This document shows, in pieces, positions 1 to 64,000 of a stretch of 64,000 bases of DNA; positions within the stretch are counted from its first letter, which is position 1; each line of letters starts with the position of its first letter. Under the pieces are notes generated by a model. The model made no database searches and was not told where the DNA came from. It saw only the letters and a program-made list of their open reading frames with translations. A program made the position numbers and the translations under genes. This DNA is from Isoetes taiwanensis (Eukaryota > Streptophyta > Lycopodiopsida > Isoetales > Isoetaceae): the NCBI GenBank assembly GCA_021234155.1, contig JAJEKV010000003.1, forward strand, positions 20,320,386 through 20,384,385, given 5' to 3'.

Positions 1-300
1 GTGTCTTTCCCTAAGCCCGAAATTACCATTGATTTTCTATTATCATGGCACTCATTATTATTATCATTCTATCAAGTTCGAAGTCTCGGTTATTATCACC
101 AAATTATTATCATCATTTTATCATATCAAAACTTCAATTATTATGGTGTTGGAGTACACCTTAAAGCCTCCAAATATTATTATTATTCTATGGTGTTGGA
201 GTACACCCTAAAACCTCCAAATTATTATTATCATCATTTCGAGTTCGAAGTCTCGGATATCAAAACTTCGGTTGTGTTCCCTATTGTACTAAATATATGA
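1..300. repeat. AT-rich low-complexity DNA with a repeated 30-bp motif
   Basis: ATT-rich sequence. A motif beginning TATGGTGTTGGAGTACACC occurs near 142 and again near 189 (period about 47 bp). A second motif, GTTCGAAGTCTCGG, occurs near 76 and 243. I see no gene. The frame open to base 300 is made of ATT/TAT triplets. Confidence 0.6.
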
Positions 301-469
301 AAAACTTTGAAGTAAGAGGGCCGAGGGGACCGGCCCATTTTTTGTTTGGGCGAGATGTTGACCGGGATTTTGGCACCCGGTCAACATAAGAAAAAAGAAA
401 AGAAAAAATCGAAGGGGGGAGGGGTGATGGAGATTAATATTGTGGTTAGAAGACCTTTGAAATACTTTT

Positions 470-595
470 AAGGGTGGAGATAAGGAGGTTGAAATGGATG
501 GTGGAGATTAAGAGGTGGAAAAGTTTGAAATGGATGGTGAAGATTAAGAGGTTGAGATGGAAGGATAAGATTAAGAGGTACATTGTATAAGAACC
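470..595. repeat. degenerate purine-rich minisatellite
   Basis: Approximate tandem copies of GAAATGGATGGTGGAGATTAAGAGGT, interrupted and diverged, three to four copies. The flanks (596-880) contain no recognisable gene. A TATAAAAG-like stretch near 739 and a sequence resembling a plant LTR are not strong enough to call. Confidence 0.5.
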
Positions 596-881
596 TTGAG
601 GAGCACGAGCTCTTCCTCTCTCCCTGCTCCACGATTTTGTGGAGGGTGGCAGCCTCCACATGATCTGGTGTAGAAGCCTCCCATGGTTCAGAGACATGGG
701 AGGATGATTTCCATTGTATTTCCATGCCAGTTCTTGATTATAAAAGAAGATTTTTGGGCCCATATTATTTTCTTATTCTTATTCCAATTCTGGTCAAGTA
801 TTTTGTTTTAATCTAGCAGCACCGGATGATCTTGATTTCTGCCTTTGAGGTCGAATGATGGGGGTGTGGGAAAACCCGCCA

Positions 882-1904
882 TCAGTCCACTATAGCTTTC
901 ATTGTTTTGAATTCTTTGGTGGTTTGAACACCAAGACCAGGCAACCATTTGGCTGCATCCCTTAGAATATCTTCCCTATCTTTTTCATTAGCATTCCTAC
1001 AAATATTAGTAACAAGTTTGCCAATATTCTTTGACAATCTTTTCTTTTTCTTTGTGCTGAAATCACCATTCAGTTTGGCTTCTTCATCAACTGCAGCCTT
1101 CCTTTCTCTCTGTCTTTGTCTTTCTTTTCTTTTTTTTTTTGTTCAGCTCTCTTCTACCTAAAAAGAACTAACAAAAGTTAATTCTGTAAAGGATACAGAA
1201 TAAACAATTGGAGATAAAACTTGACTTGCCTTCAATATCCATTGGAGCATGTGTCTCATTTTGAATGTATTCACGATGTGCCTTCTCTGTCATAAAATCA
1301 GTTTGTGTTTCTTCATAACAAAATTCAGCACCAATATCTGAAAAGATAAATAAAAAACTAAGGTTATACATGAAGTCTCTATTTAGACAAGCAAACAACA
1401 ATAAAATAAATCCTTCATGAAATGGCCATTCGAGAATTTAAACACTTAAATCGAACTTGAATTACCTGGATCCTCTTCTTTAGCATTTGTGTCATTCTGC
1501 ACAATTTGAGCATGTGCTTCTTGACAGGAACATCCACCACCTTAAATGAAAGTAGTACATTCAATATCATTACAAAATTCATTGGTTATTACAACACTAA
1601 ACAAGCACTAACGACATACCTTCATATATGTTTTCATGTTGAACATCCTCTGTTCTTGTTTCATCAAGGACAACAGCAGGTTCGTCTTCTCCTATTAAGG
1701 CACAGTAATGAAAAATTAAGTGTCCAGAGCAGTCAAGAACAGGCAATAAGCATCTGACATACCTCTACCAGGAATCATCTTCTCATCAAAATTCTTGCTG
1801 AAACTAAAGCAGCACTCTATAAATCTTTCGGATACAATTGGGCCAGGATCAAATTGCACTCGGTTCTTGGCCAAGGAACATAGGAAGGCAGAATTCCAGT
1901 CCAT
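882..1904 (-). CDS. five-exon gene, unknown Lys/Glu-rich protein
   Basis: Unrecognised family. Exons read on the minus strand are 1904-1763, 1691-1620, 1540-1466, 1337-1230 and 1157-882. All introns are phase 1 and end in AG. Donors are GT, except the fourth, which is GC in the favourable context AAG|GCAAGT. The start is the ATG at 1904 (MDWNSAFLCS) and the stop is TGA at 884-882. The predicted product is about 223 aa: an acidic middle (EDEPAVVLDETRTEDV), a basic Lys/Arg/Gln run and a C-terminus with KKKKRLSKNIGKLV and DILRDAAKWLPGLG. The exons total 673 nt, one too many. The extra base maps to a run of eleven A residues in exon 5 (plus-strand T run near 1130-1140); a run of ten restores the frame. 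This could be a sequencing error or a real frameshift. No function can be assigned, and a transposon-derived origin is possible. Confidence 0.6.
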
Positions 1905-2216
1905 AGTGGAGAGATGGATGAATTGCAAGAAATTTCGCAAGAACATGAGACTACACCGCCATTTCCCATTTCGAATTGCAAAATTGCTCCGGTGCCTAAA
2001 CGATCCAAGAAAAGAATCTCCCTCCCTCTCAGGAAATTTGGATGACGGCCGAATGAAGGGCGAAAATTCAGTGACGGTCGAGGAAGGGCGTGACGTTTGC
2101 GTTTGAAGTTCGAAAAGCAGTTTTCCAGCATGGGTGTTGCCCACATGCTTTTTTGCATATGTCAAGAAAAAACACACCCTGCAACGAGCAGAGGAAAATC
2201 ATTCTGCCGCACAACG

Positions 2217-2454
2217 CAGAGGATACTTAACAAAGACACTTAGTAGCGCCGCTGCAGAAATGTCGGAGAGATTTTACATGATATAAAAGTAGCCAAAAAC
2301 CCCAGTATTTCAACCAAACGTGTATTACATCAATCCAGAGGAGACTTAACAAAGACACTTAGTAGCGCCGCTACGAAAATGTCGGAGAGATTTTACACGA
2401 TATAAAAGTAATAAAAAATCCCAGTAATTCAACCAAACATGTATTACACATGTA
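2217..2454. repeat. two tandem 119-bp units between divergent genes
   Basis: Two copies (2217-2335 and 2336-2454) share AGACACTTAGTAGCGCCGCT, a TCGGAGAGATTTTACA core and GATATAAAAGTA, with about 90% identity by eye. Each has a TATAAAA-like box (near 2282 and 2401). The units sit upstream of both the minus-strand gene starting at 1904 and the ABCG gene starting at 3385, so they may be a duplicated promoter segment. The regulatory role is inference. Confidence 0.65.
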
Positions 2455-3384
2455 TTACATAGGGACTGGCAACTGGTGGAGGCATTATTATAGGCCCTCG
2501 TGGTGCCATGAACTGGGCGGCTGGAGGAAATTTTCTATCAATTGTTCTTAGATTTTTCTAATATACAAAAAATTTCCGGTAAACGAGGAAATTTCATTTA
2601 GGGTGTATATGTATGAAATAATCAACATGTCGGGAAGAAGTCTCTTTTGACGTGCTTACAAAGACGACGAGTTACTGGAACTTACTGCAGAGAACAAGTC
2701 AAGGCGCCAAGCCGGACCCAGCTATGGCGATGTGCCCACTCCGTCGCCTTTCCTCACGACACTACGTGCTCGGCTGCCTCTCTTGTCAACCCCGTGGTAG
2801 ATCAGACGCAGCCCAACTCTTTATTACTGCTCCAAACCGGATAAAATTTGTCTCTCTTTCCAGATCTAACCTGTTTTTTTGGCTGCAAAAAAAAAATCCT
2901 TTTGTGAGTCGCTAAAGGAAAAACAAATATCCCCCTGCTCCTTCGCCACATCGTTCAGAACGTGCTGCAGGGTCCCCGAGCCATGATTATCTGGAAGTCT
3001 TACATTTTGATGCTTCATCCTGCCCATCCGTGTTCCGGTTTCCGGTTTCAAACATTAAATTATTGGAGATTGCTATGGCGGTTGAAGTCTTGAGTAGAGG
3101 TTTGTAGATCTAGTATTGACTTCGTAAGCGATTATGGTGGAAGGTTTCCAACACGTCAACCCAACCAAAAACCGAGTAACAACGTAGTTGCTGCTTACAC
3201 TTCCAAGCTAAATTATTGCTGCTGGGAGTGTGAGCAAGTTCATTTCTGGGCAGCTTGTAAATTTCTTCTCGAATACTTGATCATGTTGTTAGTAAGCTGT
3301 GTTTTTTGATTCGAAAGGCTGTTATTCTAGGCCTGTGCGAAGTTTGTTTGCAATTCAATCCCGGAGTTTGAAATCCTATCCACT
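2455..3384 (+). promoter_or_regulatory. upstream region of the ABCG gene, no ORF supported
   Basis: No convincing coding sequence. It includes a pyrimidine-rich stretch (about 2845-2885) and probably holds the promoter and 5-prime UTR of the transporter at 3385. A GTG-initiated frame extends upstream of the ATG, but the signal-peptide-like start at 3385 is the natural one. Confidence 0.4.
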
Positions 3385-6300
3385 AATGGCAAAACTTGTG
3401 CCCTATATCTTTCTGGGCATGCTTATGAGCATGCTTACATTCGCCGTGGCTCGGGTGTCAGATCTTAATTACAGCAGCTTAGCACCTCCGGGATATAATT
3501 ATACTTCCAGCTTATCTCCTCCGATTGCATATGACACCACACCTGGTGTACCAGAGTTTGTGATGGCTTCTCTACAGAACAAAACGGACACCATCACAGA
3601 AGAAGTTAGCAAGAAATATAGCTTCTGCATTGTAGATGGGTAAGGCAATTCCCTACTTGTATAGATGTTTTGGTCAGTATACTTGTACTTGCATTTTGGT
3701 CAGAAGATACTCGTAAAGCAGTTATAAGATTGATCTTGTTTCAACATTGAAAAAGCCTGGGGAATGGTGTATCTAGGAATGTTAATTGTTATCAACATAT
3801 TTGGGCTGATTCAAATACGTCATATTAATTAAGGTCCAGACTGTTCTTTCTGGTTTTGCATGTAAGCAGACAATATAAATAGTGACAGTCCTGTAAGTAA
3901 ATCAACTGCTGCTTCTGTTTTGTGTCCAATTTAACCCCATAAGACAATTGATAGCAAAAGGGTGAGTTTTGATATTGTTGACTTTTACATGTTGCAGCAA
4001 AAAGGATCGTCAAGCAGCTTTTGGATACTCAGATAATGCACCATTTTTGAGCGATTGCTATTATAGTGGTATGGCATTTATCATTTGTTATAAAGTGCTA
4101 AAAGCTTGGGGTGTGTCTTGCGTTAAATCCGATTCCAGCTTACCCAAAGGCTAATGTTGCCAATGTTGATCTACATTATCTTACAACGTTTGCTACCCTA
4201 CTAGTTCAGTTTTCATACAGTACTGAGAATTAGATGTCATTTATTACATGTATGGAGGTTGCTCTAATGGATCTGTTGTACCTGGTGGTTTTTGACCTTC
4301 AGTTCCTGACTGTAGATTTTTATCCTTTCAGGAGAAATGACGAATCGATTATGTGGGGAGGCAGAGATTAGGTTCTACTTTGCGTCAATTTTCAGAGCCG
4401 ATGATCTGCCTCCTAATATAAATTGCAACCAAAGTCATTGGTCCCTTGGATGTGAAGCTGGTTATGCAAGTAGTATGACTCAAGAAGATACTTCATCTTC
4501 AAAGCAAATACCTGTGCGAGATTCAAATCCTCAACCTTGTTGTGCAGGCTTCTTCTGTCCCCGTGGGATGACCTGTATGATACGTGAGTACCACGTAGAA
4601 ATATGCTGCTATTGGTTTCCTTGTAATTGAACATAGATTGACATGTTTGTTATTCTTCATTGTCTTGTGCAGCTTGTCCGCTTGGTGCATATTGCCCACT
4701 TGCAACATATAACCCAGCAAGTGGTCTTTGCGATCCGTAAGTCTGGATTTACGAAAAGAACCAGATATAGTTTAACTACATATATAGCATTATCTTAAAA
4801 TCATCAATCAGTTTATCATTAGATGCATTTTGAAGCTTTCCTTTATAGCTGTCTTATCCCACAGATTCAAGCAACCTAGTAAGCTATACAAGTCCAGAAC
4901 TTTACCCTTGATTAGAGAATCTGTCCTGTTGATCTGTTCGTTGGTCTCTATTATCTTAGTCATCTTCAGTGACTAGTCCAATCTTGAGTCTTAATGTTTT
5001 CTATCATAAGTACCACCAAGTGAATTTTTTCTTGCCTTGTTTTAGTGCATTGTCTTCCCTGCCATCACGATGTGTTATAGGCATCATCACTTTTCTTTTT
5101 CGTACTGGCACAGAGATGTGCAGCTGGCCATGTTTTACAGAAATTGTAGTGTGTTTTAAAGATACCCTCTCTTTTGAACAAATTGCTTTTGACAGTTTGT
5201 GGAAATTAAAGTTAACTTAATCTTTTTGTTGGCAGTTATGGTTATAAGCTGACACCAGGGATGGGTAACTTTTCTTGCGGTGGTGCCAACATATGGGCTG
5301 ATGTTAGCACTGCTGAACAGGTTTTCTGTGATGCTGGATCATACTGTCCCCTTCCTACTGATAAAAAAGAATGTGACAGTGGGTATGATCTTTGCATTAG
5401 TTCTGCTGCAATTAGGAATTTTGACCCCCAGTACTGATGTGTGGCATTGTTACAGATACTATTGTCGGGAAGGTTCAACATCACAAAAAAGTGCGAACAA
5501 GTTTTTCCCTTGAGATGATCATAAAGTTTCTATGTTGCAGTACTCACCCCGCTGTCTTTCTCACTTGCAGAATGCTTTCTTTTCACTTCATGCAAAGATG
5601 GAGCACAAAAACAAAACCTTCGTCTTTATGGGATATTGTCAATTGTATAATAACTATTCTTGTTCCTTGGTTCTTATGAAATAAGAGCTTTCTGGGGACA
5701 CTAATTGATTCTCTAACACCCTGTTGTTGTTTCAGGCAATTCTGGCCATGATACTCTTGATAGTATACAGCTGCTCCGATCTAGTAATGTCAGTCCGAGA
5801 TCGACGCAAGTCAAAAGCTAGAGAAAAAGCAGCTAGTTATGCCAAGGAGCATATTCCAGCAATGGAAAAATGGCGGATGGCCAAAGAAAAAGCAGCAAAA
5901 CGTGCTAAAAATTTTTCGGGTCAGCTTACCCGTACATTTTCACGTAAACAAGTTAAGAATATAGAAGAGAGGCCAGTTCTTAAACACAAACATGGTGGGC
6001 CTGCCAATAATAATGATGTCCTTATGTATGATATTCCTTCGAATTCAAAAGGTGATCATAAATCGTCACGATCAGGTAAAGGAGCAATGCCACAGGATCA
6101 CCTTCCACCTCCTCCCATAGCATTTGCTTTTGAACAGTCAGCTCATCCGCAAGATAATGCAGCACGGCTAAGTGAAACTCAAATTTTTAAGTATGCATAT
6201 GGTCAAATAGAGAAGGAGAAGGTTATGACATCATTTGGTATGGTCGCTGAAGGAGTAATGAATGCCAGACAACGACCACCAATTGAGTTGGCATTTCAGA

Positions 6301-9300
6301 ACTTGTCAATGATGCTAAAGAAAACAGGAAAGAAGATTCTGAGCAATGTGACTGGCAAGCTCTCACCTGGACACATAACAGCTATAATGGGACCATCAGG
6401 AGCTGGTAAAACTACATTTCTAAATGCTGTTGCAGGCAAAGCAACACACAGCAAAACTGTTGGGCATATTTATATCAATGGCGTAGCAGGACAAATACAA
6501 TCATATAAGAAGATAATTGGATTTGTACCACAAGATGATATTGTTCATGGCAATTTGACTGTTGAGGAAAATCTGTGGTTCAGTGCAAAGTACAGGTAAT
6601 TTCTTACTAGTTATACATGCTTCTCACTGAAGGAAAATGATCCGTGTGTTGGAATATACTTCAGAAAAAAGAAATCTAATTATATGGAGTAGAGACCAGG
6701 TGTCAGTAAAATTAGTCATTGTGTAAGGAGTTTAAAGGATTTGTTTTACGAAAAGGAGACCCTGTCCCAGCCTTACCTGTCCTCTTTAATAGCCAATATG
6801 CTGGCTATGGCCAAGACAAAGCATATCAATTTCTTTGCAAACTGTTTGCCTTGATTGATCAGTGGAAGAGTTGAATGTAGCAGTTTCCATATTTGTGTGC
6901 CTTTTAATTCTATTTGTTCACTATATGCATGGAACTGTACTGCATGTTGATTACGGAACTGTATATTCAGGCTTCCAACATATCTTCCAAAGCAAGAAAG
7001 AGTTTTGATCCTAGAGCGTATTATTGCTTCACTGGGTCTAGGCGCAATAAGGAATTCACTAGTGGGCACTGTTGAGAAACGTGGAATATCCGGGGGCCAA
7101 AGGAAGCGGGTAAATGTTGGCTTGGAAATGGTTATAGAACCTTCACTTCTTATTCTTGATGAGCCTACATCTGGGCTAGATAGCACATCCTCGCGCTTGG
7201 TCTTGCAAGCTTTAAGACGGGAGGCTCTGGAAGGAGTTAATGTTGTCTTGGTGCTTCACCAACCAAGGTAAGTAAAATGCATTAGACAAATGCCTGTTTC
7301 AGAAATCTCATAAGTTAGAGGAGCCCTAGGAGTTGTTTATGGTCATCGTTTAAGTGGCTAGTAGGAAGCTGATTTTTTTGCAAGCTTGTCAATTGGAGCT
7401 GATTCATGTAGCTTTTTCTCATTAAGTTCACTGAACTCTTTCCTTTGTGGACAGTTATACGTTATTTAAAATGTTTGACACAGTAATGTTTCTGGCAAAG
7501 GGTGGTCGAACTGCATACCTTGGACCAGTTGATGAAGTTGAAGACTACTTTGCAAAGTTGGGCGTTAAAGTTCCTCCTCGTATTAATCCACCTGATCACT
7601 TTATGGATGTATTGGAAGGGATTGTTACTCCTGAAGGTGACAGCAATTTTGATCCTGCCATTCTACCAATACTTTGGATGCAACACGAAGGGCACGAGAT
7701 TCCTGAAGATTTGAGGGCGTTGGCCTCTCAGCTTGCTGCTCGCAAACGTGGAAAACTTACAAGGGATAAATTTGCCCAACGTAAATCGTTTAGGCAGGAA
7801 GCATGGGAGGAACTCAAGGGTCCTCTGATCATATGGTGGGATACTGTAATACAATCTATCTCCACTGTGGAAGATTTTTCAGGACGAGATACTCTAGGAT
7901 TTGTTAGCCAATTTCAACTTGTGCTGCTTAGGTAAACATAAATCCCTTGCTTCTCATGTTATGTGCCTTCCCACTTATCCATTCGTGAGGATGACTTTGA
8001 TCTAATGTATATTACCAGAGTCTTCAAGCAGAGATTCCGAGAAGCCAGGGTTGTAGCACAAGATTATCTTATTCTATTGCTTGCAGGAGTATGTCTGGGA
8101 TTGCTTTCAGATGTTAGGGACAAAGCGTTAGGTTCGAATGGATATTCATATACAATCATTGCAATATGTAAGCATAGGATTATTAGTTGTCCATATTGCG
8201 GTCAATACAATCACTCATATATGGTTTTCTGTGCAGCTCTTTTGTGCATGATATCATCTCTCAGGACCTTCTCTTTGGATAAACTGCAGTTTTGGCGAGA
8301 AAGTGCATCAGGAATCAACAGGATTGCATACTTTTTGGCTAAAGACACAACAGATCACTTCGACACACTTGTCAAACCTTTTGTTTATCTTTCAATGTTC
8401 TATTTTTTCAATGATCCACGGTCGTCTTTTATCTCCAACTATTATGTGACACTGGCCCTGATCTACTGCGTTACGGGCATAGGCTATATCTTTGCCATAC
8501 TTTTACAACCTTCAACAGCACAACTGGTAAACATTTTACTGTCAACTCGCTAAGGGTGTTTTAAGTTATTGTCTGGATCCATTAGAATCTCGTCCTTCAT
8601 GGAAATCACCTGTTTAATGTACAAAATGTGACTTCCTATAAGCTAAAGTAACTCATGGAAGGAGAACTACTCAAGAAACTGAATGAGGCAGTCGCATAAA
8701 GATACATTTTAGCAAATGTTGCTAACATGTGAGACTGATTGCAAATCCGACTTAGAATTGTCCTGTATTGTAGTCATAAGATTGTTATATCTGTCTACTT
8801 TAGTTTTGTTATTGGAATTGTTTTTTCTGAACTTTGTTCTACTCGTGCAGTGTTGTGTATTTATACCAATCGTAACTACACTTTTAGCAACAAAATCAAG
8901 TCCTGTTGGGATTGTAAATATTTTAGCCAATATCAGCTATGCGAAATGGGCACTTGAAGCTTATGTTATTGCGAATGCAAAAAGGTAAACAGTCTATATG
9001 CTGCTTTTTTGTGAAGTTATAATCTAACACTATCAATCCCATTTTTAAATCATTTCCATTGCTATATTTGTCCACTCATGTATTGCAACCTAAAAATTCT
9101 AGGATGCCGTTAGATTCAAATTTAATTGCAATGACAATTCTTTTGCTTCGTACTGAACAAGCATGAATTGTGTGGTCTCTTCTTGAAACTAAAGCCACAA
9201 TTTGTCATTTTGAAACAGGTATGCTGGCGTCTGGTTGATAACCCGATGTGGGGTTCTCCAGAAGCTTGGATATGAGCTGGATCGTTTACCAATTTGTCTT

Positions 9301-9384
9301 GCCATTCTTATTGGCTATGGTTTGGCTTCACGAATGATAGCTCTGCTGCTACTCTTTATCAGCAATAGAAGCAGACAAAAGTGA
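3385..9384 (+). CDS. ABCG: ABCG24/28-type half-size ABC transporter, 14 exons
   Basis: Membrane ABC half-transporter of plant subfamily G. Exons: 3385-3639, 3998-4068, 4332-4583, 4673-4736, 5236-5382, 5456-5490, 5571-5644, 5736-6595, 6971-7267, 7455-7931, 8029-8167, 8237-8526, 8851-8984, 9219-9384. All introns are GT-AG, phases agree, and the total is 3261 nt (1086 aa plus stop), the usual length for this clade. Order: a signal peptide (about residues 1-22); a long Cys-rich extracellular N-domain ([38 protein letters not shown]), which marks the ABCG24/28 group; a transmembrane helix ([15 protein letters not shown]); a basic linker; then the nucleotide-binding domain with Walker A GPSGAGKT (6390-6413), signature ISGGQ (7086-7100), Walker [13 protein letters not shown] (about 7146-7181) and the H-loop HQPR; then the C-terminal ABC2 membrane domain (exons 11-14). 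The substrate cannot be told from sequence; Arabidopsis relatives act in pollen and root-hair tip growth. I see no lesion, so it is probably functional. Confidence 0.95.
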
Positions 9385-10099
9385 ATGAGTGCTTTTGTAA
9401 TAAGAGCATATATAATCGGCAACCTGTTGGCCTGTATATATTATCCCCTAGCCTGCAGCTGCAACAGAATTGGAGGCATACGATGTATTCTTGCTTTTCA
9501 AGATTTAGAATTCTGGAGCGTGCAATGCCATAAGAATGGCCAGTTTTCTTAGTCGAGAAGATCCTATCCTTAGCCATATTTATGCACTGTTGCAGCATTA
9601 TTTTGCATACTCCAACTCAAAAGCTTTAGTCATCCAAATCGAGGATAAAGAGTTGTGTTTATGGTGCCATGGCCAAGAGGCTACGTTTCCGTGGAGTGAT
9701 CTGACTTGGACAAGATAGAGGTAGTAGACTTAGTAGACCGGACTAAGTACTTCGAAATCTCTTCTGGGTAATAAAACGCTGGAAGTTGCCTCTAAAAGCG
9801 GACCTTGAAGTTACCTTAAAGGCGGACCTGCCCATGTGGCAAAACTGTTTGCACTAAAACACTTTGGTTTCGACTTGAACTTTAAAATTTGAAGTCAAGG
9901 TCAACCTCCATGGAACGTAGTCTAATCGAACCTTTCATGCCTTCGATTGAATCTTGCGTGTGCAATGCATGCTTAAAGAATATGTAAGCCACTAGGGAAC
10001 AAGTTTGACCTATAACCAATCTTTAAATCAAGCAAAAATTTTCTTTCCTTATTGAAAGATATTTTTTATTCGAAACCAGTTTGTGGGTACACCTTACTT
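9385..10099. other. downstream flank of the ABCG gene, no gene seen
   Basis: AT-rich 3-prime flank, probably with the 3-prime UTR in the first few hundred bases. A short imperfect 25-bp direct repeat (GAAGTTGCC...GCGGACCTTG then GAAGTTACC...GCGGACCTG) lies at about 9780-9832. Nothing else is supported. Confidence 0.5.
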
Positions 10100-10870
10100 C
10101 TATGTGATATCAATGCATCCACATATCAATAGCAATTGTGTGGAGTCAATCAGATAGCATAATAACCTTCTACATCCCAAACAGCTAAAGAAATTGTTCC
10201 ACAATTGTTGACCCAACCTTTGATCAGTCATAGAAACTTGCTTACTAAGTTTGGATCTAAGAGAGATTAAGATCCTAGAGGAATATTTGTACTTCTGGGA
10301 GAATACAAGTTCTCTGTGCCTCTTCCAAATAATCCATAGAAGCCATCCCTTACACAAATGTATGGCGATCTTCTTTACTGCAGGGATATATTCCTAGCAC
10401 AATATAAAGGACTAGAGAATAGAATAGAATAGAATAGATTTTTAGCGTCCACGGAGACCAATTGGAGAAGAGATCTCAGATACTTTTTTCCCCGGATCCC
10501 AGGTTGCTTGAGTATCAATGCGTTCAATGAGCGATCGTCTCATCCACTTGATCACACATGGGGCACGCAGGATTGACTTGAACCTTTAGAGAGTAGATCC
10601 CAAATACTTCTTTCACTTGATCCCAGGTTGCTTGAGTATCAACGCATTCCATGAAGCAATGCTCGATCGTCTCATCCGCTTGATCACACATGGGGCAAAC
10701 AGGACTGATCTATACCTCAAATTTAGTGACCAAATAGTTAGTCCTCAGTGCTCTATAAATAATTTGCCAAGCGAGAACCTGTACTTTTGGAAGAAATTGA
10801 TTCTTCCAAACCCGTTTCCACATTCATTTCAGTTCATTCTCACAGAACTACAAGGACAATTTAGGTGATA
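10100..10870 (-). pseudogene. decayed LINE fragment, RT zinc-finger (zf-RVT) tail with internal duplication
   Basis: Read on the minus strand from about 10800, the frame gives WKNQFLPKVQVLAWQIIYRAL, then CPMCDQADETIEHCFMEC and ATW. This is the C-terminal zinc-binding domain of plant LINE reverse transcriptases (CPxC...ET..HC...C). About 115 bp on, the CPMCDQ-DETI module is repeated (near 10500-10600 versus 10605-10715), so part of the domain is tandemly duplicated. Further downstream, CKGWLLWIIWKRHRELVF matches the W..W..R....F motif that follows the domain. Stops (one inside the module, another after the second copy) show it is dead. Confidence 0.7.
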
Positions 10871-11152
10871 ATTGGAGCACCTCATTTGAATGAAGGAGTT
10901 TATAACAATTGGAGACAAAGCAATGTTCTACCAAAGCCTCATAAATTATCAAGAGATTACCCACCATAGGTCTTGCATAGTAAGGGATATTTCCCAAGTT
11001 TTTCTATATGACGAAAACTAAATTTCCTTTTAAAGTCCTGCCCCCTATGCCAAATATATTCCCAAAATATGGCGTAACCAAATTAACATGACCTGTAAGA
11101 TTAAACACTGTCATATCAACCATATATGAGGCATTTTCTCACAACTATTATT

Positions 11153-11230
11153 ACGTGGGATCCAAGCCATCGGGTTCTATTCATGAAGCATTATGTGGGA
11201 TCCAAGCCATCGAGTCCTATTCATGAAGCA
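11153..11230. repeat. 38-bp tandem duplication
   Basis: GTGGGATCCAAGCCATCG followed by TTCTATTCATGAAGCATTA occurs twice in tandem with two substitutions. No gene. The flanking 10871-11391 holds no recognisable coding sequence. Confidence 0.7.
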
Positions 11231-11391
11231 TTAGGACACTTCTATTATTATAAGATCCTATAATCTGATGATAATTTACAGCTCTATAGGAACAATAGGA
11301 CTTAAGCTGTTGCAAAATTAGAAGCATTTGGTTCCATTCAAAACGAACATTCTCCTGGGGAAATAATAGTGAAGAAAGTAAATCATTGCAA

Positions 11392-11480
11392 ATCTGGAAG
11401 CATGTTTGGAAGAATTCTCTTCCTCCCAAAGTGAACATTCTTATTTGGTAGATTCTACAAAGAGCACCCAAGATCAATTA
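11392..11480 (+). pseudogene. LINE zf-RVT fragment
   Basis: The plus-strand frame from 11392 gives IWKHVWKNSLPPKVNILIW, a stop, then ILQRAPKIN. This matches the W..VW...LPPKV..F.W conserved block of the LINE reverse-transcriptase C-terminus. It is too short and interrupted to be functional. Confidence 0.6.
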
Positions 11481-11924
11481 GTTGTATTGAAGATTCTCCA
11501 AAATACTACATGAATTGCACAGATAGTCAACAAGTTTGGGACCTAAAAGTAATAATATTCCAGGGACTATATCCAATTTCTTGGTCTCCTAAAAAAAAGT
11601 GGCTACTCGCCTTTGTAAGACTTATCTATGTGAATTATTTGGAAGTATGTGAATTATTTGGAAGAGGTGACTTTTTGTGCTCCTTCAACGTAAACCAAAG
11701 AAGCATCTACAAAACACTTCTTCATGTGGCTTACAAACTTTTCTTGCCTCACTTACTCGCAATGCTATGTGCATGCTATAACATCACATAGTGCTAGGAT
11801 GAAAGCAAATTATTTCAATTGATAGAATACATTTTCAAAAAAAAAAAAAAGCACTATTGTGGCAATAGAATAATTGAAGAATCTGTCACATAACAAAATC
11901 CTAGTCACTCGACAAGTGACTATT

Positions 11925-12075
11925 TGACCTTTCTTAATGTTTTCCATAAAGATTATTTAGCCTACAAATTTTTCATCCTTCCTTTTAATGTTTTCTATGG
12001 AGATATATTAGTCTACACATCTTCCATTCTTTCTTTTAATGTTTTCCATAAAGATACATTAGCTGCAATTTGTTG
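11925..12075. repeat. three diverged copies of a 55-57 bp unit
   Basis: CTTTTAATGTTTTCCATAAAGAT followed by A/T-rich sequence with TTAG.CTACA recurs near 11930, 11986 and 12038. No coding function. Confidence 0.6.
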
Positions 12076-12219
12076 TTTCATCAGTATGATCCCAATTAAG
12101 AGAATCATCCTAGCTAAGAACTAGATTGTCTATTCAAGATGGGAAAAGTACCTGGAAGACCAGTGAAGTAAGAAGCTGAGAAAGGATTAGAAGAATACTG
12201 AGATAGTAGTACGCTTTCT

Positions 12220-12500
12220 CCAAGCACCAAGCGCCCTTCCAATGTCGGCTAAATGGCAGGTGCAGATTCCACGTGAGTATTGGTCTCATATGTGGTCTTG
12301 TGTTTGGAATAACCTGCTCCATCCAAATGTATTTACGCTTTGGTTTCAGATCATTCACAGATGTTTCTTGTTAATGTATTCTGTCACCATGCGATCCTCA
12401 ATCTCTGCATTGTGTCCAATCTGCCTTGCGAAGAGTGAATCACTTGAATATTGTTTGTTTGCATGTCCTGAGCTCCAACTAGCCTGGACTTGATTTCAGG
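12220..12500 (+). pseudogene. LINE zf-RVT fragment, plus strand
   Basis: The open frame from 12242 includes WSHMWSCVWNNLLHPNVFTLWF and CPICLAKSESLEYCLFACPELQLAW, the LINE C-terminal zinc-binding module (CPxC...E...C...C....W). After the stop the sequence continues as eroded LINE tail to about 12880, where ATTAATAAAACTTTCC resembles a LINE 3-prime end. Confidence 0.7.
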
Positions 12501-12947
12501 TTTTAATTGGATGGACAACACATTCTTCTAACATCCTGCCCTGATAGGTGGCCCTTAGTTAAAAAGAAGGCATTTCATCTTGGTTCTAGTTGGCCATTTG
12601 GGAACGAGACAGACTTCACATTTTATGAGGCATTTGTTCTCCTCTTTATAATTTTGTGTCTCGTGATCAAACCAAAATAGCGTTGGCCTATAAGTGCTCT
12701 TTTATTGAATTAGTGGTCAGGGATAATATTTAGATCCAGTATCTCCAAACTACTTCATATCCTTGGGCTTCTCTTGTGGGACACGTGCATTGTGCTTAAG
12801 ACTCTAGTTCTGATGGTATATGCATGTGCTACAAGGCTTTTTGCGTACTTTATTTTTCATTAATAAAACTTTCCTTCTTTGAAAAGAAGAATAAGCCTAT
12901 ATTAATACTATCTGAACATGTATTTATTTCTATCCGACAGGACAACC

Positions 12948-13115
12948 ATTCGACAACAGTATCAGGGTTCGTCAAGGATGTCCTCTCTCTTCGACACTGT
13001 TTGGACTCTACATTGATCAGTTGGAGAGCTGGCTTGCTGACAATGGAGTTAATGGAGCTCAAATTTTGCACCAAATCACCAGCAGCTAATATATGCTGAT
13101 GATGTGAAGTACTTT
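12948..13115 (+). pseudogene. LINE reverse-transcriptase core fragment
   Basis: The plus-strand frame reads VRQGCPLSSTLFGLYIDQLE and, after a frameshift, QLIYADDV (YADD at 13092-13103). These are RT block 4 and the catalytic YxDD box of plant LINEs. It lies downstream of zf-RVT fragments on the same strand, the reverse of the order in a LINE, so several different insertions are mixed here. I see no further coding sequence in 13116-13714. Confidence 0.75.
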
Positions 13116-13714
13116 CTATCCAAATGCAAGCTTGTGATGATTCTAAAAGGGATGAGCCCACTCAGAATACACAAGGAACAATAAAGAAGAAGAATCTTTG
13201 GCCTTCTACTGCTCTGCATATATTAATTGATGAATTTTGCGGTCTTAAACTGAATAAGGTAAATTTGATTAATTTAAGGGAAAGGATTACGATGGGATAG
13301 AGAAGATAATTAATGAAGAGGTGAGCACTACGTACAAGAGGACAAAAGACAAAAATAAGATAAAGGGTCTAATAAAAAGAATACAAAATTAAGAATGGCC
13401 AAGAATCCAAAACCGTGGCATCTCTTTGCCCAGATTGATGCCATGCTAGGATTCTAGCAAGGTGATGGGTTTGCCTGCTGGCACAAAGGATTCAAGGTTC
13501 AGTAGGTCACTTATGCAGGCCAGATTATATAAGAAAAACACTTCAAACCCTTTATAAAAGGGACTTACTGAGTCTCAAGAATCTGCTTCTAATATCACAG
13601 GAAAATTCTTCTACTTGGACATACTAGGTGGCAACATTGGATGATCTTCTTAAGAATAGTCCATCAATTGTTGTGAAAAATGTGATAAAGCGATCAACTC
13701 TAGCTTGAAGGGGG

Positions 13715-14080
13715 AATAAGGGAAGATGTGGTGAAGAAAGGGCTAGATCTGTAGCAGCAATTTCGGCACATGCTATGAAGGAGGTCACTAAGATTTACAA
13801 AGATCTGAAGTTGCTAGAGTTGTAGCAAAAGAAGGAAGCAGCGGAACGTTGCACTAATGCCGGGAAAGAAGGGGAGGCACGAAGGAAAGAAGTTGTAAGA
13901 ATGAATCAAAACATTCAAATAGAGTTGGTTGAAATGAAAATGCAAGTGCTGATACAGCTGAATGGTAGAAATACTCGCATTTTTTATCTTCTACAAACAA
14001 ACCCAGTAGATACCACTGATGATCATGCATTCCCAGGTAATTGCAGTAGCAGCATGAGACCTTTTTATGACACTTAGTTT
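13715..14080 (+). pseudogene. coding-like coiled-coil fragment, family unknown
   Basis: A plus-strand frame with codon-like composition gives ERARSVAAISAHAMKEVTKI, one TAG, then an Ala/Glu/Arg/Lys-rich helix (KEAAERCTNAGKEGEARRKE) and a Leu/Gln/Met-rich segment. It looks like an eroded transposon ORF, perhaps the C-terminal coiled coil of a plant transposase, but I do not recognise it. 14081-14895 holds nothing I can support. Confidence 0.35.
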
Positions 14081-14895
14081 GCTCAGTCGCACGTTTGTAT
14101 GCTAAATAACCATTATGATTAGAAAAAAAGGTTCGAATATTTGATTCCATTTGATTAAGTAGGAGACAAATCATGAAAGTTGGAGGACTACGTATTTGTG
14201 TTATTGGATCCCTCTCTCCATGAGAGTGAGTGTCTTTATGTCTGATTCCCGGATCTTATAGTCAAAGCGCTCAGTCTACTCAAGATTTGTCTTCAAGAAA
14301 CAAGTGCCAGCAAGAATCGCGTCCATTAAATGATACATCTCAGTGTCGGACATGCCCCTTAGAGATCGAAGAATCCTTTGTCGGTTTGTCAGGGACATTA
14401 GCTTGATCATCGTTCAGTTCCTTTTATCCACCTGCGTACCATTGACAAGAGACCTTAGACCTTATAGCATTAGACATAAAGATCCACTGCTTCTCGTCTT
14501 TCAGGTCTTTAACCTTGAGAGTAATGGTGGCGACTTCATAAAATTCATGTTTTATGAAAGAAAAGGTTAGGAAGATCGTCATGGCGATTCGCTTGAGTAA
14601 AGCACACAAAAGAAAAATATATATTATGTCTGGGCTATTATAGAAGGTGACCTTCTGGACCAGAAACTGCACAAAAAGAGGGAGCATTGCTTGATGTTGA
14701 TTTCGGAGTTGCTGTAGCCTCGCAATAAGGGGTTCCCTTTATACCGTATTGGCAATAATTGTGCTCTTTAGAGAGTCATAGGTACTTGGTATTACTCAAG
14801 TTACTGTTCAAAATCCTTGCCCTCCTTCTTGCGTATCTTTTGAGAATTCAGCTTACTGCTGAGTTGATGCGATCATTTTACATAGGATTTAAGCT

Positions 14896-15193
14896 GCTAA
14901 AATAGAATGGTTGCTAGATATAATGTAAGATTTCTTTTTTCTCAGTTGCGCAGGATCGGTGACGATGTCATGTGGAGAGTCTCTGAAAGATCTCAACAGA
15001 TTTTGTGTATGCTCATTGGATCTGGTCCTACACGCATGTAAGATGCTAAAATAGAATGGTTACTAGATATAATGTAAAATTTCTTTTCCTCAGCTGCGCA
15101 GGATCAGGTGACGATGTCATGTGGAGAGTCTCTGAAAGATCTCAACAGAGTTTGTGTATGCTCATTGGATCTGGTCCTACACATCATGTAAGA
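14896..15193. repeat. 149-bp tandem duplication of an exon-like segment
   Basis: Two copies (about 14896-15044 and 15045-15193), roughly 93% identical by eye. Each contains a pyrimidine tract plus CAG (acceptor-like), an open stretch GDDVMWRVSERSQQ then LCMLIGSGPT, and a GTAAGA/GTAAGAG donor-like end. It looks like one exon with its splice signals duplicated in tandem. A 1-2 base indel separates the frames of the copies. The parent gene is not recognisable. Confidence 0.55.
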
Positions 15194-15323
15194 GGAAGTA
15201 GCGATACAATTCTATATGCTGATACTCGTGAACCATGAAACACCCATAGGATAGTACCTTTTATATTGCTCCAGTTTTGAGGCATGATGGAAACGCTCTT
15301 GTATGCAATCTTATTGATTATAG

Positions 15324-15394
15324 GGGTAAACGCACGCTGTGGTGTATCACAAACGCGCATTTTGAGGCCACATTTTTGCACCTTCTTTGTGGTA
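15324..15394 (+). repeat. left terminal inverted repeat of the two-gene transposon
   Basis: Begins GGGTAAACGCACGCTGTGGT. Against the reverse complement of 33878 inward there are two differences in the first 22 bp. The outer core contains TGTGGTGT; a weaker match resumes near GTGGTA at 15389-15394. Flanked on the left by ATAG. Confidence 0.75.
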
Positions 15395-15572
15395 GAATCG
15401 GGTGGTGCATACCGAAGCGGAGATTGCGGGAGTGAAAATTAATGAGCGTCGGTTATTTTAAATTTTATGCCACGTCATTGTTCCTCATTTCAAATAAGGA
15501 AATAATCACCTCTTCTTCTGCTTTTTTGCCGCTTCTTGCCGATTGAACCCTAATGGAGTCAGAGTTGAATGC

Positions 15573-17176
15573 GGAAATGCTCCTAGAGCATTAAACACTT
15601 GAAATCAAACAAAATTTTGAAGCCTTGAGTAACGTTCATATTAAATAAAGATAATAATAACAAAAATATTACTTAGGAACATTGGGAGTGTCACCACCCT
15701 CATCGTCAGAGGACACTCTAACATGTTCTGAGTCTCTAATGGAATATTCACTAAGGAATTTGGTCAAAATGTCGTGCACATCACATGCACAACCATAAGA
15801 GAAGTTGGAAAGCGACATGTAAATAACTTCAAAGCTCTTCTAGGTCAATCTTAACTACGTCGGTCAATGGCAACCTCGGATTCCGCTTCATCTGGAAGAC
15901 AAAAGGAAGCAAAAGTGGGGTTAGTCCTGGAAAAGGACTAAGTGGGCAACCGCTACCTGGGTCTAGATAATCTGGCAAGAAACACAACATTACAACACAA
16001 CTTCATCAGTTAATAATGTCCAAGGATGATCAATCCCTCGCCCGGGCTCACACGTATATCGTTCGCGACACGAATATACGTTCACATACCAATCACCAGG
16101 TATGCACGTTGCTCAACTGCTCCAGCCCTCCGGCAACGACGAAGGGGCGGGTTCATTCAAACAGTTAAATCATATCTTTTAACCATTCCACTTAACCATA
16201 TCAAAGTAACAGGAACATAATAAAAGGAAATGTTCAACAACCATTTTCTACAAACAAGGAAACCTATAAGGAGTAATGGTTTTAAGCCTTAATCAACTAA
16301 TCTAGTGGATGTTTAATAAATTAAAAACCAAGAATTAAATAAGAACGGTAAAAAAACACAAACAAATATAACAAAAGGCTCTGTTTGCGCGAGGACAAGG
16401 CTGGAATGGCAAAAACAGGGTCAGAACAGGTCGGGATGGCGAGGAATCATGCCGGATTTATGGAATCAGGGTCAGACGGCTGCGGGATACTGGAATCAGA
16501 GTGTGAGAGGCCGTTCTACGGTTTGTTCTATCTTCAAGCTTTTAGGTATGCAACTGTAGAGCTTGAGGAAGCTTTAGATGGAATGATCTGCAACCGAAAT
16601 CCATATATGAAACATTCTGGAAGAAAACAGAGAAGATTAAGAGGCATCTGCTTAGAATACAGCAGAGGCTTGGATTTACGAAAAAAAATCCCTTTCTGGA
16701 GAAGTAAAACAAGAGAAGCTGGAGAATATAAAGTAAAGAAAACACAAGTATTCAAATCATGGTGCAATGAACTTCAAGGTCTGGCTCCGGTTAACCCACC
16801 AGTTCCGATTTTCCTCTTCTATAACAAGTCTTGATGGCGCAGGCAAAAGCTTTTTGAAATTTCGATCCACAAAAGACGTTTTTTCTTTGATAATATTATA
16901 ATCCTAAAGTTAGAGAAATATCCTCCCCTTTTCCATTAATAGGAGAAATCTTCCTATTCTTACAGATTCCTAACTGGTTAATCTCCCCTAATCTTAGCTT
17001 CGCTATTCTAATTCAAATCCCATATTCCATCAAATATCTAGTATACCATAGTATGAATACCATATTTACCTTATTCCCCAACCATTGCTATTCTCTTCCA
17101 TAATTAAATATTCCTACCCTAAGGTTAAGACTTAAAATAAAAACGTCAACTTACCCCTCCCCCTAAGTGCGTAACA
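15573..17176 (-). repeat. 3-prime LTR of the gypsy element (1604 bp)
   Basis: Closely similar to 21982-23734. Its minus-strand start is TGTTACGCACT, while the other end has mutated from CA (plus-strand GG instead of TG). Compared with the other LTR it lacks about 103 bp between two GAGTAA copies (corresponding to 22697-22799), and about 26 bp corresponding to a segment near 23250. Confidence 0.9.
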
Positions 17177-17191
17177 TTTTCTCCCACCCTG
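17177..17191 (-). other. polypurine tract of the gypsy element
   Basis: Read on the minus strand, CAGGGTGGGAGAAAA directly precedes the 3-prime LTR. It is the primer site for plus-strand DNA synthesis. Confidence 0.85.
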
Positions 17192-17208
17192 AAAATTTAC
17201 CCATGTCC

Positions 17209-20200
17209 TCATGGAGAGAAATCGGGATAACAATGATTGAACTCCTCAACGTCAATCCACGACGCATCCTCAATAGGTATTCTTGCCAATGCATAAGATA
17301 TTTCTTGATTTCTCGATTTCTCAATTTTCGAATGTCGGTATCAAGGATTTGCTGTGGTTTAAGTAGCAATTTCGAGTCTTGAGCTACCAAATCATCCGGT
17401 TGTAGAACATGTCGGTTTTTAGAAAGATAGCGACGAAGAATTCCTACATGAAATACGTTATGCACCCTTAAATGATTTGGCAAGTTCAATCGATAAGCTC
17501 GAGTTCCAACTCGACCAATGATTTCAAATGGTCCAGCAAACCGTGGAGCTAATTTCTTAGCTTTCGGAAACTTCAAAGAACCTTGCTTAGGATTTATCCT
17601 CAAAAACACTTTATCCCCTATAGCAAATTCACAATGATGCCTCTTTTGATTTGCATATTGCTTTTGCCTATTCTGCGCAACCTGTAAATTATGACGCAAA
17701 AGTTTCAGTTGCTCTTCAATCCCTTTGACCCTTTGATTTGAAGCCTCAACTTGACATAGAGGATCTCGCCAATTAACAGGACATCTGCAATCTTCTCCAT
17801 AAAGTGCTTGGAATAGGCTCATCTTGAGAGAATCTTGGTACGTATTATTATAAGCAAACTCCGCAAGGGGTAAGATAGAATCCCAGGTATGAGGGTGATC
17901 CATCACATACATCCTTAACATGTCTTCAAGAACATGATTAACTCGCTCAACCTGTCCATCAGACTGGGGATGATATGCTGTGCTTATCCGAAGTTGAGTA
18001 CGAATGTTCTGAAAGAGTCCTTGCCAAATTGACCTGTAAACTTAGTATCTCTATCTGACACAATTGATATAGGCATACCATAAAGCCGAAAAATCTCCTT
18101 AACAAAGATACGAGCAATATCCATGGCAGTTGTTGTAGACTTAGTAGGTAGGAAGTGAGCTTGTTTAGTCAATCTGTCAACTACCACATAAATTGCATCA
18201 TAACGGATCGCGTTCGAGGAAGGCCAACAATAAAATCCATGCCAATACTTTCCCATTTTCGCGTAGGGACGTCCAAAGGTTGTAGAAGACCCGGTGTTCT
18301 ATAGGTAAGCAAGTAAGAACATAATACTGAATATATCGCTTCATTCCTGGCCAAAAGTAATGCTGACAAACTTTTCGAATAGTTTTCTTAAGTCTAGGAT
18401 GACCTGCAATAGGATTATCATGAGATTCATGCATTATTTCGTGTCTTAATTGCTCATTATCTGGAACACAAATACGGCCTCTGTAAAACAAGATTCCATC
18501 CTTCAGACAGTAATTCTTAACATCTTGTCCTTGTACCCAAACAATCGCATATCTTCTTCAACTGCTGATCCTCCTGTGTTAAAGTTCTAAACTTCTCATT
18601 CCATGGATTCTGAATTTTACTCACCATAGTATATAGAGGCCTACGAGATAAGGCATCAGCTACAACATTGTCCTTACCTGGAGAATAATCTATTTGAATA
18701 TCATACTCTTGTAGTAACTCCATCCAACGACGTTGACGATTATTCAAGTGGGGCTGGGTCAGAAAATCCTTAAGGCTACGGTGATCCGTTTTGAGGACAA
18801 ATGGTTTTTCCAAAAGATAATGTCGCCATACTCTTAAAGCATGCACTATAGCTAGCATCTCTAGATCATGAGCTGGATAATTAGATTCAGCCGGTGTAAG
18901 CTTGTGAGACTCATATGCGCAAAACCGTCCATCCTGCATCAAAACTCCACCAATTCCAAGACCTGATGCATCGGTTACAACTCGAAATGGTTCATTCATG
19001 TCTGGTATCCTCAATATAGGAGCAGAAGTCAACGCTTCCTTGAGAGTTTCAAAACTTGCACCGCACTTTTCACTCCAAAGGAAGTCTTGCCCTTTGCCTA
19101 GCAAAGATGTAAGAGGTGCAGCTTTCTTGGCAAAACCTTTAATAAACTTCCTGTAATATCCTGCAAGACCAAGAAAAGCTCTTACTTCCCGTACATTGCC
19201 AGGTTGTGGCCAAGATTTAACGGCATCCACTTTGCTTGGATCGGGTTCAATTCCCTTTTCTGAGATAACGTGTCCTAGATAAGTCATACGATGTTGGGAA
19301 AAGGAGCACTTGGACATCTTTGCGCTCCTTAAAATAGACAGTACTTTCCTTAAGTATTGCACGTTCCTCCAAAGTCTTTGAATAAATCAAAATATCATCA
19401 AAGAATACTAACACATATTGATCAAGTTGTGACCTGAATGTGTCATTCATAAGTCTCATGAATGTAGCAGGAGCATTAATCAGTCCAAAAGGCATAACCA
19501 CAAATTCATAATGGCCATACCAAGTCCGAAATGCTGTTTTATATATATCAGATTCTTTAATTCGGATTTGGTGGTAACCTGATCTCAAATCAATTTTAGT
19601 AAAATAGCTGGCATGTCCAATCTGATCAAATAACTCATCAATCCTTGGCAAGGCATATCTATTCTTAATGGTAATTCTATTCAACATCATGTAATTAATG
19701 CAAAGCCGTAAAGTTCCATCTTTCTTTTTGACAAACAACACTGATGCCCCAAAGGAAGAGGTGCTAGGCCGAATAAACCCTTGATTCAATAGCTCAGTTA
19801 ACTGCTTCTTAAGCTCAGCCATCTCAAGAGTATGGAATCGATAAGGTGGTCGAGAAGTTGGTGTAGCTCCTGGTTCCAGTTCAATTTCATGATTAGCTGC
19901 CCTAAACGGTGGCAACTCTGTTAACTCTGGCGGAAAGACATCTTGAAATTCGTCTAATACATTCTGCACTTCTTGGGGAATTGTCTCCTCTTTAACTTCG
20001 GTATGACATGCGAGGTACCCCACAAACATTGAGCATTTCTTGTTCATACATCTTCTTGCTGCTTTCAAACTTAAGAGTTCAAGTTTTCTTTCTATTGGAG
20101 CCCCACAGAGTTTAACTTCCACATCCAGATCTGGTCGACACCATACTATCTCCTTCTCACAGTCAATCAGGGCACGATTTTGTTTCAACCAATCCATGCC

Positions 20201-20607
20201 TAAAATAGCTTGATACTGTCCTAGACTTACAATACCTCAAAGTCAACCTTAGATGGAAAATCACAAATCTAGAATGGTAAGGCAGGCACAAGAGCTTGGG
20301 TGAACTTGATCTTTCCATCTGCCATTTCTACACTTCGTACTGCATGACCTTGTTGTTGAACAATCTTCGGCGATATAAAACTATTGGTGCTGCCACAATC
20401 AATCAAAAATTTAATTGGATACTCAAGAATTTTACCTGGCACATGAATTACTCCAGTTTGAGCCGTAGGCTGACTTCCATCGATAGCTGCATACACGCGC
20501 ATGGATTCCTGGGCCACATCTCCAATCGTAATAGCTCGAGCATTACATGGCCTGTTTTCCTCGATTACCCTTTGAAGTATTTTCATTCCGTGGATTGGAT
20601 ATTCCAT
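17209..20607 (-). pseudogene. gypsy pol: protease, RT, RNase H, integrase, chromodomain-like end
   Basis: Polyprotein in several frames. Protease: FLIDCGSTNSFIS (about 20400), with DCG in place of DS/TG, a variant seen in plant gypsy elements. [26 protein letters not shown] and catalytic [13 protein letters not shown] (about 19390-19430). A frameshift at about 19365 looks like a 2-bp loss. RNase H: VVTDASGLGIGGVLMQ, with KTDHRSLKDFL downstream. Integrase: zinc-binding H...HES..GHP..KKT...YFWPGM, then the DDE core [24 protein letters not shown] and TAYHPQSDGQVERVN, split by frameshifts near 18250 and 17985. The C-terminus reaches LMHWQEY and, one frame over, IEDASWIDVEEF, a chromodomain-like signature, ending at TGA 17211-17209. 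At least four frame breaks make it inactive. Confidence 0.9.
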
Positions 20608-21472
20608 AAGCGGTTCTGCGTTCCTGTATTTTCTGCGGACAATCTCTTACTTGATGACCCACCTGATGGCAGTGAAAACATTTGTTTTCCCTCAATAACT
20701 TCTCCCTTATCTTATCCGCTTCCGATTGAGTTTGTACTCCATTAGTATTCTTCAGCATCATAATTGCTTCACTTTTCCGACGACAGTTATCGGGGTGATT
20801 CCACCCAAAATCATCACTTGTACGCTTCTTCCATGATGCGTTTAGTACCTCCTCCTTATACTTGGCAGCTCTAATCGCTTCACCCAAGCTAGGATACATT
20901 ACTCCTCCAATTAAAACAGACAACTCTGGCTTCAAACCCTTGATGTACTTGTCTGCTAGCTGTTCTGGTTCAAATGGAGGTCCGTAAGGTTGCAACTGCT
21001 GAAATTTAACTGTATAATCTTCTACCGATTTTGTCTGCGTCAAGTTCAAGAAATCATGCATCTTCGCCAATCTATATCCCACAGGCAAGTAATGTAGCTG
21101 GAAAGCTTTTCGGAACACATCCCAGTCAATATCTCCAAAGGTAAGCTTATGGATCTTCTTATAATCGTTCCACGAAATCTTAGCAAAGCTGGTGAGTAAC
21201 AAATCCGCAATAACAGCTTTCTGCTTCTCAGGCGTCTTCTTTATGCTAAAATAGAATTCTATGCCACGGAGCCATGCATCTGCATCATCGCCCATGACAT
21301 CCTTTCCCGTAAACCTTTCTTGCTTGACATTGCGAAGGATCTTGTTAATCTCGTCCGCTACTGGATCCTTTGCGATAGGCATCTGGTTCTGGAGTAAACC
21401 CAACTGTTGCTGCACTCCTTGCAGTATTTGACCTAGCATTCGTACTGCAGCGTTGTCATCTCCTCCCTCCAT
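20543..21472 (-). CDS. gypsy gag with zinc knuckle
   Basis: Structural capsid protein, 309 aa, uninterrupted. It begins MEGGDDNAAVRMLGQILQ, carries a retrotransposon gag core (ADAWLRGIEFYF; VFRKAFQLHYLPVGY; EDYTVKFQQL) and ends with one CCHC knuckle (CFHCHQVGHQVRDC). The stop at 20543 overlaps the protease frame. A one-base slip there (GKQAM then, in the next frame, NARAITIGDVAQ) suggests gag and pol were once a single frame and an extra base now separates them. Confidence 0.92.
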   Translation of the reverse strand: MEGGDDNAAVRMLGQILQGVQQQLGLLQNQMPIAKDPVADEINKILRNVKQERFTGKDVMGDDADAWLRGIEFYFSIKKTPEKQKAVIADLLLTSFAKISWNDYKKIHKLTFGDIDWDVFRKAFQLHYLPVGYRLAKMHDFLNLTQTKSVEDYTVKFQQLQPYGPPFEPEQLADKYIKGLKPELSVLIGGVMYPSLGEAIRAAKYKEEVLNASWKKRTSDDFGWNHPDNCRRKSEAIMMLKNTNGVQTQSEADKIREKLLRENKCFHCHQVGHQVRDCPQKIQERRTAYGISNPRNENTSKGNRGKQAM

Positions 21473-21966
21473 GTTAATCTACAATCCACTTTAACAAGTT
21501 CGTTAGAGTTCTAACAAAGACAATCCAAGTTCCAATCCTTAACATTCGGTTAAATGCTAAGTCAAGAATGGTTAACGCAAGTAAAACATATATTTTTTTA
21601 TTCATTCTCAAGAGAGTACACACGTGATCCATGCACGCAAACTTCTATCCTTTCAGGAGGTTCAAAAGATCTATGGTGCTCAAAGAATGCTATTTGGGCT
21701 TGCTTTCGGGTTTTTCTAGTTCCTATTTCGAAGCCTCAGGTAGGCTTTGGCAATTTTCATTGTCCTAGGGATCCAAACTTGGTTGACGTAGCTAGAATAT
21801 GGAGGATTTATTCCTAAGGCTTTCCTCTCTGGCTCGGGGCTGGATACTTCGGGACCCTCTTCCTCATCACTGGATATGTTGATGACCTCCTTTTCCTCGC
21901 TGTCACTTGGAATATTGATGATCTCCAATTGTCTGGCCCAATAACCGGTTAGCGATCAGGAACCTA

Positions 21967-21979
21967 GGCTCTGATCCCA
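21967..21979 (-). other. primer-binding site, initiator tRNA-Met type
   Basis: Minus strand TGGGATCAGAGCC, two bases after the 5-prime LTR. It differs by one base from the usual plant site TGGTATCAGAGC. Confidence 0.85.
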
Positions 21980-21981
21980 AA

Positions 21982-23734
21982 TGAAACGCTCCTAGAGTGT
22001 TAAAACACTTGAAATCAAACAAATTTTTGAAGCCTTGAGTAACGTTCATATTAAATAAAGATAATAATAACAAAAATATTACTTAGGAACATTGGGAGTG
22101 TCACCACCCTCATCGTCTGAGGACACTCTGACATGTTCTGAGTCTCTAATGGAATATTCACTAAGGAATTTGGTCAAAATGTCGTGCACATCACATGCAC
22201 AACCATAAGAGAAACGTTGGAAAGCGACATGTAAATAACTCCAAAGCTCTTCTAGGTCAATCTTAACTACGTCGGTCAACAGCAACTCAGTCAACGGCAA
22301 CCTCGGATTCCGCTCCATCTGGAAGATAAAAGGAAGCGAAAGTGGGGTTAGTCCTGGAAAAGGACTAAGTGGGCAACCGTTACCTGGGTCTAGATAATCT
22401 GGAAAGAAACACGACATTACAACACAACTTCATCAGTTAATAATGTCCAGGGATGATCAATCCCTCGCCCGGGCTCATACGTATATCATTCGCGACACGA
22501 ATATACGTTCACATACCAATCACCTGGTATGTACGTTGCTCAACCACTCCAACCCTCCAGCAACGACGAAGGGGCGGGTTCATTCAAACAATTAAATCAT
22601 ATCTTTTAACCATTCCACTTAACCATATCAAAGTAACAAGAACATAATAAAAGGAAATGTTCAACAACCAATTTTTACAAACAAGAAACATATAAGGAGT
22701 AACTTGGTACATGCGAGAAGCATTATGACAACATAAGGAAGTAAAAGAAAGGTTAGGCAAAAATCGAGTTCTTAGCTAGAATCGAACTTGGATCTCTTAG
22801 AGTAATGGTTTTAAGCCCTAATCAACTAGACTAGTGAATGTTTAATGAATTAAAAGCCAAGAATTAAATAGGAAAGGTAAGCAAACACAAATAAAGATAA
22901 CAAAAGGCTCTGTTTACGCGAGGACAAGGCCGGAATGGCAAAAACAGGATCAGAACAGGTCGGGATGGCGAGGAATCATGCCGGATTTATGGAATCAGGG
23001 TCAGACGGCTGCAGGATGCTGGAATCGGAGTGTGAGAGGCCGTTCTATGGTTTGTTCTATCTTCAAGCTTTTAGGTATACAACAGTAGAGCTTGAGGAAG
23101 CTTTAGATGGAATGATCTGCAACCGAAATCCATATCTGAAACATTCTGGAAGAAAATAGAGAAGATTAAGAGGCATCTGCTTAGAATACGGCAGAGGTTT
23201 GGATTTAAGAAAAAAAATCCCTTTCTGTAGAAGTAAAACAAGAGAAGCTTAGTCTGACAAGATTTCCTTCGTAAAGGAGAATATAAAGTAAAGAAAACAC
23301 AAGTATTCAAATCATGGTGCAATGAACTTCAAGGTCTGGCTCCGGTTAACCCACCAGTTCCGATTTTCCTCTTCTATAACAAGTCTTGATGGCACAGGCA
23401 AAAGCTTTTTGAAATTTCGATCCACAAAAAACGTTTTTTCTTTTATAATAATATAATCCTAAAGTTAGAGAAATATCCTCCCCTTTTCCATTAATAGGAG
23501 AAATCTTCCTATTCTTACAGATTCCTAACTGGTTAATCTCACCTAACCTTAGCTTCGCTATTCTAATTCAAATCCTGTATTCCATCAAATATCTAGTATA
23601 CCATAGTATGAATACCATATTTACCTTATTCCCCAACCATTGCTATTCTCTTCCATAATTAAATATTCCTACCCTAAGGTTAAGACTTAAAATAAAAACG
23701 TCAACTTACCCCTCAACCCCTTAGGTGCGTTATA
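21982..23734 (-). repeat. 5-prime LTR of the gypsy element (1753 bp)
   Basis: The plus strand starts TGAAACGCTCCTAGAG and ends GTGCGTTATA (mutated from ...AACA). It is longer than its partner because it retains the segments at about 22697-22799 and 23250-23276. The segment around 22780-22800 read in reverse has a tRNA B-box-like GTTCGATTC, so a small insertion here rather than a deletion in the partner is also possible. Confidence 0.9.
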
Positions 23735-24479
23735 AATGCCACTGGTTACACGATGAAATCTCTCCTCAAACAAGAGATTGTGCCCCATGAAGATCTAAAG
23801 AAGCTTTGGGGTGACAAAGTTCCAAATAAATCTGGCTACAGGTATTTTCCCCCAAATGTTTGTTCAAACTGAAAAATTAAGGCATATGTTTTCTTGTACA
23901 TGTTGAAGAATCTGAGCAATGGACAATATAAAGAGTTCATGCAAATTTACAAACGAATTACAGGGAAGCCACATACATGGAGTGGAATGGCTCCTGGAAC
24001 CTGGGCAGTGGCTTATTATCTACATATAAAGGGGGAGGCTGTTAATTGGAAGAGCTTCTTGGATTATTATAGAACTCAGGATGAGAAAGCAGAGGACAGT
24101 TCTTCTAGACCCAAGAGAAAGCATAGGCAAATCTAACCTGAGCAGGAAGAAAATAGTATAAGTGATAGGGATGATGAAGATGATAGAGAAAAAACCAAAT
24201 CAGGTTCCTCTAGACCACACATTCAATCTGAACTCACAATCAAAACAGAAAAGCAGAGCAATGTTTCGAGACCAAATATGCCATTGCAGGTATGCTCAAT
24301 TATTAGTTGTATTACAATAGGAAAAAATCTCAAATTTGAATCTCAAATTTGACCTAGATTGTTTGTATCAACACAGAAAAGGTAACCTCAAATCCACTTC
24401 AAGAATCAGGTATGTCTACTACCATTTTGCATCATGTTGGCTGTATTGTCATGTTGTGCCTCTATGATGCCATTTGTAA

Positions 24480-25060
24480 TGGCTGCCACAATGATAGATG
24501 AGGTATGTGTGGTCTGGTAAGTGGTGAGTTGTTGGCATGTTGTTTGTGGTGTAGTGATGAGAATAATGCTAGCGTTTGTGGTGTCGTGGTGGAGTGGGGT
24601 GTTATGCTGCCAATGGTGCTAATAGTGTTGCTACATTGTGGCGCATGGCATATGTGAGGTGATAGTAGCAACAAGTGAGGTGTGGTGTACCAGTGTGGTG
24701 TGATGTAGGTTATTGTGCTGCCAATAGTGGTGATAGTGCAGCCTATGTTGTGTGGTGTATGCACCGTGTTGTGTGGTATGTAATGTGTGGTGTGGTGTAG
24801 GTTATTGTGCCGCCAATGGTGGTGTATGTTGTGTAGTGTATGCACCGTGTTGTGTGGTATGTACTGTGTGGTGTGGTGTAGGTTTTGTGCCGCCAATGAT
24901 GGTGAATGTTGTGTGGTGTGTGGTGTGGTGTAGGTTATTGTGCCGCCAATAGTGGTGATAGTGCAACCTATGTTGTGTTGTGTGGTGTGTGCAACGTGTT
25001 AGAGAATACCTTGTGTTGTGTTGTGTGGTGTGTGATTGTGATCTTCCATCAATATGTGGC
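24480..25060. repeat. TGTGGTG-rich intron array
   Basis: Within an intron of gene A. Degenerate tandem repeats with a clear 80-bp sub-array (24746 and 24827) containing TATGCACCGTGTTGTGTGGT and GTGCCGCCAAT, plus a shortened third copy near 24904. The same TGTGGTG word occurs in the transposon TIR. Confidence 0.75.
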
Positions 25061-26052
25061 TTATTATGTTAGGAGGCTGACATATATGGAGTGTTTTGTT
25101 TTGCAGACTATGGCAGACTTGTGAAGAAATGATTAGCTGCAACATCAGCTAGGTTTGATAGATGCAAGCAACAATTGCAAGCAAACGAGAGTAGAAAAAT
25201 TGATATCAATAGAAAGATTGAGTTGATGGAGCATAAAGCATCAAAAATTAGAGCTGATTTGCACAGATGGCAGTCAATCATGACTGCAAATCCAAAAGCA
25301 GCAGAGGGTGTTCGGGTTGTAAGCGAACTAGAGGATGAAGAGCTAAATGGTACAGTGTTGCTTGGGCTGAATCAATTGAATAAGGAACTAGTAGGAACTG
25401 AAATTGAGCTAAAGGCATGTGAAGCCTTACTGCTGGAGCTGCAACCTCGAATGCAAAGATTTGAGATTTTCTCTGAACATAGTAGCCATGACACTCCTTT
25501 AGATCCTGCACTTTTAATGCTTCTTGAGGCAGAAGAAGAGGGTGATGAAGCTTGTCCATATTGTGGACGGTGTCTGAAATGGGAGGGTAAATTGTTGCCA
25601 GTTATGATAGCAGAATGCAATCATCAGTATCACATTCCATGTCTGTCACACCATTTGAGGTAAACATTATCATCTCTAACCTTGTTTGCAGACTCTATTG
25701 ATATTGGATTTGTTTTACAGATACTCTAGAACCTGTTGCAGCCCCAGTTGTGCCCACATTATGTCTGAGACATGGCTTTTGACTTTTGGTGTTCGAGTGG
25801 TACCACAAGAACCAATAAACACAAGTAAGTACCTTAACTAATGTTTACTGATGTTGTCACAGGTCTACTGACTTAGTGTTTGCAGAATTGCAGAAATTTG
25901 AGACCAAGGATATCCAACAGTTATCCACGCCTCAATCAGTTATGAGACTACAAGATACCTCCCGGGTGCACCTAGAATTTACCCCATTGGATACTTCAAA
26001 GTCAATCCCAGCTCCTCAATAAGTACCAATGCCACATACATGATTTATTTTT

Positions 26053-26907
26053 GGGGAAATTATAAGAATGCCCTTGTATTTTGACGAAATAATTAAAATG
26101 CCCCTATATTTTAGTAAATTATCAAAATGCCCAAAATGCCCCTGTTTTTTGCATGAGACAAAAATCGACCGCAAATTCTACCTTTGTGCATGGAATACTC
26201 TTCTTAATCATGCCACAAATGCTCTTCTTGTGGTATGGCAGATGGCTCTAAAAGCCTTGTGCTCATCCACTGAAGAACTTGAAGCTCCAAAAGTACTGAA
26301 GCTCTAATATTATCTCGCAGGTTGAAATGCAAAGGGACACTGAATAAGTTGAAGCTCCATCACAGGTACATATTCCTGGGGGTTTTCTTTTTGTTCTTTT
26401 TCCTTTGAATCATTTAGTTTCAGTTTCTTGATAGAAATCCTGGATAAACGCAGAGAATGCATGATAAATCCAAGAATTATGGGTGCATGCACAATTTGAG
26501 ACTTCTGTTTTAGACATTTTTTCTGCAATATTGCGATGCTATCAGCGCATCCCTTCTAAGGCTTGAACAGTCCGTCAAGGTAACAGAAGAAATTCTACAG
26601 GGATTCTTATAAGAATCGAAAAAACAAGGCAATTGGTCTCATGGGAGCAATTAAAAACCAAAGGGGGAAGTACAGGGAAGCTTGCTGCAGATAAATTTGG
26701 ATTTGGATCATACCTTTACCTGAACCTGATGATTAAGCTCTTAGAGCTTAAATTCGTAGCATGGGATCAGTTAATTAAGGCACGAAGGTAGAATTAGTGG
26801 TTCATTCTTGTCTCAGACAGAAAACAGGGGCATTTTAATAATTTACTAAAATATAAGGGCATTTTAACAATTTTGCCAAAATACAATGGCATTTTTATAA
26901 ATTTTCC
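26053..26907. mobile_element. MULE-type MITE with about 100-bp TIRs
   Basis: The left end GGGGAAATTATAAGAATGCCC and the reverse complement of the right end GGAAAATTTATAAAAATGCC match through about 100-150 bp, including TATTTTAGTAAATTAT and AATTCTACCTT. TTTATTTTT flanks both ends (26044-26052 and 26908-26916), a 9-bp target duplication as for Mutator-like elements, although the site is low complexity. It has no ORF of its own. It interrupts the presumed intron between the RING-like and HAD exons. Confidence 0.85.
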
Positions 26908-27061
26908 TTTATTTTTTTTTGTATTTTTCTTTGGTCTTGCTCATTTCAATTATGTTACAGAGATAAATGCTACTGCAAACCATCAAGAAGTGCAGTGCAT
27001 CTGTTTTAGGAGGAAAAATTAATTCCCTTGAGACTCATTCTACATAGGATCCTGCACAGAC

Positions 27062-27825
27062 AAACGTTTTGCTGCTGAACATGAGCCGCAAATGGATGCA
27101 GATGATGAAGTTAACAAATAAACCCCGGATCCTGAACAAGATGCAGCCCGCTCATCAAGTCCAATACAACCTCAACCAAGAAAAACCAAGAGGTTAACTG
27201 AAATTCTCCTTGTTCTGGATTTTAATGGGGTTTTGGGCAAGTTTTATGACTTGAAAGAGAGGATCCCTGCATCGACCGACCAGAAGTGACCCTCCAGGAA
27301 TTGAACCTTCAAAAGGCAGCAGTTTCCAGGCCTGGATTACAGGAGTTCTTAGAGTGGTTTTTTAAAATGTGAGATTGCATTGTGGTACAGCATGGTTAAG
27401 AGTAATGTCGACTTGTTGGTGAGAAAGTTGATGCAGGAATATAAGGGCAGATTTCTTTTTATTTGGAATCAGGATGACTGCACCAACACAAAGTTAAAAG
27501 TAGTTAATAAGCCAATTTTCCTTAAGGATCTATCCAAAGTGTACCAGAAATACTAGAAATACCAAGTGAAAAATATATTGTTGATAGATGACACCAGATA
27601 TAAGGGTTCTGCCAACCAGCTAAACATCATGATATGTCCAAATAGTTTTGCTCCGGACAGATTGGATTCCAATTTCATTTTGGAACAACTCAAACCATAG
27701 CTGGAAGGACTTCTGGCGACAGGAAGTGTGCCTGCTTATGTGAAGGAAAATCAAATGTGGAACATGTGGGATTCTGAAGAGTCGCGCAACTGCATGAAAA
27801 TATTCGACAATTATTTTCATAAATG
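27062..27825 (+). pseudogene. transposon gene A: FCP1/NIF-like HAD phosphatase domain
   Basis: Decayed HAD-superfamily domain of the FCP1/SCP (NIF) class, which removes phosphate from Ser/Thr residues of proteins. The frame from 27062 gives KRFAAEHEPQMDADDE, a stop, then LTEILLVLDFNGVLGKFYDL, where the motif I Asp (27218) is in the plant-style DxNGVL form. After a frameshift come VSRPGLQEFLEWFF, IALWYSMVKSNVDLLVRKL, FLFIWNQDDC, then KPIFLKDLSKVY (motif III Lys) and NILLIDDTRYKGSANQ (motif IV Asp pair, 27597-27602), followed by NIMICPNSF. Domain order and spacing match the family. There are two or more frameshifts and several stops. The second Asp of motif I is replaced by Asn, so the ancestor may have been weakly active or only a binding domain. 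Confidence 0.75.
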
Positions 27826-27909
27826 AATCTTGTAAAACTCTTTGAAAGTCAATATAAGTAAAAAATTTTCTATGATATGTGTTGTACTTTTTCAATTTAA
27901 AATATTTGA

Positions 27910-28807
27910 ATGGACTGTGAGCAAATGTTCTCGTGTGTATTTAGAACTAGAGATGATAGAGCTTCGGCAGTCCCTGTCTATCTAAAGCCACATATATATT
28001 TGGAAGTATTGCTGAGTAAAAGTGAATCTGTCGTGATTAGCTCTACCGACATCAAAATTTTGGAAGCTGATACGCAGTGGTTCAATGATCAATTGATCCT
28101 CCTTTTCTCAAGGTGATACTTTTATCTGATTTGTGATCATCAGGATTGTGCCATCATATGCATATGTTTGCAGATGTATGGAATACTACTTGATGCTCCA
28201 AGGAATGAGCCATCCCATTCATTTCTTTGACCCTTTTTTCACTCGACATTACAAATAGTTACAAAACAATAAGGAAACATGTGAATCTGGATAAGTGTCA
28301 GTACATGTTTATGCCTGCTTGTGATGGACATCACTGGACCTGTTTTTTGATCGTAAGCCGCGCGTGTCTCGTATAGAGATATAAACCAGCAATATATCAC
28401 TTTGATAGTATGGGCTTGCATGGCAGAAGCAGACATATTAAGAGGTTAGTGCTTGCTCATTGCATTTTGCTGTTGTCACATAATGACAACAAACTTTGAA
28501 TGCAGGTTCCTGGAATTGCTTGGACACAATAGTTTCAGCTTTACAACCTCAATGTTGTGAAAATGTCCAGAACGCCTCTTCAAACCGATGACCATTCATG
28601 TGGCCTTGGTGTATGTTCGTTTATGCACAAATTTGTGAGGGGGTACTTGAAAGGAGTGAATATATTGTTGCATAATATAGTAAGTCAACTCAAATGTAGC
28701 AGACAAACCAAACTCTGTTATTGACAAAGTGTGATTAACTGCAGGTTGTGGACATTTCAGACCAGGATCTAGTTGATGTTAGAGTGTTCATGCTTGAGAA
28801 GCAATAA
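27910..28807 (+). pseudogene. transposon gene A: Ulp1/C48 SUMO-protease domain
   Basis: Cysteine protease domain of the Ulp1 (C48) family, which cuts SUMO or similar modifiers. Exons: up to 28112 (DIKILEADTQWFNDQLI, the W.ND..I entry motif), about 28174-28444, about 28506-28679 and 28745-28807, with GT-AG borders. Catalytic set: His in GHHW (28332), Asp in HFDSMG (28404), oxyanion Gln in PLQTDD (28581) and nucleophile Cys in HSCGLG (28599), all in the order and surroundings expected for C48. TAG between His and Asp, two stops and a frameshift near 28280, and a TGA/frameshift near 28557 show decay. The ending VRVFMLEKQ-stop at 28805 may be original. Whether it was a separate gene or the tail of the RING-like protein cannot be decided from the window. 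Confidence 0.85.
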
Positions 28808-30899
28808 AAGCTGGAACTGAGAGGAACATATGTATTAGGAAGTATGTAGGTGCATATGTCACCTCGTACTTTCAAATCACTGTATATCTTTCTTATGTAC
28901 ATAATTGTTACTGCAATCTCGATTCATTTAAATGAAAATTCATATTCAATTATATATTCTCTGTCACAAAATAAGGCATCAAGTATTCAAAAGAAATCAA
29001 GACAAACTCATTTTTACAGCTGAAGCACAAAACTTCAGATGAGTTCTGAAAATTACAGAATGGTTTTACATTTCATCCTCATCAGAAAGAATTTCGGGTA
29101 ATTTCTGTAAAATTCTCTCCTCATCTAAAGGATCCAGCCTATATACAATTTTGTTTTGACGTTTAGTTGGTGACATGTGAAGTCTGATTGCACAGATCTG
29201 TGTTGTGAATACTATGTCTAAGGTGTCTTTACTGCAAAGATCATAGCTGACGGTTGATCTTTCGCCCTTCTTGTAATACATACCTTCTACGACACTATCA
29301 CCGGTGAGGTACCATGTTCTATTGAGTTGGAAGTCTTTCTCCATTATTTATTTTGGTTTTGTGCATATCAGAATCCAAAATTCAGCACCCTCATCATTCC
29401 CTTTTGGACCAACTCTAAGTGCCTCTGCTAATATCGTGGGATTGGAGGAGAACAAGGACCTGCTGGATTTATGGTTTTCCTCAATGTCAGCATGCACATT
29501 GGAGGATGGTACAATAACTTGAAGTTTCCAATCATCAACATAGTCCTTGTTCGCACAACTGTCCCACATGCCATCCAAGCAATAGCTGCAGAAGCATGAA
29601 AGTTCCCTCGTGTGCAACTGCAATGGAGATTCATGATTGAATGCATGTACACAATGGATCTTCATAGTATCCAAAATCCTTTCTGCACCCCATGCTTTCT
29701 TTCTATCTATATCCTCCACCTTGACTTCCCAAAAGAACCTTTTTATATTTTTTCTCTTGCTGGTTTCAGATGCGTTCATCCGCTCGGATGTTCCACAAGT
29801 AAATATCTCTTCAGCAACTTCTACCACTTCATGAGCATTACCCAATTTTATGTTGCTGTATTTTAATTGCAGTTGTCTTAACCATCTCTTCAACTAAGCA
29901 GCCTTGCCATCATGTTCACCTTTCCCGTTGGTATAACCAAAAAAATTCCACATTATATAGACTTCAGTGTCGTTTATGTACCTAGCCACAAAGTAACATG
30001 GTCTAGAAGCCTTGAATTAAGATGCTTCACCATCTGAAAACACATATAATGTCTCTTTGGCACCCTTTCTTTCTGCTCCAGATATTTGTGGTGCTTTATG
30101 AAGCAGTGTTGCACGAACAAAGTATCGTGTTCCCTATCATCTGATACATAGTAATGTGTTTCCTTGATGATCTCATCTGCCACTGAGTCATACTGATATG
30201 TTATTTGAACCAAAATGGTAATCTGGTTATTGACCCAACGCATCGACTGCACCTCCTCTTGTTCCTTGAATGTATAGTTCTCTGCAAAATCGACTACCAA
30301 AAGACATGCATCTACAAGAGATTCTCCAGAAACTCCTTAAATTGTTTTGCCTGCCACTTTTAGACGCTCTTTCAGTTTATCTAGAAGCTCCTTAGGTTCT
30401 GTCTCATTGTACCGATGAGTCAATCTCCTAACAGAACTCGAGATGTTGTCTTTTTCATATTCAATGTACTCCCATTTCATTTTCCTGTTACTACCACTTT
30501 CTTCCATGGGACAGGTCTGAAACTTCTTGATTCCACACAGCTTACAATCTCCAAGGATGCACGCCTTCTTGTGAAACTCATCTAATTCACTATGTGGATA
30601 CAATATAGATCTCCACAAGCTTTCTATACTTGCAATTTTATGCTGGTGTACCCTGCATTGACCAAGTTCATGTGCAAGTGCGATTCTTCGGATGTTTGGT
30701 TCTCATCCCATTGAGTCCATCCACTAGCATTTGTATCCTCACATGCTGAATGCAACAACAACTATTGAAGTCCTTCAATTTCACAACAAACCAAGGTTTT
30801 AGCTTCTCAAAAGCTCGACGACGAATCTTAATTTGTGGATGTTGATCCTTGAACCTATTGAACAATAGCATCTGCATGAAATGAACACTAAACTATTAG

Positions 30900-31800
30900 G
30901 ATGTGTATACTACACCATACCATGCACCGTATCATGCCCCACACTAATCATATTCACCAGACCGAGCACCTTAGTGCTGTGTATATTACCACACACCACA
31001 CCACACCATGCATCACACACATCATAACCATCAAACAGACGAGACTAAACTCATGCCACACCACACACCACAGAGCACATACCATGCACCACACATTCTA
31101 CATCACACATTCTACACGCTATACACCATCCACCACACATACCATACACCAAATGTATGGTGGTAGCGAGGAGTAGTGGGACATTGTGCAGGGTGATAGA
31201 GTATGGTGGTGGGAGATGGTGGGGTGTGGTGTGGGACATGGTGGAGTGTCGTGGTGAGAGATGGTGGGGCGTAGTGTAGGACATGGTGGACTGTGGTGGA
31301 GTGTAATGGTGGGAGAGTGGTAGGCTTCAAATGTGGTGGTAATGGAGAATGTGGTGCATGTGGTGGTGGGAGATGGTGTGTTTGAAATGTGGAGATAAAT
31401 GTGGAGGTGGCAAAGATGTGGTGGTAGTCTATGGTGGATGAAATGTAGTGGTAGGATAGATGGTGGGGTGTTATGTGGTGTGGTGGTGGTGACAAATGTG
31501 GTGAACTGTGGTGGTGAGCGATTGTCGATTAAATGTAGTGGTGGTGGCGAATGTGATGGAGTGTGGTGGCGGGAGATGGTGTGCTTCTAGTGTGGTGGTA
31601 ATGAAGAATGTGGTCAATGTGGTGGTGGGGGTGGGGGGGGAGGGGGGTGTGTGGGGGAGTGGGGTGGGGTTTGGGGAGAATATATAAAATAATGAATCCA
31701 CATATCATACATTTAACATGCACTTACCCACATGACACCATAAATATCACGCACCCCACCCCCCCACCCCACCCCACCCCACACCACACATCACATCACT
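30900..31800. repeat. CACCACAC/GGTGG-rich intron array
   Basis: Within the large intron of gene B. Left part CACACCACACCATGCA-like, middle GGTGGTGGGAGATGGTGGGG-like with a period near 60 bp, right part G-runs then C-runs. Open frames here are repeat artefacts. Confidence 0.75.
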
Positions 31801-31956
31801 TTGATCCTATTTGGTATGCCATAAAAAATTTGCCTAGCCTCCTCTCATAACATTTCTGAAATTCGTACCCTGATAATAATTACATATCTTTCCTAATATT
31901 AAAGATCTACCCACTAAATCCTGTCCCTGCACTAGATTTTTGGCATTTCGTTCTCA

Positions 31957-32299
31957 AGCTTCCAAGTTTATTCCGGCAATAGTTAACAGGAGGTTCAGAG
32001 ACAATTAAGGCCAAGCTAGAGTGAGCGAGGATGGCCTTTGGTTTGCTTTAGCCAAGGCCCGTGACCAGTTGGATATGCCTAAATCCACCTTCTTTGCTCA
32101 ATTCGAAGCCACCCTAAACGCATTTAACAGACTGGATGCTGGGCCATCAATAGCTATTTTTGGGGTCGAATTGATGGGAAGATAGCTTTCAGACAAGGTC
32201 TCTAACCTTATGTTACATGCAGCTGCAAAGACAGGTATAGCATGGGTTATTCGGCACTTGCTCGCTCTGAATCGGCAACAGGGGAAATTATTGACAGGT
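31957..32299 (+). pseudogene. unidentified coding fragment, opposite strand to gene B
   Basis: The plus-strand frame reads KFIPAIVNRRFRDN, stop, GQARVSEDGLWFALAKARDQ, then STFFAQFEATLNAFNRL, GPSIAIFGVELMGR, stop, LSDKVSNLMLHAAAKTGIAW and HLLALNRQQGKLLTG, ending at a donor-like GTATGC. Composition is strongly protein-like. I do not recognise the family. It sits inside gene B's big intron in reverse orientation, so it is probably a nested insertion or captured fragment. 32400-32880 holds no gene. Confidence 0.45.
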
Positions 32300-33803
32300 A
32301 TGCACTTACCACGAGGGGATGCAGGAAGCACTGGCGAACCTGATGCTATGCAATTCTGGGATGACTGCACAAAGCTTGGATAGTGCAAAAAACAGTCATT
32401 TTGGATGCACCAGCAGTGGATCTAGTAGTATCAGCATTTCCTGCTGCTCAGGAAATGCATGGGTAATAGTTCTCGGGTACAGAGCTTTCAATGAAAAGCC
32501 AAATTTTGTAATATAGTGCTTCTTTTTTTAATATATTATAAACTTTCGAACAGAGATGTACTTTCATCTGACATAAATTTGTCTTTATCAATTCAACTAA
32601 ACTTTTAGGATTAGTTTTCAATTATCTGTCATTCTCAAATATTTTTAGACTGTATACGCAGACCCAGTAAAGGAATATAGTACTTGTAACTCAGTTCTGT
32701 CATGTTCTAATATTCCCAACATTAAATATTATTTAGCTGCATTTCAGAGTCAACTACACACAATTCACATGCTGCATACATTACACCACAATCATTGTAC
32801 AACACAATAACCACTACATGCACCACCACACTAAGCACCATAACTAAGAAAATATGAATAACAGAATTTATAAACTAACCCGTGATTCCTCCAGATAGTG
32901 GGCAGCATGTTCTTCTCTTATATTTCTCTCCAATCTTCTAGTTCTAACATCCTTTGTGTTAGGAGACACTCTGGTGTTCTCAATCCAAAATTTTTGAATC
33001 TTTTCTATTTGTTCATCTGAAATTGCATCGAATCTTTTAGCCCTCTTATAAGAAACCCATTTCCCACCACTGTAATCGATCTCTGCCCTATTTTCTTTGC
33101 CTTTTGCAGGTTTCTTGGGTGAACACCTAATACCTTTCCAAGATCTCTCTGGCTGATTTTATCACTTGTTTCAGAATCTGCACGGCTTGGTACAGACATT
33201 GCAAGGCAGCTATTCTTGGCTGCTAGGCAATCATTGCTGGTAGAGAGTTTCACAGTTTGCATAGAGTCCAAGAGGCTCCTAGTGACAATGCTCTTGGCTT
33301 CCAAATTTCTTCAATATTTTATCCCTATAAATTTTTTCAATGTTTTATCCCTCAAAAACCTCAAGTAAAATTTCTTTCTTCATGCTATCCTCAATTCTTT
33401 TGGTCTGTTTGTGGAAAGACGTTAGCAAATTAAGGACAATACGACGTTTACTACTTGCACTTCTTGATGAATCGGATCCTTCTGCCAATTCTGCAAGCTC
33501 CAATCTTTCCTCTATTCTTCTTTTCCACTGGCGTCTTTTCTTCAGCATTTCTTCTTCCTTGGTTCTTCTTCATTTTCTCCTATCTGAAATGCCAGTTTGT
33601 GGACAGATTACCTCGTTGACATCCATATCTACAATGGATTGGAGATTGCAGCAGGGAGCCAAAGAATAGAACATAGGCAAAGAACAGGAAGGGGCCAAAT
33701 AATAGGAATTTGAATTTTAGTTTTGAAATTAGAATTTCCCCCACAAATTGGGACTCCATTCTTAAATAACGGCAGTTGAGCGGTGCCATAATTATAATTT
33801 CAT

Positions 33804-33878
33804 ACCACAAAAGTGGCAGATGCACGACCACATTTTGGGGGGACAGCCAAATTGGGACACCACATCGTGCTTTTACCC
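33804..33878 (-). repeat. right terminal inverted repeat of the two-gene transposon
   Basis: Reverse complement begins GGGTAAAAGCACGATGTGGT and continues with CACTTTTGTGGTA at bases 64-76, as at the left end. Followed outside by ATAG. Confidence 0.75.
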
Positions 33879-35619
33879 ATAGCGATGTGGAAACAAATGA
33901 AAAATAGTGGAAGCATTGAAGGACGAATTTGTGGCTGCACAGGAGAAACATATACTCATCGGGATCACCTAAAATGAAAATAAAGAGCACATGGATTGTT
34001 TAGAAACACCATGGATGTATGACGACTGTTTTCATTATGAGTATTCTATGAAAATAGGTAATTTACTTGAGAATGATGAAAGCAATATTATTGAAGAAAG
34101 TAATATGCTTGAAGAGGATAAGGGCAAAGCGCTAATGGAATAGAACTTTATGATGGCAATGAAGAAGTAGTTGTTGCCGAATAAGAGCCGAGACATGTCT
34201 TTGATGAAATACTAGATGAGAAAGATCTATCAAATGGAGGCAAGTTTGTCAGGCAAATTAAATGCAAAAGCTTTACTTAGAATTGGTTCAGACTGTGCCG
34301 TCTATTTTGAGGAGAAGATAAAAAATAAACTTTAATCAAAAACCATAATGACCAAAGTTGAATGGAGGAAATTGCGATTTCTTCAAGTGAAATACTGCAA
34401 AAAAATATGGTATCTTGGAAGAGTGTTAAGATGAGCAAGAAGGTGGAAAATTCATGAGAAAATAGAGAACCTGTGGACTTGGCTAATAGGCTATACTTTG
34501 CTATTAAAGTGAACCTTGGATGGTATAATTTACATGGCAACAAATAAATATGATATGACTTGTCAGACAATCAAACCATATCTCTTGATTCTAGAATACC
34601 CCGTGCTTATTTAACATACGAAGCTAGTTCAAATAGGTACCACCGAGATGATAATAATAAACTCTAGCTTAATAAATTTGTGCTTGATGAGTTCATGGAA
34701 TGCGCAGTATTTTCAAATTTGTATTTCCGATCTCTGTCCTAAACTATTTTATTCTTTATTGAAAATCCGACCCTTGCAGAAATACTTGAGAATAATTTTC
34801 CTTTGGCGTTCTGAAAATATGACAGTTGGTTTTTGCACATAGGCACGAAATAGTTGCAGTAAAAATTGCACATAGGTAAGTGTATATAGGTAAGTGTATA
34901 ATGGGTGAAGGATGATTAAGATGCATACACACTCTATTGACAAAAACTTCCGCTTGCATAATTAGGCCAAGAATTTGCATATTTTAGCCTTTGATTGCAT
35001 TCTTTACTTGTTAAGCTGCATTCCCTCACTTGCAAAGCATAGATAGTTTCGAGATCTATTAGAAAAAAAAAAAGAGCCCACAAAAGATCGATTTGCCCAA
35101 GCTCAGCTTGCTGTTCACAGTCTGTGACAGTCTGTCAGACCTAAATCCAAGATTTCAGGATATTTTGCACCTATTTATGCAAAAAGTGTACTTTGCTATT
35201 GTGTGCAGGCATATAGAAAGGAGATCAAAGCATCAAAACACAAAAAAGATCTATCTTTTTCGATTTACAGAAAATCACTCTCTGCCAGGGATATTGACCA
35301 ACTTTTGACCTGGCCAGATGCATATTTGAATGATCTTCACTAATAATAAGACATCTGACTTTTTACCTAGCATTCCTCAAGATCTTAAGCAGCTTTAGCA
35401 TTAGAAATCATGAGCAAATCCTTGTTTGTTTGCATATGGCATCATGTTTTGTAAGGCAGACTTTTTTCTGATTTGGGAAAGTGATTGAAAATTATTGTTT
35501 GAGCTTTTTGCCTTGGAATTTTCTCACATAGAGTGGTTGCCTTAAGCAACCTGGAGGTTCTAAACCATTGAGGTTGAAGGTTTTGCCAGGAACATCTTCA
35601 ACAGTTAGCAGTTACATTA
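33879..35619. other. AT-rich intergenic DNA, no clear gene
   Basis: A short plus-strand frame (33991-34143: MDCLETPWMYDDCFHYEYSM, then an acidic tail) and scattered protein-like stretches to about 34560 suggest an eroded transposon ORF that I cannot identify. Nothing is supported from 34600 to 35619. Confidence 0.4.
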
Positions 35620-36469
35620 GGGCGGATTTGGGGTCTCAAAATGGCCTCCTATCCGCCATTCCACGTCATATTTCCGCTCCTTTTTTCCCATGCCACCTAG
35701 GATACCAAAATCTCATCATTACAGATTTACTTAGAATATTCTCCCGGAATAAGGGGGATTGCGCATTCATGGGGCCATATGTATTTAATTCTGTTGGTTG
35801 TCAGACAGGCTGATGCAACATATGGCGCTTCTAAAAAGCCACTTGCATTATAGCATACCGGCAACTCATGACGGTGTCTCTTGGTTTGTCAGATACCAAG
35901 CGTGCGTGTCACCGATTCTTGCGCTATTTTCATTTAGAGGCCATGGCCATACAAGCTTCCCGCCTTCCACATTTCAAAATTTGAATGTGTAGGTTGAAGC
36001 TTTGTATCGAACTTTTATTTCTTAGGCTGCGCTTTATGGGTGGTTCACATGGAGAAGTTTAGGCCCTTCGTTGAGTTCTGGCGGAGTCAGCACTGATTAA
36101 AAAATTCAGCGCTGCATCAGCTACGCAAGTTGGATCTTGCAAGGGCTGATTTTCCAAAACGGGGCTGAATTTTTTGCCTCACCCAAGTTCAAGGGTTTTA
36201 ACCCCGGCCATTAGATCCGGTCCATGTGAACCCAAAGATTAAGGGATCTTTACTTCATCCCAATACAGGGCTTCCGCCCCTACAATTCGAAATCTGAATT
36301 TGCTTAATGTATAAAAGCATGGATTGTAGGAGAATGGACTTTTCGATTTCCATATGCACGTTGCAAATTTCAAAAACGAGGTTAGTACGGACGTTCGGCT
36401 CACACGAATTTTAATTTGGGGCATACAAATTGTACACCTTCATTCAAGGCGTCGCGCGAGCCACGCAAT

Positions 36470-36802
36470 ATGGAAGCTCCAAATGATGTGTGGATAAGGA
36501 TCCAACCGACTCACGAATATGCTCCGGTCTTCAATCGCAAAAAAGGAGGTCTAAAAAATAAGAACTTAGACCTCGACGTGTTGTGTCTTGCAGGCTCAAA
36601 AAGTGTCGACATCTGGGCGGATGGCAGTTTATATCCATTGGATCCGTTGAGTGGCAAGAAACCGTCATTTCAGGACGTTTCAAGTTTAGTCCGATTTTGT
36701 GGTGACGGTAACTCTGGCTTCCTAGGATATTGTGAGAGATTGAGAGAGGATGAAGGCATTCGAATCGAATACTGGTTCCTTGAGATGAGCCGCTTCCGAT
36801 AA
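36470..36802 (+). CDS. hypothetical protein, 110 aa
   Basis: ATG at 36470 (MEAPNDVWIRIQPTHEYAPV), stop at 36800. It contains DLDVLCLAGSKSVDIWADGS and LYPLDPLSGKKPSFQDVSSL, with balanced composition and no low complexity. No known domain is recognised. It lies in the candidate TIR element and has no visible introns or partner genes, so it may be a small transposon passenger or a chance frame. Confidence 0.4.
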   Translation: MEAPNDVWIRIQPTHEYAPVFNRKKGGLKNKNLDLDVLCLAGSKSVDIWADGSLYPLDPLSGKKPSFQDVSSLVRFCGDGNSGFLGYCERLREDEGIRIEYWFLEMSRFR

Positions 36803-37194
36803 GGAAGGGGAAATGTCCGTGAAGATGCTAATAAATGACATTATACTTTGCAATGTGAAGGGTTTATACATTCTTGAAGTACAAAGGTTGTGGTGTTTGT
36901 GATTAGATACCGCTAATACAAGAAGTCTTTGACTACTTTTAACAATAGAAACCTTTAAAAATCTATTGCTATTTAAATTATAGCAAAAATGAGTCTTGAA
37001 ACTCTTTAAGTAGTAGAAGAACTCTTTGACTAGTTATCCATTTGATGACCATTTTTTAAGAAAATATGATATGTGACATTCTTATATGCAAACATTCATA
37101 AAATTTATGAACATTGAAGGTCAAAGCCATCCTTGTTTAAAGAGGATCATATGATGCGAAATCTTCATGCGCAGAAGTAATTGCATATAAGAAA

Positions 37195-38613
37195 TTCGCC
37201 TGGTGTGATCCTTGCGTAAAAAAGTAAATAGAAACACAAATATTGAACTTACAACTTAGCGTAAACAAATAGTATTTTAATAAACCAACACTTTATATAC
37301 TAACACTTTACACTTTAAATAAGATATTTCTTTCTTTCCTTTTACTTGAAAGCTAATTTTTTTTCAAGATAGATCACACCAAGCGAATAATACATATGCA
37401 AAAAAAAAGGGACACACTAAATTCGCATGGTGTGATCCACTTTCTTATTTGTTGTCAAATTAAAATTAAACACAAGTACCCCTTCTCATTTAATGCTTTA
37501 CCACCCCAAGTGCATAAAGTTATTAGTCCTTTTCAAAGAGCATATCTTTTTTTAAGAAGGATCACATCAAGCATCCTATTTGCATCTAAAATACTTTACC
37601 AACTCTAGTAGTACATAAAGTTATTAGCCCTTTTCAAAAAGCAAACACTTTATCAATAAATGAGCACGTCACATATCCACACTTAACTTCAAATAAGACA
37701 CATATATATTTCTTTTATTAAAAGATAATCAAAGTAATTTTTTACTATAGGAAGTCATCTTTTTTTCCAAAAAGATCACACCAAGCGAATTTTGTATAAG
37801 CTAAAAGGTTGGAATATACTAAATTCGCATGGTGTGATCCACTTTCTTGTTTGTTGTCAATAGATAACACCAAGTCCCTCATCAATAGTCTCCCATTTGC
37901 ATATAAAATATGTATCATTCCAAGTTATATTATGTTTTATGAACTAAACTTTTTCAAAGAGGGTCCCAAAGCAAAATACAAACACTTAATCAATAAGCCA
38001 ACACTTTACCAACAACCAAAGCTTTATTAAATAAGATTTTTATGTCATTTTATCAAACCTAACAATGTTTCCATATGTGACACTTTGAGTTAACTGATCC
38101 AAAGGCTCATGAAAGCGACATTTTATACAATATGTCTTTGGAGCTTTTGTGTCGTGGCATTAGTAAACACCTCTAATGGAGCAAATATTTTGTAACTCAT
38201 TTTTTCAACAACCCCGGATGCACGCGTCTTATCAAACATTTCTTCATTGCAAGGACACCATTCTCATAAGGCTTGCACAATTCGGCTTAAAAGAGATCAT
38301 GGGACGACTTTCAAGCCCGGCTCCCACAACTTTACAACGTAAAACTAGATGCCCATTGCCCTCGAATGTATATCTTGGAAAAGCATGTCTCTTATGTCCA
38401 TATGTTAGACAACAACGATGCTAGTAATGCTTTTCCCTAGTCTTAAAATCCCGACATCCGATAAATATAGCCCAAAGAAAAATATTTGATTCAAAGGTGA
38501 GTGAATATAAATCAAGAAGAGGGAAAAAAAGAAGCAAAGGATCACATGACGCCTTGAAATCTCACTACACGATTTACAAAGTGCATATGCATTTTCGCAT
38601 GGTGTGATCCATG
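37195..38613. repeat. dispersed GATCACACC/GGTGTGATC motif, both orientations
   Basis: TTCGC(A/C)TGGTGTGATCC occurs near 37195, 37421, 37822 and 38597. The inverse, GATCACACCAAGCGAAT, occurs near 37373 and 37784, with weaker versions near 37145, 37559 and 38539. The pairs at 37373/37421 and 37784/37822 share further flank (CCACTTTCTT.TTTGTTGTCAA), indicating a duplication of about 400 bp. Otherwise 36803-39189 is AT-rich and gene-free. Confidence 0.65.
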
Positions 38614-39497
38614 TATTATTGAGGGTGCAAATTTGCAAATATCCTCCTCTTCAAATCCCTTTCCCCCCTCCCTTCCCCTTTTTTTTTTTGCAATATACTA
38701 TCCATAGCATTTATTTTGAACCCTATAGTTCTACCTATTCATTGCGTATGAATGTCGCTCCGGCGATGTAACTCCATAGTCACCCTTCGTTAAGGATAGC
38801 ATTCTCACCCACGAGCCTATGGATAGATATCCTTCCTTGTCCGATCGATCGGATTCGTTGAATTGTAAGAATGAATGGCAGAGAGCAACAACGATGAATG
38901 GGAAGAGTCGAAAAGTAGGAAAACTTCAGAATGAAAATTTGGATAGTAAAAACATGGCATGTAACGTACGTTTGCTTGTCCACACATTGCCTCACCGTTG
39001 TTGCTTAACTCTATGCTCGCCCCGCAAAAACACAGACACTATTGGAGACTTGGATTCCAAATGAAGAGCGAAGGCGGAGAGGATGCACGTAGCGGTGCTA
39101 ATGTGAACAATGGAAATCTTGGTGCCAAAATTTGATAAGGTGGTTGGTGCATGTGGGCATGTGCCTGATGGGGCGGAAAAGTAGCCATTATTTTGGTCCG
39201 CGATACGATTTTCGAAAAATGCGGGCCATTAATGTGGTTGCAATGAATGCACACACATGTCCTATGAAATTTCGCCATGTGGATGCCAAGTAAGCCTGCT
39301 CCTCTTTCTACTTGCCAACTAATACTGACTTTGGAAAAAAATGCGCAAACATCATTGGTCGCGAGAAACATGACGTGGAATTCTGGCATCCAAGATATGG
39401 GCCATTTTGAGACCCCAAATCCGCCCCAATGAGAGATCTTGCGTTCAAGTCTCTGGGGGTCCGTCATATATCCTCCTGCCAATGTGGCATGACATAA

Positions 39498-39653
<156 letters not shown>

Positions 39654-40719
39654 GATGTAGGTCAAACAAAAATGAATAGTTCTTTTTTAAAATTTATTTT
39701 TTATAAATAACAAAGCGACCTAGGGATTCACTCAATGGTATTCTTGGATATGGTATATGTTTTTTTAGAATCGGGTAAAACACCTTATCATACACGTAAA
39801 AATGCCTTACTATACCCGTATACTCTTAAAACACAACTAGACAATCAGATGGTTTCTATGCATAATACAAGTGCATCCCTCTTGCAAAGTGAAATATTCT
39901 GTGTAGCATCTGCTATAATATGGAAGATTTCTGTGCACGAAAAAAGAACATATTTGACCTGATATATGCTCTCTATTTGACCTACTTATTAGTTCCAGAT
40001 TTATGATGCTGATAACAGATTGCATGTGTGTTGTGATATCAAAAAGTCGCAAAAACTCTTAGTTCCTCTTACTAAAAAAATTTAAAGAAGAATGCCAATC
40101 TGGGAACAACCTAGTCATTCAAAACATGTTGCACTTTCGTCTCATATGTAATGTTGTTGATGCTGGTAGGGTCTATCATTAATTCCATTGCACAACTGCC
40201 TTCTGGAAACACAGCTAGCTAGTCCTAGTTTATTATGTATAAATGTTTTGTGCGTTTTATTTGTTACAAAGCTTTGAAGTAAAATGAGACTGTAACGGAG
40301 TCAACAATAGAAACAATCATGTAGTTTCTACACCGAGATATTCTGAGATGCACTGATAATGTCTGAGGTAGATAATGTAGAATTAACAATATATGTAAAA
40401 AACGAATTGATGCTAAAATCAGTTGATTTAGTAGAGGATCGTGCTTCTATTCAGATCGAAAGATGGATTTTCAGTTTTTGCATAAAACACTATTCACCAT
40501 AAATTAGAGCCAAAGTAGGAGTTCATTGACTACTCACACTCACCGGTTTTGGTCCTTTGTTGAAAAACATCGGTTTTGGTAGGTCTACATGTCCGTTTTT
40601 TCAAAGAATCCTACATGTGGATTTGTGAAGGTATGGTTTTGTTCGATAATGGTGTTCTTTTTTCAGTGGACTAAAACATCCACTGTTGTTTTGTAGTTTC
40701 TTCTATTGTGACATGTCAT

Positions 40720-41245
40720 TTTATAATACAATCCACTGTAGAAAAGAGTACTTGAATTTCTACATGTCTAATAATTCTATTGTCACATGTCTTTATAGAT
40801 GTAGAAAAGAATATTTGATTCTCTACATGTCCTATACTTCCATTCACATGTCTTTATAGTAGTAGGACAGAGTACTTTATTTGCTAAGGCATTGTAGGAA
40901 AGAATACATGAATTACGACATGTGTAATACTTCTATTGTCACATGTCTTTATAGAAGTCGGAAAGAATACTTGATTCTCTACATGTCATATGCTTCCATG
41001 TCACATGTCTTTATAGTAGTAGGACAGAGTACTTTATTTGCTAAGGCATTGTAGGAAAGAATACATGAATTACGACATGTGTAATACTTCTATTCTCACA
41101 TGTCTTTATAGAAGTAGGAAAGAGTACTTGATTCTCTACATGTCCTATCCTTCCATATCCGCGGGTCTTTATAGTGGTAGGACCAGTACTTGATTTGCTA
41201 CATGTGATGCACGTGCACTGCGATCACATGTTCTTATACTAGTAT
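40720..41245. repeat. ACATGTC-rich degenerate tandem repeat, copy A
   Basis: Alternating modules containing TCACATGTCTTTATAGAAGT, GGAAAGAATACTTGATTC and CTACATGTC, with a higher-order period of about 155-157 bp (for example 40847 to 41002). The counterpart is at 53450-53995. No gene. Confidence 0.8.
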
Positions 41246-41311
41246 TCCATGTAACACAAGTTACTTCAACTACTTCAATTACTTAACACCTATTTTTTGC
41301 ATAACGTGGGC

Positions 41312-42890
41312 ACCAACATGCCAAGGTGGCTCTAACATGCCACCCTCTAGGCTCAAACATGCCAAGGTGGCTCCAACATGCCACCTAGGCTCCAACATGA
41401 CAAAATGGCTCAAACATGCCACCTAGGCTCCAACGTGCTCAAACATGCCACGCAGGCTCCAACATGCCACCTATGCTCCAACTTGCCAAGGTGGCTCAAA
41501 TATGCCACGTGGGCTCCAACATGCCACCTAGGCTCCAACATTCCTAGGTGGCTCAAACATGCCACATAGGCTCAAACATGCCATGAGCTCACTTAGGCTC
41601 CAACATGCCAAGGTGGCTCCAACATGCCACCTAGGCTCAAACATGCCAAGGTGGCTCAAACATGCCACCTAGGCTCCCAACATGCCACCTAGGCTCAAAC
41701 ATGCCGGTGGCTCAAACATGCCAAGGTGGGCTCAAACATGCCACCTAGGCTCCAACATGCCACCTAGGCTCAAACATGCCAAGGTGGCTCAAACATGCCA
41801 CGTGGGCTCCACCATGCCACCTAGCCTCCAACATGCCAAGGTGGCTCACAACATGCCACCTAGGCTTAAATATGCCAAGTTGGCTCAAACATGCCACCTA
41901 GGCTCCAACATGCCACCGTGGCTCAAACATGCCACCTAGGCTCAAACATGCCACGTGGGCTCCAACATGCCACGTGCCAAGGTGGCTCCAACATGCCACC
42001 TAGGCTCCAACATGCTCAAACATGCCACGCGGGGCTCTAACATGCCACCTATGCTCCAACTTGCCAAGGTGGCTCAAATATGCCATGTGGGCTCCAACAT
42101 GCCAAGGTGGCTCAAGCATGCCACCACAGGGCTCCAACATGCCACCTAGGCTCTAACATGGCAAGGTGGCTCAAACATGCCACGTGGTCTCCAACATGCC
42201 ACCTAGGCTCCAACATGCCAAGGTGGCTCCAACATGCCAAGGTGGAACATGCCACCTAGGCTCCAACGTGCTCAAACATGCCAAGGTGGCTCAAACATGC
42301 CACGTGGGCTCCAACATGCCAAGGTGGCTCAAACATGCCACCTAGGCTCAAACATGCCAAGGTGGTTCCCACATGCCAAGGTGGCTCCAACATGCCACCT
42401 AGGCTCAAACATGCCAAGGTGGCTCAAACATGCCACCTAGGCTGCAACATGACAAAATGGCTCAAACATGCCACCTAGGCTCCAACGTGCTCAAACATGC
42501 CACGCTGGGCTCCAACATACCACCTATGCTCCAACTTGCCAAGGTGGCTCAAATATGCCACGGGCTCCCAACATGCCACCTAGGCTCCAACATTCCTAGG
42601 TGGCTCAAACATGCCATCTAGGCTCCAACATGCCACCCAGGCTCAAACATGCCAGGTGGCTCAAACATGCCAAGGTGGGCTCAAACATGCCACCTAGGCT
42701 CCAACATGCCAAGGTGGCTCAAACATGCCACGTGGACTCCATAATGCCACGTGGGCTCCAACATGCCAAGGTGGCTCAAACATGCCACCTAGGCTCAAAC
42801 ATGCCAAGGTGGCTCCAACATGCCATGCAGGCTCCAACATGCCAAGGTGGCTCAGGCATGCCACCTAGTCTCAAGCATGCCACCTAGGCA
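41312..42890. repeat. ACATGCC minisatellite, copy A
   Basis: Roughly 80-85 half-units of 18-19 bp, alternating between CAACATGCCAAGGTGGCT and CAAACATGCCACCTAGGCT, with variants (CACGTGGG, CACGCGG, CTATGCT). The unit keeps all frames partly open, giving meaningless 60-150 aa frames. CCTAGG, CCTTGG and CATG are self-complementary, so single strands can fold. Confidence 0.95.
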
Positions 42891-42892
42891 CC

Positions 42893-43027
42893 CCAAGTGG
42901 TGACATGGCATGCCAAGTAAGCAAGGTCAAGTTTTGACTAGGCCAAAAAACCAAAGATGTCCATCTTTGGTCTTTTCGATGGGTGATGTTGGCAAATTTT
43001 AGGTGACATGGCTAGATGATGGTGACA
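42893..43027. repeat. 135-bp left inverted flank of the satellite core, copy A
   Basis: AAGTGGTGACATGGCATGCC through CTAGATGATGGTGAC is the reverse complement of 47713-47847, with few differences. Together they bracket the 825-bp and 310-bp arrays. Confidence 0.85.
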
Positions 43028-43079
43028 TGGACCTTGGATGTTTCGCAAACAGGGTAGGCACCTCGACCTGGCCCCTTTC

Positions 43080-46000
43080 TTGTGAAGGGGAGTCTCCGAA
43101 AAGGTATATATGCTGGTGCATTTTCTCTTGCGATGCGTCATGCCGCACATCCCGCCAAGATTTCACCTTTTTCGAGACCCGGATTTTTTATCGTGCTTTT
43201 CTTTGTGTTTATGCTCCGGAAATTCATAATTAATGCATGGGGCAGGGAAAAATCCTGGTTTTCAGCCATCTGGCTTGCCAAGTGGCCCGAGTACAGGAAA
43301 ATCCCGGTATTTTTGGGATGAGTTTTAGACCCTCGATTTTTATTGGGATGGCCGCCGTTGGTACGACAAGGTTTAGACCACGTTTTTTCGATTTTTAGGG
43401 CATGGAGGAGGCCCCGGATTGGCGATCCGACCTCGCCGCGTCGTCCGGAACGGCGAAATTACCCTAGGGGACAAGTTCCACGGCGAGTTTTCCCAGGGGA
43501 TCAATCACTTACCCCTCACTAGGAGGTATTCAAAGATCCACCTCCATGCCAATTGACTACAAGTGTGTAGTAAAGCGACCTACTTTGGCGTTTCTTGGAG
43601 AGGGGTGGTCTTCGCCGCCTAAACTTGGTCCCCTAGGTAATGGGGATGTTCCGGGTCCATTGGCGAGCCAGTTCGATTTCGGAGTGGGGGTCCAACCCCG
43701 CCCTCGGCCCCGGCTTGGACTAGCCTGCGAGAACAAGATACTTGGGGTTCACCCTGAGGCCCTGGTAGAAGATTGAAGTGAGAATAGCAGCACTAGGACT
43801 GCTAGGTGGTATACATGTGACCCACGGAGAAGCAAAGCTAGCTCCACTACCTAGTAGGGCGTTCACCGCACGGTGGTCTCCGGGAAGGGGTTGGCTCGAA
43901 GCTTCGTCTCATGCCTCTCGCTTGTGCTTCTATTGCGGTGCATTTTTTCTCTTGCGTGTGCAGCGGCCATGCGCACATCCCGCCAAGATTTCACCTTTTT
44001 CGAGACCCGAATTTTTATCGTGCTTTTCTTTGTGTTTATGCTCCAGAAATTCGTAATTAATGCATGGGGCAGTGAAAATCCTGGTTTTCAGCCAGCTGGC
44101 TTGCCAAGTGGCCCCGAGTATAGGAAAATCCCGGTATTTCGGATGAGTTTTAGACCCTCGATTTTTGATTGGGATGGCCACCGTTGGCCTTGGACAGGTT
44201 TAGACCACGTTTTCAATTTTGGGGCATGGAGGAGGCCCGGATTGGCAATCCGACCACCGGCCTCGTCGTCCGGGAACGGCGAAATTACCCCTAGGGGACA
44301 AGTTCCCGGCGAGTTTTCCTGGGGGATCAATCACTTACTCCTCACTAGGAGGTATTCAAAGATCCACCTCCATGCCAATTGACTACAAGTGTGTAGTAAA
44401 CGACCTACTTTGGCGTTTCTTGGAGAGGGGTGGTCTTCCGCCCACCTAAACTTGGTCCCCTAGGTAATGGGGATGTTAGGGTCCATTGGCGAGCCAGTTC
44501 TGCGATTGGGAGTGGGGGTCCAGCCCGTCCCTCGGCCCCGGCTTGGATTAGCCTGCAAGAATAAGATACTTGGGGTTCACCCCGAGGCCACGGTAGAAGA
44601 TTGAAGTGACAATAGGAGCACTAGGACTGCTAGGTGGTATACATGTGACCACGGAGAAGAAAAGCTAGCTCCACCGCCAAGTGGGGACGCTACCGGCCCG
44701 GTGGCCTCCGAAAGGGGTTGGCTCGGAAGCTTCGTCTCATGCCCTCGCTTGTGCTTCTATTGCGGTGCATTTTTTCTCTTGCGTGTGCGGCGTCATGTTG
44801 CATATCCCGCCAAGATTTCACCTTTTCGAGACCGGATTTTTATCGTGTTTTTTTGTGTTTATGCTCGGAAATTCATAATTAATGCATGGGCGGGAAAAAT
44901 CCTGATTTTCAGCCAGCTGGCTTGCCAAGTGGCTTGGCGTCTGAGGAAAATCCCCGGTATTTTCGGGCGAGCTTTAGACCCTCGATTTTTTATTGGGATG
45001 GCCACCGCTGGCCCGGCGGGGTGGTTTAGACCACGTTTTCGATTTTGGGGCATGGAGGAGGCCCGGATTGGCGATCCGACCTCTCCACATCGTGCGGAAC
45101 GCCAAAATTACCCTAGAGGACAAGTTCCACTACCGGTTTTCTGGGGGATCAATCACTTACCCCCACTAGGAGGTATTCAAAGATCCACCTCCATGCCAAT
45201 TGACTACAAGTGTGTAGTAAAGCGACCTACTTTGGCGTTTCTTGGAGAGGGGGTGGTCTACGCCCCCTAAACTTGGTCCCCTAGGTAATGGGGATGTTCC
45301 GGGTCCATCATGGAGCCGGTTCTTAGTTGGGAGTGGGGGTCCAGCCCTGGCCCTCGGCCCCGGCTTGGACTAGCCTGCGAGAACAAGATACTTGGGGTCA
45401 CCCCGAGGCCCCGGTAGAAGATCGAAGTGAGAATAGCAGCACTAGGACTGCTAGGTGGTATACATGTGACCACCGGAGAAGCAAAGCTAGCTCCACCGCC
45501 GATGGGGCGTTACTGGGCCGGTGGCCTCGGAAGGGGGTTGGCTTTCGAAGCTCGTCTCATGCCTCTGCTTGTGCTTCTATTGCCGGTGCATTTTCTCTTG
45601 CGTGTGCGGCGTCATGTTGCATATCCCGCCAAGATTTCACCTTTTTCGAGACCCGGATTTTTATCGTGTTTTTTTTTGTGTTTATGCTCCGAAATTCATA
45701 ATTAATGCATGGGGCGGGAAAAATCCTGATTTTCAGCCAGCTGGCTTGCCAAGTGGGTCATGGCGTCACAGGAAAATCCCGGTATTTTTTTGGGCGAGCT
45801 TTAGACCCTCGATTTTTTATTGGGATGGCCACCGTTGGCCCTGACAGGGTTTAGACCACGTTTTCGATTTTGGGGCATGGAGGAGGCCCCGGATTGGCGA
45901 TCCGACCTCTCCACATCGTCTGGAACGCCAAAATTACCCTAGAGGACAAGTTCCACTACCAGTTTTCCCAGGGGATCAATCACTTACCCCCCACTAGGAG

Positions 46001-46795
46001 GTATTCAGCATCCACCTCCATGCCAATTGACTACAAGTGTGTAGTAAACGACCTACTTTGGCGTTTCTTGGAGAGGGGGTGGTCTTCTGCCCACGAAACT
46101 TGGTCTCCTAGGTAATGGGGATGTTCCGGGTCCATTGGCAGAGCCAGTTCTTAGTTCCGGAGTGGGGGTCCAGCCCGTCCTCAGCCCCCAGCTTGGACTA
46201 GCCTGCGAGAACAAGATACTTGGGGTCACCCTGAGGCCCTGGTAGAAGATCGAAGTGAGAATAGCAGCACTAGGACTGCTAGGTGGTATACATGTGACCA
46301 CGGAGAAGCAAAGCTAGCTCCACTGCCCAGTAGGACGTTACCGACCCGGTGGCCTCCGGAAGGGGGTTGGCTCGGAAGCTCGTCTCATGCCTCTGCTTGT
46401 GCTTCTATTGCCAGTGCATTTTCTCTTGCGTGTGCAGCGTCATGCTGCACATCCTGCCAAGATTTCACCTTTTTTCGAGACCCGAATTTTTATCTGTGCT
46501 TTTCTTTGTGTTTATGATCCGGAAATTCATGATTAATGCATGGGGCGGGAAAAAATCATGGTTTTCAGCCAGCTGGCTTGCCAAGTGGCCCCTGAGACAG
46601 AAAATCCCGGTATTTCCGGGTGAGCTTTGGACCCTCGATTTTTGATTGGGATGGCCACCGTTGGCCCTGACAGGGTTTAGACCACGTTTTTTATTTTGGG
46701 GCATGGAGGAGGCCCCGGATTGGCGATCCGACCTCTCCATGTCATCTGGAATGCCGAAATTACCCTAGGGGACAAGTTCCACGGCCCTCTTGATC
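43080..46795. repeat. tandem array of about 825-bp units, copy A
   Basis: The anchor GCCAAGATTTCACC lies at 43154, 43982, 44809, 45628 and 46456 (periods 828, 827, 819, 828). Units share GGAAATTCATAATTAATGCA, GGATTGGCGATCCGACCTC and GGATCAATCACTTACCCC. They are GC-richer than the surroundings. Differences cluster at CCGG and homopolymers. No conserved frame is uninterrupted across units, so I do not call genes. Confidence 0.9.
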
Positions 46796-46799
46796 AGAG

Positions 46800-47625
46800 G
46801 AGCATCCCCAGAATGTAAATCCTACCAAACCCTAGGGTTTGGTAGGGTTTACATCTCGAGCGTCAAGACGGAGACTAACACATCCGAAACTTTGCATGGA
46901 GTTCTCTGTGTATGCTCTGGGGACCATGCCCGGAGATGGGGTCAAATCCCCGCAAGAAAGACATGCTTTCCGCACTCCCCTTCACCGGAAAGGGGCTTGT
47001 GAAGGGAGTCTAAAAAGGTATGTTTGACCGGGAAATTTGGCTCGTCTCCCGGTGCCATGAGGGTAATCCAAAGACGGGTATTCCACGCCGATCACGGGCC
47101 CTTCGGGTCATCTGAGACATCGAGAATGTAAACCCTATCAAACCCTAGGGTTTGCTAGGGTTTACATCTCGAGCGTCAAGACGGAGACTCACACATCCAA
47201 ACTTTGCATGGAGTTCTCTGTGTATGCTCGGGGACCATGCCGGGAGATGGGGTCGAATCCCCCCAAAGATGCTTTTCCGCACTCCCCTTTCTTTGGAAAG
47301 GGGCTTGTGAAGGGGAGTCTCCGAAAGGTATCTTTGCCCGAAATTTGGCTCTGTCTCCCGGTGCCATGAGGGTAATCCAAACGGGTATTCCACGCCGAGG
47401 ATCACGGGCCCTACGGGTCATCTGGACATCCCAGAATGTAAACCCTATCAAACCCTAGGGTTTGCTAGGGTTTACATCTCGCGCCAAGACGGAGACTCAC
47501 ACATCCGAAACTTTGCATGGAGTTCTCGTGGTATGCCGGGGACCATGCCCAGGAGATGGGGTCGAATCCCCAAGCAAAAAGATGCTTTTCCGCACTCCCC
47601 TTCACCGAAAGGGGCTTGTGAGTTC
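46800..47625. repeat. three units of about 310 bp with telobox palindromes, copy A
   Basis: Units start at palindromes centred near 46833, 47146 and 47456, each containing AAACCCTAGGGTTT, and share GGAGACTCACACATCC, TTTGCATGGAGTTCTC and GGTGCCATGAGGGTAATCC. The first palindrome has 19-bp arms with one mismatch and no loop. Confidence 0.9.
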
Positions 47626-47712
47626 TCCAAGATCCTTCTATTCTATCCCTTGCCAAACTCCTCTACAAAATTTTCAAAGGTTATCATATTTCTTGCATAA
47701 AGTCCTAGTCAC

Positions 47713-47847
47713 GTCACCACCATCTAGCCATGTCACCCAAAATTTGCCAACATCACCCAATGAAAAGACCAAAGATGGACATCTTTTTCATTTTTGGCCT
47801 AGTCAAAACTTGGCCTTGCTTACTTGACATGCCATGTCACCACTTGG
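47713..47847. repeat. 135-bp right inverted flank of the satellite core, copy A
   Basis: Reverse complement of 42893-43027. A direct copy recurs at about 49797-49930. Confidence 0.85.
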
Positions 47848-47851
47848 AGTG

Positions 47852-48178
47852 CCTAGGCTCCAACATGCCACCTAGGCTCTAACATGCCAAGGTGGCTCAA
47901 ACATGCCACGTGGTCTCCAACATGCCACCTAGCTCCAACATGCCAAGGTGGCTCCAACATGCCAAGGTGGCTTAAACATGCCACCTAGGCTCCAACGTGC
48001 TCAAAATGCCAAGGTGGCTCAAACATGCCACGTGGGCTCCAACATGCCACATAGGCTCCAACATGCCATGTGGGCTCCAACATGCCAAGGTGGCTCAAAC
48101 ATGCCACCTAGGCTCAAACATGCCAAGGTGGCTCCCACATGCCAAGTTGGCACCTAGGGCTCGAGCATGCCACCTAGG
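47852..48178. repeat. short ACATGCC minisatellite array
   Basis: About 17 half-units of the same minisatellite as 41312-42890, same orientation, directly after the right inverted flank. Very similar arrays are at 60352-60659 and 62093-62400. Confidence 0.9.
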
Positions 48179-48348
48179 CATGTGTATTTAGTAAAGGTGC
48201 ACCTAGCTATCTCGAGGAAAGCGATCACATTTTGGCCTCCGAAACGTAAACCCTACAATAACCTAGCAACACACAGGGTTTACGTTTCGGAGGCCAAAAC
48301 GTGGTCGTTTTCTTAGATAGCTAGGTGTGCCTTTGCTAAACACACATG
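48179..48348. repeat. foldback with about 75-bp arms and a 20-bp loop, copy A
   Basis: Arm 48179-48254 pairs with 48275-48348. The inner 25 bp, from TTTTGGCCTCCGAAACG through TAAACCCT, are perfect; the outer part pairs CACCTAGCTATCT with AGATAGCTAGGTG. It resembles a MITE foldback or microRNA-precursor-like hairpin. Copies at 60660 and 62401. Confidence 0.85.
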
Positions 48349-48940
48349 CGGATCCATGGCAACTGAAATAACAGAGTTTGGATCTATTGGCCATCCCGAA
48401 TGATCCCAAACAATTTTGCTACTGCAAAAGGCGCTCTTGACTTCTAATTGCCACACTGGGAGGAGGATAACTCCAAACCCCATTCCATCAGTTCCTATTG
48501 CTTCATGTTCACAATTGCATCTTCTCAACCATGACCCAAGTGCAACCGACTAAAACTCGACCCCCATAACGTAAACCCTTCAATAACCTAGCAACACACA
48601 GGGTTTATGTTTCGGAGGCCAAAACATGGTCGTTTTCTTGGATAACTAAGTGCATCTTTTCGAAATATGCATGAGGAGCCATGGCAATTGAAATAACAGA
48701 GTTTGGATCTATTGGTCATCCCGAATGGTCCCAAACAATTTTGCTACTACAAAAGGCGCTCTTGACTTCTAATTGCCAAACTCGGAGGAGGATAAATCCA
48801 AACCCCATTCCGTCAGTTCCTATTGCTTCGTGTTTTCAACTGCAGCTTCTTGACCATATCTCAAGTGCAACCGACTAAAACTCGACCTCCATAATGTAAA
48901 CCCTTCAATAATCTTGCAACACACAAGGTTTACGTTTCGG
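48246..48940. repeat. two units of 325 bp following the foldback, copy A
   Basis: GTAAACCCT recurs near 48246, 48571 and 48896. Units share AATAACAGAGTTTGGATCTA, CAAACAATTTTGCTACT and CAAGTGCAACCGACTAAAAC. Each later unit retains a partial foldback core. Confidence 0.9.
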
Positions 48941-49731
48941 AGGCCATATCCTAGTCGAATTCGACCAGGATCTTGCGCAATGTCATCAGGTAGAGGGAAT
49001 GTGTTGATACCCGAAGACGGATCCTTAAAACCTTCCGGAAGCAGTTCGCCCCAAAGGTCCTCTCTCGAAGGCCCCTGGCCATGGACGGGCAACTCTCCCA
49101 CTCCAAAACTGTGAACTGACTCTGCCAATGGACTCAAAACATCGACATTACCCTGGAGACCAAGTTTCATGGGCAGAAGACCATCCTTTCTCCAAGAAGC
49201 ACCAAAGTAGCTCATGTCCAACACGTTCGTAGTTAATTGGCCTAAGAGGTGGCATCAGAATACTGCCATGTAGAGGGTTCGTGTTTCTTTCGTTGCAAAA
49301 CATGATCATAAAACTTGGTCTCTAGGGTATTATCGTCATTCCGGCCGACATGGCGAAGTCGAATCTCTATTCCGGAGCCTCTGTATTGCCCGAACGACAA
49401 AACGATTGGGTTTCTACATAGTGGACCGTGGGACGCTTCATGGGTTTGATAAGTTCTCATGACTGATCTTGGATTTTTGAACCTCCTTGAAGCGGGTTAC
49501 TTGAACGGCTAATTCAACGGTCGGATAGGGGAAATCGAGCTCATGAGGGGGCATTGACATTTGCCCTCCCAGGAGGAGGGCAGGAAAGGGCTGCCTCATC
49601 GACCTTTTCGAGGTCCGTCTCACGGGGTTTGGCCTCTCCCCTCTAGTGAGGAGGAAGCGCAAAGTCCCGGGCTTTGGTTTGATTTGGGGAAGGGTGTCAG
49701 CGCAAGATCCCTCTATTCTATCCCTTGCCAA
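48820..49731 (-). pseudogene. conserved minus-strand ORF block, copy A
   Basis: Minus-strand frame 49224-48820 (134 aa) reads MLDMSYFGASWRKDGLLPMK, SFGVGELPVHGQGPSREDLW, LLPEGFKDPSSGIN and PLPDDIAQDPGR. Upstream, 49731-49438 and its continuation carry GERPNPVRRTSKRSMRQPF, LDFPYPTVELAVQVTRF and, in another frame, FGQYRGSGIEIRLRHVGRND. Composition is protein-like and distinct from the satellites. The family is unrecognised; it may be a captured gene fragment. Near-identical copies are at 61109-61821 and 63174-63886. Confidence 0.4.
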
Positions 49732-49930
49732 AATCCTCTACCAAAAATTCCAAAGGTTATCATATTTCTTGCATAAAGTCCTAGTCATCATGTCCACGTC
49801 ACCACCATCTAGCCATGTCACCCAAAATTTGCCAACATCACCCAATGAAAAGACCAAAGATGGACATCTTTTCATTTTTGGCCTAGTCAAAAGTTGTCCT
49901 TGCTTACTTGGCATGCCATTTCACCATTTG

Positions 49931-50265
49931 GAGTGCCTAGGTGGCCTAGGTGGCATGTTGGAGCCCACATGGCATGTTTGAGCCCACATGGCATGTTTGA
50001 GCCACTTTAACATGTTTGAGCCTAGGTGGCGTGTTGGAACCTAGGTGGCATGTTTGAGCCACCTTGGCATGTTGGAGTCTGCGTGGCATGTTTGAGCCAC
50101 CTTGGCATGTTTGAGCCTAGGTGGCATGTTAGAGCCCACGTGGCATGTTTGAGCCATCTTAACATGTTTGACATAGGTGGCATGTTTGAGCCACCTTCGC
50201 ATGTTGAAGCCTAGGTTGCATGTTGGATCCCACGTGGCATGTTTGAGACACCTTGGCATGATTAT
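49931..50265. repeat. ACATGCC minisatellite in inverted orientation
   Basis: The reverse-complement form (GGTGGCATGTTTGAGCC) of the minisatellite, about 18 half-units, following a direct copy of the right flank (49797-49930). It is the only array in this orientation and marks the end of copy A. Confidence 0.9.
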
Positions 50266-51883
50266 TATGATGGGCACACTTTAGTGCATTTACTGAAACC
50301 ATTGAATAGTTTGGACCCAGTCTATGGCATGTGTATTTTAATAGAAAAACACCCTTGTCTGGAACATCTTGTTATCTGTATACTAGATATTAGGAATAAG
50401 CACACCATGACAGAAGTCCAGCTGCTCATTCTCATTAAAGAAATTGTCCATTTTCATATTCAGTACCATTCTCCCAACGGGCTGCACCACAAGAAGAACA
50501 AACATTAGTTTCTACCCTAATGTGAATTTGACTCGGCTACCACATTTTGCTTGACAGCATGTAATATAATATAGAAACGAGAGCCCAAAGAAAAGGATCA
50601 ATTCGACTCGGCTCATATGATGTATCATGAAAAATGAGAGCCTAAAGAACATGATTATTAAACAGAATATAAAGTTTGTTTAGACCATGCGAAGAGTTTT
50701 GTGTTGGCAAAAAAACTATGCAAGTGGAATAATGACATCTTAGGTTTGCCAAGAATAACCAAACAATATGAAGTTTCATATTCAACAATTCCATAAAAAA
50801 ACGAAAGATTTTCCTGGATGTAGCATCTCATATGACAAATTGTTGTGCATGAATGGAGTAAATACTACTTATAAACAAGCCTGGAACAAAGTGTAAGGAT
50901 ATTTTTAAAACCAAAGTATGGGTAAGGGTATTGGACAAGAGGTAAAGGAGGAGCTAGCTACATAAAGGTAAAGAATAGGTAAATGCACTATCCGCTAGCT
51001 AAAAATAATTGTGAAGAATGCAAACAAGGGTGGAAAAGGACATTTCAAGTGCATCACAAGGATACCTGCAAAGGGAATAGGTCCCCTGGCCCTATCTTAG
51101 TATCATCTAATGGGTCAAAATCAAACTTATCCTCATCCGCCAAAATCCATAGTCCGGATATAAAGCTCCCATTCAAGAATTTATTTTGAATCGATGGAAT
51201 CATATAGGTCCTTTATAGCATGATTTGTGATTTCAACCACCCCAAGAATTGCTTCATTGTCACGGAGAAACTTTAAACACTTCAATTTGCCAATGGGTGC
51301 GAAAGCGAGAACTACAATACATAAAGCTTTACAAAGTCTCAAACCTAAATATTAGACACAAGTAGATATAGTTTGTATATTTGCATGAGAATAGTGCCAC
51401 ATCATCAAGTGCCTACAAATATCCGGATAGATGAACCAACATTTACAAATCTACGGATAGACAAACTAGCAATTCATATCCGGTTACCGGATTTTTTTTC
51501 AAAACCACCGGGTTGAATTCGAATCTCCAATTCGGCTAACAAAATCTTGCATACAAGTGCATTTGAACATCCGGTTTACGGTAAGAAGAAGAGCAGTGGT
51601 GGCCTCGCACAACAAATGGGAGAGGACCGACAATTTAAGGACAATGGCATATTTGGAGCGGTTTTAGAATATTCGGGCATATACTAGCATTTTCTAGAAT
51701 ATGCCAAAACCCACCTAAAGTCCCACCCCAAAAAAAAAAAAAAGTTTGCCCCCCTAGAGGCAAACCCAACATTAGGAACTATATAAATTATGTAAATGTG
51801 AAAACTATTCAACGGCTAAGATACGCCATGATGAACGGCTTAGATTTTGATCCAGCTCCTATCATCTTATTGGTTGAGGCCGT
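50266..51883. other. unique AT-rich spacer between duplicated blocks
   Basis: No gene supported. Short frames at 50239-50508 and 50983-51189 lack recognisable domains. An A-run lies near 51729. Confidence 0.5.
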
Positions 51884-52191
51884 ATTTTGGTCCGCGATAC
51901 GATTTTCGAAAAATGCGGGCCATTAATGTGGTTGCAATGAATGCACACACATGTCCTATGAAATTTCGCCATGTGGATGCCAAGTAAGCCTGCTCCTCTT
52001 TCTACTTGCCAACTAATACTGACTTTGGAAAAAAATGCGCAAAGATCATTGCTCGCGAGAAACATGACGTGGAATTCTGGCATCCAAGATATGGGCCATT
52101 TTGAGACCCCAAATCCGCCCTAATGAGAGATCTTGCGTTCAAGTCTCTGGGGGTCCGTCATATATCCTCCTGCCAATGTGGCATGACATAA

Positions 52192-52373
<182 letters not shown>

Positions 52374-53449
52374 GATGTAGGTCAAACAAAAATGAATAGT
52401 TCTTTTTTAAAATTTAATTTTTTATAAATAACAAAGCGACCTAGGGGATTCACTCAATGGTATTCTTGGATATGGTATATGCGTTTTTAGAATCAGGTAA
52501 AACACCTTATCATACACGTAAAAATGCCTTACTATACCCGTATACTCTTAAAACACAACTAGACAATCAGATGGTTTCTATGCATAATACAAGTGCATCC
52601 CTCTTGCAAAGTGAAATATTCTGTGTAGCATCTGCTGTAATATGGAAGATTTCTGTGCACGAAAAAAGAACATATTTGACCTGATATATGCTCTCTATTT
52701 GACCTACTTATTAGTTCCAGATTTATGATGCTGATAACAGATTGCATGTGTGTTGTGATATCAAAAAGTCGCAAAAACTCTTAGTTCCTCTTACTAAAAA
52801 AATTTAAAGAAGAATGCCAATCTGGGAACAACCTAGTCATTCAAAACATGTTGCACTTTCGTCTCATATAGATAGATAGTATTTTAACGTCACGCCACTA
52901 GTGTTGTTGATGCTGGTAGGGTCTATCATTAATTCCATTGCACAACTGCCTTCTGGAAACACAGCTAGCTAGTCCTAGTTTATTATGTATAAATGTTTTG
53001 TGCGTTTTATTTGTTACAAAGCTTTGAAGTAAAATGAGACTGTAACGGAGTCAACAATAGAAACAATCATGTAGTTTCTACACCGAGATATTCTGAGATG
53101 CACTGATAATGTCTGAGGTAGATAATGTAGAATTAACAATATATGTAAAACGAATACTGATGCTAAAATCAGTTGATTTAGTAGAGGATCGTGCTTCTAT
53201 TCAGATCGAAAGATGGATTTTCAGTTTTTGCATAAAACACTATTCACCATAAATTAGAGCCAAAGTAGGAGTTCATTGACTACTCACACTCACCCCGGTT
53301 TTTGGTCCACTGTTGAAAACATCAGTTTTGGTAGGTCTACATGTCCTGTTTTCAAAGAATCCTACATGTGGATTTGTGAAGGTATGGTTTTGTTCGATAA
53401 TGGTGTTCTTTTTTCAGTGGACTAAAACATCCACTGTTGTTTTGTAGTT

Positions 53450-53995
53450 TCTTCTATTGTGACATGTCATTTTATAATACAATCCACTGTAGGAAAGAGT
53501 ACTTGAATTTCTACATGTCTAATAATTCTATTGTCACATGTCTTTATAGATGTAGAAAAGAATATTTGATTCTCTACATGTCCTATACTTCCATTCACAT
53601 GTCTTTATAGTAGTAGGACAGAGTACTTTATTTGCTAAGGCATTGTAGGAAAGAATACATGAATTACGACATGTGTAATACTTCTATTGTCACATGTCTT
53701 TATAGAAGTCGGAAAGAATACTTGATTCTCTACATGTCATATGCTTCCATGTCACATGTCTTTATAGTAGTAGGACAGAGTACTTTATTTGCTAAGGCAT
53801 TGTAGGAAAGAATACATGAATTACGACATGTGTAATACTTCTATTCTCACATGTCTTTATAGAAGTAGGAAAGAGTACTTGATTCTCTACATGTCCTATC
53901 CTTCCATATCACGGGTCTTTATAGTGGTAGGACAGAGTACTTGATTTGCCACATGTGATGCACGTGCACGATCACATGTTCTTATACTAGTATTC
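53450..53995. repeat. ACATGTC-rich degenerate tandem repeat, copy B
   Basis: Near-identical to 40720-41245, same modules and order. Confidence 0.8.
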
Positions 53996-54058
53996 CATGT
54001 AACACAAGTTACTTCAACTACTTCAATTACTTAACACCTATTTTTGCATAACGTGGGC

Positions 54059-55551
54059 ACCAACATGCCAAGGTGGCTCTAACATGCCACCTAGGCTCAA
54101 ACATGCCAAGGTGGCTCCAACATGCCACCTAGGCTCCAACATGACAAAATGGCTCAAACATGCCACCTAGGCTCCAACGTGCTCAAACATGCCACGCAGG
54201 CTCCAACATGCCACCTATGCTCCAACTTGCCAAGGTGGCTCAAATATGCCACGTGGGCTCCAACATGCCACCTAGGCTCCAACATTCCTAGGTGGCTCAA
54301 ACATGCCACATAGGCTCAAACATGCCATGCAGGCTCACTTAGGCTCCAACATGCCAAGGTGGCTCCAACATGCCACCTAGGCTCCCAACATGCCACCTAG
54401 GCTCAAACATGCCAGGTGGCTCAAACATGCCAAGGTGGGCTCAAACATGCCACCTAGGGCTCCAACATGCCACCTAGGCTCAAACATGCCAAGGTGGCTC
54501 AAACATGCCACGTGGGCTCCACCATGCCACCTAGGCTCCAACATGCCAAGGTGGCTCACAACATGCCACCTAGGCTTAAATATGCCAAGTTGGCTCAAAC
54601 ATGCCACCTAGGCTCCAACATGCCACCGTGGCTCTAACCTGCCACCTAGGCTCAAACATGCCACGTGGGCTCCAACATGCCACGTGCCAAGGTGGCTCCA
54701 ACATGCCACCTAGGCTCCAACATGCTCAAACATGCCACGCTGGGGCTCTAACATGCCACCTATGCTCCAACTTGCCAAGGTGGCTCAAATATGCCACGTG
54801 GGCTCCAACATGCCAAGGTGGCTCAAGCATGCCACACTGGGCTCCAACATGCCACCTAGGCTCTAACATGGCAAGGTGGCTCAAACATGCCACGTGGTCT
54901 CCAACATGCCACCTAGGCTCCAACATGCCAAGGTGGCTCCAACATGCCAAGGTGGCTCAAACATGCCACCTAGGCTCCAACGTGCTCAAACATGCCAAGG
55001 TGGCTCAAACATGCCACGTGGGCTCCAACATGCCAAGGTGGCCCAAACATGCCACCTAGGCTCAAACATGCCAAGGTGGTTCCCACATGCCAAGGTGGCT
55101 CCAACATGCCACCTAGGCTCAAACATGCCAAGGTGGCTCAAACATGCCACCTAGAACATTGAACATGACAAAATGGCTCAAACATGCCACCTAGGCTCCA
55201 ACGTGCTCAAACATGCCACGCGGGCTCCAACATACCACCTATGCTCCAACTTGCCAAGGTGGCTCAAATATGCCACGTGGGCTCCAACATGCCACCTAGG
55301 CTCCAACATTCCTAGGTGGCTCAAACATGCCATCTAGGCTCCAACATGCCACCCAGGCTCAAACATGCCAGGTGGCTCAAACATGCCAAGGTGGGCTCAA
55401 ACATGCCACCTAGGCTCCAACATGCCAAGGTGGCTCAAACATGCCACCTAGGCTCAAACATGCCAAGGTGGCTCCAACATGCCATGCAGGCTCCAACATG
55501 CCAAGGTGGCTCAGGCATGCCACCTAGTCTCAAGCATGCCACCTAGGCACC
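54059..55551. repeat. ACATGCC minisatellite, copy B
   Basis: Same half-units and largely the same variant order as 41312-42890, with several gains and losses of units. Confidence 0.95.
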
Positions 55552-55552
55552 C

Positions 55553-55686
55553 CAAGTGGTGACATGGCATGCCAAGTAAGCAAGGTCAAGTTTTGACTAG
55601 GCCAAAAAACCAAAGATGTCCATCTTTGGTCTTTTCATTGGGTGATGTTGGCAAATTTTAGGTGACATGGCTAGATGATGGTGACA
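55553..55686. repeat. left inverted flank of the satellite core, copy B
   Basis: Near-identical to 42893-43027; reverse complement of about 60213-60345. Confidence 0.85.
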
Positions 55687-55734
55687 TGGACCTTGGATGT
55701 GCTGCAAACACCGGGCAGGCACCTCGACGGCGGC

Positions 55735-58700
55735 CCCTTTCTTGTGAAGGGGAGTCTCCGAAAGGTATATATGCTGGTGCATTTTCTCTTGCGTATGCAG
55801 CGTCATGCTGCACATCCTGCCAAGATTTCACCTTTTTTCGAGACCCGGATTTTATATTGTGCTTTTCTTTGTGTTTATACTCCGGAAATTCATAATTAAT
55901 GCATGGGGCAGGGAAAAATCCTGGTTTTCAGCCAGCTGGCTTGCCAAGTGGCCCCGAGAGTACAGGAAAATCCCCGGTATTTTCGGATGAGTTTTAGACC
56001 CTCGATTTTTTATTGGGATGGCCGCCGTTGGCCCTGACAAGGTTTAGACCACGTTTTCGATTTTGGGGCATGGAGGAGGCCCCGGATTGGCGATCCGACC
56101 TCGCCGCGTCGTCCGGAACGGCGAAATTACCCTAGGGGACAAGTTCCACGGCGAGTTTTCCCAGGGGATCAATCACTTACCCCTCACTAGGAGGTATTCA
56201 AAGATCCACCTCCATGCCAATTGACTACAAGTGTGTGTAGTTCGACCTACTTTGGCGTTTGGAGAGGGTGTGGTCTCTCTCAAGACATCTAAACTTGGTC
56301 CCCTAGGTAATGGGGATGTTCCGGGTCCATTATGAGCCAGTTCTCGGGGGAGTGGGGGTCCAACCCGCCCTCCCCCCACTGAGAAGAAAAAGCTAGCTCC
56401 CAGGAGGTATTGAAGATGGCCTCCCGAAGGGGTTGGCTCGGAAGCCTCCATGCCAATTGTGCTTCTATTGTCGGTGCATTTTCTCTTGCGTAGCCATGTT
56501 GCATATCCCGCCAAGATTTCACCTTTTTCGAGACCCGATTTTTTCTGTTTTTTTTTTTTGTGTTTATTCCGGAAATTCATAATTAATGGGTGTGGTCCTG
56601 ATTTTCAGCCAGCTGGCTTGCCAAACTTGAAAATCCCCAGTATTTTCGGGCGAGCTTTAGACCCTCGATTTTTTATTGGGATGGCCACCGCTGGCCCAGG
56701 ATGGGGTTTAGACCGTTTTGATTTTGGGGCATGGAGGGAGCCCCGGATTGGCGGATCCGACCTCTCCACATCGCCTGAACGCCAAAATTACCCTAGAGGA
56801 CAAGTTCCACTACCAGTTTTCCCGGGGATCAATCACTTACCCCCACTAGGGGTATTCAAAATCCATCCACCTCCATGCAAGTGTGTAGACTACAAGTGAG
56901 GGAATAGCGACCACTAAACTTGGTCCCCTAGGTAATGGGGATGTTCCGGGTCCATTGGCGGAGCCACTTGGTCTTAGTTCCCGAGTGGGGGTCCAGTTCC
57001 CGCCCCTCACCCCGCCTTGGACTAGCGCGAGAACAAGATACTTGGGGTTCACCCGAGGGGCCCGGTAGAAGATTGAAGTGAGAATAGCAGCACTAGGGGC
57101 TAGGTGGTATACATGTGACCACCGGAGAAGCAAAGCTAGCTCCACTACCTAGTAGGGACGCACCCACCGGGTGGTCTCAGGAAGGGGTTGGCTCCCAAGC
57201 TCGTCTCATGCCTCTGCTTGTGCTTCTATTGCCGGTGCATTTTCTCTTGCGTGTGCAGCGTCATGCTGCACATCCTGCCAAGATTTCACCTTTTTTCGAG
57301 ACCCGAATTTTTATCTGTGCTTTTCTTTGTGTTTATGCTCCGGAAATTCATAATTAATGCATGGGGCAGGGAAAAATCCTGGTTTTCAGCCAGCTGGCTT
57401 GCCAAGTGGCCCCGAGAGTATAGGAAAATCCCCGGTATTTCCGGATGAGTTTTAGACCCTCGATTTTTTATTGGGATGGCCACCGTTGGCCTTGACAGGG
57501 TTTAGACCACGTTTTCAATTTTGGGGCATGGAGGAGGCCCCGGATTGGCAATCCGACCTCGCCTCGTCGTCCGGAACGGCGAAATTACCCTAGGGGACAA
57601 GTTCCACTACGAAGTTTTCCCTGGGGGATCAATCACTTACCCCTCACTAGGAGGTATTCAGCATCCACCTCCATGCCAATTGACTACAAGTGTGTAGTAA
57701 ACGACCTACTTTGGCGTTTCTTGGAGAGGGGGTGGTCTTCTGCCCACGAAACTTGGTCCCCTAGGTAATGGGGATGTTCCGGGTCCATTGGCGGAGCCAG
57801 TTCTCGGTTCCGGAGTGGGGGTCCAGCCCGTCCTCAGCCCCCAGCTTGGATTAGCCTGCAAGAATAAGATACTTGGGGTTCACCCTGAGGCCCTGGTAGA
57901 AGATTGAAGTGACAATAGGAGCACTAGGACTGCTAGGTGGTATACATGTGACCACGGAGAAGAAAAGCTAGCTCCACAAGCCAAGTAGGGACGTTACCGA
58001 CCGGTGGCCTCCGAAGGGGGTTGGCTCTAAGCTCGTCTCATGCCTCTGCTTGTGCTTCTATTGTTGTTGTGCATTTTCTCTTGCGTGTGCGGCGTCATGT
58101 TGCATATCCCGCCAAGATTTCACCTTTTTCGAGACCCGGATTTTTATCGTGTTTTTTTTTTTGTGTTTATGCTCAGGAAATTCATAATTAATGCATGGGC
58201 GGGGAAAAATCCTGATTTTCAGCCAGCTGGCTTGCCAAGTGGTCAGCTGAGTCTGAGGAAAATCCCCAGTATTTTTGGATGAGCTTTAGACCCTCGATTT
58301 TTTATTGGGATGGCCATTGGGTATTACGACAGGTTTAGACCATGTTTTCGATTTTGGGGCATGGAGGGAGGCCCCGGATTGGCGATCCGACCTCTCCACA
58401 TCGTCCGGGCGCCGAAATTACCCTAGAGGACAAGTTCCACTACCGGTTTTCCTGAGGGGATCAATCACTTACCCCCCACTAGGAGGTATTCAGCATCCAC
58501 CTCCATGCCAATTGACTACAAGTGTGTAGTAAACGACCTACTTTGGCGTTTCTTGGAGAGGGGGTGGTCTTCTGCCCACGAAACTTGGTCTCCTAGGTAA
58601 TGGGGATGTTAGGGTCCATTGGCGAGCCAGTTCTTAGTTTAGGAGTGGGGGTCCAGCCGGGTCCCTCGGCCTTGACTTGGACTAGCTGCGAGAACAAGAT

Positions 58701-59275
58701 ACTTGGGGTCACCCTGAGGCCCTGGTAGAAGATCGAAGTGAGAATAGCAGCACTAGGACTGCTAGGTGGTATACATGTGACCACGGAGAAGCAAAGCTAG
58801 CTCCACTGCCCAGTAGGACGTTACCGACCCGGTGGCCTCCGGAAGGGGGTTGGCTCGGAAGCTCGTCTCATGCCTCTCGCTTGTGCTTCTATTGCGGTGC
58901 ATTTTCTCTTGCGTGTGCAGCGTCATCTTTGCACATCCCGCCAAGATTTCACCTTTTGAGAGACCAATTTTTATCTGGTGCTTTTTTTTTGTGTTTATGA
59001 TCCGGAAATTCATGATTAATGCATGGGGCGGGAAAAAATCATGGTTTTCAGCCAGCTGGCTTGCCAAGTGGCCCCGAGTGTACAGGAAAATCCCCGGTAT
59101 TTCCGGGCGAGCTTTAGACCCTCGATTTTTGATTGGGATGGCCGTTGGCCCGGCGAGGTTTAGACCACGTTTTTGATTTTGGGGCATGGAGGAGGCCCCG
59201 GATTGGCGATCCGACCTCTCCATGTCATCGGAATGCCGAAATTACCCCTAGGGGACAAGTTCCACGGCCCTCTTG
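55735..59275. repeat. tandem array of about 825-bp units, copy B
   Basis: The anchor GCCAAGATTTCACC lies at 55819, 56510, 57277, 58111 and 58940. The first two periods (691 and 767) are shortened by internal deletions around 56230-56470 and 56590-57000; the others are 834 and 829. Confidence 0.9.
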
Positions 59276-59284
59276 ATCGAGGAG

Positions 59285-60125
59285 CATCCCCCCCGGATGT
59301 AAATCCTACCAAACCCTAGGGTTTGGTAGGGTTTACATCTCGAAGCGTCAAAGACGGAGACTAACACATCCAAACTTTGCATGGAGTTCTCTCGGTATGC
59401 TCACCGGGGACCATGCGGGAGATGGGGTCAAATCCCCTAGCTTGTGACATGCTTTTTCGCAGACCCTTCACCGGAAAGGGGCTTGTGAAGGGAGTCTCTC
59501 AAAGGTATCTTTGGACCGGGAAATTTGGCTCTGTCTCCCGGTGCCATGAGGGTAATCCAAAGACGGGTATTCCACGCCGATCCACGGGCCCTCTCGGGTC
59601 ATCTGAGACATCCCGAATGTAAACCCTATCAAACCCTAGGGTTTGCTAGGGTTTACATCTCGGCCAAGACGGAGACTCACACACCAAACTTTGCATGGAG
59701 TTCTCTGTGTATGCTGCTCGGGGACCATGCCGGAGATGGGGTCGAATCCCCAGGGGCAAGCAAAGATGCTTTTCCGCACTCCCCTTCTTTGAAAGGGGCT
59801 TGTGAAGGGGAGTCTCGAAAAGGTATCTTTGACGGGAAATTTGGCTCTGTCTCCCGGTGCCATGAGGGTAATCCAAAGACGGGTATTCCACGTCGAGATC
59901 CGGGCCCCTCGGGTCATCGAGACATCATCCGAATGTAAACCCTATCAAACCCTAGGGTTTGCTAGGGTTTACATCTCGAAAGGCCAAGGCGGAGACTCAC
60001 ACATCCGAAACTTTGCATGGAGTTCTCTGTGTATGCTCTGGGGACCATGCCCGGAGATGGGGTCGAATCCCCCAAGCAAAGATGCTTTTCCGCACTCCCC
60101 CTTCACCGAAAGGGGCTTGTGAGTT
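59285..60125. repeat. three units of about 316 bp with telobox palindromes, copy B
   Basis: Palindromic AAACCCTAGGGTTT centres near 59317, 59637 and 59953. Same unit order as 46800-47625. Confidence 0.9.
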
Positions 60126-60659
60126 CTCCAAGATCCTTCTATTCTATCCCTTGCCAAACTCCTCTACAAAAATTTCAAAGGTTATCATATTTCTTGCATA
60201 AAGTCCTAGTCACGTCACCACCATCTAGCCATGTCACCCAAAATTTGCCAACATCACCCAATGAAAAGACCAAAGATGGACATCTTTTCATTTTTGGCCT
60301 AGTCAAAACTTGGCCTTGCTTACTTGACATGCCATGTCACCACTTGGAGTGCCTAGGCTCCAACATGCCACCTAGGCTCTAACATGCCAAGGTGGCTCAA
60401 ACATGCCACGTGGTCTCCAACATGCCACCTAGCTCCAACATGCCAAGGTGGCTTAAACATGCCACCTAGGCTCCAACGTGCTCAAAAATGCCAAGGTGGC
60501 TCAAACATGCCACGTGGGCTCCAACATGCCACATAGGCTCCAACATGCCATGTGGGCTCCAACATGCCAAGGTGGCTCAAACATGCCACCTAGGCTCAAA
60601 CATGCCAAGGTGGCTCCCACATGCCAAGTTGGCACCTAGGCTCAGGCATGCCACCTAGG

Positions 60660-60827
60660 CATGTGTGTTTAGCAAAGGTGCACCTAGCTATCTCAGAAAA
60701 CGATCACATTTTGGCCTCCGAAACGTAAACCCTACAATAACCTAGCAACACACAGGGTTTACGTTTCGGAGGCCAAAACGTGGTCGTTTTCTTAGATAGC
60801 TAGGTGTGCCTTTGCTAAACACACATG
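60660..60827. repeat. foldback with about 74-bp arms, copy B
   Basis: Same structure as 48179-48348; arms 60660-60733 and 60754-60827, loop 20 bp. Confidence 0.85.
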
Positions 60828-61108
60828 CGGATCCATGGCAACTGAAATAACAGAGTTTGGATCTATTGGCCATCCCGAATGATCCCAAACAATTTTGCTA
60901 CTACAAAAGGCGCTCTTGACTTCTAATTGCCACACTCGGAGGAGGATAAATCCAAACCCCATTCCGTCAGTTCCTATTGCTTCGTGTTTTCAACTGCAGC
61001 TTCTTGACCATATCTCAAGTGCAACCGACTAAAACTCGACCTCCATAATGTAAACCCTTCAATAATCTTGCAACACACAAGGTTTACGTTTCGGAGGCCA
61101 TATCCTAG

Positions 61109-61821
61109 TCAGATTCGACCAGGATCTTGCGCAATGTCATCAGGTAGAGGGAGTGTGTTGATACCCGAAGACGGATCCTTAAAACCTTCCGGAAGCAGTT
61201 CGCCCCAAAGGTCCTCTCTCGAAGGCCCCTGGCCATGGACGGGCAACTCTCCCACTCCAAAACTGTGAACTGACTCTGCCAATGGACTCAAAACGTCGAC
61301 ATTACCCTGGAGACCAAGTTTCATGGGCAGAAGACCATCCTTTCTCCAAGAAGCACCAAAGTAGCTCATGTCCAACACGTTCGTAGTTAATTGGCCTAAG
61401 AGGTGGCAGCAGAATACTGCCATGTAGAGGGTTCGTGTTTCTTTCGTTGCAAAACATGATCATAAAACTTGGTCTCTAGGGTATTATCGTCATTCCGGCC
61501 GACATGGCGAAGTCGAATCTCTATTCCGGAGCCTCTGTATTGCCCGAACGACAAAACGATTGGGTTTCTACATAGTGGACCGTAGGACGCTTCGCGGTTT
61601 GATAAGTTCTCGCGGACTGATCTTGGATTTTTTTGAACCTCCTTGAAGCAGGTTACTTGAACGGCGAATTCAACGGTCGGATAGGGAAATCGAGCTCTGC
61701 GAGGGGGGCATTGACATTTGCCCTCCCAGAGGAGCGCTGGCAGGAAAGGCTGCCTCATCGACCTTTCTGAGGTCCGTCTCCTGGGGTTTGGCCTCTCCCC
61801 TCTAGTGAGGAAGCCGCGCAA
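61109..61821 (-). pseudogene. conserved minus-strand ORF block, copy B
   Basis: Frames 61423-61109 (104 aa) and 61821-61396 (141 aa) overlap and match 48820-49731, with the downstream frame cut shorter by a stop after AQDPGRI. The protein is unrecognised. Confidence 0.4.
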
Positions 61822-62400
61822 AGTCCTGGCCTGGTTTGATTTGGGGAAGGGTGTCAGCGCAAGATCCCTCTATTCTATCCCTTGCCAAAATCCTCTACCA
61901 AAAATTCCAAAGGTTATCATATTTCTTGCATAAAGTCCTAGTCATCATGTCCACGTCACCACCATCTAGCCATGTCACCCAAAATTTGCCAACATCACCC
62001 AATGAAAAGACCAAAGATGGACATCTTTTCATTTTTGGCCTAGTCAAAACTTGGCCTTGCTTACTTGACATGCCATGTCACCACTTGGAGTGCCTAGGCT
62101 CCAACATGCCACCTAGGCTCTAACATGCCAAGGTGGCTCAAACATGCCACGTGGTCTCCAACATGCCACCTAGCTCCAACATGCCAAGGTGGCTTAAACA
62201 TGCCACCTAGGCTCCAACGTGCTCAAAAATGCCAAGGTGGCTCAAACATGCCACGTGGGCTCCAACATGCCACATAGGCTCCAACATGCCATGTGGGCTC
62301 CAACATGCCAAGGTGGCTCAAACATGCCACCTAGGCTCAAACATGCCAAGGTGGCTCCCACATGCCAAGTTGGCACCTAGGCTCAGGCATGCCACCTAGG

Positions 62401-62568
62401 CATGTGTGTTTAGCAAAGGTGCACCTAGCTATCTCAGAAAACGATCACATTTTGGCCTCCGAAACGTAAACCCTACAATAACCTAGCAACACACAGGGTT
62501 TACGTTTGAGGCCAAAACGCGGTAATTTTTCTTAGATAGCTAGGTGTGCCTTTGCTAAAACACACTTG
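62401..62568. repeat. foldback, third copy, slightly eroded
   Basis: Same foldback. The right arm has lost bases (GTTTGAGGCC for GTTTCGGAGGCC) and has GCGGTAATTT in place of GTGGTCGTTT. Confidence 0.8.
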
Positions 62569-63173
62569 CGGATCCATGGCTGGCGAAATAACAGAGTTTG
62601 GATCTATTGGCCATCCCGAATGATCCCAAACAATTTTGCTCTTTGCAAAAGGCTCTTGACTTCTAATTGCCACACTGGGAGGAGGATAACTCCAAACCCC
62701 ATTCCATCAGTTCCTATTGCTTCATGTTCACAATTGCATCTTCTCAACCATGACCCAAGTGCAACCGACTAAAACTCGACCACCATAAAGTAAACCCTTC
62801 AATAAACTTGCAACACACAAGGTTTATGTTTGGAGGCAAAAAACATGGTCGTTTTCTTGGATAACTAAGTGCATCTTTTCGAAACATGCATGAGGAGCCA
62901 TGGCAACTGAAATAACAGAGTTTGGATCTATTGGTCATCCCGAATGGTCCCAAACAATTTTGCTACTACAAAAGGCGCTCTTGACTTCTAATTGCCACAC
63001 TCGGAGGAGGATAAATCCAAACCCCATTCCGTCAGTTCCTATTGCTTCGTGTTTTCAACTGCAGCTTCTTGACCATATCTCAAGTGCAACCGACTAAAAC
63101 TCGACCTCCATAATGTAAACCCTTCAATAATCTTGCAACACACAAGGTTTACGTTTCGGAGGCCATATCCTAG

Positions 63174-63886
63174 TCAGATTCGACCAGGATCTTGCGCAAT
63201 GTCATCAGGTAGAGGGAGTGTGTTGATACCCGAAGACGGATCCTTAAAACCTTCCGGAAGCAGTTCGCCCCAAAGGTCCTCTCTCGAAGGCCCCTGGCCA
63301 TGGACGGGCAACTCTCCCACTCCAAAACTGTGAACTGACTCTGCCAATGGACTCAAAACGTCGACATTACCCTGGAGACCAAGTTTCATGGGCAGAAGAC
63401 CATCCTTTCTCCAAGAAGCACCAAAGTAGCTCATGTCCAACACGTTCGTAGTTAATTGGCCTAAGAGGTGGCAGCAGAATACTGCCATGTAGAGGGTTCG
63501 TGTTTCTTTCGTTGCAAAACATGATCATAAAACTTGGTCTCTAGGGTATTATCGTCATTCCGGCCGACATGGCGAAGTCGAATCTCTATTCCGGAGCCTC
63601 TGTATTGCCCGAACGACAAAACGATTGGGTTTCTACATAGTGGACCGTAGGACGCTTCGCGGTTTGATAAGTTCTCGCGGACTGATCTTGGATTTTTTTG
63701 AACCTCCTTGAAGCAGGTTACTTGAACGGCGAATTCAACGGCCGGATAGGGAAATCGAGCTCTGCGAGGGGGGCATTGACATTTGCCCTCCCAGAGGAGC
63801 GCTGGCAGGAAAGGCTGTCTCATCGACCTTTCTGAGGTCCGTCTCCTGGGGTTTGGCCTCTCCCCTCTAGTGAGGAAGCCGCGCAA
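63174..63886 (-). pseudogene. conserved minus-strand ORF block, third copy
   Basis: Frames 63488-63174 and 63886-63461 are identical or almost identical in protein to 61423-61109 and 61821-61396, showing a very recent tandem duplication. Confidence 0.4.
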
Positions 63887-64000
63887 AGTCCTGGCCTGGT
63901 TTGATTTGGGGAAGGGTGTCAGCGCAAGATCCCTCTATTCTATCCCTTGCCAAAATCCTCTACCAAAAATTCCAAAGGTTATCATATTTCTTGCATAAAG

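Follow-up and report, generated by a model that had tools for sequence, protein, structure and literature searches.

A multicopy two-gene DNA transposon of the quillwort Isoetes taiwanensis, probably Sola-like, with a second gene predicted to combine NIF-type and Ulp1-like domains

Within the 64,000-nucleotide stretch of Isoetes taiwanensis DNA analysed here (referred to below as the window), positions 15324-33878 are a single copy of a multicopy DNA transposon of the I. taiwanensis genome. This particular copy is decayed and dead, with stops and frame changes in both of its genes. The reading considered best, with a probability of roughly 0.65, is that it belongs to a high-copy, Sola-like cut-and-paste family in which one gene (gene B) would encode the transposase and the other (gene A) would be an accessory comparable to VANC, which also bears Ulp1.

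The window copy begins at 15324 with GGGTAAA and ends at 33878 with TTTACCC. The outer 22 bases of the two ends have 20 of 22 in common, TGTGGTGT being present at both, and ATAG stands immediately outside each end as a 4-bp target duplication. Both ends are multicopy: all 40 scored matches to the left 101 bp (among 468 first-look candidates) lie at 94-100% identity, and all 40 scored matches to the right 101 bp (among 473 candidates) have E <= 3.1e-29, which rules out a chance inverted repeat and bears out the GGGTAAA inverted ends with ATAG flanks described in the initial annotation. Outside GGGTAAA, five different flanks were seen among eight loci (window included), one flank being common to four of them. 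The features of the copy are as follows.

15320-15323, no strand: left target-site duplication ATAG
15324-15345, plus strand: left terminal inverted repeat, 22 bp
15574-23730, minus strand: nested Ty3/gypsy LTR retroelement, outside the transposon proper; LTRs at ~15574-17172 and ~21983-23730
23900-24274, plus strand: first exon of gene A, without a known domain
24460-25040, no strand: intronic TGTGGT-rich array of gene A
25049-25660, plus strand: gene A exon 2, with a coiled-coil-like stretch (by eye) and a RING-like finger (~25550-25660)
25852-26034, plus strand: gene A exon 3
26016-26914, no strand: insertion found in the window copy alone, with inverted-repeat arms of ~108 bp
26957-27823, plus strand: gene A exon 4, comprising a linker and, from ~27197, the NIF-type HAD domain
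27910-28116, plus strand: N-terminal portion of the gene A Ulp1 domain
28251-28721, plus strand: catalytic portion of the gene A Ulp1-like protease
29069-30892, minus strand: gene B 3' exon block, with a Cys cluster, DFAENY, SDG, GKGEHDG and a C-terminal CxCxxC region; frames broken in the window copy
30893-32870, minus strand: gene B intron, with a TGTGGT-rich array at ~30914-31812
32871-33626, minus strand: gene B exon 1, basic N-terminus with a weak HTH-like match (E 0.053)
33857-33878, minus strand: right terminal inverted repeat, 22 bp
33879-33882, no strand: right target-site duplication ATAG

The target-site evidence extends to other loci. In all five copies for which both ends are known the duplications are identical and 4 bp long (ATAG, GGTT, GATT, ATTT and ACAT), so that a search with both ends, as the initial annotation had proposed, finds a duplication fixed at 4 rather than 2 bp. 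Six pairs of ends lying within loci were checked, five of which are proper pairs, each with its duplication, while the sixth, in locus L011, lacks one and consists of the ends of two different elements. L011 also holds a 320-bp element with cognate ends, the duplication ACAT and a different interior. Partner ends were sought in L035, L043, L045 and L047 and none was found, and L016 gave no match to the transposon.

Two other full-length copies, of 9374 and 9402 bp, have the same ends and the same convergent order of genes A and B; together with the shared ends and the target duplications in five of five copies, this establishes a single mobile unit. The two convergent multi-exon coding blocks reported from the window likewise stand, the same layout being found again in L027 and L030. 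What does not stand is 18.6 kb as the size of the element, since full-length copies measure about 9.4 kb; the span in the window is inflated because two insertions are nested within it. One is the 8.2-kb Ty3/gypsy element, with LTRs that are 93% identical and Pfam matches to gag, RT and RNase H, and the other is the segment 26016-26914, which is absent, with an ~88-bp gap in its place, from every one of the 12 other copies alignable to either side of it.

Separate occurrence of the two genes had been named as an observation that would count against a single element. Among 24 fetched left-end copies, gene A sequence is present in 21 and gene B sequence in 11, and every one of those 11 also holds gene A; 10 of the 21 gene A copies have no gene B within the fetched 9.9 kb. 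A search with gene A gives a consistent picture, exon matches adjoining listed GGGTAAA-type ends of both kinds: of 40 scored exon matches, 6 have a listed left end and 8 a listed right end within 25 kb in the expected orientation (window included in each case), where 0.05 per list would be expected. The right-end copy L036 comprises ~1.9 kb of element; gene A is missing from the 9.9 kb fetched for it, and a gene A exon lies 19.9 kb from its right end, in the expected orientation.

By its sequence, the gene A product is a predicted composite of a NIF-type HAD domain and an Ulp1-like protease, with a sub-threshold RING-like finger. In the composite protein the NIF/HAD domain (PF03031) scores 57.6 bits against a Pfam cut-off of 21.8 (1.5e-15), and Ulp1/Peptidase_C48 (PF02902) 37.0 bits against 20.7 (4.3e-9); PDB matches over the catalytic domain are to SENP5, SENP1 and Ulp1, with a best E of 5.8e-7 (9gnn). 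The finger shows six of the eight RING-H2 ligand positions by eye, but the last pair was not located and the best score, 18.3 bits, falls below the Pfam cut-off of 31. HAD phosphatases have DxD as motif I. The HAD domain of gene A is well above its cut-off, but motif I reads D-F-N, the second position being Asn in 12 and Asp in none of 16 alignable copies (window included); in the WSS motif, the window has Tyr at a position where 13 of 16 copies have Ser. As to the Ulp1 catalytic residues, described in the initial annotation as intact-looking, His, Asp, Gln and Cys are each readable in open reading frames of the window but not in one frame, and in 12 alignable copies they are kept in 5, 9, 7 and 8 cases respectively, the remainder being gaps, frame breaks or changes.

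For gene B, the DFAENY, SDG and GKGEHDG motifs seen in the window are common to other copies. Its pieces and composite gave no significant match in Pfam, NCBIfam, PHROGs or the PDB, so that the proposal of a DDE transposase is left with motifs and selection as its evidence; a single-sequence AlphaFold prediction for a 101-aa fragment from the window gave a poor model (pLDDT 52). Relatives were not found in viral contigs, either by one protein-derived scan or by two motif scans, and of two pattern scans of prokaryotes one gave no matches and the other six chance-like ones (tblastn best E 1.0). The order of the motifs is reminiscent of a widespread animal transposase type. Gene B most likely encodes a transposase of Sola-like kind, and probably a Sola2-like one.

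Selection provides a further line of evidence. Changes in gene B at the three codon positions number 25/22/52 on internal branches against 98/119/97 on terminal branches (Fisher p = 1.8e-4), which shows purifying selection on internal branches, the clearest in the family; the last gene B piece carries no codon-position signal. If gene B is indeed the transposase, its protein would bind the transposon ends through the TGTGGT motifs common to them, cut, and then join the element to its target with a 4-bp stagger. The gene A protein would most likely edit SUMO-type marks, carried either by the transposase or by silencing factors, and would be comparable in this to the Ulp1-bearing VANC (KIU) proteins that plant Mutator-like elements encode.

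It may be, however, that gene A is a captured host gene carried as a passenger on a Sola-like element, with no part in transposition, which is possible although we are inclined to doubt it. Plant transposons do capture genes, as treated in part of one review (PMC13317346). Gene A changes at non-CpG sites shared among copies are spread evenly across the codon positions, and internal branches show no more than a marginal bias (50/50/59 internal against 203/189/174 terminal at non-CpG sites, p = 0.15); selection on gene A is at most weak, and the suggestion that its product acts on the transposase is to that extent not borne out. The altered HAD motif I and the Ulp1 His, kept in just 5 of 12 copies, point the same way. 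Against a passenger stand the presence of gene A in all 11 gene B-holding copies of the 24 fetched and the retention of the Ulp1 Asp (9/12), Gln (7/12) and Cys (8/12); at all sites there is also a third-position excess on internal branches (p = 0.005), and the RING exon has one of its own, 27/23/39 prior to CpG filtering.

Doubt may also be directed at gene B, which could be non-catalytic, the element being mobilised in trans by some other, unseen transposase with specificity for GGGTAAA ends. The 320-bp element in L011 has cognate ends around a different interior, and such ends can therefore be moved in trans; the lack of a profile match for gene B also leans this way. Against this stand the purifying selection on gene B and its presence in the two other full-length copies, and we think this explanation very improbable. 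The same lack of a profile match, together with so unusual a partner as gene A, could be read as the mark of a distinct superfamily with an obligatory two-gene system. We find this unlikely, as duplication length, inverted-repeat length and size all fit Sola, and the resemblance of the motif order to the animal transposase type tells against it too; for the same reasons of duplication, repeats and size, the distinct element class of the initial annotation is not upheld. A more speculative version, for which only a small chance would be allowed, has a Sola-like or separate lineage whose mobility would need a self-encoded enzyme that removes SUMO and also binds host factors that are phosphorylated, the DxN HAD domain serving as a phospho-reader and not a phosphatase, and the intronic TGTGGT arrays of both genes as regulatory reservoirs of transposase-binding sites.

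Under the preferred reading, of a Sola-like family with an accessory gene A, a defined and abundant two-gene family is added to a lineage with little-curated DNA transposons. It is also a further plant DNA transposon with an Ulp1 protease, in a different type of element, so that the reasons for repeated recruitment of SUMO proteases by transposons become open to comparative testing. Should gene A turn out to be conserved in other lycophytes, it would represent recruitment of a NIF-type domain by a transposon; such recruitment was not met in the open-licence literature searched (judged partly by titles), and neither was the pairing of phosphatase-like and SUMO-protease-like domains.

Among the closest known systems is Sola, and in particular the Sola2 group, which shares the 4-bp duplication, short inverted repeats and size range, Sola occurring also in moss (PMC10741241, PMC9033089, PMC3627910). 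In the relevant parts of these accounts, Sola elements have 4-bp duplications, inverted repeats of 11-1124 bp and sizes mostly of 2-9 kb, with some above 15 kb (PMC10741241), and the duplications of Sola2 are AT-rich (PMC3627910); an accessory gene with NIF and Ulp1 domains, as in the quillwort element, is not mentioned there for Sola. The corresponding values for the quillwort element are a duplication of 4 bp (five of five complete copies), inverted repeats of 22 bp and full lengths of 9374 and 9402 bp.

Mutator-like elements have target duplications of 9-11 bp, and with a 4-bp duplication and no MULE Pfam match a Mutator-like element is ruled out. The KIU/VANC elements of this group (Arabidopsis VANDAL) nevertheless resemble the quillwort transposon in being plant DNA transposons with a separate accessory gene carrying an Ulp1 domain. 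They differ in being non-TIR MULEs, and the pertinent section of the review mentions no phosphatase for them; it links the VANC/KIU Ulp1-bearing accessory gene to hypomethylation of related elements and notes that it is not known what Ulp1 does in KIU elements (PMC13317346). Ginger1 likewise combines Ulp1 (in one family also PHD) with a transposase and a 4-bp duplication, but in the description available its Ulp1 or OTU domain is C-terminally fused to a gypsy-type integrase, its duplications are CCGG or CCGT and its ends TGTNR (PMC2836005). It is ruled out by the duplications ATAG, GGTT, GATT, ATTT and ACAT and by the GGGTAAA ends; neither the gene A nor the gene B composite has an integrase Pfam match, and Ulp1 sits in the separate gene A. 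Finally, the SUMO proteases SENP1, SENP5 and Ulp1 match gene A in sequence across the catalytic domain, the difference being that in gene A the protease domain is embedded in a predicted protein that also carries a NIF-type domain.

The window copy begins with GGGTAAA at 15324 and ends with TTTACCC at 33878, with 20 of the 22 outer bases common to both ends and ATAG bordering it on either side, so that the terminal inverted repeats and flanks described in the initial annotation are borne out. When its ends were used as genome queries, the best 40 of 468 first-look candidates for the left 101 bp all matched at 94–100%, and the best 40 of 473 for the right 101 bp all matched at 86–100%; a 301-bp query from the HAD region of gene A likewise gave 93–100% for all of the best 40 of 494 candidates, these copy numbers being lower bounds (40 matches were scored per query). 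The target duplication proved to be fixed at 4 bp, identical flanks being found in all five copies for which both ends are known:

Copies with both ends known and their target-site duplications (TSD)
Window copy, 15324-33878: TSD ATAG
L027, full-length, 9374 bp: TSD GGTT
L030, full-length, 9402 bp: TSD GATT
L022, internally deleted, 6579 bp: TSD ATTT
C1045:9704850-9715836, only the two ends read: TSD ACAT

A partner end was also sought for four further loci, L020 (via L035), L043, L045 and L047, and none was found. Eight loci from the left-end query show five kinds of flank outside GGGTAAA; four of them (L002, L005, L007 and L008) share one identical left flank and are therefore not independent insertions, which suggests either that a host segment was duplicated or that another repeat was the insertion target. 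Similarly, the adjacent right ends at C1045:9715836 and C1045:9727705 (G000) have the outer flank ACATCCACACATCCAC in common, suggesting local duplication of a segment carrying the element. Locus L011 contains, at 2865-3184, a 320-bp miniature element with TSD ACAT and a 22-bp terminal inverted repeat, GGGTAAAAGCATGTTAGGGTGT, cognate to the transposon ends; its interior is its own, unlike the transposon family, and it is a sister family with the same end type.

Full-length copies with the same ends and gene order do exist: in both L027 and L030, gene A (+) follows the left end and gene B (-) precedes the right end. The initial annotation treated the two genes as belonging to one element, and among 24 left-end copies (L009-L014 and L017-L034, the extensions L015 and L016 not being counted) gene B was never seen apart from gene A: gene A sequence is present in 21 and gene B sequence, in some cases only a fragment, in 11, all 11 of which also hold gene A. 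With loci covering no more than 9.9 kb beyond the left end, a missing gene B is not proof of loss. From the other side, among the best 40 gene A exon matches (window included), six are no more than 25 kb from a listed left end, all in the expected orientation, and for eight a correctly oriented right end is listed (two of the 11 listed right-end pairings are wrongly oriented), the chance expectation being about 0.05 per list. In L036, a copy reached from its right end, about 1.9 kb of element lies within the 9.9 kb obtained, in which gene A was not found.

The window copy itself is decayed, with stops and frame changes in both genes. A Ty3/gypsy element occupies 15574-23730 (LTRs 93% identical, K80 distance 0.042; gag, reverse transcriptase, RNase H and a Tf2-1-type SH3 all matched in Pfam), and an insertion at 26016-26914 is absent from all 12 copies alignable on both its sides. 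Divergence of the window copy from L027, L030 and L022 is 0.09-0.10, as against 0.041 between L027 and L030. Just to the left of the element, 14887-15193 is a short tandem duplication (159 bp, 93%). Elsewhere in the window, a degenerate 19-bp unit, AACATGCCAAGGTGGCTCA, forms arrays at 41315-42863 and 54062-55548, within a large block that is present twice (39189-43705 and 51883-56372, 94% identical), and tandem units of 313-325 bp occur at 46807-47621, 59292-60122, 48243-48946 and 62466-63163; those of 313-316 bp include AAACCCTAGGGTTT, which resembles plant telomere repeats.

Changes at codon positions 1/2/3 were counted on trees of copies, internal against terminal branches. Gene B gave 25/22/52 against 98/119/97 at non-CpG sites (Fisher p = 1.8e-4) and 37/33/67 against 132/135/132 at all sites (p = 0.0014), while gene A gave 50/50/59 against 203/189/174 (p = 0.15) and 61/70/107 against 241/228/249 (p = 0.005) respectively. 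Copies therefore decay neutrally once inserted, gene B has been under constraint during the spread of the family, and gene A has been so at most weakly. The pattern is absent from the last gene B piece (3/9/4 on trees; 11/7/3 by shared sites). Simply counting shared sites, a cruder measure, bears out the trees for gene B, and for gene A gives a flat result once CpG-filtered (85/74/60); the RING exon of gene A gave 27/23/39 before such filtering.

Gene B runs from a Cys-rich cluster through DFAENY, an HD pair, SDG(A/V)ASQFK and NHGKGEHDG to a C-terminal CxCxxC region, and the motifs originally reported hold up across copies (DFAENY Asp 7/7, SDG Asp 9/10, GKGE Glu 9/10, EHDG Asp 8/10). Its composite (reconstructed) protein found nothing better than E 0.053 in Pfam, its core pieces found nothing better than E 0.012 (PHROGs) or E 0.039 (NCBIfam), the one core piece searched against the PDB gave no match at E 10, and viral and prokaryotic scans found no relatives. 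The layout presumably resembles that of animal transposases, a likeness to be taken as a lead only.

For gene A, the composite matches NIF (57.6 bits, cut-off 21.8) and Peptidase_C48 (37.0 bits, cut-off 20.7) in Pfam, its RING-family matches staying below cut-off. Against the PDB, the Ulp1 part gave matches to SENP5 (E 5.8e-7), to SENP1 and to yeast Ulp1 (E 6.4e-5), and the HAD part gave none at E 0.01. The Ulp1 catalytic residues, initially called intact-looking, are kept only in part among 12 alignable copies, window included (His 5, Asp 9, Gln 7, Cys 8), the remaining positions being gaps or changes that arise in part from alignment across frameshifts. The reported HAD motifs stand as regards the NIF domain, the Lys (14/14) and the motif IV pair (14/14 and 13/14), but not as regards motif I, in which 11 of 16 copies retain the first Asp and the second acidic position is N in 12 and D in none of the 16 (window included); this makes ordinary phosphatase chemistry doubtful.

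In the four copies read, TGTGGT lies at position 15 from both ends and recurs at 65 from the left end and at 70-79 from the right. All four complete copies read also contain TGTGGT-rich arrays, which in the full-length ones fall within introns of both genes (in the window, 24460-25040 and 30914-31812, introns of A and B), and 51 of the 70 such hexamers in the window (both strands) fall in the transposon outside the nested retroelement. Most likely, gene B, as putative transposase, would move the element by cut-and-paste with a 4-bp stagger, the TGTGGT motifs near the ends being putative binding sites, while gene A would plausibly act on SUMO or phosphorylation marks of the host.

In the open-licence literature searched, no transposon carrying a NIF domain was found. 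The nearest model for gene A is VANC, an Ulp1-bearing protein of Arabidopsis elements, which the part of a review drawn on here associates with hypomethylation of related elements; the function of its Ulp1 domain is given there as unknown (PMC13317346). As to the element as a whole, Ginger1 is ruled out by TSD and ends. Sola, as described in the portion consulted of another account, has a DDD transposase, 4-bp TSDs, terminal inverted repeats of 11-1124 bp and a size of mostly 2-9 kb (PMC10741241); the quillwort element shares the structural features of TSD, inverted repeat and size. We call the element Sola-like, the placement being one by structural features; Sola itself, according to the same portion, occurs in moss and is uncommon in flowering plants (PMC10741241).
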